A stretch of DNA of 64,000 nucleotides from Eurosta solidaginis. Taxonomy: Eukaryota > Arthropoda > Insecta > Diptera > Tephritidae. A model generated the notes under the pieces. The model saw only the letters and a program-made list of their open reading frames with translations. It searched no databases and had not been told where the DNA came from. Location: NCBI RefSeq assembly GCF_040869045.1, contig NC_090320.1:241552978-241616977 (forward strand), given 5' to 3'. The position numbers and the translations under genes are program-made. Shown one piece after another: positions 1-64,000 of the stretch. The stretch's first letter is position 1; every line of letters begins with the position of its first letter.

Positions 1-737
1 TTGGCTGGAACACCTTTCCGCCGGTGAGGGTTGTTTAACAGTACCAAATCTCCCGCCAAGAAACCTTCCGAATTAAAGTTCTTCTCATACCAGTGTTTCA
101 TCTTACTACTCATTACCCTGGACCGTACCTTCACACTCTGTTGTTTGGTCAATGAACCTCTTCGTAGAGCTTGCGCTGGACGGATTTGCTTTGCATAATC
201 GGTATCGTTCCCACATTTCACAACAGTAGTGCGCTCCGGCTTGAAACTACCCTCGCATTCTTTCTCGGAAATTCGTTGCTTCGTTTTCCTGCGTCTTTTA
301 GGTTTTGTCAATGCCAGTGTTTCTCTCGCAGGTACTTTTGATTTTGATTTATTTGGCCCATTCGATCTATCAATTTTTGCCTTTGACTTTCGTGGTCTTT
401 CTCGAGTCTTTTCCACCAGTACCCGATTACTGCTGAACCCTTTTTCCAAACTAAAGTTAAGTGGTATGTCCTGGTTCTTATAGCGCATAATTTTTCTCCG
501 CATATCGATCCTGACGTCATGGTCAACCAAGAAGTCCACTCCCAATATGACTTCATCAACAATATCCGCCACAACAAATTTGTGTAGAACCATGACCTTC
601 CCAATCAATACTTCACATATCACTTCTCCCTGAACTTGGTTATACTCGCCAGTGACCGTACGCAACTTTGCTCCAGGTAACGGTTTTACTCTCCTGTTGA
701 CCAAGTCAGATCGGATCAAGGAATGAGATGCGCCCGT
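1..737 (-). pseudogene. Retropepsin remainder plus integrase C-terminal-like tail of the gypsy element (partial)
   Basis: Reading the minus strand from 737 to 1 gives one open frame with no stop. It begins with the target-site copy of T-G-A-S from the protease active site. It continues through a typical retropepsin body with ILGVDFL (flap and 'ILG' region), a long lysine/arginine-rich linker, and then WYEKNF...GDLVLLNNPHRRKG near the window edge. The last motif resembles the gypsy integrase C-terminal region, where a Tyr-rich helix precedes GD-V-LxNP-RRKG. In ordinary gypsy elements some 700-900 residues of reverse transcriptase, RNase H and integrase core separate these two; here about 120 residues do. 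I infer an internal deletion derivative. The reading frame is separated from its gag by the LINE insertion. Confidence 0.65.
725..737. repeat. Target-site duplication of the LINE, 3' copy
   Basis: GAGATGCGCCCGT occurs here and again at 4797-4809, exactly bounding the LINE. Read on the minus strand it encodes T-G-A-S of the host element's protease motif, so those codons are duplicated. Perfect identity suggests a young insertion. Confidence 0.92.
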
Positions 738-3700
738 TGTTGTTGTTGTTGTTGTAGCAATGCTCGCCCCACCTAATAGCCGCGACCGATCACAAATTGT
801 CATCAATATCCTCTAACGGGAGTCCAAGGAAACTTGCCGTTTCAACAGGGGTGGACCATAAGGAAAGGGGTGTTAGAGGCGTTGGTTCCACATTACAATT
901 AAAGAGATGGTTGGTGTCATGTGGGGACACATTGCAAGCAGGGCATACATTTTGTATGTCGGGGTTGATTCTGGATAGGTAAGAGTTTAACCTGTTACAG
1001 TATCCAGAACGAAGTTGAGCAAGAGTGACACGCGTTTCCCTGGGGAGTATGCGTTCCTCTTCTGCGAGTTCTGGATATATTTCTTCAAGTACTGGATTCA
1101 CCGGGCAATTCCCGACATAAAGGTCCGACGCCTGTCTATGGAGTTCACCAAGGACCTGCTTGTGTTTTTCCGCTTCATACGGCTGGGTTCTCAGGTGCCG
1201 TATTTCCTCAAAATGCTTACGGAGATGACTCCTTAGGCCCCTAGGCGGTGCTGGTTCGTCAATCAGATGTCTGTTGGGATGCCCAGGTTTCTGGGTATTC
1301 AACAGAAACCGTTTGGTCAGCATCTCATTTCTCTCCCTGATGGGGAGTATTCTCGCCTCATTATGCAGATGGTGTTCTGGGGACATAAGAAGACAGCCCG
1401 TGGCGATTCTGAGAGCAGTATTTTGGCAGGCCTGTAGTTTCTTCCAGTGGGTGGTTTTTAGGCTTGGCGACCATATGGGTGACGCGTAGCACGTAATCGG
1501 CTGGCTAATTGCTTTGTATGTGGTCAAGAGCGTTTCTTTATCTTTTCCCCAGGTACTGCCAGCAAGGGATTTGAGGATTTTATTACGGCTCTGAATTCTT
1601 GGAACAATTGCGGTTGCGTGCGCACCAAAATGTAGATCCTGATCAAACGTCACACCCAAGATTTTGGGGTGTAGGACAGTCGGTAGCGTAGTGCCATCGA
1701 CGTGGATGTTCAATATGGTCGACATTTGGGGCGTCCATGTTGTAAATAAGGTCGCGGAAGATTTAGTCGGTGACAATGACAGGTTTCGCGAGGCGAAAAA
1801 ACTGGAGAGATCAGGGAGATAGCCGTTTATTTTATTGCATAGCTCATCGATCTTTGGGCCTGGGCCTGTGGCCATTATTGTGCAGTCATCGGCGTAGGAA
1901 ACGATTGTGACTCCTTCCGGTGGTGAAGGTAGCTTAGATATGTAGAAATTAAACAAAAGCGGGGATAGGACACCACCCTGTGGCACCCCTTGTTTAATTC
2001 TCCTTTGTTTTGATGTTTCGTTTCTGAATTGCACCGATGCCTGCCGACCACCCAGGTAATTTGCGGTCCACCTTTTAAGACATGGGGGAAGGGTAGACCC
2101 TTCCAGGTCTTCCAGTAACGAGCCATGGTTGACCGTATCAAAAGCTTTTGATAGGTCTAACGCTACGAGTACTGTTCTATGGTGGGGATATTGATTCAAA
2201 CCGCAATTTATCTGGGTGCTAATGACATTTAGCGCGGAGGTAGTGCTATGGAGTTTTCTGAAGCCATGCTGATGAGGGGCTAGCTGCAAATGTGCTTGGA
2301 AATGAGGGAGCAAAATGGCTTCAAGCGTCTTTGCCACTGGCGATAGGAGAGATATCGGACGATATGACTCACCTACGTTAGCTGGTTTCCCAGGCTTTAG
2401 TAGCGGGACCACCTTGGCCATTTTCCATTTCTCGGGTATGACAAAGGTGGAAAGAGACAGGTTGAAGACATGCGCTAAATATTTGAAACCGTCTTTCCCT
2501 AGGTTTTTAAGCATCGCCATGCCTATGCCGTCTGGGCCCACTGCTTTGGATGGTTTAGCGCGACCAATGGCGTCCTCAACCTCTCTAGCGGTGATGGTAA
2601 TTGGTGACGCGCTGAGTTTGTCTTTATGTGCACGTCTATTGGCTCTCCGTCTATCTTTGTCGACCGTAGGATGCATTATATATTGTCGGCAGAAAGCGCT
2701 CGCGCATTTTTTCGCATCCGACAGCACCTTATCGCCAAAGGCGATGGAAACTTTGTCTTTGTACTTAGTCGGATTCGATAGGGACTTTACGGTGGACCAA
2801 AGTTTACCTACACCGGTAGAGAGGTTACAACCTCTTAGGTGCTCTTCCCATTTCGCCCGCTTGTGTTCGTCCTCAAGCGATCTGATGCGTTGGTTTATAT
2901 CCCTTATTTGGGGGTCGCCTGGATCAAGCTGTCTTATAAGGTCGCGTTCCCTCGCTAAGCTCGCGGCCTCCGCCGGGAAGTGGGGCCGGATTTCGGGAAT
3001 TCTCCCGGCGGGAATGAAATGTGCCGAGGCGGATTCAATGACCTTACGGAAGGCACGCTCCCCTTGGCGGGCATCAGTCGGGATAGGGAGGGCAGCAAAG
3101 CTGCTGTCTGTTGCAGATTTATATTCTTCCCACTTTCCTTTTTTGAAGTTTATGAAAGTGCGTTTTTCGGTGACGATGAAGTCGGCGGTACGCTCGAACG
3201 AAATAAGTATGGGCAGGTGGTCGGATGCCAATGTTACCATCGGCTGCCAGTTGACGCAGTTTACGAGTTCTGCGCTCACGATTGAGATATCTGGCGAGCT
3301 ATGACAGCTTCCTACCATACGTGTGGGGGCGTCTCCGTTAATTGTGCAGAACGTCGTTTCGTCTATTTGATCCGCCAACATCTCACCCCTACTGTCCGCC
3401 CGCAAGTTTGAATGCCATAGGTCGTGATGGGCATTGAAATCGCCTAAGATAATGCGATTGTTGCCAGTGAGTAAGGCCTCGATATTAGGGCGGTATCCAC
3501 TGGGGCAACAGGTGACAGGAGGGATGTAGATGTTGATGATTTCTAGATTTGCATCGCCTGACCGGACAGATAGGCCTTGACGTTCTAAGACATTGTCACT
3601 GCGGTCGATGCCAGGATCAAATATATGATATTGCACAGAGTGGTGTATAATAAACGCGAGGCCGCCTCCATTTCCGCTCTCGCGGTCTTTCCTGTGGACA

Positions 3701-4796
3701 TTATAACCAGAGCAGGTCTGCAATGCAGATCTTGCTGTGAGTTTAGTCTCTTGAATCGCAGCAATGCGGATGTTGTGCCGCTTCATGAAATCGACTATCT
3801 CCGTAATCTTCCCAGTTAGTCCATTACAGTTGAACTGCAGAATTCTGAAGTGCATGAGGGGTGACGCCGCCACTCTAGGGGTAAGTGAGGGGTGACTACG
3901 CCTAGGTTGTGGAAGGCCAGGACGCAATTGCTGTTGTGGCCTTGAGACTGGGCGCCCTTGGGCAAGCATTGGGGTACCCGGATGATTTGGGTTTGCGACC
4001 TGGCAACATGGCGCGATGAAACCCGTCGAGGGGTTGCCGTCGCGGAGACCAGAACATCTAGGAAAGTGGCACCACCCAAGGCAGGAGCTGCATTGAGCGG
4101 ATGTCGCAAACCTATATATTCTGTGCTGGCAGACGGTGCAAACGGAGGCAGGGACTAAGAGTCTGTTTCCCTGACCTGCACGATTGCTGCCAGAAAAGAG
4201 GGGAGGAGAAGAAGACGGGGGCAGGGGCTGATGCTCAGCATTGCTACCAGCTCTACTACGAAGGTAGTAGTTATGAGTGGTATCAGCTGTTTGAGTTGTT
4301 GGCGCCGTGGGGCGCGAGCAGCAGCGGGTACTTGTTGTGGCTTGCTGAGCAGCGAAGCTGCTGGAAGGTAGTGGGGATACGCTTAGGCGTAGACTACGGG
4401 ACGCCCTTGGGCGTGAGCAGCAAGGAGCCACAAAAGATTTATAAAAGTAACGTGGACGTCGGGTTTTGGGATCAAGCCCAGAACAACCTGTCCGATGCAA
4501 CCATCCCTTGCACGAGACACACTGAACAGAGTATGACCGTCCTAAAAAGATTCTTCTCTGGCAAATGCAGCAAAACCATTTCTCAGGACCGGGATGAGGA
4601 GACGGACCCGGATTGGGTTCGATACCTTCCCGGAGTAAGAGAATATGTAGCAGTCCTGCTGCAAGGAGCTGCTGGGAGGATGACAATTTGTGGGAGGGAC
4701 GAAACAAATTAAATGGGGTCACACTGAAATGACAGTCCTTGGTCGGGAAAAATCCCGAGTCGCTCCGGTACATAGAACCGACTGCCTTGGGAAGCG
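738..4796 (-). mobile_element. Full-length Jockey-like non-LTR retrotransposon (LINE)
   Basis: The element is about 4.06 kb and is bounded by a perfect 13-base duplication. On the minus strand it opens with a short 5' leader of 23 bases before the first ATG, carries one long open frame, and ends in a short 3' UTR and a (CAA)n-type tail (GCTACAACAACAACAAC, plus-strand 738-756). A hairpin TCGGGA/TCCCGA lies just after the start codon. There is an apurinic-type endonuclease and a reverse transcriptase but no RNase H, which fits Jockey-group rather than I-group elements. Full length, perfect duplication and an uninterrupted frame all point to recent activity. Confidence 0.9.
790..4773 (-). CDS. 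LINE polyprotein: 2A-like leader, two PHD-like fingers, endonuclease, reverse transcriptase
   Basis: An intact protein of 1327 residues that copies the element's RNA into nicked chromosomal DNA. I start at the ATG at 4773-4771, the first inside the element; the frame happens to stay open upstream into the host gag, which is coincidence. Residues 36-47 are hydrophobic and lead into EGIEPNPGP (49-57), a 2A-like motif whose predicted break lies between G56 and P57. Two Cys-rich PHD-like fingers follow (about 64-119 and 211-257). The endonuclease starts near 307 with FNCNG, QETKL, GDFNAHHD and ASDHLP. The reverse transcriptase carries LDLSKAFDTV, GVPQGGVLSP and SYADD. A C-terminal CPAC...H...C zinc motif is present. 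No separate ORF1 exists, so the finger region may act as the nucleic-acid-binding part. Function of the 2A-like motif is inferred. Confidence 0.92.
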   Translation of the reverse strand: MYRSDSGFFPTKDCHFSVTPFNLFRPSHKLSSSQQLLAAGLLHILLLREGIEPNPGPSPHPGPEKWFCCICQRRIFLGRSYSVQCVSCKGWLHRTGCSGLDPKTRRPRYFYKSFVAPCCSRPRASRSLRLSVSPLPSSSFAAQQATTSTRCCSRPTAPTTQTADTTHNYYLRSRAGSNAEHQPLPPSSSPPLFSGSNRAGQGNRLLVPASVCTVCQHRIYRFATSAQCSSCLGWCHFPRCSGLRDGNPSTGFIAPCCQVANPNHPGTPMLAQGRPVSRPQQQLRPGLPQPRRSHPSLTPRVAASPLMHFRILQFNCNGLTGKITEIVDFMKRHNIRIAAIQETKLTARSALQTCSGYNVHRKDRESGNGGGLAFIIHHSVQYHIFDPGIDRSDNVLERQGLSVRSGDANLEIINIYIPPVTCCPSGYRPNIEALLTGNNRIILGDFNAHHDLWHSNLRADSRGEMLADQIDETTFCTINGDAPTRMVGSCHSSPDISIVSAELVNCVNWQPMVTLASDHLPILISFERTADFIVTEKRTFINFKKGKWEEYKSATDSSFAALPIPTDARQGERAFRKVIESASAHFIPAGRIPEIRPHFPAEAASLARERDLIRQLDPGDPQIRDINQRIRSLEDEHKRAKWEEHLRGCNLSTGVGKLWSTVKSLSNPTKYKDKVSIAFGDKVLSDAKKCASAFCRQYIMHPTVDKDRRRANRRAHKDKLSASPITITAREVEDAIGRAKPSKAVGPDGIGMAMLKNLGKDGFKYLAHVFNLSLSTFVIPEKWKMAKVVPLLKPGKPANVGESYRPISLLSPVAKTLEAILLPHFQAHLQLAPHQHGFRKLHSTTSALNVISTQINCGLNQYPHHRTVLVALDLSKAFDTVNHGSLLEDLEGSTLPPCLKRWTANYLGGRQASVQFRNETSKQRRIKQGVPQGGVLSPLLFNFYISKLPSPPEGVTIVSYADDCTIMATGPGPKIDELCNKINGYLPDLSSFFASRNLSLSPTKSSATLFTTWTPQMSTILNIHVDGTTLPTVLHPKILGVTFDQDLHFGAHATAIVPRIQSRNKILKSLAGSTWGKDKETLLTTYKAISQPITCYASPIWSPSLKTTHWKKLQACQNTALRIATGCLLMSPEHHLHNEARILPIRERNEMLTKRFLLNTQKPGHPNRHLIDEPAPPRGLRSHLRKHFEEIRHLRTQPYEAEKHKQVLGELHRQASDLYVGNCPVNPVLEEIYPELAEEERILPRETRVTLAQLRSGYCNRLNSYLSRINPDIQNVCPACNVSPHDTNHLFNCNVEPTPLTPLSLWSTPVETASFLGLPLEDIDDNL

Positions 4797-4809
4797 GAGA
4801 TGCGCCCGT
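4797..4809. repeat. Target-site duplication of the LINE, 5' copy
   Basis: GAGATGCGCCCGT, identical to 725-737. It marks the 5' end of the LINE on the minus strand and shows the 5' end is complete, with no truncation. Confidence 0.92.
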
Positions 4810-6245
4810 ATCTACAGTCAGTATTCGTTCGTTGCCATCCACATTCCCTCTGACGGTAAGACTGCTCGATTTTCTACCAATTTGCGACACAGATATCACA
4901 GGGCATTCAATAGCTGGATCTAGCTCTCTACCTCTTACTCGCTCTTGCTCATCTCCTCCAGCTTTGCGTTTATGGCCACCTACATTGTTGGAACTATTAG
5001 GACCAAGATCGCAATGACGTGCAATGTGACCTGGGTTGCCGCACTTGAAACATTTAATAACTCCGGCATTCTTCTGTTGAGATCCCTTCAGTGCTTCCAA
5101 AATTGTTTCTACCCACTCTGGCGTTTCTACTTCCACTCGGCGTGCTTTGAAAACTGGTTTACACAGAAGCGACGCTGTTTCCTGAATCAGAGCATGCGAT
5201 ACCGTTTCAGCAAATGTTAGTTTTGGATTCGCATATGTAGCCCGCTTCGTTTCCACATCTCGTATGCCATTTATAAAACTCTGGATTTTTACCCTCTCGG
5301 TGTATTCCACGGGTGCGTCCGCATTTGCGAGATGAGCCAACCTTTCAACATCTGAAGCAAACTCTTGCAATGTCTCATTTGCTTTTTGGTAGTGGTTTTG
5401 CAACTCAATTTGGAATATCTGTTTCTATGCTCGCTTCCATAACGTCTCTCGACAGCGGCCATCAATGCTTCATAGTTGTTCCGCTCTCCTTCGGGAATCG
5501 TCTGTAGGATTTCGGCTGCTGGCCCTTTCAATGCCACGAACAGAGCTGCAACTTTATCTTCAGCATTCCAGTTATTCGCTGCCGACGTCTTCTCAAATTG
5601 GAGCTTAAATACCTGGAATGGAACAGAACCATCAAACGTTGGGGATTTTACCTTCAGAGTAGACGTTGAAGTGATTGGACGGTTCAATTGTAACTCCTGA
5701 ATCCGATCTTTCAAAGCATCCATCTCGGCCTCCACTTTATTTTGTCGTTCACAAACAGCCTCCAGCTGCGATGAGAATTTTGTTTCCTGTGCCTCCAGCT
5801 TTGTTGAGATACGCTCTTCTTGTGCTTCGAGCTGTAATGTTATACGTGCCTCTTGTTCTTTTAATTGTTCTGCAATTTGTGACGCCATGTGTGTTTTCTG
5901 TTCTTCCATCTTCAATGTTATTCGTGTCTCTTGGGATTCCATCTGTGATGACATATACGTTTTCTGTTCTTCTAGTTGAGATGACATTGTCGATGTTTGA
6001 GCAGATATTGCAGCCAAAATCATGTTCAAGTCTGTGCTCGTAACTGTCTGCGTAACTGTCTCTTCCATTTTTGTTGTTTCCTCGCCATCAAGATAAAAGT
6101 CATACTCTTCCACGTCAATTCCTTCTACTTCCATTGCCTCTCGTAGCCGTGCCTGAAGTTCAAGTTTAACGCCGCTTGTATTCAATCCACGGGCTTCCAA
6201 CTCCTTCTTTAGTTGCTGGATCTTCAATTCACTGAACTTTGCCAT
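4797..6245 (-). pseudogene. Gypsy-type gag with SAP domain, CCHC knuckle and start of protease (frameshifted)
   Basis: Structural protein of the LTR element. The ATG at 6245-6243 follows the primer binding site by about 40 bases. Residues 4-38 form a SAP-type fold (LKKELEARGL...GVKLELQARL), which in other proteins binds DNA or chromatin. A long Glu/Gln-rich coiled coil follows, then a capsid-like region (FDGSVPFQVFKLQFE) and, downstream, CFKCGNPGHIARHC (CCHC nucleocapsid knuckle) and the protease motif VDTGAS. Near 5403 the capsid reading jumps by one base, so the first part runs out of frame and the second part continues in another frame. This lies inside capsid, not at a gag-pol border, so I read it as a mutation (or assembly error), not a programmed shift. 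Confidence 0.8.
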
Positions 6246-6282
6246 GTCCTTGTTGTCCTCTGGAATTTATTCAACAATTCCT

Positions 6283-6294
6283 CTTCTGACACCA
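6283..6294 (-). other. Primer binding site, tRNA-Leu-like
   Basis: Two bases inside the LTR the minus strand reads TGGTGTCAGAAG. This complements the 3' end CTTCTGACA-CCA found in insect tRNA-Leu. Position and sequence fit reverse-transcription priming in gypsy-type elements. Confidence 0.7.
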
Positions 6295-6296
6295 AT

Positions 6297-7017
6297 TGTA
6301 ACGAATTTACTTGCAAATCCTCTTATTTGCAATCCTCTGCTAAGTTCGAATCACTAAACTGTTGAATAAATAACTCCAATTTGTAATAATGCAAAATGGC
6401 CTTTATTAAAGTACTTCACAATACACTCAAACTGTGCAACGAATAGCTTGCTTAATAACCACGCTGATTGATAGCTCAATGAAACTCTACTATTCAAAAT
6501 AATACTGCTATTGCTCGCTAGATATCGTCTTAATCGCAACTGCTTGACAACTCAAATCAAACTGAATTACTTCTTACTCGCTTGCCACGCTTTTATAGTT
6601 TACGCTGCATACTTCTAGGCTCTTCGATTTCCAGAACTTACTAGTTGTTTCGGCTACAAAATCGCCAGCCACAACTACGTGCACAAATTATTGCTCTCTC
6701 TTGTGACAACTCAGATAAGATATATGCATGTGTTTGTGCATTGCCGCTCCGCTGCTCGTATCCGTACATATGTGTAGACGCAATTATTTATTCGTTTATG
6801 TAGATACATAAAGATTGAATTATTGATGTGAATGTTTGTAGTTTACAGTCTCTCGCGCGCACATAGGCATATAAGTAAATGCATCTGTGTGTGACATCTC
6901 TCTGGGCTGCCTTATATATGTGTATACTTGATTTAATTATTAACGTAAATACTGCTTGGCATGGCCTTAGCATCGCCTTAGTGATGGGATAATTTAGTGA
7001 TGCTAATATCCGTGACA
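6297..7017 (-). repeat. 5' LTR of the gypsy-type element
   Basis: About 721 bases bounded on the minus strand by TGTCACG and CGTTACA, an imperfect TG...CA inverted pair. The inner edge meets the primer binding site. Minus-strand AATAAA hexamers lie in the inner half. The partner LTR is outside the window, so ends are inferred from structure only. Confidence 0.7.
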
Positions 7018-7240
7018 ATATTTTAACAGCTAGACTTTCGTATATAACAAATGTTGTTGTCTGAAAAATTCAAAGAGATCGTCGTATATATAGTATATAT
7101 CTCACACAACCAATTGTTCAGATGAGAAAGTTTTCGTAACTACTGCCTCATTTTAACAGCCAGAAGCTTCAAATTTCTCCAAATGCTTACGTATATAGCA
7201 TATATTGTTGTCTGAAAAAATCATAGAGATGGGTGGTATA
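7018..7240 (-). repeat. Older DINE-like repeat, left fragment interrupted by Helitrons
   Basis: Contains the unit typical of the 26083-28460 repeat in reverse (TGTTGTCTGAAAAA, CATAGAGAT, GGTGGTATA). It stops at 7240 where the Helitron starts and resumes at 17611 (TATATTATATACTTC). The two halves read on continuously compared with the copy near 26260. This proves the 10.4 kb between them is one insertion locus. Confidence 0.75.
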
Positions 7241-7290
7241 TCTAATTCTAATATCTAATATCTAATCTAATATATATTATAAATGGGAAA

Positions 7291-7351
7291 GTTTGGATGT
7301 TAAGATGTTTGGATGTTTGGATGTTTAGATGTTTGGATGTTTGGATGTTTG
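7291..7351 (+). repeat. Octamer microsatellite (GGATGTTT)n in the Helitron leader
   Basis: About seven imperfect copies of GGATGTTT, with AAGATGTTT and TAGATGTTT variants. The second Helitron has a shorter version at 12393-12428, so copy number differs between units. Confidence 0.8.
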
Positions 7352-8089
7352 TCCAGACGTTTGTCTTTGTGACTCAATAACGCAAGAACGGCTGGACCGA
7401 TTTGGATGAAATTTTGCACACATATAGCCAATAGTCTAGAAGGATCTACTAGCTATATATTTTTCAAAAGGGGCGTGGTCCCCGCCCCCTAGGAACAGTT
7501 ATAATTTAATTATTATATTTTTTCGTCTTTGCGACTGAATCACGCCAGAATGGCTACACGGATTTTGATGAAATTTGGGACACAGACAGTAGTCTACCAG
7601 CGAAATTTTTTTCGAACATGGAAAGAGGGGTGGGGGTCCCACGACCCTTCGAGAAATTATTTTTCATAATTTTTACACATTATAACTTTACGTATACTTA
7701 CGTATATGTGATATCACCAATATCACAGACTCAAGGGGTCAAATAAGTCGAGGGCTTACAAAGTAAGCAGTGACACCCTCCGCCCGCCCCCCTTTATCTC
7801 CCCCTCTGGTGTAAAATCCATAAATTGTTATAACTCAATCTAAATTTTCTCCTAAATCAATAGTTTTTGGTATCTGGTACATACAGAACGAGATCTAGAC
7901 AATTTTGGAGGAACGATCAGTGGTCCTCTCCTCTACTCCCGCCATCCGCCCTCCATCAATTGTTTTTATTAGCACGCTTTTATTAGCTTTACCTGTATGT
8001 TTCTATCTAACTTTTTATTCGCTCCAATGCGCCTGCTGCCTTATTAACATGGTTTTATAATTAGCTTCACCTTATTTGTAATCCCGTAA

Positions 8090-11000
8090 GAGTCATATCG
8101 AGACCCTTCCGGGATCATTTCTGGATGGTTTTCGGGATCGGTCCGGGATTACGCCGGGGTAATTTCGGGACTTTTTCGGGACTATTTCGGGATCATTTTG
8201 GGACCCTTCCGGGATCATTTCTGTATAGTTTACGGGATCTGTCCGGGATCCCGTCGGCGTTATTTTGGAATATTTTCGGGACCATTCCGGAATCATTTCG
8301 GGACTATTTCGCGATCATTTGGGGACCCTTCCGGCATCATTTCTGGATGGTTTTCGGGATCCGTGCGGGATCTCGTCGGGGTCATATGGGGACTTTTTCG
8401 GGATCATTTGAGGGCTCTTCCGGCATCATTTCTGGATGGTTTTCGGGATCCGTCCAGGATATCGTCGGGGTCATTTGGGGACTTTTTCGGGATCATTTGG
8501 GGGCTCTTCCGGCATCATTTCTGGATGGTTTTCGGGATCCGTCCGGGATCTCGTCGGGGTCATTTGGGGACTTTTTCGGGATCATTTTGGGGCTCATCCG
8601 GCATCATTTCTGGATGGTTTTCGGGATCCGTCCGGGATCCCGTCGGGGTAATTTCGGGACTTTTTCGCGACTAATACGGGATCATTTGGGAACCCTTTCG
8701 GAATCATTTCTGGATGGTTTTCGGGATCCGTCCGGGATCCCGTCGGGGTCATTTCGGGACTTTTTCGCGACTAATACGGGATCATTTGGGAACCCTTTCG
8801 GCATCATTTCTGGATGGTTTTCGGGATCCGTCCGGGATCCCATTAGGGTAATTTCGGGACTATTAGGGGATCATTTGGGAACCTTTCCGGCATCATTTCT
8901 GGATAATTTTCGGGATCCGTCCGTGATGCCGACGAGGTCATTTCGGGACTATTTCGGGATCATTTGGGATACCTACCGGCATCATTTCTGGATGGTTTTT
9001 GGGATTCGTCCGGGATCCCGTGGTGGTCCTTTCGGGACTTTTTTTCGACTAATACGGGATCATTTGCGGCCCCTTCGGCATCATTTCTGGATAGTTGTCG
9101 GGATCCCGTCACGGTCATTTCGGGACTATTAGGGGATCATTTGAGGACCTTTCCGGCATCATTTCTGTATTGTTTTCGGAATCCTTTCGGGATCCCGTCA
9201 GGGTCATTTTGGGACTTTTTTGGGGTTAATACGGGATCATTTGGGGATCCTCTAGGGGTCGTTTCGTGACTTTTTCTGTTTTATTTCGGGATCATTTGGG
9301 GACCCTTCTGGCATAATTTCTTGATGGTTTGCCGGATCTATCAGGGTCATTTCGGGACCATTTTGGGATCATTTGGGGACCCTTCCGAGATCATTTCTGG
9401 ATCCGTCCGGGATGCCGTAGGAGCCATTTCGGGATTTTTTGTTACTTTTCCGGGATATTTTTTGGACCCTTCCGGGATCATTTCTGGATCTGTGCGGGAT
9501 CCCATCTGGGTCATTTCCGGACTATTTCGGGATCATTTTGGGATCCTTCCGGAATCATTTCTGTATGGTTTTCGCGATCCGTCGTTGATTCCCTCGGAGC
9601 CATTTCGGAACCTTTTCTGGAGTATGTCGGGGTCATTTGGGGACTTTTTCGGGATCATTTGGGGCTCTTCCGGCATCATTTCTGGATGGTTTTCGGGATC
9701 CGTGCGGGATCTCGTCGGGGTCATTTGGGGACTTTTTCGGGATCATTTGGGGGCTCTTCCGGCATCATTTCTGGATGGTTTTCGGGATCCGTCCGGGATA
9801 TGGTCGGGGTCATTTGGGGACTTTTTCGGGACCATTTGGGGGCTCCGTCCCGGATCCCATCAGGGTAATTTCGGGACTATTAGGGGATCATTTGTGGACC
9901 TTTCCGGCATCATTTCTGGATAATTTTCGGTATCCGTCCGGGATGCCGACGAGGTCATTTCGGGATTATTTCGGGATCATTTGGGATACCTACCGGCATC
10001 ATTTCTGGATGGTTTTTGGGATTCGTCCGGGATCCCGTCGGGGTCATTTCGGGACTTTTTCTCGACTAATACGGGATCATTTGCGGACCCTTTCGGCATA
10101 ATTTCTGGATAGTTGTCGGGATCCGTTCGGGATCCCGTCACGGTCATTTCGGAACTATTAGGGGATCATTTGAGGACCTTTCCGGCATCATTTCTGGATA
10201 GTTTTTGGAATCCTTTCGGGATCCCGTCAGGGTCATTTCGGGGCTTTTTCGGGATCATTTAAGGATGGCTTTCAGGATTCGTCCGGGAACCCGTCAGGGT
10301 AATTTCTGGACTTTTCCGAGACTATTTCGGGATCATTTTGGGACCTTCCCAAGATCATTTCTGGATGGATTTCGGGATTTGTCCGGGATGCCCTCAGGGT
10401 CATTTTGGGACTATTAGGTGAGCATTTGAGGACCGTTCCGGCATCACTCTGGATGGTTTTCGGTATACGTTCAGATTCCCGTCGGAATAATTGCGGGACT
10501 TTTTCGGGATCATTGGGGTCCCTTCCAAAATCATTTCTGGATGGTTTTTGGGATTCGTCCGGCATCCCGTCGGGGTCATTTCGGGACTTTTTCTCGACTA
10601 ATACGGGATCATTTGCGGGCCCTTTCGGATCATTTCTGGATAGTTGTCGGGATCCGTTCGGGATCCCGTCAGGGTCTTTTCGGAACTATTGGGAGATCAT
10701 TTGAGGACCTTTCCGGCATCATTTCTGGTTAGTTTTCGGGATCCTTTCCGGGTCCCATCAGGGTCATTTCGGGACTTTTTCGGCATCATTTAAGATTGGT
10801 TTTCAGGATTCGTCCGGTATCCGTCAGGGTAATTTCTGGACTTTTCCCAGACTATTTCGGGATAATTTTGGGACCGTCCCAAGATCATTTCTGGATGGAT
10901 TTCGGGATCTGTCCGGGATGCCGTCAGGGTCATTTTGGGACTATTAGGTGATCATTTGGGCGGCCACCGTGGTGTGATGGTAGCGTGCTCCGCCTATCAC

Positions 11001-12235
11001 ACCGTATGCCCTAGGTTCAACTCCCGGGCAGAGCAACATCAAAATTTTAGAAATAAGATTTTTCAATTAGAAGAAAATTTTTCTAAGCGGGGTCGCCCCT
11101 CGGCAGTGTTTGGCAAGCACTCCGGGTGTATTTCTGCCATGAAAAGCTCTCAGTGAAAACTCATCTGCTTTGCAGATGCCGTTCGGAGTCGGCATAAAAC
11201 ATGTAGGTCCCGTCCGGCCAATTTGTAGGGAAAATCAAGAGGAGCACGACGCAAATTGGAAGAGAAGCTCGGCCTTAGATCTCTTCGGAGGTTATCGCGC
11301 CTTACATTTATTTTTTATTTTTTAGGTGATCATTTGAGGACCTTTTCGGCATCAATTCTGGATGGTTTTCGGTATCCGCTAAGGATCCCGTCGGAATTAT
11401 TGCGGGACTTTTTCGGGATCATTTGGTGTCAGTTCCGGCATCATTTCTGGCTGGTTTTTGGGATTCGTCCGGCATCCCGTCGGGTTCATTTCGGTACTTT
11501 TTCTCGACTAATACGGGATCATTTGGGGATCCTCTAGGGGTCGTTTCGTGACTTTTTCTGTATTATTTCGGGATCATTTTGGGACCCTTTCGGCATAATT
11601 TCTTGATGGTTTGCCGGACCCATCAGGGTCATTTCGGGACCATTTTGGGATCATTTGGGGACCCTTCCGAGATCATTTCTGGATCCGTCCGGGATGCCGT
11701 AGGAGCCATTTCGGTATTTTTTGTTACTTTTCCGGGATAGTTTTTGCACCCTTCCGGGATCATTTCTGGATCTGTGCGGGATCCCATCTGGGTCAATTCC
11801 GGACTATCTCGGGATCATTTTGGAATCCTTCCGGAATCATTCCTGTATGGTTTTCGCGATCCATCGTGGATCCCCTCGGAGCCATTTCGGAACTTTTTCT
11901 GGAGTTAGTCGGGATAATTTAGGGACCCTTCCTGGATATTTTCTGGATGGTTTTTGAGATCCGCCCGGAAGCCCGTCAGGGTCATTTCGGAACCTTTTCG
12001 GGATCATTTTGGAACACCTTCAGGGATCATTCCTGTGTGGTTCTCTGGATACGTCTAGAATCGTGTCGCTCTCATTTCGGGTTTTTTGGGACTATTCGGG
12101 GAACTTTTGGAGACCCTTTCGGGGCATTTCTGGATGGTTTTCGGGATCAGTCCGCGATAGCGTTGGCGTCATTTCGTAGCTTTTTCTGGATAATTTCGGG
12201 ATCATTTGGGATCCTATCAGGTTATCAGCTCATTT
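8090..12235 (+). repeat. Minisatellite array, 89/100-base unit, inside Helitron 1
   Basis: Anchors CTGGATGG occur at 8432, 8521, 8610, 8710, 8810, giving periods of 89, 89, 100 and 100; the 11-base difference is the insertion GCGACTAATAC. Units are built from shorter related motifs (TTTCGGGACTTTTTC, GGGATCATTT) and many hold CGGGATCC-GTCCG-GGATCCCG, an 8-base stem hairpin. By length, about 40 units. A divergent block beginning near TTGATGGTTTGCCGGA recurs at about 9323 and 11603, so there is higher-order structure. Long open frames here are a by-product of the repeat and are not genes. A SINE sits at 10959-11321. Confidence 0.92.
10959..11321 (+). mobile_element. tRNA-derived SINE, copy 1 (363 bases)
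   Basis: Flanked by the direct repeat TTAGGTGATCATTTG (10944-10958 and 11322-11336), so it is a true insertion into the minisatellite. The head reads TGGTGTGATGGTAGCGTGC (A-box-like) and GGTTCAACTCC (B-box-like), as in a pol III promoter from a tRNA. A conserved body and a T-rich tail follow. Two more copies of the same 363-base length occur at 38429 (minus) and 48469 (plus). Confidence 0.88.
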
Positions 12236-12344
12236 AGTTCTTTTTTTTACTCAATTACAAAAATAAAATGCATTAGACAGAAAACAAAATTTTAAAAAGA
12301 TAATAAGCAGGCTAACGCGAATAGCCCATATATTTAAAATTTTC

Positions 12345-12375
12345 CTTGCGGACGGGGCCGCGGGTAAAGGCTAGT
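12345..12375 (+). other. Helitron 3' terminus (hairpin and CTAG-T), unit 1
   Basis: TTGCGGACGGGGCCGCGGG forms a short GC stem, followed at about 10 bases by CTAG and a host-type T. The same terminus recurs at 17581-17610. Here the next base already belongs to a second Helitron. Confidence 0.8.
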
Positions 12376-15300
12376 ATATTATAAATGGGAAAGTTTGGAT
12401 GTTAAGATGTTTGGATGTTTGGATGTTTGTCCAGACGTTTGTCTTTGTGACTCATTAACGCAAGAACGGCTGGACCGATTTGGATGAAATTTTGCACACA
12501 TATAGCCAATAGTCTAGAAGGATCTACTAGCTATATATTTTTCAAAAGGGGCGTGGTCCCCGCCCCCTAGGAACAGTTATAATTTAATAATTATATTTTT
12601 TCGTCTTTGCGACTGAATCACGCCAGAATGGCTACACGGATTTTGATGAAATTTGGGACACAGACAGTGGTCTACTAGCGAAATCCCACGACCCCTTCGA
12701 GAAATTATTTTTCATAATTTTTACACATTATAACTTTACGTATACTGGCCTTCACCACTATCACAGACTCAAGGGGTCAAATAAGTCGAGGGCTTACAAA
12801 GTAAGCAGTGACACCCCCCGCCCCCCCCCCTTTATCTACCTATCTGGTGTAAAATCTATAAAATGATTTTCTCCTAAATCAATAGTTTTTGGTATCTGGC
12901 ACATACAGTTTCTAATTAGCTTCACCTTATTTATGATCCCGTAAGGGTCATATCGAGACCCTTCCGGGATCATTTCTGGATGGTTTTCGGGATCGGTCCG
13001 GGATCCCGCCAGGGTAATTTCGGGACTTTTTCGGGACTATTTCGGGATCATTTTGGAACGCTTCCGGGATCATTTCTGTATAGTTTTCGGGATCCGTCCG
13101 GGATCCCGTCGGGGTTATTTTGGGACATTTTCGGGACTATTCCGGAATCAATTCGGGACTATTTCGCGATCATTTGGGGACCCTTTCGGCATCATTTCTG
13201 GATGGTTTTCGGGATCCGTCCGGGATCCCGTCGGGGTACTTTCGGGATCATTTGCGTACCTTCGAGAGATAAATTCTTGATGGCTTCCGGGATCATTACG
13301 GGACTTTTTCGGGGTTATTTTGGGACCCTTTAGGCATCATTTCTGGATGGTCTTCGGGATTCGTCCGGCATCCCGTCGGGGTCATTTCGGGACTTTTTCG
13401 CTACTAATACGGGATCATTTGGGGACCCTTTCGGCATCATTTCTGGATGGTTTTCGGGATCCGTCCGGGATCTCGTCGGGGTAATTTGGGCACTTTTTCG
13501 GGATCATTTGGGGGCTCTTCCGGCAACATTTCTGGATGATTTTCGGGATCCGTCCGGGATCTCGTCGGGGTCATTTGGGGACTTTTTCGGGATCATTTGG
13601 GGGCTCTTCCGGCATCATTTCTGGATGGTTTTCGGGATCAGTCCGGGATCCCGTCGGGGTCATTTCGGGAATATTTCGGGATGATTTTGGGGCTCTTCCG
13701 GCATCATTTCTGAATGATTTTCGGGATCCGTCCGGGATCCCGTCGGGGTCATTTCGGGACTTTTTCGCGACTAATACGGGATCATTTGGGAACCCTTTCG
13801 GCATCATTTCTGGATGGTTTTCGGGATCCGTCCCGGATCTCGTCGGGGTCATTTTGGGGCTCTTCCGGCATCATTTCTGGATGATTTTCAGGATCCGTCC
13901 GGGATCTCGTCGGGGTCATTTGGGACTTTTTCGGGATCATTTGGGGGCTCTTCCGGCATCATTTCTGGATGGTTTTCGGGATCCGTCCGGGATCCCGTCG
14001 GGGTAATTTCGGGACTTTTTCGCAACTAATACGGGATCATTTGGGAACCCTTTCGGCATCATTTCTGAATGATTTTCGGGATCCGTCCGGGATCCCGTCG
14101 GGGTCATTTCGGGAATTTTTTGCGACTAATACGGGATCATTTGGGAACCATTTCGGCATCATTTCTGGATGGTTTTCGGGATCCGTCCGGGATCCTATCA
14201 TGGTAATTTCGGGACTATTAGGGGATCATTTGGGGACCTTTCCGGCAACATTTCTGGATAATTTTCGGGATCCGTCCGGAATGCCGACGAGGTCATTTCG
14301 GTACTATTTCGGGATTATTTGGGATACCTACCGGCATCATTTCTGGATGGTTTTTGGGATTCGTCCGGGATCCCGTCGGGGTCATTTCGGGACTTTTTCT
14401 CGACTAATACGGGATCATTTGCGGACCCTTTCGGCATCATTCCTGGATAGTCACGGTCATTTCGGGACTATTAGGGGATCATTTGAGGACCTTTCCGGCA
14501 TCATTTCTGGATAGTTTTCGGAATCCTTTCGGGATCCCGTCAGGGTCATTTCGGGACTTTTTTCGGGATCACTTAAGGATGGCTTTCAGGATTCGTCCGG
14601 GAACCCCTCAGGGTAATTTCTGGACTTTTCCGTGACTATTTCGGGATCATTTTGGGACCTTCCTAAGATCATTTCTGGATGGATTTCGGGATCTGTCCGG
14701 GATGCCGTCAGGGTCATTTTGGGACTATTAGGTGATCATTTGAGGACCTTTCCGGCATCACTTCTGAATGGTTTTCGGTATCCGTTCAGGATCCCGTGGT
14801 AATCATTCCGGGACTTTTTCGGGATCATTTGGGGTCCCTCCCAAAATCATTTCTGGATGGATTTCGGGATCTGTCCGGGATCCCGTCAGGGTCATTTAGG
14901 GATGCGTTCGAGATCCCGTCAGGGTCATTTCGGGATTTCTTCGGGACTATATCGGGATCATTCCTGGATGGTTTACGGGATCCGTCCAGGATCCCTTAAG
15001 GGTCATTTCGGGACTATTAGGTGATCATTTGAGGACCTTTCGGGTTATTTCGGGACCTTTTCGGGGCTAATACGGGATCATTTGGGGATCCTCTAGGGGT
15101 CGTTTCGTGACTTTTTCTGTTTGATTTCGGGATCATTTGGGGACCCTTCCGGCATAATTTCTTGATGGTTTGCCGGATCCATCAGGGTCATTTCGGGACC
15201 ATTTTGGGATCATTTGGGGACCCTTCCGAAATCATTTCTGGATCCGTCCGGGATGCCGTAGGAGCCATTTCGGGATTTTTTGTTACTTTTCCGGGATAGT

Positions 15301-17609
15301 TTTTGGACCCTTCCGGGATCATTTCTAGATCTGTGCGGGATCCCAGCTGGGTCATTTCCGGACTATTTCGGGATCATTTTGGGATCCTTCCGGAATCATT
15401 TCTGTATGGTTTTCGCGATCTGTCGTGGATCCCCTCGGAGCCATTTCGGAACTTTTTCTGGCGTATGTCGGGGTCATTTGGGTACTTTTTCGGGATCATT
15501 TGGGGGCTCTTCCGGCATCATTTCTGGATGGTTTTTGGGATCCGTCCGGGATTCCGTCGGGGTCATTTCGGGACTTTTTGTCGACTAATACGGGATCATT
15601 TGGGGACCCTTTCGACATCATTTCTGGATAGTTTACGGTATCCGTCCGGGATCCGGACGGGGTCATTTCGGGACTATATCGGGATCATTTGGGGTACCTA
15701 CCTTCATCATTTCTGGTTGGTTTTCGGTATCCGTCCGGGATCTCGTTGGGGTCATTTGGGGACCTTTTCGGGATCATTTGAGGGCTCTTCCGGCATCATT
15801 TCTGGATAATTTTCGGGATCCGTCCGGGATGCCGACGAGGTCATTTCGGGATCATTTGGGATACCTACCGGCATCATTTCTGGATGGTTTTTGGGATTCG
15901 TACGGGATCCCGTCGGGGTCATTTCGGGACTTTTTCTCGACTAATACGGGATCATTTGCTGACCCTTTCGGCATCATTTCTGGATAGTTGTCGGGATCCG
16001 TTCGGGATCCCGTCACGGTCATTTCGGGACTATTAGGGGAACATTTGAGGACCTTTACGGCATCATTTCTGGATAGCTTTCGGAATCCTTTCGGGATCCC
16101 GTCAGGGTTATTTCGGGACTTTTTCGGGATCATTTAAGGATGGCTTTCAGGATTCGTCCGGGAACCCGTCAGGGTAATTTCTGGACTTTTCCGAGACTAT
16201 TTCGGGATCATTTTGGGACCTTCCCAGGATCATTTCTGGATGGATTTCGGGATCAGTCCGGGATGCCGTCAGAGTCATTTTGGTATTAGGTGACCATTTG
16301 ATGACCTTTCCGGCATCACTTCTGGATGGTTTTCGGTATCCGTTCAGGATCCCGTCGGAATCATTGCAGGACTTTTTCGGGATCATTTGGGGTCCCTCCC
16401 GAGATCATTTCTGGATCTGTCCGTGATCCCGTCAGGGTCATTTAGGGATGCGTTCGAGATCCCGTCAGGGTCATTTCGGGACTTCTTCGGGACTATATCG
16501 GGATCATTTCTGGATGGTTTACGGGATCCGTCCAGGACCCCTTAAGGGTCATTTCGGGACTATTAGGTGATCATTTGAGGACCTTTCCGGCATCACTTCT
16601 GCATGATTTTCGATATCCGTTCGGGGTCCCGTCGAATCAATGCGGGCCTTTTTCGGAATCATTTGGGATCCCTTCCGGCATCATTTCTGGATGGTTTTCG
16701 GGATTTGTCCGGGATCCCGTCGGGGTTATTTCGGGACCTTTTCGTGGCTAATACGGGATCATTTGGGGATACTCTAGGGGTCGTTACGTGACTTTCTGTA
16801 TTATTTCGGGAACATTTGGGGACCCTTCCGGCATAATTTCTTGATGGTTTGCCGGATCCATCAGGGTCATTTCGGGACCATTTTGGGATCATTTGGGGAC
16901 CCTTCCGATCCGAATGATCTGGATCCGTCCGGGATGCCGTAGGAGCCATTTCGGGATTTTTTGTTACTTTTCCGGGACAGTTTTTGGACCATTCCGGGAT
17001 AATTTCTGGATCTGTGCGGGATCCCATCTGGGTCATTTCCGGACTATTTCGGGATCATTTTGGGATCCTTCCGGAATCATTTCTGTATGGTTATCGCGAT
17101 CCGTCGTGGATCCCCTCGGAGCCATTTCGGAACTTTTTCTGGAGTATGTCGGGATAATTTAGGGACCCTTCCTGGATATTTTCTGGATGGTTTTTGAGAT
17201 CCGCCCTAGAGACCGTCAGGGTCATTTCGGAACCTTTTCGGAACACCTTCAGGGATCATATTTGTGTGGTTCTCTGGATACGTCTAGGATCGTGTCGTTG
17301 TCATTTCGGGTTTTTTTGGGACTATTCCGGGAACTTTTGGAGACCCTTTCGGGGCATTTCTTGATGGTTTTCGGAATCCGTCCGCGATAGCGTGGGGGTC
17401 ATTTCGTAGCTTTTTCTGGAAAATTTCGGGATCATTTGGGATCCTATCAGGTTATCAGCTCATTTAGTTCTTTTTTTTACTCAATTACAAAAATAAAATG
17501 CACTAGACAGAAAACAAAATTTTAAACAGATAACTTGATAAGCAGGCTAAAGCGAATAGCCCATATATTTAAATGTCTCCTTGCGGACAGGGCCGCGGGT
17601 AAAGGCTAG
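12375..17609 (+). mobile_element. Non-autonomous Helitron, unit 2 of the head-to-tail pair
   Basis: Begins directly after CTAG of unit 1 with TATATTATAAATGGGAAAG, lacking the TC-rich first bases of unit 1, and ends with the same hairpin and CTAG (17606-17609) before T. The leader matches unit 1 closely but lacks about 190 bases that unit 1 has near 7890-8070. Its trailer (17465-17609) is nearly the same as unit 1's. Direct abutment fits rolling-circle read-through or a second insertion exactly at the first one's end. Confidence 0.78.
12930..17460 (+). repeat. Minisatellite array, 89/100-base unit, inside Helitron 2
   Basis: Same unit family as 8090-12235, about 48 units by length, without the SINE. 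The divergent block with TTGATGGTTTGCCGGA recurs at about 15162 and 16842. Unit order differs from array 1 in the middle but the last part (17090-17460) matches the end of array 1, so the arrays share an origin and then changed by unequal exchange or slippage. Confidence 0.92.
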
Positions 17610-17610
17610 T
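17581..17610 (+). other. Helitron 3' terminus, unit 2
   Basis: TTGCGGACAGGGCCGCGGG then AAAGG and CTAG, followed by the host T. One base differs from unit 1 inside the hairpin loop (ACAGG versus ACGGG), so the stem is kept. Confidence 0.8.
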
Positions 17611-17790
17611 ATATTATATACTTCATATAAATTGTCATTTTTGTCCCTTTTTTACGGCTAGAAGCTTAAAATTTAATGAAATTTCATCAAATACTTACGC
17701 TTACGTCACATATTGTTGGGATAAGTGGATCATAGTCATAGCTATTTCATGCAGACCAGAACTTTGCATCCTCACACAAACTACTTACCT
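17611..17790 (-). repeat. Older DINE-like repeat, right fragment
   Basis: Continues the repeat broken at 7240. TACGGCTAGAAGCTTAAAATT and GCATCCTCACACAAAC match, in reverse, the region 26095-26270. It leads into the AAACGGTTTTATTTAGC border motif. Confidence 0.7.
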
Positions 17791-18176
17791 ATTTTTAAAC
17801 GGTTTTATTTAGCTTGACTTGACAGGTCTTTGTGAACGAATTTTGTGATTAAATTTAAATAATTTCCCGATAAGCTGCAAGCTTGAAACTTGGAATATAG
17901 TTCAGAACACGATGACAATGTAATAATAAGTTAAAAAACTGCGATAGGTGGCGCATGGATCGAAATATTTCAAAAAATCGTATTTGTGATCCGATTTATA
18001 TCATATCTTATATCATATCTTTGAACCGATTTTACAGAAATCTGCTATAACTCCTCAGAAAGTGTTTTCCAGAATAGATTTTCATTAGCATAACAATTTT
18101 TTCTTTTTGGTCTACTATTAACTGTGGATTTTCCTATATACGTAAAGATCAGCTTCGGACCAAGTTTTGAATTATA
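17791..18176 (+). repeat. Fragment of the AGGTGGCGC-containing repeat family
   Basis: Begins with TTTAAACGGTTTTATTTAGC, the border also seen reversed at 27600 and 40620. It holds one GATAGGTGGCGCATGG unit at about 17945 and then degenerate sequence. No coding potential is seen. Confidence 0.6.
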
Positions 18177-19998
18177 ACAAGTAAGGAAGGTTAAGTTCGG
18201 GTGTAACCGAACATTACATACTCAGTTGAGAGCTATGGTGACAACATAAGGGAAAATAACCATGTAGGAAAATGAACCGAGGGAAACCCTGGAATGTGTT
18301 TGTATGATATGTGTATCAAATGAAAGTCATTAAAAGAGTATTTTATGAGGGAGTGGGCCATAGTTCTATAGGTGGACGCCATTTAGGAATATAGCCATAA
18401 AGGTGGATCAGGGTTGACCCTAGAATTTGTTTGTACAATATGGGTATCAAAAGAAAGGTGTTAATGAGTATTTTAAAAGGGAGTAATCCTTAGTTCCATA
18501 GGTGGACGCCGTTTCGAGATATTGCCATAAAGGTGGACCAGGGGTGACCCTAGAATTTGTTTGTACAATATGGGTATCAAAAGAAAGGTGTTAATGAGTA
18601 TTTTAAAAGGGAGTAATCCTTAGTTCCATAGGTGGACGCCGTTTCGAGATATCGCCACAAAGGTGGACCAGGGTGACCCAGAACATCATCTGTTGGATAC
18701 CGCTAATTTATTTATATATGTAATACCTGTCAAGATTTTAAGGGTTTTTTATTTCGCCCTGCAGAACTTTTTCATTTTCTTCTACTTAATATGGTAGGTG
18801 TCACAACCATTTTATAGAGTTTTTTCTAAAGTTATATTTCGCGTCAATAAACCAATCCAATTACCTCACCATGTTTCATCCCTTTTTTCGTATTTGGTAT
18901 AGAATTATGGCATTTTTTTAATTTTTCGTAATTTTCGATATCGAAAATGTGGGCGTGGTCATTGTCGGATTTCGTTCATTTTTCATACCAAGATAAAGTG
19001 AGTTCAAGTAAGTACGTGAACTAAGTTCATTAAACATATGTATGTCGATTTTTGCTCAAGTTATCGTGTTAACGGCCGAGCGGAAGGACAGAATGTGTAT
19101 AAAACTGGGCGTGGCATCAACCGATTTCGCCCGTTTTCACAGAAAACAGTTAACATCATAAAATCTATGTCCCTACCAAATTTCAAAAGGATTGGTTAAT
19201 TTTTGTTCGACTTATGGCGTTAAAAGTATCCTAGACAAATTAAATGAAAAAGGGCGGAGCCACGCCCATTTTGAAATTTTCTTTTATTTTTGTATTTTGT
19301 TGCACCATATCATTACTGGAGTTGAATGTTGACATAATTTACTTATATACTGTAAAGATATTAAATTTTTTGTTAAAATTTTACTTTGAAAAAAATTTTT
19401 TTTTAAAAGAGGGCGTGGTCCTTCTCCGATTTTGCTAATTTTTATTAGGCGTACATATAGTAGTAGGAGTAACGTCCCTGCCAAATTTCCTAATGATATC
19501 TTCAACGACTGACAAATACCAGCCTGCAAAATTTTAAATTACCTTCTTTTAAAAGTGGACGGTGCCACGCCCATTGTCCAAAATTTTACTAATTTTCTAT
19601 TCTGCGTCATAAATTCAACTCATTTACCAAGTTTCGTCGCTTTATCTGTATTTGGTAATGAATTATCGCATTTTTTCGGTTTTTCGAAATTTTCGATATC
19701 GAAAAAGTGGGCGTGGTTATAGTCCGATATCGTTCATTTTAAATAGCGATCTGAGATGAGTGCTCAGGAATCTACATACCAAATTTCATCAAGATATCTC
19801 AAAATTTACTCAAGTTATCGTGTTAACGGACCGACGGACGGACGGACGGACGGGCATGGCTCAATCAAATTTTTTTTTCGTTCCTGATTATTTTGATATA
19901 TGGAAGTCTATATCTATCTCGATTCCTTTATATATGTACAACCAACCGTTATCCAATCAAACTTAATATACTCTGTGAGCTCTGCTCAACTGAGTATA
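18177..19998 (-). mobile_element. DINE-1/Helentron-like element, family A, copy 1
   Basis: Read on the minus strand: 5' subterminal repeat ATACTCAGTTGAGCAGAGCT at the very start, a GTCC microsatellite about 130 bases in (plus strand 19830-19853), an internal body with repeated GTGGGCGTGG blocks, about three units of a 130-base minisatellite (18280-18680), an inverted subterminal repeat (18218-18234), a hairpin GTTCGG/CCGAAC (18195-18212) and terminal ACTTGT. Subterminal repeats, GTCY microsatellite and 3' hairpin are the DINE-1/Helentron plan. No protein is encoded. Class is inferred from structure. Confidence 0.65.
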
Positions 19999-20330
19999 CA
20001 AATTAATTAGCGTTCTATAAATTAAGGTAGAGTTCGTATTCCGCTATTGCAATGACATCTATCGGAAGATATACATGGCGTATACGTGATATTTCCTTTT
20101 AATCATCTTAACCCTTTCTGACACACTGTGGTTTATTTTCTTGATTTTAAATTTACAAAACAATTTACTAAGTATCATAATAAAAGAAAGTTGTGTTTTA
20201 AATTATGCATTTCTTTTTATTAAAATTATTATTTTTTGCATAAATACAATATCGATGTCGATAGTAAATGAAAACTACTTTTGACATAACCAACTTTATG
20301 ATAAAAATTCCCAACAGGGATGATTGGGCG
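19999..20330. other. Unassigned AT-rich DNA
   Basis: No open frame of note, repeat border or RNA signal seen. It may be old host DNA or a worn repeat. Confidence 0.4.
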
Positions 20331-21100
20331 GAGTCGAGTAGGTGCCTTGCTGTTGACTGCAGCATTTCCATATAAACGGTAGAGTCGACGGTTGAGTATA
20401 CTCAAGAGACCTTGACCTCCAGCTCTCCTTCAGACTACCCGATCACTGCAGGGTCTTCGAGGAAAAAGTTTCAGCCATCATGGAAGCGGCGGTTAGGATA
20501 GGGGCACACAATGTCGGCAAAGAAATCTTAATTTTCAACGACAGCCAGTCTGCCAACAAATCTCTTGACTCCTACTCGTACAGTTCTGAACAAACACTAA
20601 ACTGTAGCCTTACTCCTCACATGTGTCCCGGTATAAAGGGACACTGAGGGAAACTGCATTGCAGATGAACGCGCTAGGCAGGGTACAACCAGGCAGATTC
20701 TGCCTGGCTAAGAACGCTTAGGTATGTCCCTTGCTACATGCATATCCTAAAAATAGCACATCTGCCGTCAAGCCTATGAAGGATGGCTACAAACACAGGG
20801 GTGTCGGACATCGAAGGAAACCTGGCCAAATTGGGTTCCTAAAATATCCCGTCACGTGTACAACCTAAGTAGGGATACAATTTCCACACTTGTGGTGGCA
20901 CTAACTGGGCATTGCGTTATAGTTAGGCAAGTAGAAAGGTTAGCAGTGCCTCATCGTCAATGCTGCAGGAGTTGTAAAGAGGAAGAGGAGGAGGAAATGG
21001 TGGTTCACCTCATTTGCAACTGCCTGGCGCTTAGTAGCGTACGGCAGTGCTTTCTGCGTGCTCCATTTCTAGATACTTCGAGTCATGTTTTCTAACCTCA
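20331..21100 (+). pseudogene. Decayed LINE 3' end: RNase H and C-terminal zinc region
   Basis: Read across several frames, this holds RNase H-like pieces: a motif with FNDSQSA, a degenerate GIKGH-GNCIADERARQGT (compare GH-GN-AD-LA in LINE RNase H), then WVPKISRHVYNL and CCRSCKEEEEEEMVVHLICNC, the C-terminal zinc motif. Stops and frame changes break it many times. RNase H after reverse transcriptase is a feature of I-group and some other LINE clades, so this is not the Jockey-like family at 738. A poly-A-like AATAAAAAAAGG lies just past the end, at 21106-21117. Confidence 0.65.
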
Positions 21101-22140
21101 ACTCAAATAAAAAAAGGCGTGAGTACCAAGTACTCGTTAAGTTCGATATGTAAACATACAGGTGTATGTTTAGAAAACAAATGCTTTTAAATTAATTATT
21201 AGATCTCGCTCAGGGATTGAAGTTAAACCGCAACAGAGGTAACTTCACCGAAAACAAACAGATTCGAACTTTTTGAGAAAGGCTTCGTCGGCTTCAACCG
21301 GTAATAATCGATAACGACAATAATTATTATCGTGACGTTATCGGTTTTCTATCGGCTTGTTATAACCGGGGCAAAGGCATATTATTGGTTTCACTCCGAT
21401 AAGTGATCAATAACTTTTCGATAGCGCTTTATGATAACAAATCGATATGGTTCGCTTTCCTTTAGAGCACGACTTTTATTTTAACGCAAAAAAACGAACA
21501 CGCCATTGATAACATTCGACAAACAAATCGAAAATTTTTCGATAAAAAGTCGATAAAAAATCGGTAACACGCCGATTACGGATTATTAATACTACAATAA
21601 AAAATCAATAACTTTTTGAAAACAAACTGATAACTTTTTGATAACATGCCGGTAAATGTTTGATAATAAACCAAGTGTCTTTCGATAACTTTTTCATAGG
21701 AAATTGCTAACATGTCAATTTGTTATCGGCAACACTGCAATAAGTTTTCGATATGCAATCGATAAGTTTTTATATCAAAACAAGTAGAAGATTTGTCAAT
21801 CATCACTTAGAAAGTTTGGTAGCGACGTTGAGAAAGTGCGAACTATCGGATACTACAATGCGTTATGAAGGGTTAAGCGTACTTAACCTATCAGCAATTA
21901 AGTGTACGCAAATTTGATATCTTACATAAGTATATATGCATGTTCTTATTTAGGAAAATTAAGTTCTATAAATGTGATAAAAGTCTCATGAACTAAAATG
22001 TCAACACATTCACTGAGAAATCGTAAGTGCCAACCAGCGTTGACAGATTGATGACGCCGTCGTCATTTTGACGATTTTCAACTAGAATGACGCTTGGACG
22101 ATTTTGTAATGAAAAATGACGATTTAAGCCTGCCTTCTAT
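21101..22140. repeat. AT-rich DNA with many ATCGATAA / GATAACTTTT motifs
   Basis: Between about 21300 and 21790 TCGATA or ATCGAT occurs many times, often as GATAAC-TTTTCGATAA. This looks like an old minisatellite or a cluster of DRE-type (TATCGATA) sites. Near 22050 ATGACG-CCGT-CGTCAT is a small palindrome with further TGACG copies. No gene seen. Confidence 0.4.
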
Positions 22141-23575
22141 GTAAGATTTATTTTAAATGTTCAAACACCAAGAAATTACATATATTTAAAATTGAGATAA
22201 AAGCTTTACTGAACATTGTATACCTTATACTAAAAATATGCCAACTTTTGCTGCAGGCAGAGCCAATAACATGACCCGCTCGAAGCATTCGGTCGCCCGA
22301 ATTTTTGAAAAAGAAATTCCTAACATAATTACTTTTAAATGTATATGTCATTATTTGCCGCTTTGCTTTTCGTATGCCTGCTTAAAGCTACCCAGCAGTG
22401 TAGAAACATTGGTGCGCAATGTATATAATCACGTTTCCAATAGTTCTCAGAGAATTACCTACTCAATTGAAAAATATAATTGCGCTATTGGAATTGCAGC
22501 CAAAAAAGATGATACATCAAATTCAAACTCGCTGGCTATCCTTAGAGGGATCTCGCACTCGTTTTTATTTCAAGAAAAAACCATTCTTGATAACTTGGAT
22601 GATATGAATGAAATTTATCTCTCCTTCCTGAAGTATATCCTTCAAAATATTAATAAAGTTCATACAATTTTCCAGAGTGAGGGGCTTCAAGTACATAATA
22701 TGTATTCAGAAATAAAAAGACTTTATTTAAGTATATTGTATAATTTTGTACAGCCGGAATGTATTACATTAAAGAACATAGAAATTATAGATTATAAAAA
22801 CATTTCAGATATATTGCCTCTAACAATTCCAAGCAAGAAGAAGCCAAATATAAACAAGATTGTATTTTTTTTTTATATTGAACTGTGTGATCAAATTAGA
22901 AAGCGTTTTGATTTTAACAATGTTGTTCTACAAAACTTAATCTTCATGGATCCCAAAGTAGGTGCTGGAAAAAAATTTATTCTTTGCATATGCTGTAAAG
23001 AAAGTGAAACAACACCTTTTAGTCGTTAGACATTTGTCTTGTTAAAATAAAAACAAAAAACTTAAACGACTAAAAGGTGTTGTTTCACTTTCTTTACAGT
23101 GTCGAAAGTCGTTTAGCACTCAAAAATAATTTAATTTAATTGAATTAAATAATTAATCTTTGCATATGGTCGTGCAACATTTTTCGCACACAATCGATCA
23201 GAAAATTGTGCAGGATGTTGATAGCGAGTATAGGGAATTATAGTTTTTAGAATTTAAGACACATTTTGAAGACATTTCTAAGGTTCCTCCAGAAGTTTTT
23301 TGGAAAACTATTTCTACTATCAAAAGAGCTGACTCTCCATAGGCTTTTTCTACTTTATGTGCATTCGTTGCAGATCTAATGTGCTTGCCACACTCTTCAG
23401 CGAATGTAGAACAAATTTTTTCTAAAATAAATTTAAACAAAACAAAAACTCGAAACCGTCTGGAAACTGGAACATTAAAAGGAATGTTACTAACCCAAGA
23501 TTATTTAAAATTGAATAACTTTTCCTGTCATAATATTGAACCTCAAATAAATATGCTAAAAAAATGAACGCAAAA
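22141..23575 (+). pseudogene. Decayed hAT-type transposase gene
   Basis: The recognisable order is a CICHYLPLCFSYACLKLP block, QTRWLSLEG in a shifted frame near 22520, then a helical region with FLKYILQNINKVHTIFQSEG. The C-terminal dimerisation region is LPHSSANVEQIFSKINLNKTKTRNRL (broken into shorter quotes here: LPHSSANVEQIFS and KTKTRNRL) near 23380-23460. These are typical of the hAT-like group related to vertebrate ZMYM/KIAA1586 proteins. At least one frameshift near 22470, an insertion at 22993-23156 and several stops make it inactive. The N-terminal zinc finger and TIRs are not seen. Family-level call only. Confidence 0.6.
22993..23156. mobile_element. 164-base palindromic insertion in the hAT relic
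   Basis: Flanked by the direct repeat TCTTTGCATATG (22981-22992 and 23157-23168). It opens with a perfect 35-base inverted repeat (22993-23027 and 23065-23099) around a 37-base spacer. A second AT palindrome lies at its end (23127-23156). No coding content. It could be a small foldback element or a product of template switching. Confidence 0.6.
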
Positions 23576-23748
23576 ATGTATAACTAAGAAACTAAAATGA
23601 TATAGGAGTTTGTTCAATTTGAGCTCAAAGAAAACAAAAGCCAAATAATTGTTAAAATAACTGAAAACAAGTACCTTTTGTATGTAATACAAAATTTATC
23701 TTTTAAGATGCTTTTGTTATTTATAAAGTAAAACGAATTGATTTAAAA

Positions 23749-23924
23749 ACAAGTAAGGACGGGACTGTCTTCGGCTGTGCCGAAGACTTCATACCTTTCA
23801 TGAATGGGGCTGAACAATAATCTTATCCCCTTCGTAATCTCCGAATAATCGGATGTATAAGATAAGAAATATATAGTGAACAGATCTACATACCTAAACG
23901 ATTTTTAAGATAAATATAAAATAA
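23749..23924 (-). mobile_element. DINE-like element, family C, 3' end fragment
   Basis: Opens with ACAAGTAAGGACGGG, then a perfect hairpin GTCTTCGGC-TGT-GCCGAAGAC and the subterminal repeat ATACCTTTCATGAA. These are the 3'-end parts of C2 and C3 in reverse. It is cut by the family A element at 23925. With 26083-28737 it could be one old element carrying nested insertions. Confidence 0.65.
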
Positions 23925-26082
23925 ACAAGTAAGGAAGGTTAAGTTCTGGTGTAACCGAACATTACATACTCAGTTGAGAGCTATGGTGACAACATAAGGG
24001 AAAATAACCATGTAGGAAAATGAACGAGGGAAACCCTGGAATGTGTTTGTATGACATATCTATCAAATGAAAGGCATTAAAGATTATTTTATGAGGGAGT
24101 GGGCCATAGTTCTATAGGTGGACGCCATTTAGGGATATAGCCATAAAGGTGGATCAGGGTTGGCTCTAGAATGCGTTTGTACGATATGGGTATCAAATGA
24201 AAGGTGTTAATGAGTATTTTAAAAGGGAGTAATCCTTAGTTCCATAGGTGGACGCCTTTTCGATATATGGCCATAAAGGTGGGCGAGGGGTGACTCTAGA
24301 ATTAGTTTGTACGATATGGGTATCAAATGAAAGGTGTGAATGAGTATTTTAAAGGGGAGTGGGCCTTAGTTCTATAGGTGGACGCCTTTTCGAGATATGG
24401 CCATAAAGGTGGTCCAGGGGTGACTTTAGAATTAGTTTGTACGATATGAGTATCAATTGAAAGGTGTGAATGAGTATTTTGAAAGGGAGTGGGCCTTAGT
24501 TCTATAGGTGGACGCCTTTTCGAGATATGGCCATAAAGGTGGACCAGGGGTGACTCTAAAATTTATTTGTACGATATGGGTATCAAATGAAAGGTGTGAA
24601 TGAGTATTTTAAAAGGGAGTGGGCCTTAGTTCCATAGGTGGACGCCGTTTCGAGATATCTCCATAAAGGTGGACCAGGGGTGACCCTAGAATTTGTTTGT
24701 ACAATATGGGTATCAAAAAGAAAGGTGTTAATGAGTAATTTAAAAGGAAGTGAGCCTTAGTTCTATAGGTGGACGCCGTTTAGAAATATCGCTATAAAGG
24801 TGGACCAGGGGTGACTCTAGAATGTGTTTGTACGATATGTGTATCAAATTAAAGGTATTAATGAGGGTTTTAAAAGGGAGTGGTGGTAGTTGTATAAGTG
24901 GTCGCCTTTTCGAGGTATCGCCATAAAGGTGGACCAGGGGTGACTGTAGAATGTGTTTGTACGTTATCAAATTAAAGGTATTAATGAGAGTTTTAAAAGG
25001 GAGTGGTGGTAGTTGTATATGTGAAGGCGTTTTCCAGATATCGACCAAAATGTGGACCAGGGTGACCCATAACATCATCTGTTGGATACCGCGAATTTTT
25101 TTTTATATGTAATACCTGCAAAGATTTCAAGGGTTTTTTATTTCGCCCTGCAGAACTTTTTCATTTTCTTCTACTTAATATGGTAGGTGTCACAACCATT
25201 TTATAAAGTTTTTTCTATAGTTATATTTCGCGTCAATAAACCAATCGAATTACCTCACCATGTTTCATCCCTTTTTTCGTATTTGGTATAGAATTATGGC
25301 ATTTTTTTCATTTTTCGTAATTTTCGATATCGAAAAATTGGGCGTGGTCATGTCGGATTTCCTTAATTTTTCATACCAAGATAAAGAGAGTTCAAGTAAG
25401 TACGTGAACTAAGTTCATTAAAGATATGTCGATTTTTGCTGAAGTTATCGTGTTAACGGCCATGCGGAAGGACAGACGGACGACTGTGTATAAAAACTGG
25501 GCGTGGCATCAACCGATTTCGCCCGTTTTCACAGAAAACAGTTAACGTCATAAAAGCTATGCCCCTACCAAATTTCAAAAGGATTGGTTAATTTTTGTTC
25601 GACTTATGGCGTTAAAAGTATCCTAGACAAATTAATTGAAAAAGGGCGGAGCCACGCCCATTTTGAAATTTTCTTTTATTTTTGTATTTTGTTGCACCAT
25701 ATCATTATTGAAGTTGAATGTTGACATAATTTTCTTATATACTGTAAAGATATAAAATTTTTTGTTAAAATTTAACTTAAAACAATTTTTTTTTTAAGTG
25801 GGCGTGGTCCTTCTCCGATTTTGCTAATTTTTATTAAGCATACATATAGTAATAGGAGTAACGTTCCTGCCAAATTGTTTTTCGAAATTTTCGATATCGA
25901 AAAAGTGGGCGTGGTTATAGTCCGATATCGTTCATTTTAAATAGCGATCTGAGATGAGTGCTCAGGAATCTACATACCAAATTTCATCAAGATACCTCAA
26001 AATTTACTCAAGTTATCGTGTTAAGGGGCGGACGGACGGACGGACATGGCTCAATCAAATTTTTTTTCGATCCTCGAGTATA
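23925..26082 (-). mobile_element. DINE-1/Helentron-like element, family A, copy 2
   Basis: Same plan as copy 1. The 130-base minisatellite has about eight units (24000-25080), each with AGGTGGACCAGGGGTGAC and AAAGGTGT-AATGAGTATTTTAAAAGGGAGTG-type blocks (split here). The GTCC/GGAC run is at 26030-26045. The outer 5' end is shortened: after the microsatellite most of the last 90 bases is missing before GAGTATA. Confidence 0.65.
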
Positions 26083-26495
26083 AAAATACGTAGGTACTTT
26101 GTGTGAGGATGCAAAGTTTCAGGTTTTTTGTGGTCTGCGTGTAAAAACTATGACTACGAATCAGGTATTTCAACAATATATGACGTAGACGTAACTATTT
26201 GATGAAATTTGATGAATTTTAAAGCTTCTAGCCGTAAAAAAGGGGCAAAAATGACAGATTATATGAAGTATATAATATATATACCACCGATCTCTATGAT
26301 TTTTCAGACAACAATATATGCTATATACGTAAGCATTTGGTGAAATTTGAAGCTTCTAGCTGTTAAAATGGGGAAGAAATTGTGCAAAGTTTCTTATCTG
26401 AACAATCGGTTGTATGAGATATATACTATATATACCACCGGTCTCTACAATTTTTTCAGACAACAATATATGCTATACACGTAAGCATTTGGTGA
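26083..26495 (-). repeat. DINE-like repeat units (about 120 bases)
   Basis: Two to three copies of a unit with CAGACAACAATATATGCTAT, ACGTAAGCATT and GAAGCTTCTAGC. The same unit makes up 27640-28460 and the Helitron flanks at 7018 and 17611. Confidence 0.7.
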
Positions 26496-26830
26496 AATAC
26501 TTACATGAAATAATAATAATACGAAAAGCTAGAAAATAATTAGGTAGGTCCTAGGTACTAGTCATCACACTCCTTATCAATCTATGGCGTTGATCAGACA
26601 ATTAAATAAAAGCGTTGGGCGCGTGAAATTTCTAAAAATGTTAGGCGTAGCATAACTTGATTAAGGTTAAGTTGGTTTTCCTTATGACTATCAATAGAAA
26701 TATAACGCGTCTAACGCTTTTATTTAATGGTCTGATCAACGCCCTAGATTGATAAGGAGCGTGATGACTAGTACCTAGGACCTACCTAATTATTTTCTGG
26801 CTTTTCGTATTATTATTTCATGTAAGTATT
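26496..26830. mobile_element. Palindromic MITE, 335 bases, TIRs of about 120
   Basis: The ends AATACTTACATGAAATAATA and their reverse complement at 26811-26830 enclose two long arms that pair over about 120 bases with few mismatches (CTAGGTACTAGTCATCAC and GTGATGACTAGTACCTAG among others). The centre is about 90 bases. No coding content. It interrupts the repeat units on either side. Confidence 0.75.
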
Positions 26831-27630
26831 GTTTTCAATAAAACCGTTTAACTAAAAAAATTTTTTTTTATTATTTTATTTTCAAGTTTTTAGTCTTTAA
26901 TTGTCTATTATTTCTCATTCTATTTAGTTCATTTAGTGACTCATTATTACAATGACACTTTCCTGACAATTTGTTACAACCTAAGTCCTCAATACATAAT
27001 CCATCCAAAGACTTTACTCGACTCTGCGGTCCCTCCTCCAACTCCAAAATATTTTGATGTCTCTTCTACTGGACTGCATGTAATATTTGTTCCAAATATG
27101 AGCCAAATCGGGCATCATAGGTCGCTTTCTATTCATGTATGTATTATGTGTTCCAAATATGGACCAAATCAAATCGGACCACAAATACGATTTTTGTGAA
27201 AATCTCGATCCTTGCGCCACCTAGCGGCGATTTTTTTTTCATAAGTCGCTTTTTATTCTTGCATGTATTATGTGTTCCAAATATGAGCCAAATCGGACCA
27301 CAAATACGATTTTTGTGAATATCTTGATCCATGCGCCACCTAGCGGCGATTTTTTTCACAGGTCGATTTCGATTCTTGCATGTATTATGTGTTCCAAATA
27401 TGAGCCAAATCGGACCACAAATGCGAATTTTGCGAATATCTCCATCCTTGCGCCACCTAGCGGCGATTTTTTTCTTATTAATGCATTGTCATCGGGTTCT
27501 GAACTACATTCCAAGTTTCAAGCTTGTAGCTTATCGGGAAGTTACTTAAATTTCAATTACAAAATTCGTTCACAACGGCCGTGCGGCCTGCCTGTCAACT
27601 CAAGCTAAATAAAACCGTTTAAAATAGGTA
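26831..27630. repeat. Repeat with GCGCCACCTAGCGG units (copy 1)
   Basis: The section 26911-27060 (CATTCTATTTAGTTCATTTAG onward) matches 37200-37350. Then come about three 115-base units containing CCAAATATGAGCCAAATCGG and GCGCCACCTAGCGGCGATTT, with the CTCF-like core at 27214, 27333 and 27450. It ends with CGGCCGTGCGG and AATAAAACCGTTT, also found at 40570-40640. Confidence 0.75.
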
Positions 27631-28737
27631 GGTGCTTTGAATGAGGATGCAAAGTTTTAGGTTTTTTGTGGTCTGCGTGTAAAAACTATGACTACGAATC
27701 AGGTATTTCAACAACATATGACGTAAACGTAACTATTTGATGAAATTTGATGAATTTTGAAGCTTCTAGCCGTAAAAAAGGGGCAGAAATTGCGCACAGT
27801 TTCTTATCTGAACAATCGGTTTTATGAGATATATACTATATATACCACCGATCTCTATGATTTTTTCAGACAACAATATATGCTATATACGTAAGCATTC
27901 GGTGAAATTTGAAGCGTCTAGCTGTTAAAAAGGGGCAGAAATTGCGCACAGTTTCTTATCTGAACAATCGGTTGTATGAGATATATACTATATATACCAC
28001 CGATCTCAATGATTTTTTCAGACAACAATATATGCTATATACGTAAGCATATGGTGAAATTTGAAGCTTCTAGCTGTTAAAATGGGGCTAAAATTGCGAA
28101 AATATATATATATACTATATATATACTATATATATCACCATATATATACTATATATAGCACCGATCTTTATGATTTTTTCAGACAACAATACATGCTATA
28201 TACGTAAGCATTCGTTGGAATTTGAAGCCTCTAGCTCTTGAAATAGGGCAGTAATTACGAAAAGTTTCTTATCTGAGCAATCGCTTGTGCGGGATATATA
28301 CTACATATACGACCGATCTCATCAATTTTTTCAGGCAACAATATGTGCAATATACGAAAGTATATGGTGAAGTTTGAAGCTTCAATCTGTTAAATTGAGT
28401 AAGATATGACAAAAATCCTCTTTTTCTAAAAAATCGGTTGTATGGAGGATATATGCTATAGTCGTCCGATCCGGCCGGTTCCGACAAATGTGTAATCGGA
28501 CACCCAAATACACCCGCTCACCAAATTTTATCAAGATATCTCAAAAATTGAGGGACTAGTTTGCATACAAACAGACAGACGGACAGACGGAAATGGCTAA
28601 ATCAACTCAGCTCTTCATCCTTATTATTTCGGTATACTTAATGGTGGGTCTATCTATTTTCCTTTAAGGCGTTACAATTTTGGGTTTCGTGACGAAATTA
28701 ATATACCATTTCATTTTCATGAAAGGTATAATCAGTT
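27631..28737 (-). mobile_element. DINE-like element, family C-related, 5' part
   Basis: On the minus strand it begins with TATACCTTTCATGAAAATG (28719-28737), the family C 5' subterminal repeat, followed by a GTCY microsatellite (plus strand CAGACAGACGGACAGACGG at 28570-28588). It continues through about six 120-base units down to 27640. A TA-rich microsatellite lies at 28097-28160. The 3' end of this element may be the fragment at 23749. Confidence 0.65.
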
Positions 28738-29170
28738 TATATGTTGTATGTGGCAACAAAAAATAACAATCAAAGACAATTTTCAGAAAGCGCTTTTAAA
28801 GTTAATATTGTTGAATGAAATCCGGCGATCTCATTTTGATTTCCGGCCAATACAATCGTACGTCCCCTGATAATAACCAAACTTCGTCCTAACTCAACTT
28901 TGGTTGTTATTGGTTGTTGCCATAGATATGATGATTTTGTCGATTTTTTGGGCGGCGTATGACGACTTGGAAAAAAATATATGGCAACGCTGGTGCCAAC
29001 AAACATACATAAATGACGTGAAGATGTGAGAGCCGCTAAGTAAACAAAAACACCAAAGACGAAGAAAACAACGCAGTTTTTTCCAAATGGCTTGCAAAAA
29101 TCTCATTCTTAAAGCACGTTCTGACAATGAAGGGCAACATAGTCAATAGCGTGCTAGCTGAATGTACACT
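28738..29170. other. Unassigned DNA before the hAT relic
   Basis: No repeat border, RNA gene or convincing coding frame seen. AT-rich with scattered CAACAA runs. Confidence 0.4.
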
Positions 29171-30360
29171 CAGTGGCGGGGTGAGGGCGTCATGGGCATC
29201 TTGCACCGGGCGCTACTCACGCCAAATGGTCCGCAAAGCAGAACTTCCTGGATAATTTGCATTTTTTATTATAACTGATTTCTGGAAAATATTGATTTCT
29301 GGAAAAACTTTACTTTACTACAAAATGCATGCATATCTCCAGAAAACTTGCGACAGGTTGTGGATTAATTGAAAGCATATATCTTTTTTTCTCACGTTCA
29401 AAGTTACGAAGGGAATTATTAAAAAATGCTTTAATGAAATCTGTCAAACGTGAATCTAAAAAACGATGGAGCGCCAGAATACAAGCGGTTAGCGTTATCA
29501 TTGATGGGCTAGAGAATGTAGTAGAACACTTAGAACAATTAGCAAAGGACACTAACACCACAAGTGACAGCCCCCAGCGGGTAAGGGGGTCTGAATATAC
29601 CCGCGGTAGGTATGCCTGTCGTAAGAGGCGACTAAAATGCCAGATTAAAGGGGTGTGTAGCGCAACCCTTCAGGTTGCCAGCGCAATATATAGCTTCTCC
29701 AAACCCAATTGTCAACCTCACCTATCCGCGGCGAATCCTGTTTCACTAACAGACGAGGCTCTGGCGACCCCAAGCTCCTCATGGAACTTGATGGTGGGGA
29801 GGGAGGGGATGGCCTGAAAGTTTAATGTGGCCACATAAATCGTTCCCGATATGGTCGGGCTAGCACCTTAATGGTGCTGTGGTACCGGAGCGTACCGTAT
29901 CTGTATCCGGCAAAGGACCATCACATCGTTAACACTCCCCAAAGCCTTCGGGGAGCAACCTTATCGCTACAACAACAACAACAACAACCACAAGTGACAC
30001 CAGAAGCGACGCTACAATTCTGTTGCAAAATATACTAAATTTTAGTTGCATAACATCAGTTCATTTCTGGCGGATTGATCGTGTTTAGCTCAGAGTACAA
30101 AATCTGGGGATGAATTTTAGAGAAGCGTATCATGATCTTGGATCATTAGCGACTGAGTATCCGAAATTCGACACACTCTCTGTGAAGAAGCAATAGAAGA
30201 AGCGAAGTCTCTTTGCGAAAAATAGAATATTGATATAGTAAAACGTGTCCGAACACGTACAAGATTTACACGACTAAATAGCCTTAATTTTAAATTTGGA
30301 TTTCTCTTAGACGTTGGAATTTTTTTAAACAAGGATAATAACGACTTAGCAAGAAATTGT
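29171..30360 (+). pseudogene. hAT-type transposase relic (ZMYM1/DUF4371-like) with candidate 5' TIR
   Basis: CAGTGGCGGGGTGAGGGCG at 29171 has the CAGTG-type start of hAT TIRs. From 29329 the frame gives FFSRSKLRRELL, KKRWSARIQAV and LEQLAKDTNTTSD, close to the region of ZMYM1-like hAT proteins that carries a RWSAR-type motif. A SINE (29570-29986) breaks the frame. After its second target copy the same frame resumes with TRSDATILLQNIL and an FWRIDR block, then stops. Later pieces (GMNFREAYHDLGSL, CEEAIEEAKSLCEK) appear in another frame. The 3' TIR is not found. Inactive relic. Confidence 0.6.
29570..29986 (+). mobile_element. LINE-dependent SINE-like element, family F, copy 1
   Basis: 417 bases flanked by ACCACAAGTGACA at 29557-29569 and 29987-29999. 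The 5' end can pair as CCCCC-AGCGGGTAA-GGGGG while the loop GCGGGTA also pairs with TACCCGC just downstream, an H-type pseudoknot. GCCTGTCGTAAGAGGCGAC follows. The 3' end is CTTCGGGGAG then TTATCGCTACAACAACAACA, the same tail type as the LINE at 738. A TACCGGAGCG block also occurs near the LINE's 5' end. No tRNA head is seen, so it is probably a deletion derivative of a LINE. Confidence 0.8.
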
Positions 30361-31285
30361 ACGAACTTGGGTGAATTTTATAATACACATTTCGATGGAA
30401 CAGAACCTTTTCTCGAAATATGTGACTGCAAAATATTACTCGCAGTATAATTACTTACTTTTATAATCTCGTATGAAGAAACTTGCAAGTTCCATTTCAA
30501 GTTGGTACTCTTGCCTAAATCAGTATCAAACGCCCGGGCGCAAGAAAATCTGACTGCGCCAATGACGCATAGACAAAATGCATCAGCTGATAGAAAAGTA
30601 CTCAAGTATATCTACAATGGGCAGATGCGCTCAGTCACAAAACCACTCGAACTGTTATCAGCTGGCTGATTTTAATAGTGTCTCATTATTAAATGTGAGC
30701 TGAATTATTCTTATGTAATAAACGCGGTGTTCTTGTTTAATTTATTATTTTGTTTGTCTTCCTTCTTCTCTCGAGGAATAGTCTACTTATCATGCTTTTT
30801 TTGTTGATGTCTATCACTGTTGCCACTTTAGTATATTTGGACCAAAAATGGTCCCTTCCAACCCCGTTTGGTCCACTGGTTCTTTTTTTCAATTTTGGTC
30901 CCTTTTAGGCAGCAACCACGATTTTGTTACTTTTCTTCTTTCAAAAGAAAATTTTCATAGATTGCGATTAACTGACATTTTGGAGTACAAGGGATTGTAT
31001 GGAAGAAGAAGCAATCAGCTGATGGGATAACACCACCTGGTACTGAATTCGCCTTGGAATTTGCCACAAAAATTGCTCAGTCATTAAAATGTAGCAGAAC
31101 AATGACATTTCACCTAGGAGATAATTAACGCGAGCCATTAAAAAAAGAAGGGTGGGAATTTTGGGAAATACTTTGTCATTAATTTTTGACTTATCAGAAA
31201 TAAGTCTTGTTCTAGTGGCTAGATATTTCGACTGATTATCAAACACTTCTCGTGATATATTTGTCACTAGTCGAGCTAAAATAAT
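30361..31285. other. Unassigned DNA
   Basis: AT-rich, no repeat border or convincing coding frame. Possible worn continuation of the hAT relic up to about 30600. Confidence 0.35.
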
Positions 31286-31894
31286 TTATGATTCAAGGCT
31301 CGATTTGAGCTCAAGGCCAGAACAATAATTTTTTTCAAATCATAATTATAGTTATTTTTTAATTTTTCTATAATTGAAAAATTGTATTTTGTTTTTGGAA
31401 TAGTTAGTACAAAATTTTTCAGACAACCTGCCATAGCTGCGCAGATAGACCCATTTCGAAGGGTGCTAAGCCTTCATCATCAGTACGCTTTAAGCAAGCT
31501 GCGCTTACCATTTAGCTATACAGCGGTGGTTTGTTTGACTTATAAATTGCTACTTCTATTCCTTCTTACCAACTATATTTATTCAGTGTTGCGCCATCTG
31601 TTGCAAATCACTGATAATGCTGGATTTGTTTATTGTCAATTACTTTGTTTGACATTCCCAAGTGCTCATTCCCAAGCGTAGCGTGCATAAAACCTACTGA
31701 AGATGAAGGCTTAGCACCCTTCGAAATGGATCTATCTGTGCAGCTATGGCAGGTTGTCTGAAAAATTTTCTACTTACTATTCCAAAAACAAAATAAAATT
31801 TTTCAATTAGAGAAAAATTAAAAAATAACAATAATATCATTTGAAAAAAATTATTGGTTTGGCCTTGAGCTCGAATCTAACCTTGAATCATTTA
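31286..31894. mobile_element. Long-TIR MITE of about 610 bases
   Basis: The arms 31286-31487 and 31695-31894 are reverse complements over about 200 bases with few differences: GATTCAAGG at the outer end, CAGACAACCTGCCATAGCTG, and AAGGGTGCTAAGCCTTCATC at the inner end. The centre of about 205 bases shows no gene. The length of the TIRs suggests a foldback-type or non-autonomous DNA transposon. Confidence 0.8.
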
Positions 31895-33270
31895 TCAATA
31901 GGCCGATAAAAACAAAAACTAAAATAATTTTTTTAAATATACATATCTCTCTAAGAAATATGACAATGAACTGAAAACTAAGTAAAATAATGAAAATAAT
32001 TTATTTTATATTAGGTGTATTTGCTACTCACTTAATTTATGTTTAGTATACCATGAGATATTGAGAGTTTATGAAGGGCAACAAGCCAAAAAAAAGTAAC
32101 ACCTTTAAAATTTTTTACGAAGAAAATTATTTGCAAAAATTTTGAAAGCGTCTCTCGTCTGGAACGTCGTGAAAGCGATAATTTTATAAATTTACGACGA
32201 TTTGCGATTAAAAAATGTATTTTTATATTCAGCATTTGAAGCGAAGGCAAAAGAGATTTGATTTTGGTAGAAGAAGAAGTAGAAGCAGTTAGAATAAAAG
32301 ACCAAGGAAATATCCTAAATTTTTACATTTAAAAACAAATACCACACTCTAGTAAAGCAAAAATTTGGTCCTTTTTTTCGATGAATTTCGGTGAAAACAT
32401 GGTGTGGCAACCGCGCCGTCTATTTTTGACTACTGTTATCTACTCACAATAGTGGCGAAGTTTCACTCGCTGTTCTACATATAGACAAACAATTACCATT
32501 AAAGCTAATAAATATCTATACAATGTATATGTATGCATATATATATTATATATATATGTTTTTTATTCACCGAATGATTTGACTGGACAATTGAGGTTTA
32601 AAAGCTTTGGGCAGAGCAAACGGACTTCAGTTCTTAAATTAATTTGAAACTCAAAGGTGTGGTAAGACATAAAGCGTAAGTTCTTTTTTGATGCGTGTGA
32701 AAACGTGCTTTGTTTATGTGCCGGCGATAAATAAACAGCGGTTTAAATCCTTATCAATATAACGAAAACTTAGAAGAAGTTAAAAAGTACAAAAAATATT
32801 TTTTTCTAATTGTTGGGTAAGAAAAGAAAACCCATTGATCGCAGTGTTATACACAACTTTCAACATTAACACGTGTAGTTAAAGTGCAAATTATATATGT
32901 ATATATGTACATATAACACAGTCGAAGTGTTTTCACATTTTATATAATTCTGGTTTAATTCCAGTAGTTGGTTCATGGAGTAATCTGATTAAAAAGCAGC
33001 ATAAATCGTTGTTCTAAAGATTTTTTTTCATTTTGGTTAAAAAAAAAATTAAATACATACATACATCAGCCAACAGCGAAATAGCAGTGGAAAGTTTTTT
33101 CAAATTTCGTCCCTAAATTGTTTTTTTACGTTCAATATTTTAAGAAAAAATTCTATTAAGTTTATAGCTGAAACTTTGCAAATCAGTGTCAAAAAATATT
33201 ATGAGTTTATTATAATTGCTCAAATTTCAATCAGTTTCTTCAACCCTTCTGTAATTTCAGACAAAATATT
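31895..33270. other. Unassigned DNA, possibly host upstream sequence
   Basis: No transposon border recognised apart from short TA runs (32520-32565). A core-promoter-like pair is listed separately at 32597-32632. No coding exon seen. Confidence 0.35.
32597..32632 (+). promoter_or_regulatory. Possible core promoter: TATA-like plus Initiator
   Basis: TTTAAAAG at 32597-32604 lies 32 bases before the A of TCAGTT (32627-32632), which matches the arthropod Initiator. Downstream are GTAAGA and GTAAGT donors at 32661 and 32675. The spacing is right, but the motifs are short and chance is possible. If real, it could feed the exon at 51535 over a long intron. Confidence 0.25.
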
Positions 33271-33283
33271 ATCTAAAAAATTC

Positions 33284-33686
33284 ACCTCAGCGGGTTAGGG
33301 GGTCAGAATATACCCGCGGTAGGTATGCCTGTCGTAAGAGGCGACTAAAATACCAGATTCAAGGGGTTGTGTAGCGCAACCCTTTCAGGTTGCCAGCGCA
33401 ATATACAACTTCTCCAAACCCAATTGTCAACCTCACCTATCCGTCGCGAATCCTATTTCATTAACAGCCGAGGCTCTGGCGACCCCGAACTCTTCATGGA
33501 ACAAGGGGGTGGGAGGGCGGTATGACCAAGAAGGTCGCATGTGGTCATAACAAATCGCTCCCGAGATGGTCAGGTTTGATACCGGAACGTACCGGATCTG
33601 CACCCGGCAAAAGACAATTAACATCGATAACACTCCCCAAGGCCTTCGGGGAGTGTCCTTATCGCTACAACAACCACAAAAACAAC
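33284..33686 (+). mobile_element. LINE-dependent SINE-like element, family F, copy 2
   Basis: 403 bases flanked by ATCTAAAAAATTC at 33271-33283 and 33687-33699. It has the same order as copy 1: GCGGGT paired with ACCCGC, GCCTGTCGTAAGAGGCGAC, CCGAGGCTCTGGCGACCCC, TACCGGAACGTACCGG, a CCTTCGGGGAG hairpin and a TTATCGCTACAAC tail. In the pseudoknot stem one strand changes to CCTC, still pairing with GGGG through a wobble. Confidence 0.82.
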
Positions 33687-33699
33687 ATCTAAAAAATTC

Positions 33700-35380
33700 G
33701 TCAAATCATTAAAATTTACCAAAATTCCAAATTTTTTCTTTGGAGTTCTTCGTATTTTTTTGAGTATGCAATTTTGTAGCTCAATCAACTAAAATCCAAT
33801 AAAGAAAAAGTTATAGGTCTCTAAAAATTCGTATTGACTTTCGCCAATTTTTTTCCGAAGGGTGTCTTTCTTCCATATCGAGTGCTGAATGAACTTTTAT
33901 TTTTTGACTTTGACTTTTATTTTTTCATCCGAATAGTACCAATTGAATCAAATTGTTGGCCAAAAATATAAGTTCCCCTGTTTGTATTATTTTGAAAGCG
34001 GTCTAATAAATCGGTGAATTTTTTGAACCAGTTATTTTTTTAAACCAGAGTAATTTTTGAACCGGTTGCTTTTTTAAACCGGTTTCTGTTTTAAACCAGT
34101 GAAATTTTTGAACCAGTTTCTTTTTTAAACCGGCTATTTTTTAAACCAATGAAATTTTTGAGCCGGTAAAATTTTTAAACCGGTTCCTTCTTTAAACCGG
34201 TTACTTTTTCAAACCCATTTCCTACCGCTTACTTTGTTGCAGCCAGTAATCTTTTAAAGAGGTTACTTCGTTGGAACTTTTTATGCAACTGGTTCCCTTT
34301 TTTGAACTATTATTTTTGGGGCTAAGTTATTTTCAAACGGCAACTTTTTCTTCACTGAATCATTGTACCCACTTTACCACGATTCTGGTAGATCTAGCAT
34401 ATTTTGAGCCAATTTCCCTTTCTACCTTATCTACCTACTCTTTTAAAAACCTACCACAACTACAGACTATTTTCTTGAATACGAATTTCATAAATTTAAG
34501 CTTTTCATATTAAAAATCATACGGAAAACATGCTATGCGACCTTTGGTTGATATTTTCAGGGCAAATTGAAAACCATTTTCATTGGAACAAAATCTTCCA
34601 TCAAAAATTCTACCACGCTTTTAAAAGATGTACCACGATTTTCGTTTTTAATTTAATACGAACCTGGTTTTGGAAGTGGCAACACTAGATTGGATACTTT
34701 ATTTTTGGAACTGACAGACTTTTTTGAAAATTTCGATCCACCGGTAACATTTTTGGACTCAGTTACTCTTTTGAATGGTTACTTTTATGGAAACGGTTAT
34801 TTTCTTTGAACCAGTTAACTTTTCAAAAATGGTTACTTGTTTTTAAAATTGTTACTTCTTCGAATTGGTTACTTTTTTGAAAATAGTAATTTTTTTTAAA
34901 ATAGTTGCTGTTTTGAAAATGGGAATTTTTTTCAAACTAGTTCGTTTTTTGAAAATGGCGATTTTTTTGAACATACGTACTTTTTCAAAATAGTTATCTA
35001 CATTTTGAAAATGTAAACTTTTTTTTTTTGAATGGTTACTTTTTAGAAAATGTTTACTTTTTTGAAAATGGTGCCTTGTTTTAAGGTTTCAATATGGTAA
35101 AATTTTTTAAAATAGTATTTTATTTTAAAATGGTAACTTGTTGGAAAATATGTTACTATTTTGAAATGGTTTCTTTTTTCAAATTAGTGACTTTTGTGTT
35201 TTAATTTTTCGTTTTTTAAAGAATATTTTTATTATTTTAAATAGTTCCTTTTTGAAATTGACTACTTCTATGAAAATGGCTACTTTTTTGAAAATGGTTT
35301 GTTTTGTTAATATGGTCACCATTTCGAAAATTGTGAATTTTTTTCAAAATTATTACTTTTAAGATAAAATAAAAATAAAT
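33700..35380. repeat. Degenerate short-period repeat (AACCGGTTAC-TTTTTT and GAAAATGGTTACTTTTT)
   Basis: From about 34010 to 34270 TTTTTAAACCGGTT-like units repeat every 20-25 bases. From about 34740 to 35370 the unit drifts to TTTTTGAAAATGGTTAC. The pattern is too worn for a single period. No gene. Confidence 0.6.
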
Positions 35381-35394
35381 TGTAAAACCTCAAT

Positions 35395-35440
35395 CATTGT
35401 AGGAGTGCGGGTTCAAATCCCACTCCCGGGAGAATAAGCT
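35395..35440 (+). repeat. tRNA-like 3' half (B box), SINE relic
   Basis: GGTTCAAATCC at 35410-35420 is a B-box match, within a T-arm-like GTGCGGGTTCAAATCCCACT. CTCCCGGGAGAATAAGCTTTC follows, similar to the sequence after the tRNA-like stretch at 51967. No 5' half, so not a tRNA gene. Confidence 0.45.
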
Positions 35441-35519
35441 TTCAAGATATTTACAAGGTTTTGTCCGTCCTGATGTCACGTTGTTTTAATTTTTCCCAAA
35501 TTATTAAATAAAAAATAAA

Positions 35520-35930
35520 CTAATAATGGTTACTTTTTTAAAAAAGTTCACTTTTTTCGAATTGGTTATTTTTCTTTTAATTGTTACTTTTTCCAAATTG
35601 GTTACTTATTAAAAATGGCAACTTTTTTGAAAATAGTTACTTGTTTAAAAAAATTTACATTTTGAAAAATTTCTCCTTTTTGAAAAGGGTTACTTGTTTT
35701 AATATTGCTACTTTTTTCAAACTGGTAACTTTTTTAAAATGGTATTTTTTTTCAATTAATTACTTTTGGAAAATGGTAACTTTTTTGAATATAGTTACTT
35801 GTTTGAAAATGGTTACCTTTGTTCAAAAAATTGTTGCATGCTTGAAAGTGGTTGGCTTCTTTAATATGGCTACACTTTTGAAAATGGTAACTTTTTTTGA
35901 AAATGACGTTGGATCACAAATTCCAACTTT
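35520..35930. repeat. GAAAATGGTTACTTTTT repeat block, duplicated at 50030
   Basis: Units of about 18-30 bases. This block matches 50030-50345 nearly unit for unit (for example TTCGAATTGGTTATTTTTC and AAAAATTGTTGC), so it spread as a larger piece. The open frames here are not genes. Confidence 0.65.
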
Positions 35931-36193
35931 TTTCTGCACCAGAGACGCCATTATGAAATTCCTATGTAAAATCACCCCCTGATTCCGAAAATCAAGGTTA
36001 TTTTTAATTCTATGGTCACGTTTTTGAGATATTTACGAACTACCGTTTAAAAAAAAAAATTGGGTCCACTTAATCATATATATCTCAAGAACGAATTGAG
36101 CAATTGCAAAACGGTTTGAAGCTTTTAAAAGGTAATAAAATTTGCTATAAACTGTGCATACAACGCTTTTTGCTAGGCCCTGCAGCCTATTAT

Positions 36194-37200
36194 TATACCT
36201 TTCATGAACATGAAATGGTATATTAACTTTTGTCCGATGTTTGTAACGTTGAGAAATATAGAAGATAGACTCACCATTAAGTATACCAAATTTTGAGGTA
36301 GCTCAATGAAATTTGGCGCAAGGATGTATTTTTGTATTATATTAGACATTTGTCGGATATGGTAGGATCGGACCGCTATAACATATATCTCCCATACAAC
36401 CGATCGTTCAGATAAGACGATTTTGGTCATTCCTGCCGCAATTTAGAAAGTATAAACGCGAAACTCGGTGATATATATTCTAATATATCACAGAAGATAT
36501 CCTGCACAAATCACTTTGATCGAAGTTATATATAGTTTAATCCCATACAACCGATCTTTCAGATAGAAAGATTTTTGGCCATTTCTCCCTTAATTTAGAA
36601 AGTATAAACGTGAAACTCGGTGATATATATTTTAATATATTATAGAAGATTTTCTGAAAAAATCACTTTGATCGGAGCTATTTATAGTATATATCCCATA
36701 CAGCCGATCGTTCATATAGAAAGATTTTTGGCAATTTCTCCCTTAATTTTCAATATAAAAATGTTAAACTTGGTGATATTTATTCTAATATATCATAGAA
36801 GATTTCATGAAAAAATCATTTCGATCGGAGCTTTATATAATATATATCCCATACAACCGATCGTTCAGATAGAAATATTTTTAGCCATTTCTCCCTTAAT
36901 TTCCAATATAAAAACGTTAAACTTGGTGATGTTTATTCTAATATATCATAGAAGATTTCCTGTAAAAATCATTTGGATCGGGGCTATATATAATATATAT
37001 CCCATACAACCGATCGTTCAGATAAGGTTTTTTTTATATTTATCTTAAAATAGTTTAGGTGTGTACATCTGTTCACTATATATTTCTTATCTTATACAGC
37101 GCACTATTTGGTGATTACGAATGGGATAAGATTATTGTTCAGCCCCATTCATGAAAGGTATGAAGTCTTCGGCACAGCCGAAGGCAGTCCCGTCCTTACT
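36194..37200 (+). mobile_element. DINE-like element, family C, copy 2
   Basis: Starts TATACCTTTCATGAACATG and ends with the inverted subterminal repeat TTCATGAAAGGTAT, the hairpin GTCTTCGGC/GCCGAAGGC and GTCCTTACT. About five 120-base units (36360-37030) with CCCATACAACCGATCGTTCA fill the core. The GTCY microsatellite is missing, by deletion compared with C3. The terminal TTGT is lost at the join to the next repeat. Confidence 0.7.
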
Positions 37201-37690
37201 CATTCTATTTAGTTCATTTAGTAAGCCATTATTACAAGGACTCTTTCCTGACAATTTGTTACAACCTAAGTCCTCAACACATAATCCTTCCAAAGACTTG
37301 ACTCTGCGCCACGTATGCTTGTCCCTCCACCAACTCCAAAATATTTTGATGTCACTTCTACCGAACTATCCAAATATGAGCCAAATCGGACCACAAATGC
37401 GATTTTTGTGAATATCTCGATCCTTGCGCCACCTAGCGAAGATTTTTTTCATAGGTCGCTTTCTATTCTTGTATGTATTATGTGTTCCAAATATGAGCCA
37501 AATCGGGCAACAAATACGATTTTTGTGAATAATTCGATCCATGCGCCACCTAGCGGCGATTTTTTTTCATAGGTCGATTTCTATTCTTGAATGTATTATG
37601 TGTTCCAAATATTAGCCTAATCGGACCACAACTTCCAATTTTTCGAATATCTCGATCCTTGCGCCACCTAGCGGTGATTTTTAAGCTATT
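37201..37690. repeat. Repeat with GCGCCACCTAGCGG units (copy 2)
   Basis: Begins CATTCTATTTAGTTCATTTAG as in copy 1. Units with the CTCF-like core lie at 37426, 37543 and 37661. Confidence 0.75.
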
Positions 37691-38428
37691 GCATAGATTT
37701 TATCGCGGGCTTGGCGACTAAATCAAAAAAAAACCGTAACACGTATATTTGTCAAAAAAGATCCGAAAATACATAATATTGGATCTCTATCATAATCAGC
37801 GGTGGGCAGGTTACCAAATTGAGAATGTGTTAGTAAACACGAACGCGTAGCGAGCACGAAAGCAAAATCAATTATTTATTTAGTTTGATTTCAATGCTTG
37901 AACGGTGAACACGTGTCACGCGCACTCTTTGGTACTCTGTTTTAAGCGCGCGTGCGACACTTCCTCACCGTACGACCATCGAAATCAAACTAAAAGACAT
38001 TGTAAATTTTACCAAGTAGCGCAACTAACAGCTGATCGGTGAAAATTCGCACATTCACACGCACAGTTCTCGACTCAGTTGCAAAAAAAAAACTTTAGAT
38101 TATCTAACTCAAATTTTAAAGTGAGATAATCCTTACGAATTTATGTATATAGAATTTATAAGGCGTTTTTGTTGTTATTAAAACAATAGTTTTATTTATA
38201 TTAAAGCTTTTATCATTTTTTTTTTTTTAACTTTGAAAAAACTCCGAACACCATTCCTTCATTATATGACATTCGACTGCCTAGTCCACTGCCTTACACT
38301 CTATTCGCAACATAACTTCTATTTAAGCTGCCAAACTATATAGTAAACAATGCTAAAAGAGCAGTCGTTGATTTTCACGAAGTAGCCATTGTGCTATCGC
38401 TTATCGTATACATATATGGTCGCTTACA
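37691..38428. other. Unassigned DNA
   Basis: No border or frame recognised. A GC-richer stretch around 37830-38080 (GCGTAGCGAGCACG, CACGCGCAC, CAGCTGATC) is unlike the neighbouring repeats and could be host sequence. Confidence 0.35.
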
Positions 38429-38791
38429 AAAATAAATAAAAATGTAAGGCGCGATAACCTCCGAAGAGATCTAAGGCCGAGCTTCTCTTCCAATTTGCGT
38501 CGTGCTCCTCTTGATTTTCCCTACAAATTGGCCGGATGGGACCTACATGATTTTATGCCGACTCCGAACGGCATCTGCAAGGCAGATGAGTTTTCACTGA
38601 GAGCTTTTCATGGCAGAAATACACCCGGAGCACTTGCCAAACACTGCCGAGGGGCGACCCCGCTTAGAAAAATTTTCTTCTAATTGAAAAACCTTATTTC
38701 TAAAAATTTTGATGTTGCTTTGCCCGGGGTTTGAACCCAGGGCATCCGGTGTGGTAGACGGAGCACGCTACCATCACACCACGGTGGCCGC
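38429..38791 (-). mobile_element. tRNA-derived SINE, copy 2 (363 bases)
   Basis: Reverse-oriented copy of the family at 10959 and 48469, again 363 bases from head to T-rich tail. Its B box reads GGTTCAAACCC on the minus strand. TTACA flanks both ends (38424-38428, 38792-38796), short for a LINE-made duplication but consistent. Confidence 0.85.
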
Positions 38792-38797
38792 TTACAT

Positions 38798-39056
38798 GCC
38801 AACCTAATAAAACCGGACTGCGTTTTTTAGCGCACGCAAACAACCGGCGTTTTTTGCCCTAACCCAAATAAGCATGCGTTGCGACAATGTAAAGCATGTG
38901 GGCAAACGTCAAATCTAAATGTCACGCAGAACAAAAATTGGAAATCGAGTTAGGTTTTCACGCAGCAAATTCAATTTGAGTTGCTCTCATACAAGTTGTA
39001 TGTGCATGAGACATTTTTGACAGAAAATGACTTGCGTGCGTTTATATTAGGTTGGC
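38798..39056. mobile_element. Candidate MITE with 12-base TIRs
   Basis: GCCAACCTAATA at 38798 and TATTAGGTTGGC at 39045-39056 are perfect inverted ends of a 259-base block. There is no coding content. No clear target duplication was found. Confidence 0.45.
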
Positions 39057-39099
39057 TTGTTAGCAGGTGCTAAGCTCACGCCCACCCCGGATCATAAAG

Positions 39100-40260
39100 T
39101 TAAAGTTAAAGCGAAAGTTAAAGTTAAAAATAAAGTTAAAGTTAAAGTGAAAGTTAAAGTTAAAGTTAAGGTTAAAGTTGAAGTTAAAGTTAAAGTTAAA
39201 GTTTGAATGAATTCCTAACAAGGACGCTTATGACTGCGTATAACAAAGCTTACCCTCTAAGAAGATTCAGAGGAAAAGCAAAGCCGCCATGGTGGAGCAA
39301 TGAGCTGAGTCTTCTAAGAAGACAGGTAAAAGAAATGTTTAACACATGCCTTTAAACTAGGCTTGGTCAGTGATAACAGATGTAGGAAGTGCGGGTTGGA
39401 GGAGGAAACGATCGAGCACGTTCTGTGCTCGTGCCCTGCACTTGCCAGGCTAAGACTCCAGCTATTAGGAGTGATACAGCTGTCAGATTTAGAAGCAGCA
39501 AGTGGCTTAAGTCTTAGGAAGCTTCTAGTATTTGCCAAGAGGACGGAGTTATTTTATAACATAGGTCCTGGTTTTGGATAGGGTTTTTAGTTTGGTCGTT
39601 AAAACAAACTTCTGGTAACACTACGGACTCAATCAGTCAATGTGAGGTCCTCATGGACCGGCCAGTTCAACCTACCTAAAGTTAAAGTTAAAGTTAAAGT
39701 GAATGTTAAAGTTAAAGCGAAAGTTAAAGTTAAAGTTAAAAATAAAGTTAAAGTTAAAGTTAAAGTTAAGGTTAAAGTTAAAGTTAAAGTCGAAGTTAAA
39801 GTTAAAGTTAAAGTTAAGGTTAAAGTTAAAGTTAAAGTGAATGTTAAAGTTAAAGCGAAAGTTAAAGTTAAAGTTAAAAATAAAGTTAAAGTTAAAGTGG
39901 AAGCTAAAGTTAAAGTTAAAGTGAATGTTAAAGTTAAAGCGAAAGTTAAAGTTAAAAATAAAGTTAAAGTTAAAGTGGAAGTTAAAGTTAAAGTTAAAGT
40001 TAAAGTTAAGGTTAAAGTTAAAATTAAAGTTAAAGTCAAAGTTAAAGTTAAAGTTAAGGTTAAAGTTAAAGTTGAAGTTAAAGTTAAAGTTAAGGTTAAA
40101 GTTAAAGTTAAAGTTAAAGTTAAGGTTAAAGTTAAAGTTAAAGTTAAGGTTAAAGTTAAAGTTAAATTTAAAGTTAAAGTCAAAGTTAAAGTTAAAGTTA
40201 AAGTGAATGTTAAAGTTAAAGTTAAAAATAAAGTTAAAGTTAAAGTGAAAGTTAAATATG
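39100..40260. repeat. (GTTAAA)n hexamer array split by a LINE relic
   Basis: 39100-39205 and 39678-40258 are runs of GTTAAA with regular variants (GTTAAG, GCGAAA, GTGAAT, AATAAA). The variant order AAAGCGAAAGTTAAAG...AATAAAG recurs, so larger pieces were duplicated. The long Lys-Val frame on one strand and Leu-Thr or Asn-Phe frames on the other are artefacts of the hexamer. Confidence 0.92.
39206..39677 (+). pseudogene. Internally deleted LINE relic inside the hexamer array
   Basis: The first part encodes RRFRGKAKPPWWSNELSLLRR, the segment that links endonuclease and reverse transcriptase in I/R1-type LINEs, and ends at a stop. The second part encodes CRKCGLEEETIEHVLCSCPA, the C-terminal zinc motif, and ends in a 3' UTR closing with CCTACCTAA. 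Everything between is missing. Hexamer on both sides means it inserted in the array and took GTTAAA as its target. Confidence 0.65.
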
Positions 40261-40698
40261 AACATCTCATTTATTCAATAAAAGTAAAAAATTTGTTTTC
40301 TTATCGGTCACCACGCTTAAAAAGGTTAACTTGAATTAATATCAAAGACAAAACTTGAATTAATATCAAAGAAAACAAAATGTTGCATAAATATTATAAT
40401 TGCATAAGTTGATAATATGCAATAGCTTTACCGCGGCAGTCCCCGAGTGCCACACGTCCTTTTTTTCTTATTATTGTATTGTCATCGGGTTCTGAACTAT
40501 ATTCCAAGTTTCAAGGTTGTAGCTTATCGGGAAGTTACTTAAATTTCAATTACAAAATTCGTTCACAACGGCCGTGCATGCGGCCATGCGGCCGTGTGGC
40601 CCTGCCTGTGAAGTCAGGCTAAATAAAACCGTTTAAAAAATAAGCTTTAATTCAACAAAATGGATCAACTAATACAAAAGTTACAAGCATTCAAATAA
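40261..40698. repeat. End fragment of the AATAAAACCGTTT-bordered repeat
   Basis: 40470-40640 matches 27485-27615 (ATTGTCATCGGGTTCTGAACT, CGGCCGTGC-type palindrome, AATAAAACCGTTTAAAA). The rest is AT-rich with no feature. Confidence 0.65.
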
Positions 40699-41881
40699 AT
40701 ATGTGACCCGGCCTATGAAAAGGTGGCTTATGACTCAAAAAAGAAATTGCGAGAAACAGCTGTTAAAGATAAACAACCCTTCAAAAAACGCGAGTTCTCT
40801 ATAAATAATGTATGGAATACTCCTTTGGGAGTATAGGACTGCTCCAAATCTAATCTGTATTCATACAAAAAATGTGCTCCAATTAACATTGCGATGTCCT
40901 AGGAGAGGAGTAGGTGATCCCACTCTCGCTTTGTTTGTGAGTATTCCATAGAGTACATACGTGAGAGTACTTTCCAAAGTACTTTCACTGTAGTACTCCA
41001 TGGAGCACCCACAGAGGATCATATGCCAAAGTACTAAAGAGGAATTGTGTCGGAAAGTATTATCGAAGTGAATTTAATTTAAAATGAAAGTAAATGAAGA
41101 GGGGCAATACAACTTTTATATTTTAAACTACGAATATTCTTATGTTATTTAGCATTTGCGTGAATAAAGAAACTAATATTTCTCTATACATACTATAGTA
41201 TGTATACATAAAACCAGCGCGCTGTTGCATTTTATCAGAGTTGCCAAAGTAAAATTGTATTATTAGTTATTTGCATGCAATATTTTACTTTTGGCAACTC
41301 TGTTCGATCTTCATCGTGTCGTGATCACTGTCGTTAAAAAACGAGCAATGATCGGCTGATGGTGGTCCGCAAACGCATTGCAAAGGAGTATTGTTAGAGT
41401 ACTCCAACATGAAGAAAATGGAACACGTAATCCAACAATTTTTGCAGGGAATGCATTTCTTCAGCACTTCGTTTTGTAACGTCGTCGCGTCAAGTTCGTT
41501 TTTCCCCACAACTCAACCGCGTGCTATAAAAGGACGCTATTCATATTGTTGATAATAAAATGGCGGATAGTGCGGGAATCGAAGTGACAAAAGGATAAAT
41601 TAAAATCATTTATCGTACTTCGAGTAAACCATCAAATCAGAAAGAAATTAAAAGCATTTATCGTATTTGAAAAACCAAGCTACACATCTGCAAGATTTCA
41701 TAAAATAAGAATTAGTTATAGCGTTATAGCTTCTAAGTAAGCCGGGCCAAGGTAGTCCTTCATTCAAATAAATGAATGGAAGGAACATAAAACTACAAAC
41801 AAACAGCATTTCTTCAGTTTCCTAGTAGCAGTAATTTTTTTGTGTGTCATAAGACACCTTTTCATAGGCCGGGTCACATAT
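40699..41881. mobile_element. Non-autonomous DNA transposon with 36-base TIRs
   Basis: The ends 40699-40734 and 41846-41881 are reverse complements with one mismatch; they start ATATGTGACCCGGCC and include TATGAAAAGGTG and CTTATGAC. The total is 1183 bases. No transposase frame is seen. I cannot assign the superfamily. Confidence 0.7.
41236..41302. repeat. Hairpin CAGAGTTGCCAAA inside the TIR element
   Basis: CAGAGTTGCCAAAGTAAAAT and ATTTTACTTTTGGCAACTCTG (given as two parts: ATTTTACTTTTG, GCAACTCTG) pair over about 20 bases round a short AT-rich loop. It could be a nested small element. Confidence 0.55.
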
Positions 41882-42031
41882 AGTAAAATTTAAGTACCTT
41901 ACAAATAATACCATATGTACATATGATTCTGTCTTAACTCTATGATCTTATTTTATAATTGAAAAAGTTATGTGTCTTGTTTTGAAGCTTATTTAGATTA
42001 GGATCGGTTTCTCTTATGAGAAACCAACATT

Positions 42032-42426
42032 GATGCGGATTATTACCTTCTCTTGTAGATTTACCTTTTCCGGCTAATACCTGTAGCGGGTTGTCAGTAC
42101 GGCAAGAAATGCTTCTGCTGCTCTGATGCGGTGGTTTCCAAATCGAAATCAACACTCGAGAATACTTTAATTCTTAACAACAAATAACTTTATTAATTCA
42201 AATTAATGTACTCAAAAATATTGGCAAGTATTAGCAAAAGCAATTATTCGATAGCGAGCGGTATATATAAGAAAAATGGACTGTATGCCAGAATGTAAGA
42301 AAGAATTGTGAACAAAAGGAATAGAGATAATGCAAATGTCAATAAATACAGGATTGGCATGATTGTGCATTAACCCTTGTAGTAATAAATAAATACATAT
42401 GTCTCATGGTTGAAAATTCGAACTCA
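42032..42426 (-). repeat. 3' LTR of the BEL/Pao element
   Basis: 395 bases, TG...CA on the minus strand (TGAGTTCGA to CGCATCA). Compared by eye with the 5' LTR without its SINE, I count four single-base differences, about 1%. Confidence 0.88.
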
Positions 42427-42661
42427 ACATACCGCCGCCCTTGAACTATATAGTTACGTATGATACGTTCAACTTTAAATTACATTTGATTTTACATTTC
42501 TTATGTTTACAAAATAGAAAAATAAACTTAATAGAATTTAATCATTATATAAAAAAAGGTTTAACAGAATTAGATTATTATGTTCAGATTCGACTGTTAA
42601 CAAAAGAATGTTTAAAATATAAAAAATGTGAGCAATTTTAACATGGTTAAAAAATGTGTCT

Positions 42662-45600
42662 TCATGATTCTTCGTTCTCGCAAAATAAGTCACCTTTCGT
42701 AGGTAGAAGGCATATTTTCGTAATCGGCCGTTTGAATTCGCCATTAGGAGTCTTTACCGTGACGAACCTTGTGCGACCGTCAGCTCCCGGATGACATCGA
42801 ACTACCCTCGCTAGTGTCCACTTTGTGGGAGGGGTAGCTTCGTCGAATACAGCCACAACGTCTCCACCTTCAAAGTTACGCGTCGGTCTAAACCACTTGG
42901 TGCGGCGTTGTAAACTCACGAGATACTCGTCTCTCCAACGACGCCAGAAATGCTGTCTTATGGATGATATCAACTGCCACCTTTGCCGGAGATTTCCCCG
43001 GAACCCTTGACCCTCAGGTTCCGGGATAGACTTAAGCGGTTCGCCGATAATAAAGTGCCCCGGTGTTAGAGCTTCGAGGTCGAGTGCATTCGTAGAAACC
43101 TCGCACAATGGACGGGAGTTTACGCAAGCTTCCACTTCCGTTAATAGCGTGCTGAATTCCTCGTAAGACAAGAGGGTTTCACCTAAAACGCGTTTCAGAT
43201 GGTATTTGATCCGTTTTATACCGGTTTCCCAGTATCCGCCCATGTGAGGCGCGGTCGGTGGATTGAAGCGTCATTCTATGTGCGAATCAGCGAAGAAATT
43301 CTGCAGCGTATCGTCTTCCATACATTTTTCGTACATGACACGAAGCTCCTTCTCGGCTCCGACGAAATTCGTGCCATTATCGGAAAACATGGTCTTGCAG
43401 TATCCTCTACGATTAATAAAACGCTTGAACGCGTTGAGGAATGCAGGGGTCGACAGATCTCCTACGAACTCCAGATGCATCGCACCCGTGCACATACAAA
43501 TAAAAGAACAAATATATCCCTTAATGGATTTCGCTCCTCTTCCATGGGTAAACTTATACGAATAGGGACCGGCGAAGTCGACCGCAGTGCGTGTGAAGCA
43601 GCGAGAGTATGTCGTACGAAACGCTAGAAGGTCACCCATGGACTGTTTGGAGGCGTTGCGATTGATGCAAGTGCACTTAACACACTTATGATAAATGCTA
43701 CGGATTAAACTGCGGACGCCAATTATCCAGTAGCGACGTTGCAATACGACCTGCATTATGCGCGGCCCAGCATGTAATGTAAAACGGTGAATATCAGAAA
43801 TTATTAATCGAGATAGCGGGGAATTTTTAGCCAAAATTATTAGATGCCTGACATCATTCGTGACCTCTGCGGATTTTAGTCGTCCACCTACCCGAAGGAT
43901 ACCGTTCGGGTCGAGAAAGGGCTGCAAGCGCAACAAGCTACTGCGTACCAGGATCGGCCGATTTGCGGTGCAACAGGAGATCTCGTTAGCAAAGTAAAGG
44001 GTTTGGGAATAATTTATTAAGCAGCGTTCAGCTTCCATTAACTCCAGACCGCTTAAAGACCCAGCTCGTTTTTCATCGAGGCGTTTGACAGCAGCACGAA
44101 AGTTTGATATAAACCTTAATATGTAAGCGATGACACGACGCAACTTGGAAAACGACGAATATTTCCTAATGACTGGCCAGTGGTCATCCGAGTTGATCAC
44201 GTGGGCTACGACCTTGTTGCGGACGCCTAGATCGGTTGTGTGCGGCTTCAAGGAACCTTCCTTCCAGAACTGGTTTGTACCCTTCAAAAAATCAGGACCG
44301 TTCCACCACAGCTGTTGTCCAAGCAAATCAAAAGGCGATATACCCCTTGAAGCACAATCAGCAGGATTCAATGCTGTACGCACATGATTCCAACACTCGG
44401 GAGGCATGATTTCTTGAACGTCGGCAACTCGGTTTGCTATGAAGGTCATCCATCTGCTAGGGTGTGCTTGCAGCCAAGCTAGCGTGATCGTCGAATCCGT
44501 CCAAGCGTACAGCGGGTAACGGAGATCACACCAACTGTTCAATACGCTACGAACTAACTTTGAAGCTAAATGCGCCGCACAAAGTTCTAGACGCGGCAGT
44601 GTGGTCGTTTTGAGCGGTGACACCTTAGTTTTCGACGAAATGACAGAAACTGTGGCCGTGCCGTCGTATTGCAAGGTGCGAGCGTAGATAACAGCAGCAT
44701 ATGCGCGTTCCGAAGCGTCAGCAAAAACATGTAGCTCGGTGAGTGCCCCGGTTGTTCCAGATCCAAGCCAGCGATTCACCCTCAATTCTCTCAGTTTCTG
44801 CAGCTGAAACCGGTGATCGAGCCACGCCCTGGCGATCGAGTCTGGGATCAGGTCGTCCCATCCAACTGCAGAGCGCCAAACGTCTTGGAACCACATCTTC
44901 GATTTGATTGTTACCGGAGCGAGTAAGCCCAAAGGGTCGAACAATGTGCTGGCATCGGCCAAGAACGATCTTTTAGTTAAACGTGTAGGTTCCTCCTTCA
45001 GGTTGACTGCAAAGGTGAAATGATCTTGCTCGGTATCCCACATTAAACCAAGCGCATGTACGTCCTTATCATCCACTACGTAGTGTGATATACTTCCTGA
45101 TGACTCGGAGATACTTTCGTTCAGCTCTTTGCAATTCGTTGCCCACTTTCGCAGTTCGAAACCACCTTCCTCCAAATATCCGACACGTTCCGTTGTAATG
45201 ATTGCAAATGAGTTTTACAGGATGCACCAGTGAGCAAATCGTCCATATAAAAATCATTAAGAATCGCTGAAACGGATCTTTCGCAGCTGTTCGACGAATC
45301 ATTAGCGGTTTGTTGTAGGGCTTTTATAGCTAAATGAGACGCGGCCGAGACACCATAGGTTACTCGTAGCATGCGGTAGTCTTGAATAGGCAAAGATGGG
45401 TCAGAACGCCAAACGACGCGTTGCAAATCCACGTGCTTCGACGATACGCATACCTGACGATACATCTTAGCAACATCCGCTGTTACAGCATATCGATGAG
45501 TTCGAAAGCGTAATAGTATGGAATACAGATCCTGTTGCAGTTGCGGTCCAACAAACAGCCCGTCGTTTAGCGAATTTCCGGACGAAGTTTTGGCGGAAGC

Positions 45601-46539
45601 GTTGAAAACGACTCTTAGCTTCGTCGTGATGCTGGACTCCTTCAACACTGCATGATGCGGCATGTAATAGACAGCATTATTCGTTGCTCCCGTTACGGCT
45701 TTCATATGGCCCATTTCCATAAGCTCTTGCATGAACTCGTTGTAATGTGCCTGCAACTTGGTGTCACGAGTCATCCTCCGTTCTATATGCAGCAGACTGC
45801 GAACTGCGAAGTCGCGAGAGTCACCCAATGGCACGTCAACTTTCAGCGGTAACTCCACTAGAAAGCGACCATCAGGCAACCGGCAGTGCGTAGATGCGAA
45901 GTGATCTTCACAGGAGCGCTCTTCGAACGTCAAATGCTGTTTACGTGGAGACTCTTCAAGTTCCCACAGCCTAGTCAGAGCTCGATCGATTTGCACATCA
46001 CAGTGCAGCGTTTGTACTTGTTGGGTTGATGACGGCGAAGTATCAACATTTCCGCACAAAGTCCAACCGAATACTGTTTTTTGCGCTATCGGTGTGCCGG
46101 GTGGACCTTTGCGAAGTTCGGTACAGATGAGACGGCCCATGACATCCATTCCAACCAAAATGTCGATGCGCCCGAGTTTCATGAAGTCCGGGTCTGCCAG
46201 AACAAACCCCCGAATATGTGGCCATTCAGGGATGTCCAGCTTTTGCGATGGCAAGTCGCTTGTAATTTTTTGTAAAATCAAGCCATTTATTGAGTAGCAG
46301 TCATCCGAAAAACTCGATGAGAGTAAAAGTGATGTCTCACCCTTACAGCGACCTCCTTGGGATGAACCGATCCCAGTGACCACTACGGAAGCCGATGTTC
46401 GGGGTAGTCCTAAACGCTGCACACACGCCTCGGTTACGAACGTCGCATGTGAACCCGAATCAAATAACAGACGAGCTGTCTGCCATCTATTGGAACTATC
46501 GCGAACCTTCACGGCAGCGGTTGAAAGTAAAACGGCATG
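42662..46539 (-). pseudogene. BEL/Pao pol: protease, reverse transcriptase, RNase H, integrase (broken)
   Basis: In order: LLFDSGSHATFV (protease active site, near 46470), reverse transcriptase with ADVAKMYRQV and FYMDDLL (near 45250), RNase H with HVFADASERAYAA, then integrase with a HKCVKCTC zinc motif, TAVDFAGPY and FSDNGTNFVG. The C-terminal part continues to 42662. Near 45175-45185 the frame shifts by one base. A TGA at 43271-43273 lies where the family has Trp before RFNPP. The domains themselves are well kept. The open stretches on either side of these breaks are long, which fits a recent loss. Start of pol is arbitrary because BEL/Pao elements make one gag-pol product. Confidence 0.85.
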
Positions 46540-47859
46540 TTACCTTATGGCTAGCGGGTCAGCCTTAGAGCTCAGGCATGACGAAACAGATGTAGAAGCG
46601 GAAGTTAATGGTGGTTTAACGATAGTGGATGCGGTACTAGTCGAGAAAGTTGCAGTTGCCTCAGCGATGAAATGAGCTGTTGTAGTGCTAGCGGTTGATA
46701 CTCCCATACCATGTAGCAGTGTGTGATGCCGTTGGTGGCATACACGGCATGCGGAGGTACTGTTACAGTGGTCTTTGAAATGTCCAGGACTCAAACAGTT
46801 AAGACATGCTTTGAATTCTTTAAGGAATTTCGATTTGGCGATGGCATCTAGATTGCGGAACTTCTCACAAGCATAAATCCTGTGACTTGCATTGCAGTAT
46901 AGACATCGCGTATTGGCTCGTTCCGAGATCGCGTGCAAAACTTTTGTTAACTTTCCAGCTGATTTTGACGGGGTTACCTTCCCTACTGTGGTCTGGGTAT
47001 CAGGCGTAGTTAGCATCGCTAACGAGCGGCATCGTATTTCTAAAAAGGTAGTCAGCTGATCAAGGGTTGGTGGCTCATCGCTTACCAGCGACAACTCCCA
47101 CTGCTTCCGGGTCTCGAACGCTAGTTTGTTAACGATCTCGTGAACTAGCCAATCGTCTCAAAAATCGACCGGCCTACCTAACGCTTTGAGCTCTCGAATG
47201 TGCTGATGAAATGCATTAAGAACGCTTTTGATGGCATCAGCAGAATCATTAGTGACCTTTTTAATGTCACCTAAGGCTTCAACGATGACGCGCATAACAT
47301 TGTAACGCGCCTTGAGCAGGTTCCACGCCTCAGTATAGTTTGCGTCGCTTATCTTAAATCCACTTATTATGATAAGGGCGTCTCCTTTTAAACAACTACG
47401 CAGATAGTACAACTTTTGCCCGCCCGACAAGGTAGTATTGTTTTCGACTAGCGAACAAAAAGCATCGTAAAACGCGATCCATTCAGTTGAATCGCCGGCG
47501 AATGTTGGAAGATCCATTTTGGGCAGTCAAATGGATGCAGACACAGTTGCTGACGACGAAATTGGTTGCGACACAGATTCAGCTCTACATTTCTGCACGC
47601 GCTTAAAATTTGCCAACGCCGTGCAATACCAGGTTTCGGCATGTATGCGAGCATTTTCCTCCACCTCAATATTGTCGGCTCCACACGAAACCTCTACTGC
47701 ATCTTGCGCGGTGTTGAAACGAGCCCATTGCTCACTCAACAATGTCAGATAGCTTTCAACATTATCGACATCCAAAATAAAATCGTCGTCCTTACTTTTC
47801 GTCATGTACCGCTTAATGGCGTTGAGGGCAGAGTCACGCGTTTTGAGGAAAGTAGACAT
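46540..47859 (-). pseudogene. BEL/Pao gag (three in-frame stops)
   Basis: Capsid-type protein starting at ATG 47859-47857 (MSTFLKTRD). It includes LPKMDLPTFAGDSTEW, the conserved BEL gag motif, and near the end the Cys/His region CLYCNASHRIYACEKF and CLNCLSPGHFKDHC. The same frame is cut by TGA at 47527-47529 and at 47158-47160, where Arg and Trp are usual, and by TAA at 46540-46542 just before the protease. All lie in one frame, so the element once read through from gag to pol. At least the two TGA stops look like single transitions. Confidence 0.8.
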
Positions 47860-48203
47860 TGTACTTCGCAGCAAAAAAAAATTATAAAAATGGAAGGGTC
47901 TAATGTACGTATGTAATTTATGTACTATGTATATATTTCTCGGCGGTTTGTTTGCTGCTGCTTGCGGAGGGCAACTCAAAGGCGATACGATTTACAGGAT
48001 AAAAAGATGAAAAAAACGTAGATCGAAATCTGTAGTAGCGGTTAAATGAATGTCACGGCGGATTTCCAATGTCAGATTGTGACACCTACTTAAATTTCCG
48101 ATGCGACGATTTGTATGTGGTTTGCAAATATATTTAAATGCGAATATTTTTCTTTATATATACTTGCACAGCTTAGCAGATTCGGCTCGTAAGGATCAAA
48201 AAA

Positions 48204-48974
48204 TGATGCGGATTATTACCTTCTCTTGTAGATTTACCTTTTGCGGCTAATACCTGTAGCGGGTTGTCAGTACGGCAAGAAATGCTTCTGCTGCTCTGAT
48301 GCGGTGGTTTCCAAATCGAAATCAACACTCGGGAATACTTTAATTCTTAACAACAAATAACTTTATTAATTCAAATTAATGTACTCAAAAATATTGGCAA
48401 GTATTAGCAAAAGCAATTATTCGATAGCGAGCGGTATATATAAGAAAAATAGACTGTATGCCAGAATGGCGGCCACCGTGGTGTGATGGTAGCGTGCTCC
48501 GCCTATCACTCCGTATGCCCTGGGTTCAACTCCCGGGCAAAGCAACATCAAAATTTTAGAAATAAGATTTTTCAATTAGAAGAAAATTTTTCTAAGCGGG
48601 GTCGCCCCTCGGCAGTGTCTGGCAAGCGCTCCGATTGTATTTCTGCCATGAAAAGCTCTCAGTGAAAACTCATCTGCCTTGCAGATGCCGTTCGGAGTCG
48701 GCACAAAACATGTAGGTCCCGTCCGGCCAATTTGTAGGGAAAAATCAAGAGGAGCACGACGCAAATTGGAAGAGAAGCTCGGCCTTAGATCTCTTCGGAG
48801 GTTATCGCGCCTTACATTTATTTTTATTTTTTATGCCAGAATGTAAGAAAGAATTGTGAACAAAAGGAATAGAGATAATGCAAATGTCAATAAATACAGG
48901 ATTGGCATGATTGTGCATTAACCCTTGTAGTAATAAATAAATACATATGTCTCATGGTTGAAAAATCGAACTCA
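48204..48974 (-). repeat. 5' LTR of the BEL/Pao element, enlarged by a SINE
   Basis: Identical in layout to the 3' LTR but interrupted at 48469-48831. Ends are the same TG...CA pair. Confidence 0.88.
48469..48831 (+). mobile_element. tRNA-derived SINE, copy 3, inside the 5' LTR
   Basis: 363 bases between two copies of TATGCCAGAATG (48457-48468, 48832-48843). The 3' LTR has a single TATGCCAGAATG at the same place (42287-42298), which is the empty site. A box and B box as in copy 1 (GGTTCAACTCC). The SINE therefore came after the LTR element. Confidence 0.92.
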
Positions 48975-50016
48975 ATTTCAAAAATTTTAGTATTTTCCGA
49001 TTTAATGTTATAATTCAATTTATAAAGTAAAGTTCTATTAATGCAAAGCTTTTTTTCGCTAAGATATAGCTTATTATTTTCGTCTACGACCCTTTTAAAA
49101 ATCGTTTATATAAAAGTGGGCGTGGTCTGCAACCGGTATCGTCCATTTTTCTAAAAATATTTCCTGCTATAGGGAAAATTTGTGTACCTAATTTTATTAC
49201 GATCGGTTAATTTTTTTCGAGTTATGGCTCCAGAAACATAGAAAATTGCTTAGTCATAAAAGGGGCGGTGCCACGCCTATTTTTTTAAATTTGAAGTTTT
49301 TCCTATTTAATGTTATAAATACACTTGGGAAATGAAATACCATTGATACAAAGCTCTTTTTGCAAAGATATAGCTTATTTTATTCGTCCACGACCCTTTT
49401 AAAAATCTTTTATATAAAAGTGGGCGTGGTCCTCAGCCGATTTCGTTAATTTTTCTTCAAAGTATTCCTTATAGTAAAGGCAACCTCCCTGCCGAATTTT
49501 GTTACGATAGGTTTAACGATTATTGATTCATGATTAATAATATTTGTAAAATTGATTTTACCACAAGTGGGCGGTGCCACGCCCATTTCAAAAAATTTTT
49601 TCAAATTTTTATTAAGAGTCAATATCAGTCCACACGTCAAATGTCAACATTGTAGGTGTATTATTTACTAAATAATCAGGTTTTTTGTGTTTTCCAAAAT
49701 ATTATATATATTAAAAATTGGGCGTGGTTATCATCCGATTTCGCTCATTTTCAATAGCAATCTATTCTGGGTCCAGATAAACTTGTGTACCAAATTTGGT
49801 GAAGATATCTCAATATTTAACCAAATTATCGTGTTAACGGACAGACGGGCGGATAGACGGACGAACGGACGGACATGGCTCAATCAAATTTTTTTTTTGA
49901 TACTGATGATTTTGATATACGGAAGTCTATATCTATCTCGATTTCTTTATACCTGTACAACCAACCGTTACCCAATCAAAGTTAATATACTCTCTGTGCA
50001 AAGCACTCTGAGTATA
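48975..50016 (-). mobile_element. DINE-like element, third variant, 3' part lost
   Basis: On the minus strand it begins TATACTCAGAGTGCTTTGC with a partly inverted ACTCTGAGTATA/TATACTC start, then a GTCC/GTCT microsatellite (plus strand 49838-49873), and repeated blocks with AAAGTGGGCGTGGTC at 49115 and 49415 (two units of about 290 bases). The other end stops at the LTR border. Confidence 0.55.
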
Positions 50017-50700
50017 AAAATAAATTAATATTGGTTACTTTTTTAAAAATGTTCACTTTTTTCGAATTGGTTATTTTTCTTTTAATTGTTACTTTTTCCA
50101 AATTGGTTAGTTATTAAAAATGGCAACTTTTTTGAAAATATGTTACATTTTGAAAAATTTCTACCTTTTGAAAAGGGTTACTTCTTTTAATATTGCTACT
50201 TTTTTCAAACTGGTAACTTTTCTAAAATGGTATTTTTTTTTCAATTTATTACTTTTGGAAAATGGTAACTTTCTTGAACATAGTTACTTGTTTGAAAATG
50301 GTTACCTTTGTTCAAAAAATTGTTGCTTGCTTGAAAGTGGTTGGTTTTTTTAATATGGCTACACTTTTTATTTATTTTTGTTATTTATTTTTTTTTTTTT
50401 GTTTTCTTGAAAATGATTACTCTTTTGATATTTATAAATTTTTTTAATATATTAAAGTTTTTGAAAATAATTGCTGCTTTTTCGAAAATGGTTACTTTTT
50501 TGAAAATGGTCACTTATTTGTTAATGGTCACTATTTTAAAACCTTTTACTGTCTTAGAATTGGTAAGTTTTTTGAAACCTTGTTCCTTTCGAGGACTGGT
50601 AACATTAACGAAGATGGATTTTGCTACATCAATATTGAGCAGTGGATGGCTTCAAATTTATCTGTATAAATTTAATTGTTTCACATAAAAAAGTGTGGTT
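50017..50700. repeat. GAAAATGGTTACTTTTT repeat block
   Basis: Matches 35520-35900 over its first 320 bases, then runs on with a long T tract (50380-50402). Not coding. Confidence 0.6.
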
Positions 50701-51420
50701 TGGTTTAACTGTACTTTTGCTGTTCAAGAAAAAAATAATAATAAAAGTAAATCTCTGAAATATGTTACAGGAACTCCTAAAACCTCAAATTTTTATTTGA
50801 AACAATTTTTGATCAGGACTTTTCGACTCAAAATCAAAATTAGATATTAAAATTGATCGATAGTTTTAAATTAAGAAACCTAAACTAAACATTTGTAACT
50901 CGTGCAATTTTATTCTCGCAAAATGCAACTTTAAGGGGCCTACAAACCCGTTGAGTTATCAGAATTTTCTTCCTGACAGCGTTGTCAATTTTTTTCATAT
51001 AAAAACGTTGAATTGAGAAATGTGCGGTGAAGAAAATTCTCAAAATCTTAGGAACCACTAAAAATTTGTATTTTATTGGAACAAATTTAATGGGTTAGAA
51101 AGCTGTATCTTCAGTTTTTTTATTGTAAATAACTCAACAAACTTTCAAATTTTTGGAACTTTTTTAGGAAACATTAAAATTTTGGTTTTAAGCATTTCTA
51201 AGAGAACACTATTGAAATTAAAAGAAAATTTCATTAATAGTTCAAACATGTCAATTCTAAATCTATATCTATAAAATTCATCTTTATCTATAAAATAGTT
51301 TTATATTGATTCTAGGCGTTCCTGGAAGTAATATAGGCATTTTTTTGTTATGGAACTTGAAACAAATTTTTTTCGCGGAGCCGCGGGTTTAGTCTGGTGG
51401 GTTATATTTACGAAGCACGC
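50701..51420. other. AT-rich DNA with a possible solo Helitron end
   Basis: No gene seen. At 51369-51392 CGCGGAGCCGCGGG forms a tight stem and is followed by TTTAGTCTGGT. CTGG fits the CTRR rule of Helitron 3' ends. No matching start was found. Confidence 0.35.
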
Positions 51421-51534
51421 TGTATATATAAACGCATTTATTATTGTAAACAAATGCATATCAATTCTACTTTAAATCCGTTCAATGTGCTTATATTTCT
51501 TGTCTATTCTTTATTTATCTCATTTATGCTGCAG

Positions 51535-51769
51535 TGCGTCTATTACGTAGTATTTTGCCGTTAGTTTTATTCATATCAAAGACACCGCAACGCATCACCG
51601 CTTCTTCCTCCAGTAATCTTGTGAAACGTTCGTATTTAGCAAGCAATAGCCATTGTGCAGCAACAACCAAAAACAACAATAACGACAACTGTAACATCAA
51701 CAAAATGCCAGAGAAACGGATAGCACCAGTGATTTCCTCTTTAGAGGACTTTGAATTGAAATTACCAGA
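51535..51769 (+). CDS. Probable host gene exon with start codon and splice donor
   Basis: A pyrimidine-rich stretch ends in TTATGCTGCAG at 51534, a good acceptor. The exon runs to CCAGA, followed by GTAAGTA, a strong donor (51770). A CAA-rich leader typical of fly 5' UTRs precedes ATG at 51705, giving MPEKRIAPVISSLEDFELKL and a split codon, about 21 residues. Frame is also open upstream to 51535 with no ATG, so the upstream part may be UTR. TATATATAAA at 51423-51432 and ATCAATTC near 51460 could instead make this a first exon. I do not recognise the protein. Downstream exons are not visible in 12 kb of repeats. No coding statistics were run. Confidence 0.45.
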
Positions 51770-51966
51770 GTAAGTAGAATCTACAAACGAAAATATGTAT
51801 GTAATTAGCGAGACTGGCTCAAATTGCTTTATTTAAGCGCGCCAAAAATTCAACACCATTAGGTTAAACAGAATATAGAATTATATCTACCTAAAAATGG
51901 CGAATAAAATGAATTACAACAAAGGCAACACTTAAAGACCAATTGCAAGGCGAACAGCGGGGCATT

Positions 51967-52060
51967 CATATGGCTGAGTGGTTAAAGGCATGCATCTACC
52001 TTGACACTGGTATGAATGTTGGAGTTTCGAGTTCAATACTCAGCTCCCGAGAAGCTTGCA
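51967..52060 (+). repeat. tRNA-Ser/Leu-like relic (SINE or pseudo-tRNA)
   Basis: ATATGGCTGAGTGGTTAAAGG matches the D-arm and A box of tRNA-Ser/Leu, and GAGTTCAATACTC about 50 bases later resembles a T-arm and B box. Stem pairing is poor. The tail CTCCCGAGAAGCTTGCAG resembles the one at 35425. Confidence 0.45.
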
Positions 52061-52149
52061 GATGAAGAAGTGAAATTCAGAAACATGTCCTAGTAACAAT
52101 CGCCGTTTGTGAACTTTGCAATTTCTCTCTAATTATCAAAACGAAAATA

Positions 52150-54020
52150 TAAATCATATGATGTATTTTTGTACCTTTATATTAAGTCGCTTCATGTTTG
52201 TCCCCTCATTTCCATACGAATTTTTGACCCACAGAAAAGTCTTTTTCGGTAACTTCCCGTTGAGCTAGACACTTGATACTTAGAACAGAGTTCAGATCTG
52301 CGAGACATTACAATGCAAGTGAAAAAAATCCGCTAGGTGGCGCACGGATCGAGATATACAGAAAATTAATTTTAAAATGGAAATTTTGCGATCGACTTTT
52401 AACTAACTTCTTGGCGATCCAGAGACTTGAAACTTAGCACATAGTTTTCGAGTCGACGGCACTACAATTCGTAGAAAACAAAATGCCGCCAGGTGGCAGA
52501 TGAATCGAGATAAACGAAAATACCTGAAAATTCCTAAAAAAATGCAGGGAATCTTGCAATCGATGTTTGAGTAACTTCCCGGTGAGCCCGGAGAGCGGTA
52601 AGTCGGAACCCGGTGACAATACAATATTTTGTTTAAAAAAAATCCGCTAGGTGGCGCATGGGTCGAGATATTAGGAAAATTAATTTTAATTTGGGAATTT
52701 TTCAATCCATTTTTAACTAGCTTCCCGGTTACCTAGAGACTTGTAACTTAGCACATAGCCTGAGACCCGGTGACAATGCAATTTAGAGAAAACAAAATTC
52801 CGCTAGGTACTGCGCTAAGTGATATAACTACAAATCCTTGAAAAACGAGGGGAATATTGCAATCGATTTTTGAGTAACTTCCCGGTGAGCTGGAGATATA
52901 AAACTTCAGCCGTAAGTCGGAACCCGGTGACAATGCAATATTTTGTCAAAAAAAATTCTGCTAGGTGGCGCATGGATCGAGATATTAGGAAAATTAATTT
53001 TAATTTGCGAATTTTTTAATCCATTTTAACTAACTTCCCTGTTATCTAGAGACTTGTAACATAGCACATAGTTCGAGACCCGGTAACAATACAATTTATA
53101 AAAATCTAGGTGGCGTGCTAATTGAGATAACTACAAATCCCTGAAAAACGAGGGGAATCTTGCGATAGATTTTTGAGTACTTGCCAGTGAGCTAGAGACT
53201 TAAAACTTGGGCCGTGGGTCAGAACCCGATGACAAAGCAATATTTTATCAAAAAAAAATCCGCTAGGTGGCGCATGGATCGTGATATTATGAAAATTTGT
53301 TTTAATTTGGGAATCTTTTAATCCATTTTTAACCAACTTCCCGGTTACCCAGAGACTTGTAACTCAGCACATAGTTCGAGGCCTGGTGACAATACAATTT
53401 AAAGAAAACAAAAATTCCGCTAGGTGGCGCTTAGTGAGATACCTAAAATCCTTGAAAAACGATTAATTTGGGAATTTTTCAATCCATTTTTAACTAACTG
53501 CGCGGTTACCTAGAGACTTGTAACTTTGCACATAGCTTGACACCCGGTGACAATACAATTTACAGAAAACAAAATTCCGCTAGGTGGCGCGCTAAGTGAT
53601 ATAACTACAAATCCTTGAAAAACGAGGGGAATATTGCAATCGATTTTTGAGTAACTTCCCGGTTACCTAGGGACTTGAAACTTGGCACTTAGTTAGAGGC
53701 CCGGTGACAGTACAACTTATAGAAAACAAAGTTCCGCTAGGTGGCGCGCTAGTCAAGATAACTGCAAATCCTTTAGTAACGTGGGGAATCTTGCGATCGA
53801 TTTTCGAGTAACTTCCCGATGAGCTAGGGACATGAAACTGGGGCCGTAAGTCAGAACCCGGTGACAATGCAATATTTTATCCAAAAAAATCTGCTAGGTG
53901 GCGCATGGGTCGAGATATTGAGAAAACTAATTTTAAATTGGGAATCTTGCAATCGATTTTTAATTAACTTCCTGGATATCTAGAGACTTGGAATCTGAAA
54001 AAAATTTAAGCCACCTAACG
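52150..54020 (+). repeat. Tandem array with CTCF-like CCGCTAGGTGGCGC in each unit
   Basis: About ten units of roughly 150-160 bases, two subtypes alternating. Each has TAACTTCCCGGTTACC or CCGGTGAGC, an AGAGACTTG-AAACTT block, CCCGGTGACAATAC and a core CCGCTAGGTGGCGC. Cores are seen at 52330, 52644, 52959, 53260, 53417, 53577, 53734 and 53891, with worn ones near 52485, 52797 and 53105. No protein is encoded. Confidence 0.85.
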
Positions 54021-54424
54021 CACAAGTCGAGCTATTTAGAAGATTAGGCCATACCTTCATGGCTAGCCTCCTGAGTGTTGCAGGCGTTGTAGAATTCCAC
54101 CTCGTTGAAGGCCCAACATAATGCACGTCCTAGCATACTTTTAGGCGTACGCGACGTTCACCACGATTCTTTTCAGACTTCCAGGCGTATGCGAATTTCA
54201 CCACCATTTTTAGCTGTGCAAATTAAGTAGCTGACAAACGAGGTGGAATTCTATTGTTTTCGCCAGTGTTGTTAGCGAAAATTGCACTAATTCTCTTAAA
54301 TCTTGCTATTTTGAACAAATAAATAAAGATAATAATTTTCTATAAGGAATTACTTAAATTACTAATCAAAGCTGCAATTGCCTTTTTGTATGCAGTATTA
54401 AAAAATTGAAAATAAAAAGATGAT
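54021..54424. mobile_element. Small TIR element (54091-54252) and unassigned flanks
   Basis: AGAATTCCACCTCGTT (54091-54106) and AACGAGGTGGAATTCT (54237-54252) are perfect 16-base inverted ends of a 162-base block. The rest shows nothing. Confidence 0.5.
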
Positions 54425-57400
54425 AAAAATGTTTTAAGGTCTACCTTTATATAAATGGACCAAAAAATAGAAGGAAATTTTTCCTTTAATACAGACATAG
54501 TCTTGTTGAATTTTGACTAAAAAACTTTAACAATAGCTCTTGAAAAAGAATTTTGGTATTTAAAACAAGTAAGGAAGGCTAAGTTCGGGTGTAACCGAAC
54601 ATTACGCACTCAGTTGCGAGTTATGGAGACAAAATAAGGGAAAATCACCATGTAGGAAAATGAACCTAGGGTAACCCTGGAATATGTTGTTTGTACGATA
54701 TGGGTATCAAATGAAAGGTGTTAATGAATATTTTAAAAGGGCGTGGGCCTTAGTTCTATGGGTGGACGCCTTTTCGAAATATCGATATAAAGGTGGACCA
54801 GGGGTGACTCTAGAATTTGTTTGTACGATATGGGTACCAAATGAAAGGTGTTAATGAGTATTTTAAAAGGGAGTGGGCCTTAGTTCTATAGGTGGACGCC
54901 TTTTCGGAATATCGTTATAAAGGTGGACCAGGGTTTTTTTTTTTAGGGGTGACTCTAGAATTTGTTTGTACGATATGGGTATCAAATGAAAGGTGTTAAG
55001 GAGTATTTTAAAAGGGAGTGGGCCTTATCTCTATGCGTGGACGCCTTTTCGACATATTGCCATAAAGGTGGACCAGGGATGACTCTAAAATGCGTTTATA
55101 CAATATGGGTATCAAACGAAAGGTGTTAATGAGTATTTTAAAAGGGAGTGGGCCTTAGTTCTATGGATGGACGCTTTTTCGAAATATCGATATAAAGGTG
55201 CACCAGGGGTGACTCTAGAATTTGTTTGTACGATATGGGTATCAAATGAAAGGTGTTAATGAGTATTTTAAAAGGGAGTAGGCCTTAGTTCTATAGGTGG
55301 ACGCCTTTTCGGGATATCGTTATAAAGGTGGACCAGGGTTGACTCTAGAATGCGTTTGTACATTATGAGTATCAAACGAAAGGTGATAATGATTATTTTA
55401 AAAGGGAGTGGGCCTTATTTCTATACGTGGACGCCTTTTCGAGATATTGCCATAAAGGTGGACCAGGGATGACTCTAAAATGCGTTTATACAATATGGGT
55501 ATCAAACGAAAGGTGTTAATGAGTATTTTAAAGAGGAGTGGACCTTAGTTCTATGGGTGGACGCTTTTTCGAAATATCGATATAAAGGTGGACCAGGGGT
55601 GACTCTAGAATTTGTTTGTACGATATGGGTATCAAATGAAAGGTGTTAATGAGTATTTTAAAAGGGAGTGGGCCTTAGTTCTATAGGTGGACGCCTTTTC
55701 GGGATATCGTTATAAAGGTGGATCAGGGTTGACTCTAGAATGCGTTTGTACATTATGAGTATCAAACAAAAGGTGATAATGAGTATTTTAAAAGGCAGTG
55801 GGCCTTAGTTCTATAGCTGGACGCCTTTTCGATATATCGCCGTAAAGGTGGACCAGTGGTGACTCTATAATGTGTTTGTACAATATGGGTGTCAAATTAA
55901 AGGTATTAATAACAATTTTAAAAGGGAGTGGTTGTAGTTGTATATGTGAAAGCGTTTTCGAGATTTTGACCAAAATGTGGACCAGGGTTACCCACAACAT
56001 CATCTGTCGGGTACCGCTAATTTATTTATATATGTAATACCACGAATAGTATTACTGCCATGATTCCAAGGGCTTTCGATTTCGCCCTGCAGAACTTTTT
56101 CATTTTCTTCTACTTAATAATGGTAGGTGTCACACCCATTTTACAAAGTTTTTTTCTAAAGTTATATTTTGCGTCAATAAACCAATGAAATTACCATGTT
56201 TCGTATTTGGTATAGAATTATGGCATTTTTTTCATTTTTCGTAATTTTCGAAATCAAAAAAGTGGGCGTGGTCATAGTCGGATTTCGGCCATTTTTTATA
56301 CCAATACAAAGTGTGTTCAGATAATTATGTGAACTGGGTTTAGTAAAGATATATCGATTTTTGCTCAAGTTATCGTTTTAACGGCCGAGCGCAAGGACAG
56401 ACGATCTACTGTGTATAAAAACTGGGCGTGGCTTCAACCGATTTCGCCCTTTTTCACAGAAAACAGTTATCGTCCTAGAATCTAAGCCTCTACCAAATTT
56501 CACAAGGAGTGGTAAATATTTGTTCGACTTATGGCATTACATGTATCCTAGACAAATCAAATGAAAAAGGGCGGAGCCACGCCCATTTTGAAATTTTCTT
56601 TTCTTTTTGTATTTTGTTGCACCATATCATTACTGGAGTTAAATGTTGACATAATTTACTTATATACTGTAAAGATATTAAAGTTTTTGTAAAAATTACA
56701 CTTTAAAAAAAATTTTTTTTAAAGTGGGCGTGGTTGTCCTCAGATTTTGCTAATTTTTGTAAAGCATACATATAGTAATACAGGTAACGTTCCTGCCAAA
56801 TTTCATCATAATATCTTCAACGACTGCCAAATTACAGCTTGCAAAACTTCTAAATTACCTTCTTTTAAAAGTGGGCGGTGCCACGCCCATTGTACAAAAT
56901 TTTACTTATTTTCTATTCTGCGTCATAAGTTCAACCCACCCACCAAGTTTCATCGCTTTATCCGTCTTTGGTAATGAATTATCGCACTTTTTCGATTTTT
57001 ACAAATTTTCGATATCGAAAAAGTGGGCGTGGTTATAGTCCGATATCGCTCATTTTAAATAGCGATCTGAGATGAGTGCCCAGGAACCTACATACCAAAT
57101 TTAGTCAAGATACCTCAAAATTTACTCAAGTTATCGTGTTAACGGACGGACGGACGGACGGACATGGCTCAATCAAATTTGTTTTCGGTACTGATGATTT
57201 TGATATATGGAAGTCTATATCTATCTCGATTCCTTTATACCTGTACAACCAACCGTTATCCAATCAAAGTAAATATACTCTGTGAGCTCTGCTCAACTGA
57301 GTATAATTATAAAGGTAGAGCGCGTGTTTAAATTTTAAATAATCAATTAGTTAATCCCAAGTACATGGTTTGCCTTAAATTGAAAGATTGCGCTCCACCT

Positions 57401-57535
57401 GTAGATTTTTAAGTCCAAAAATTCTTTTACAAGAGCTATTGTTAAAGTTTATTAGACAACATTCCTTTGTATTAAAGGAAAAATTGCCTTCTATTTTTTG
57501 GTCCATTTATATAAAGGTAGTCCTTAACATTTTTT
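54425..57535. mobile_element. Foldback MITE, family B, copy 1, split by a DINE-like element
   Basis: Left arm 54425-54564 (AAATGTTTTAAGG, TATATAAATGGACCAAAAAA, TTTAACAATAGCTCTTG) is the reverse complement of 57400-57535. A family A element (54565-57305) sits in the left arm. After it 57306-57400 holds the rest of the arm (AAAGGTAGAGCGC) and centre. Compare the uninterrupted copy at 62575. Confidence 0.7.
54565..57305 (-). mobile_element. DINE-1/Helentron-like element, family A, copy 3
   Basis: Full plan as in copy 1, with the largest internal minisatellite: about ten 130-base units (54660-55990), including a pair-wise pattern of period about 450. One unit has a T8 insertion at 54935. The GGAC microsatellite is at 57143-57160. 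The 3' hairpin and ACTTGT end lie at the left. Confidence 0.7.
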
Positions 57536-59232
57536 ATACTCAGTTGAGCAGAGCTCACAGAGTATATTAAGTTTGATTGGATAACGGTTGGTTGTACATA
57601 TATAAAGGAATCGAGATAGATATAGACTTCCATATATCAAAATAATCAGGATCGAAAAAAAATTTGATTGAGCCATGTCCGTCCGTCCGTCCGTCCGTCC
57701 GTCCGTCCGTTAACACGATAACTTGAGTCAATTTTGAGGTATCTTGATGAAATTTGGTATGTAGGTTCCTGAGCACTCATCTCAGATCGCTATTTAAAAT
57801 GAACAATATTGGACTATAACCACGCCCACTTTTTCGATATCGAAAATTTCGAAAAACCGAAAAAGTGCGATAATTCATTACAAAAGACCGATAAAGCGAC
57901 GAAACATGGTAGATGAGTTGAACTTATGACGCAAAATAGAAAATTAGTAAAATTTTGGACAATGGGCGTGGCACCGCCCTCTTTTAAAAGAAGGTAATTT
58001 AAAACTTTTGCAAGCTGTAATTTGGCAGTCGTTGAAGATATCATGATGAAATTTGGCAGGAACGTTACTCTTATTACTATATGTACGCTTAATAAAAATT
58101 AGGAAAATCGGAGAAGGACCACGCCCACTTTTAAAAAAAAATTTTTTTTAAAGTAAAATTTTAACAAAAAATTTAATATCTTTACAGTATATAAGTAAAT
58201 TATGTCAAGATTCAACTCCAGTAATGATATGGTGCAACAAAATACAAAAATAAAATAAAATTTAAAAATGGGCGTGGCTCCGCCCTTTTCACTTGATTTG
58301 TCTAGGATACTTTTAACGCCATAAGTCGAACAAAAATTAACCAATCCTTTTGAAATTTGGTAGGGGCATAGATTTTATGGCGTTAACTGTTTTCTGTGAA
58401 AATGGGCGCAATCGGTTGATGTCACGCCCAGTTTTTATACACAGTCGACCGTCTGTCCTTCCGCATGGCCGTTAACACGATAACTTGAGCAAAAATCGAT
58501 ATATCTTTACTAAACTCAGTTCACGTAATTATCTGAACTCACTTTATCTTGGTATGAAAAATGAACGAAATCCGACTATGACCACGTCCACTTTTTCGAT
58601 ATCGAAAATTACGAAAAATGAAAAAAATTCCATAATTCTATACCAAATATGAAAAAAGGGATGAAATATGGTAAGGTAATTGGATTGTTTTATTGACGCG
58701 AAATATAACTTTAGAAAAAACTTTATAAAATGGTTGTGACACCTACCATATTAAGTAGAAGAAAATGAAAAAGTTCTGCAGGGCGAAATAAAAAACCCTT
58801 AAAATCTTGGCAGGTATTACATATATAAATAAATTAGCGGTATCCAACAGATGATGTTCTGGGTCACCCTGGTCCACATTTTGGTCGATATCTGGAAAAC
58901 GCTTTCACATATACAACTACCACCACTCCCTTTTAAAACTCTCATTAATACCTTTCATTTGATACCCATATCGTACAAACAAATTCTAAAGTCACCCCTG
59001 GTCCACCTTTATGGCGATATCTCGAAAAGGCGAACACCTATAAAACGAAGGCCCACTCCCTTTTAAAAATACTCTTTAATGCCTTTCATTTGATACACAT
59101 GTCATACAAACACATTCCAGGGTTTCCCTCGGTTCATTTTCCTACATGGTTATTTTCCCTTATGTTGTTACCACAGCTCTCAACTGAGTATGTAATGTTC
59201 GGTTACACCCGAACTTAACCTTCCTTACTTGT
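57535..59232 (+). mobile_element. DINE-1/Helentron-like element, family A, copy 4
   Basis: Starts TATACTCAGTTGAGCAGAGC directly at the MITE end, then has a GTCC run of eight copies (57678-57710). It ends with TTCGGTTACACCCGAAC and CCTTCCTTACTTGT. The minisatellite is short (about two and a half units, 58855-59150). Confidence 0.7.
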
Positions 59233-59281
59233 TTTATCATCTTTTTATTTCTTTTATATTCCTTTTTTATTTTTCCCTTTT

Positions 59282-61563
59282 TATACTCAGTTGAGCAGAG
59301 CTCACAGAGTATATTAACTTTGATTGGATAACGGTTGGTTGTACAGGTATAAAGGAATCGGAATAGATATAGACTTCCATATATCAAAATCATCAGGATC
59401 GAAAAAAAATTTGATTGAGCCATGTCCGTCCGTCCGTTAACACGATAACTTATGTAAATTTTGAGGTATTTTGATGAAATTTGGTATGTAGGTTCCTGAG
59501 CACTCATCTCAGATCGCTATTTAAAGTGAACAATATCGGACTATAACCACGCCCACTTTTTCGATATCGAAAATTTCGAAAAACTGAAAAAGTGAAATAA
59601 TTCATTACCAAAGACGAATAAAGCGATGAAACTTGGTAGGTGAGTTGAACTTATGACGCAGAATAGAAAATTAGTAAAATTTTGGACAATGGGGGTGGCA
59701 CCGCCCACTTTTAAAAGAAGGTAATTTAAAAGTTTTGCAAGCTGTAATTTGGCAGTCGTTGAAGATATCATGATGAAATTTGGCAGGAACGTTACTCCTA
59801 TTACTATATGTATGCTTAATAAAAATTAGCAAAATCGACCACGCCACTTTTAAAAAAAAATTTTTTTTTAAGTCAAATTTTAACAAAAAATTTAATATCT
59901 TTACAGTATATAAGTAAATTATGTCAACATTCAACTCCAGTAATGATATGGTGCAACAAAATGCAAAAATTAAAAAAGAAAATTTCAAAATGGGCGTGGC
60001 TCCGCCCTTTTTCATTTGATTTGTCTAGGATAATTTTGATGCCATAAGTCGAACAAAAATTTACCAACCCTTGTGAAATTTGGTAGGGGCTTAGATTTTG
60101 GGACGATAACTTATTTCTGTGAAAAAGGGCGAAATCGGTTGAAGCCACGCCCAGGTTTTATACACAGTGGATCGTCTGTCCTTCCGCTCGGCCGTTAACA
60201 CGATAAGTTGAGCAAAAATCGATATATCTTTACTAAACTCAGTTCACGTACTTATCTGAACTCACTTTATCTTGGTATGAAAACTGAACGAAATCCGACT
60301 ATGACCACGCCCACTTTTTCGATATCGAAAATTACGAAAAATGAAAAAAATGCCATAATTCTATACCAAATACGAAAAAAGGGATGAAATATGGTAAGGT
60401 AATTGGATTGTTTTATTGACGCGAAATATAACTTTAGAAAAAACTTTATAAAATGGTTGTGACACCTACCATATTAAGTAGAAGAAAATGAAAAAGTTCT
60501 GCAGGGCGAAATAAAAAACCTTTAAAATGTTGGCAGGTATTACATATATAAATAAATTAGCGGTATCCAACAGATGATGTTCTGGGTCACCCTGGTCCAC
60601 ATTTTGGTCGATATCTGGAAAACGCTTTCACATATACAACTACCACCACTCCCTTTTAAAACTCTCATTAATACCTTTAATTTGATACCCATATCGTACA
60701 AACTCATTCTAGAGTCACCCCTGGTCCACCTTTATGGCGATATTTCGAAAAGGCGAACACCTATAGAACGAAGGCCCACTCCCTTTTAAAATACTCATTA
60801 ACACCTTTCATTTGATACCCATATCGTACAAACAAAGTCTAGAGTCACCCCTAGTCCAGAAAGGCCCACTCCCTCTTAAAATACTCATTAACTCCTTTCG
60901 TTTGATACCCATATTGCACAAACGAATTCTAGAGTCACCCCTGGTCCACCTTTATGGCGATATCTCGAAACGGCGTCCACCTATGGAACTAAGGATTACT
61001 CCCATTTAAAATACTCATTAACACCTTTCATTTGATACCCATATCGTACAAACAATTTCTAGAGTCAACCCTGGTCCACCTTTATAACGATATCCCGAAA
61101 AGGCGTCCACCTATAGAACTAAGGCCCACGCCCTTTTAAAATATTCATTAACACCTTTCATTTGATACCCATATCGTACAAACGCATTCTAGAGTCACCC
61201 CTGGTCCACCTTTATGCCAATATCTCGAAAAGGCGACCACCTATACAACTACCACCACTCCCTGTTAAAACCCTCATTAATACCTTTAATTTGATACCCA
61301 TATCGTACAAACAAATTTTAGAGTCAACCCTGATCCGCCTTTATGGCGATATCCCTAAATGGCGTCCACCTATAGAACTATGGCCCACTTCCTCATAAAA
61401 TTCTCTTTAATACCTTTCATTTGATAGATATGTCATACAAACCCATTCCAGGATTACCCTCGGTTCATTTTCCTACATGTTTATTTTCCCTTATGTTGCC
61501 ACCATAGCTCTCAACTGAGTATGTAATGTTCAGTTACACCCGAACTTAACCTTCCTTACTTGT
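59282..61563 (+). mobile_element. DINE-1/Helentron-like element, family A, copy 5
   Basis: Same ends as copy 4; the GTCC run is only two copies (59423-59434). The minisatellite has about seven units (60580-61490). Together with copies 1-4 it shows the unit number varies from about 2.5 to 10 while the flanks stay alike. Confidence 0.7.
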
Positions 61564-62574
61564 TCTTTTTATTTTTCTCATTAGTTTTACTTTCTTTTTA
61601 TTTTCTTTTTTATTTTTATCTTTCTTTTGCTTTTATTTTTGTTTTCTGCTTCCTTTTTATACTCAGCGTGTTTATTATTATTTTTTCTTTTTCTTCCCTT
61701 TTCCACTTTCATATTCCTTAATGTTCTTGTTTTTCTGGGTATATAAAAAACGTTTCTTTCCTCTTTCCTCTTTTATATTTCTTATCTTCATACTCTTCTA
61801 ATGTTTCCTGCTCCCCTTCTTCTGCTTTCCTGACGTCACTTTTGATCCCCTTCCTCTTCCTGCTTCTCTTGTTCCGCATCTTCTTCCTCCTTTCTCCATT
61901 TCTTAATATTTTCTCCATTTCTTAGCCTCTTTCTACGGTATCTCATTTTTTCGGATATCCCTATTACCGGTCATTAGTAAGTTCCTCTCGTTTTTAGTTT
62001 CGTTCAAACCCAGTTAAGAAGCAACCGGCCATGGTCGTCTCAGAGCTAGTTCTCCCGATATTAAGAGTGTTGACTCTAAATATAGTTTTTCGTAACTAAA
62101 ATGTAACCCACTCTAGATGTTTACCTTTTTGTAATCTGAAAATTATAGCCCCTTAAGACTACTTCTAAGCTTCATAAAATTCTGGGGTTTCCGTCTAAAA
62201 TTCAATGGACTAAAAACTGGTTTATCCGTTATTTTTTTTTTCAAATGAAAAAGTTGAACATTTTAAAAAAGAAATTTAAAAATATTTCTGAAGTTTTAGA
62301 ATTTACGCTTAGAGTACAGAAACAGAAAAGTTTCTTCTTTTTATTGTTATCGACTACCCTAATGTATTCAGTATATAGTTACATACATACTTATGTATAT
62401 GTGAATGCGAATAGTTGAGTGGGCAAAAGTGAAAGCTTTTAGTTAAATCGTGATGAGAGCGAAGGCAGAACAAATTTCGTCAGCTATGGCGCTAATGTGA
62501 TTGATTATAAAATTACTGTTTGAAAATTTAACGAACAAACAATCTTAAACTAAACACAAATAAAAATAAAATAA
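61564..62574. other. Pyrimidine-rich low-complexity DNA, then unassigned sequence
   Basis: 61564-61930 is strongly C/T-biased on the plus strand (TTTCTTTTTATTTTC, CTTCCTCTTCC). 61931-62574 shows no repeat border or convincing frame. Confidence 0.5.
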
Positions 62575-62939
62575 AAAAATGTTAAGCACTTCCTTTATAT
62601 AAATGGACAAAAATCAGCGAAAAATGTCTCCTTATATAAAGACAGCAAGAAAACTTTGATTTTTAAATTTTGACATAGAAATTGCAAATACACATATTTA
62701 TGAGAAGCAAAAAATATAAAAGTGGAGCGCATATTACTTGGATTGGAAAGTTGGTAGGAAAGGAGATATTATTAGTCAGTTAATTGTGCTCCACCTTTAT
62801 ATTTTTACTTCTCATAAACATTTTTGCAGTTTGTGTGTCAAAATTTAAAAATCAAAGTTTAGCAAGAATATGTCTTTATATAAGGAGACATTTTTCGCTG
62901 ATTTTTGTCCATTTATATAAAGGAAGTGCTTAACATTTT
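62575..62939. mobile_element. Foldback MITE, family B, copy 2 (uninterrupted)
   Basis: About 365 bases. The arms (62575-62725 and 62787-62939) are near-perfect reverse complements over about 150 bases: AATGTTAAGCACTTCCTTTA, ATCAGCGAAAAATGTCTCC, GTGGAGC. The centre is about 60 bases. A family C DINE-like element starts at its right end. Confidence 0.8.
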
Positions 62940-63597
62940 TATACCTTTCATGAATATGAAATGGTGTATTAACTTTGGTCCGATGCTTGTAACGTTGAGA
63001 AATATAGAAGACAGACTCGCCATTAAGTATACCGAATTGATCAGGGCGACGAACTGAGTTAATATAGCCATTTCCGTCTGTTCGTCTGTCTGTCCGTCCG
63101 TCTGTCTGTTTGAACGCAAACTAGTCCCACAAATTTTGAGATATCTCAATGAAATTTGGCAAGGATGTATTTTTGTATTATATTAGACATTTGTCGGATC
63201 CGGTAGGATCGGACCGCTATAACATATATCTCCCATACAACCGATCGTTCAGATAAGACGATTTTGGTCTTTCCTGCAGCAATTTAGAAAGTATAAACGT
63301 GAAACTCGGTGATATGTATTTTAATATATCATAGAAGATTTCCTGTAAAAATCATTTGGATCGGAGCTATATATATTATATATCCCATACAACCGATCGT
63401 TCAGATAAGGGGGTTTTTTGCTATTTTTTTATATTTATCTTAAAAAGTTTAGGTGTGTACATCTGTTCACTATATATCTCTTATCTTATACAGCGCATTA
63501 TTTGGTGATTACGAATAGCATAAGATTATTGTTCAGCCCCATTCATGAAAGGTATGAAGTCTTCGGCACAGCCGAAGACAGTCCCGTCCTTACTTGT
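62940..63597 (+). mobile_element. DINE-like element, family C, copy 3 (short, complete)
   Basis: 658 bases: TATACCTTTCATGAATATG start, GTCY microsatellite (CTGTCTGTCCGTCCGTCTGT near 63085), one to two 120-base units, inverted TTCATGAAAGGTAT, perfect hairpin GTCTTCGGC/GCCGAAGAC, and CGTCCTTACTTGT end. It is the clearest guide to the family's full structure. Confidence 0.75.
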
Positions 63598-64000
63598 TTT
63601 ATTTTATTTTTATTTTCTCCTTTTCTTACATTTTCTCGGTGTTTTAACCTATCTTTTAAGTTTTACGCTTGTAGCTCAATGAGAACTTACATAAAAATCA
63701 ATCCCAAAATTCCCTCCGTTCCGTTTGATTTTTCTAAATATCTCAGTCCGTGCGCCCCTTAGCGAAACTTTTTGTATTGTGTCATGTGCTATCAGCGATC
63801 TGAATTAAGCTCTAAATTTTTAGCCTCTAGTTCATCGAGAAGTTACTTAAAACCCAGTTGCAAATTTTCAAATTATTATATAATTTTTTTCGTTCCGTGC
63901 GCCACCTAACGGAATTTTTCCCCCTTTTGTTCCTTTGTAACGGTGTCTTTACTTTTCTCTGAGGTTTCATGTTTGTAGCTCAATGAGAAGTTACTTTATA
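63598..64000 (-). repeat. Worn units of the AGGTGGCGC-type array
   Basis: Reverse of the 52150 family: GCGCCCCTTAGCG at 63752 and GCGCCACCTAACGG at 63899, with AGAAGTTACTTAAAACCCAG between. Runs off the window end. Confidence 0.6.

What the first reader, a model, noticed from the sequence alone, without database searches (positions are those of the whole stretch)
7241..17609. Head-to-tail pair of Helitrons, each filled with a 4 kb minisatellite
Seen: a TC start after A, CTAG-T end with hairpin, an internal CTAG join at 12374/12375 where the second unit starts at once, and the broken host repeat that rejoins across the pair. Known: Helitrons move by rolling-circle replication, insert between A and T and make no target duplication; tandem copies are expected if termination is missed. 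Inference: this is a rolling-circle concatemer, or a second insertion at the first one's end, and the element moves and seeds satellite DNA.
Basis: partly seen in the sequence, partly recalled or inferred. Interest (0 to 1): 0.8.

Follow-up and report, generated by a model that had tools for sequence, protein, structure and literature searches.

The report
Helitrons stacked by self-targeted insertion
The two joined mobile elements are one of thousands of head-to-tail stacks in this genome, and the stacks seem to have grown because new copies kept inserting, whole, into the front tip of copies already present, which leaves a readable trace of earlier insertions.

Summary
The pair is real. Two non-autonomous Helitrons (about 5.1 and 5.2 kb), each filled by the same degenerate minisatellite, lie head to tail between an A and a T of a host repeat. 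An uninterrupted copy of that repeat elsewhere in the window is the exact empty site. In the 1.9-Gb genome this kind of join occurs at least 3,115 times, before 52% of 6,039 exact unit starts. In the sample read, units of one locus are no more alike than units of different loci. Outer tips of stacks carry extra TCTAA/TCTAATA stubs (one-token tips: 0 of 22 stacks, 10 of 19 apparent single copies). A duplicated host locus shows a 2-unit and a 5-unit state; one extra unit is a complete TC...CTAG element at an A|T in a resident tip. Stacks thus grow mainly by insertion of whole Helitrons into the 5' tip of resident copies. A minority may be true concatemers (L016). Single cases of self-insertion are published; the scale, tip specificity and stub record look new.

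The parts
7100..7240 (.). left host flank (host repeat family of about 152 bp), ends ...GGTGGTATA
   Evidence: with 17610-17760 it forms one uninterrupted repeat copy
7241..7265 (+). 5' tip with TC tokens TCTAAT/TCTAATA/TCTAATA/TCTAA; read as stub(s) of the resident unit 2 and/or inherited extra 5' ends. Limit between stub and unit 1 is uncertain (7253/7254, 7260/7261 or 7265/7266)
   Evidence: token analysis
7266..12374 (+). unit 1: leader from TCTAATATATATTATAAATGGG to about 8101, minisatellite about 8102-12219, trailer about 12220-12374 ending CTAG
10959..11323 (+). tRNA-like SINE inside unit 1's array; target duplication AGGTGATCATTTG at 10946-10958 and 11324-11336
   Evidence: other copies at 48468-48833(+) and 38428-38809(-); tRNA origin judged by eye, not by a tool
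12348..12361 (+). putative 3' hairpin GCGG...CCGC of unit 1, 13 nt from the CTAG end
   Evidence: sequence; folding not better than shuffles
12371..12390 (+). head-to-tail join CTAG|TATATTATAAATGGG (type A)
   Evidence: same kind of join 3,115 times in the genome
12375..17609 (+). unit 2 (read as the resident): tip lacking TC + leader to about 12935, minisatellite about 12936-17455, trailer about 17456-17609 ending CTAG
17610..17760 (.). right host flank, begins TATATTATATACTTC
26131..26419 (-). paralogous empty site of the host repeat
   Evidence: 253/290 identical, no gap at the join

Best explanation
The window holds a two-unit stack of a non-autonomous, minisatellite-bearing Helitron family. 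Unit 2 entered the host repeat first, between A and T. Unit 1 then entered the 5' tip of unit 2 as a complete TC...CTAG element, between A and T of ...TCTAATA|TATATTATAAATGGG. The outer part of unit 2's tip was left outside as a stub, and the rest of unit 2 now starts right after unit 1's CTAG. Shown: the standard Helitron ends, the empty site, genome-wide recurrence of the join, heterogeneity of units within sampled loci, stubs at outer tips of stacks, and a small and a large state of one duplicated host locus. Inferred: the order of events in the window itself, that the family's Rep protein, acting in trans, treats a resident 5' end as a preferred target, and that multi-token tips arise when a donor is nicked at an outer TC.
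For: (1) Empty site, A|T, no duplication. (2) 3,115 exact joins with 0-30 nt spacer; of the 100 listed, 59 are CTAG|TATATT and 29 CTAG|TATATATT, i.e. two A|T positions in the tip (TCTAATA|TATATT, TCTAA|TATATATT); 6 of 100 begin CTAG|TC, 6 are other. Total exact starts 6,039. (3) Units of one locus are not closer than units of different loci: leaders 0.041 (28 pairs) v 0.044 (918), trailers 0.088 (8) v 0.062 (343). Leader and trailer of the same unit correlate (r 0.39, p 0.025); trailer and next leader across the join do not (r 0.04, p 0.33; 16 loci). (4) 41 outer starts on C1: one-token tips in 10 of 19 apparent single copies and 0 of 22 stacks (p 8e-5); tokens v units Spearman 0.52 (all 41), 0.62 (22 stacks, p 0.002); with duplicated sites counted once p 4e-4 and Spearman 0.43. 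(5) Duplicated host locus S58/S39: same 5' flank, 3' flank 99.4% over 1,275 bp; 2 units v 5 units; S58_1 = S39_3 (leader 0.010, next best 0.053; trailer 0.000). The extra unit 4 is TA[TCTAATATATATT...CTAG]TATATT against TATATATT in S58. (6) Five paralogous sites share the host-side tokens and differ mainly on the element side. (7) Outer units of stacks lie nearer the leader consensus (15, median 0.7%) than inner ones (21, median 2.9%), p 8e-4, but see against.
Against: The one-stub-per-unit record is not strict: of 22 stacks 13 have more tokens than units, 7 equal, 2 fewer; the window has 5 tokens for 2 units; S39 units 1-2 left one stub. Stub type v first join is 7/2/2/7 (p 0.057, 3 further cases outside the two types), or 7/2/3/7 (p 0.07) with L081 added. 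In the 20 loci picked by similarity to the window's tip, first joins are type A in 12 of 19 although the last stub is mostly TCTAA. These need multi-token donors, lost units or TA slippage. The age test weakens when outer and inner units are taken from the same six stacks (median 1.8% v 2.9%, p 0.08; outer nearer than the inner mean in 4 of 6; in S58 the outer unit is the farther one). Nine of 19 'single' copies have more than one token and may be hidden stacks or multi-token donors; single status rests on exact matches. L016 (clean CTAG|TC, units 99.3% identical over 1.7 kb) looks like a concatemer or duplication. S58_2 v S39_5 differ by about 4% though their 3' host flank differs by 0.6%.
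Confidence: 0.82

Rival explanations
1. Rolling-circle concatemer: the terminator of one element was missed and a two-unit product was inserted in one step.
For: Head-to-tail order is what it predicts, and this is the stated reading of tandem Helitrons in bats and silkworm (PMC4067079, passage). One of 19 loci (L016) has a clean CTAG|TC first join and 99.3% identical units over 1.7 kb. S39 units 1-2 arrived with a single stub, as a dimer would.
Against: The window's join lacks TC; 6 of 100 listed joins begin CTAG|TC. Units in one locus are not more alike than between loci. Token number rises with unit number.
Confidence: 0.06
2. Local tandem duplication through the 9-bp repeat TATATTATA, present in the element's 5' end and by chance in the host's right flank.
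For: Three of the six 9-mers in the window, at 7273, 12375 and 17610, are exactly placed for it.
Against: The same join occurs thousands of times, also where the right host flank lacks the 9-mer (S58: TAAAGATATA), and unit pairs are heterogeneous.
Confidence: 0.04
3. Hetero-multimers formed once and then moved as blocks; the stacks are copies of a few ancestral dimers.
For: Leader 1 and leader 2 correlate weakly across loci (r 0.22, p 0.13); S39 units 1-2 look like a block.
Against: Correlation not significant with 16 loci; S39 unit 4 is a single-unit gain; stubs accumulate; first-unit lengths differ widely (3.5-9.6 kb).
Confidence: 0.11
4. Homologous integration of circular Helitron intermediates into resident copies.
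For: Circles with joined ends are known for Helitrons (PMC5876387, passage); would give heterogeneous head-to-tail units.
Against: Predicts linkage of trailer 1 with leader 2 across the join, not seen in 16 loci (r 0.04); predicts CTAG|TC joins and no stubs.
Confidence: 0.04

Closest known systems
Adjacent Helitrons at maize r1 (PMC2267711; passages read)
   Same: Two dissimilar Helitrons head to tail, explained by consecutive insertion.
   Different: One case with CTAG|TC (a G/T join) and unclear order; here at least 3,115 joins, mostly at A|T inside the resident tip, and order inferred from stubs and a small/large pair of loci.
FoHeli self-insertion and multiple 5' termini in Fusarium (PMC5148889; passages and section 16 read)
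   Same: Self-insertion; elements with several 5' termini explained by nicking the leftmost one; three copies in tandem in Metarhizium acridum, read as two insertions into a 5' end or rolling-circle replication.
   Different: Helitron2-type ends and few cases; no fixed offset in the tip and no stub record in the passages read.
Tandem Helitrons of bats and silkworm; centromeric Helitron arrays of plants (seen only as cited in PMC4067079, PMC5876387 and PMC12628747)
   Same: Head-to-tail Helitron arrays.
   Different: Explained there by bypassed termination or rolling-circle amplification; plant arrays are truncated units, many with several 5' ends and one 3' end. The silkworm paper itself (PMC3789558) has no 'tandem' in its held main text. 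Here units are complete and heterogeneous.
DINE-TR1 and other Helitrons/Helentrons with internal tandem repeats (PMC12628747 passage; search listing)
   Same: Conserved ends with a central tandem array.
   Different: Canonical TC/CTAG ends here; stacking of whole units is the main feature. The repeat sequences were not compared.

Membership tests
Helitron (canonical) | 5' end begins TC after a host A | tested here: met
   Window 7240/7241; base before TC is A in 33 of 34 tips tallied (34 of the 41 outer starts, 4 duplicates and 3 with unclear edges dropped)
Helitron (canonical) | 3' end CTRR followed by host T | tested here: met
   CTAG|T at 17609; S58 and S39 end CTAG|TAAAG
Helitron (canonical) | insertion between A and T, no target duplication | tested here: met
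   empty site 26131-26419; S39 unit 4 against S58
Helitron (canonical) | short hairpin close to the 3' end | tested here: inconclusive
   GCGG/CCGC stem 13 nt from the end, not better than shuffles
Helitron (canonical) | autonomous partner with Rep/Hel protein sharing the ends | tested here: inconclusive
   Genome holds 2,786 first-look candidates for PF14214, 150 of 150 scored over cut-off; the one upstream stretch read (1.8 kb, L117) has no leader; none linked to these ends
Helentron/DINE-1 | insertion in T-rich target, no CTRR end | tested here: not met
   canonical CTAG end and A|T insertion; T-rich target from PMC4067079, absence of CTRR recalled
Rolling-circle concatemer | join CTAG|TC | tested here: not met
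   window join CTAG|TATATT
Rolling-circle concatemer | units of one locus nearly identical when formed | tested here: not met
   for the sampled loci; window units differ; L016 is an exception

The most novel reading that the evidence does not exclude
This Helitron family recognises the 5' end of its own resident copies as its main target. About half of the surviving units sit in front of a tip of some 20 nt, out of 1.9 Gb, mostly at two fixed A|T positions. A mobile element would thus build its own stacks, and each outer tip is a time-ordered record of insertions. This would reverse the usual reading of tandem Helitrons as missed termination.
Probability: 0.55. Interest if true: 0.78.

Novelty: new variant of a known kind. 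Interest (0 to 1): 0.62.

Why it matters
Tandem Helitrons are commonly cited as evidence for missed termination during rolling-circle replication. Here a genome with thousands of joins lets that be tested, and most listed joins carry the marks of independent insertion into a fixed target in the element's own 5' end. If right, Helitrons can show strong target choice beyond A|T, tandem arrays and satellite-rich blocks can grow without replication errors, and the stub series gives a rare ordered record of transposition at single sites.

Tried and rejected
Tandem duplication through the 9-bp TATATTATA looked attractive from the window alone and was dropped when the join proved recurrent. A strict one-stub-per-unit record was tested and rejected as a strict rule. 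Global MAFFT alignment of the units misaligned the arrays, so BLAST blocks were used; the chaining script also skipped much of the arrays. Exact-pattern scans of genome contigs (1 of 2 used) and viral contigs (1 of 8) gave 0 hits. One Rep locus was read 1.8 kb upstream and held no leader. Not obtained: the total number of 3' ends, and the insertion rate at TATATTATA outside the element, because the genome search did not complete. Full 3' ends of the apparent single copies were not fetched.

Sample limits. L009-L028 were chosen by similarity to the window's leader and tip (20 of the 40 scored places, from 826 candidates), so they favour multi-token tips. The C1 sample is the first 100 exact starts of 6,039, 41 of them outer. 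Unit numbers come from exact matches plus the joins read, so they are lower bounds. One search used hand-coded counts and is superseded. in turn counted L081 as single although a join lies 9.7 kb on, and one host stretch in L042 as a token; one search corrects both. In one search the first unit of L028 was missed by the motif, so its second unit stands among the 21 'first' leaders, and L010's second leader was too short to use. In one search, of 21 loci L020, L021, L024 and L028 were left out, and L010 for a short second leader. In one search the 21 inner units come from six stacks (S81 6, S83 5, S39 4, S73 3, S72 2, S58 1); S72, S73, S81 and S83 are paralogous sites, as are S39 and S58. S72_a and S72_b lie 15-19 kb from the S72 start and may not belong to that stack.
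Full report
WHAT IS THERE. The pair at 7241-17609 has the edges of a Helitron insertion: host A before TC at 7241, CTAG then host T at 17609/17610. The joined flanks match one uninterrupted copy of the same host repeat at 26419-26131(-), 253 of 290 identical, with no base gained or lost at the join. Both units hold a degenerate minisatellite (TRF periods 11, 22, 33, 89 among others). The units are related but not copies of each other: a 292-bp leader block is 98.3% identical, array blocks about 87-94%, the last kilobase 90.8%, with different array structures. Unit 1's array is split by a tRNA-like SINE with a 13-bp target duplication. I saw no Helitron protein among the ORFs of 120 aa or more (read by eye, no family scan); those inside the pair read through the array. 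The host is probably a fly, from its retroelements and recalled motifs; this was not tested.

THE JOIN. At 12374/12375 the sequence is CTAG|TATATTATAAATGGG. Unit 2 lacks the TC start and the first 32 nt of unit 1's leader. That stretch consists of tokens beginning TC: TCTAAT, TCTAATA, TCTAATA, TCTAA, then TCTAATATATATTATAAATGGG. A missed terminator would give CTAG|TC.

GENOME SCALE. The window lies in a 1.908-Gb assembly. The join with a 0-30 nt spacer, both sides exact, occurs 3,115 times (reversed-pattern control 0); there are 6,039 exact starts. At least 52% of exact starts therefore follow another unit at once. Among the first 100 joins listed, the spacer is TATAT in 59, TATATAT in 29, starts with TC in 6, other in 6; these 100 fall into 48 same-strand clusters of 1 to 5 joins. 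Of 20 leader loci fetched at 10 kb, 19 contain a 3' end after the first start, and in 19 of 19 the first such end is followed by another unit: type A in 12, type B in 4, TTATAT in 2, clean TC in 1. These 20 were chosen for similarity to the window's tip, which favours stacks.

HOW STACKS FORM. (a) Kinship: in 44 leaders and 27 trailers, units of one locus are no closer than units of different loci; for 23 later units the rank of the locus's own first unit averages 8.9 of 21 against 11 expected. Leader and trailer of the same unit correlate, while trailer and next leader across the join do not (16 loci). (b) Stubs: if each newcomer enters the tip of the outermost unit, an outer stub remains each time. 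In 41 outer starts on C1, one-token tips occur in 10 of 19 apparent single copies and 0 of 22 stacks (p 8e-5), and tokens rise with units, also among stacks alone (Spearman 0.62, p 0.002). Clean cases are L046, L058, L062 (2 tokens, 2 units, stub TCTAA with join TATATATT), L074 (2 and 2, stub TCTAATA with join TATATT, its CTAG one base short), L057 (3 and 3, both joins as predicted) and L040 (4 and 4, all three as predicted). The rule is not strict: 13 of 22 stacks have more tokens than units and 2 fewer; the window has 5 tokens for 2 units; the last stub matches the first join in 14 of 18 two-type cases (p 0.057), or 14 of 19 with L081 (p 0.07). Elements carrying several 5' ends, as proposed for Fusarium Helitrons (PMC5148889, section 16), would explain extra tokens. 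(c) Two states of one locus: the host locus with 5' flank ...GTGTTTAA and 3' flank TAAAGATATATAATTC exists twice on C1 (18.27 and 18.51 Mb; 3' flank 99.4% over 1,275 bp). One copy has 2 units, the other 5. The first unit of the small stack is the third of the large one (leader 0.010, next best 0.053; trailer 0.000), and the last units share the host flank. Unit 4 of the large stack reads CTAG TA[TCTAATATATATT...CTAG]TATATT, where the small stack reads CTAG TATATATT: a complete element placed between A and T in a resident tip. Recombination between neighbouring trailers would instead leave CTAG|TATATT and a mixed trailer, so loss from the large stack is less likely, though TA slippage keeps it from being excluded. 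Units 1 and 2 added one stub together: they may have come as a dimer, or one stub was lost; for this block a deletion across the short TATATATT repeats could also have made the small state. (d) Five paralogous host sites (L018, L072, L073, L081, L083) share the host-side tokens, with one internal difference in L073, and differ on the element side, where the model adds tokens. (e) Age: outer units of stacks are nearer the leader consensus than inner ones (15 v 21, median 0.7% v 2.9%, p 8e-4). Within the six stacks that gave inner units the difference is weaker (1.8% v 2.9%, p 0.08; right direction in 4 of 6), so this is support, not proof.

WINDOW PAIR. By this reading unit 2 is the resident and unit 1 the newcomer. 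A type A join needs a stub ending TCTAATA, so unit 1 most likely starts at 7261 or 7254 and carries two or three tokens; a start at 7266 needs a 2-nt TA change. This step is inferred.

A SECOND CLASS. L016 has CTAG|TCTAATATATATT and its two units are 99.3% identical over the 1.7 kb held. This is what bypass or a fresh duplication predicts. So both processes may occur, with self-insertion dominant.

MECHANISM. Host insertions follow A in 33 of 34 tips tallied, in varied contexts, so the A|T rule alone does not explain why about half the units sit in a resident tip. I infer that the Rep protein, acting in trans, binds and opens the resident 5' end, its own nicking substrate, and the incoming strand is joined there. 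The genome has abundant Helitron Rep domains, but none was linked to these ends.

WHAT IS KNOWN. Adjacent maize Helitrons were ascribed to consecutive insertion, with unclear order (PMC2267711, passages). Self-insertion and multiple 5' termini are described in Fusarium (PMC5148889, passages and section 16). Bat and silkworm arrays are ascribed to bypass (PMC4067079, passage), and plant centromeric arrays to rolling-circle amplification (PMC12628747, passage). The same review cites insertion-site preference as the main source of transposon dimers in Drosophila melanogaster. Helitrons with internal tandem arrays are common. Nine paper searches listed no paper whose title or abstract start describes a fixed self-target in the 5' tip or a stub record; most papers of subscription journals are not held.

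VERDICT. Observation largely right, concatemer reading not supported for this pair, a broader and more interesting phenomenon behind it.

Noticed in passing
window 10959-11323: tRNA-like SINE with 13-bp target duplication inside unit 1; further copies at 48468-48833 and 38428-38809.
   Followed up: partly
L016 (read on its minus strand, positions 235-9995): Stack with clean CTAG|TC join and 99.3% identical units over 1.7 kb: candidate true rolling-circle concatemer.
   Followed up: partly
G000 C1 about 25-27 Mb (L018, L072, L073, L081, L083): Five paralogous host sites with the same flank TTGCTCTGGAAAAA| and differing stacks: a segmentally duplicated region rich in these Helitrons.
   Followed up: partly
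window 7360-7422 and 7521-7584: The leader holds two copies of a 64-bp motif at 81% identity (also in unit 2), perhaps a doubled recognition site.
   Followed up: no
L079 (C1:25665132): A stack inserted in what looks like the leader body of another unit at ATTAACA|T, so tip targeting is not absolute.
   Followed up: no
window 790-6245 (-): A reading frame that looks like a non-LTR reverse transcriptase runs on from a zinc-knuckle, gag-like frame (ORFs 790-5403 and 5289-6245): probably one retroelement inside another. Judged by eye.
   Followed up: no
window 39677-40256: A 97-copy TAAAGT hexamer array, open in several frames.
   Followed up: no
genome G000: Helitron Rep domain (PF14214): 2,786 first-look candidates, 150 of 150 scored over cut-off, a few with open frames over 1,100 aa.
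   Followed up: partly
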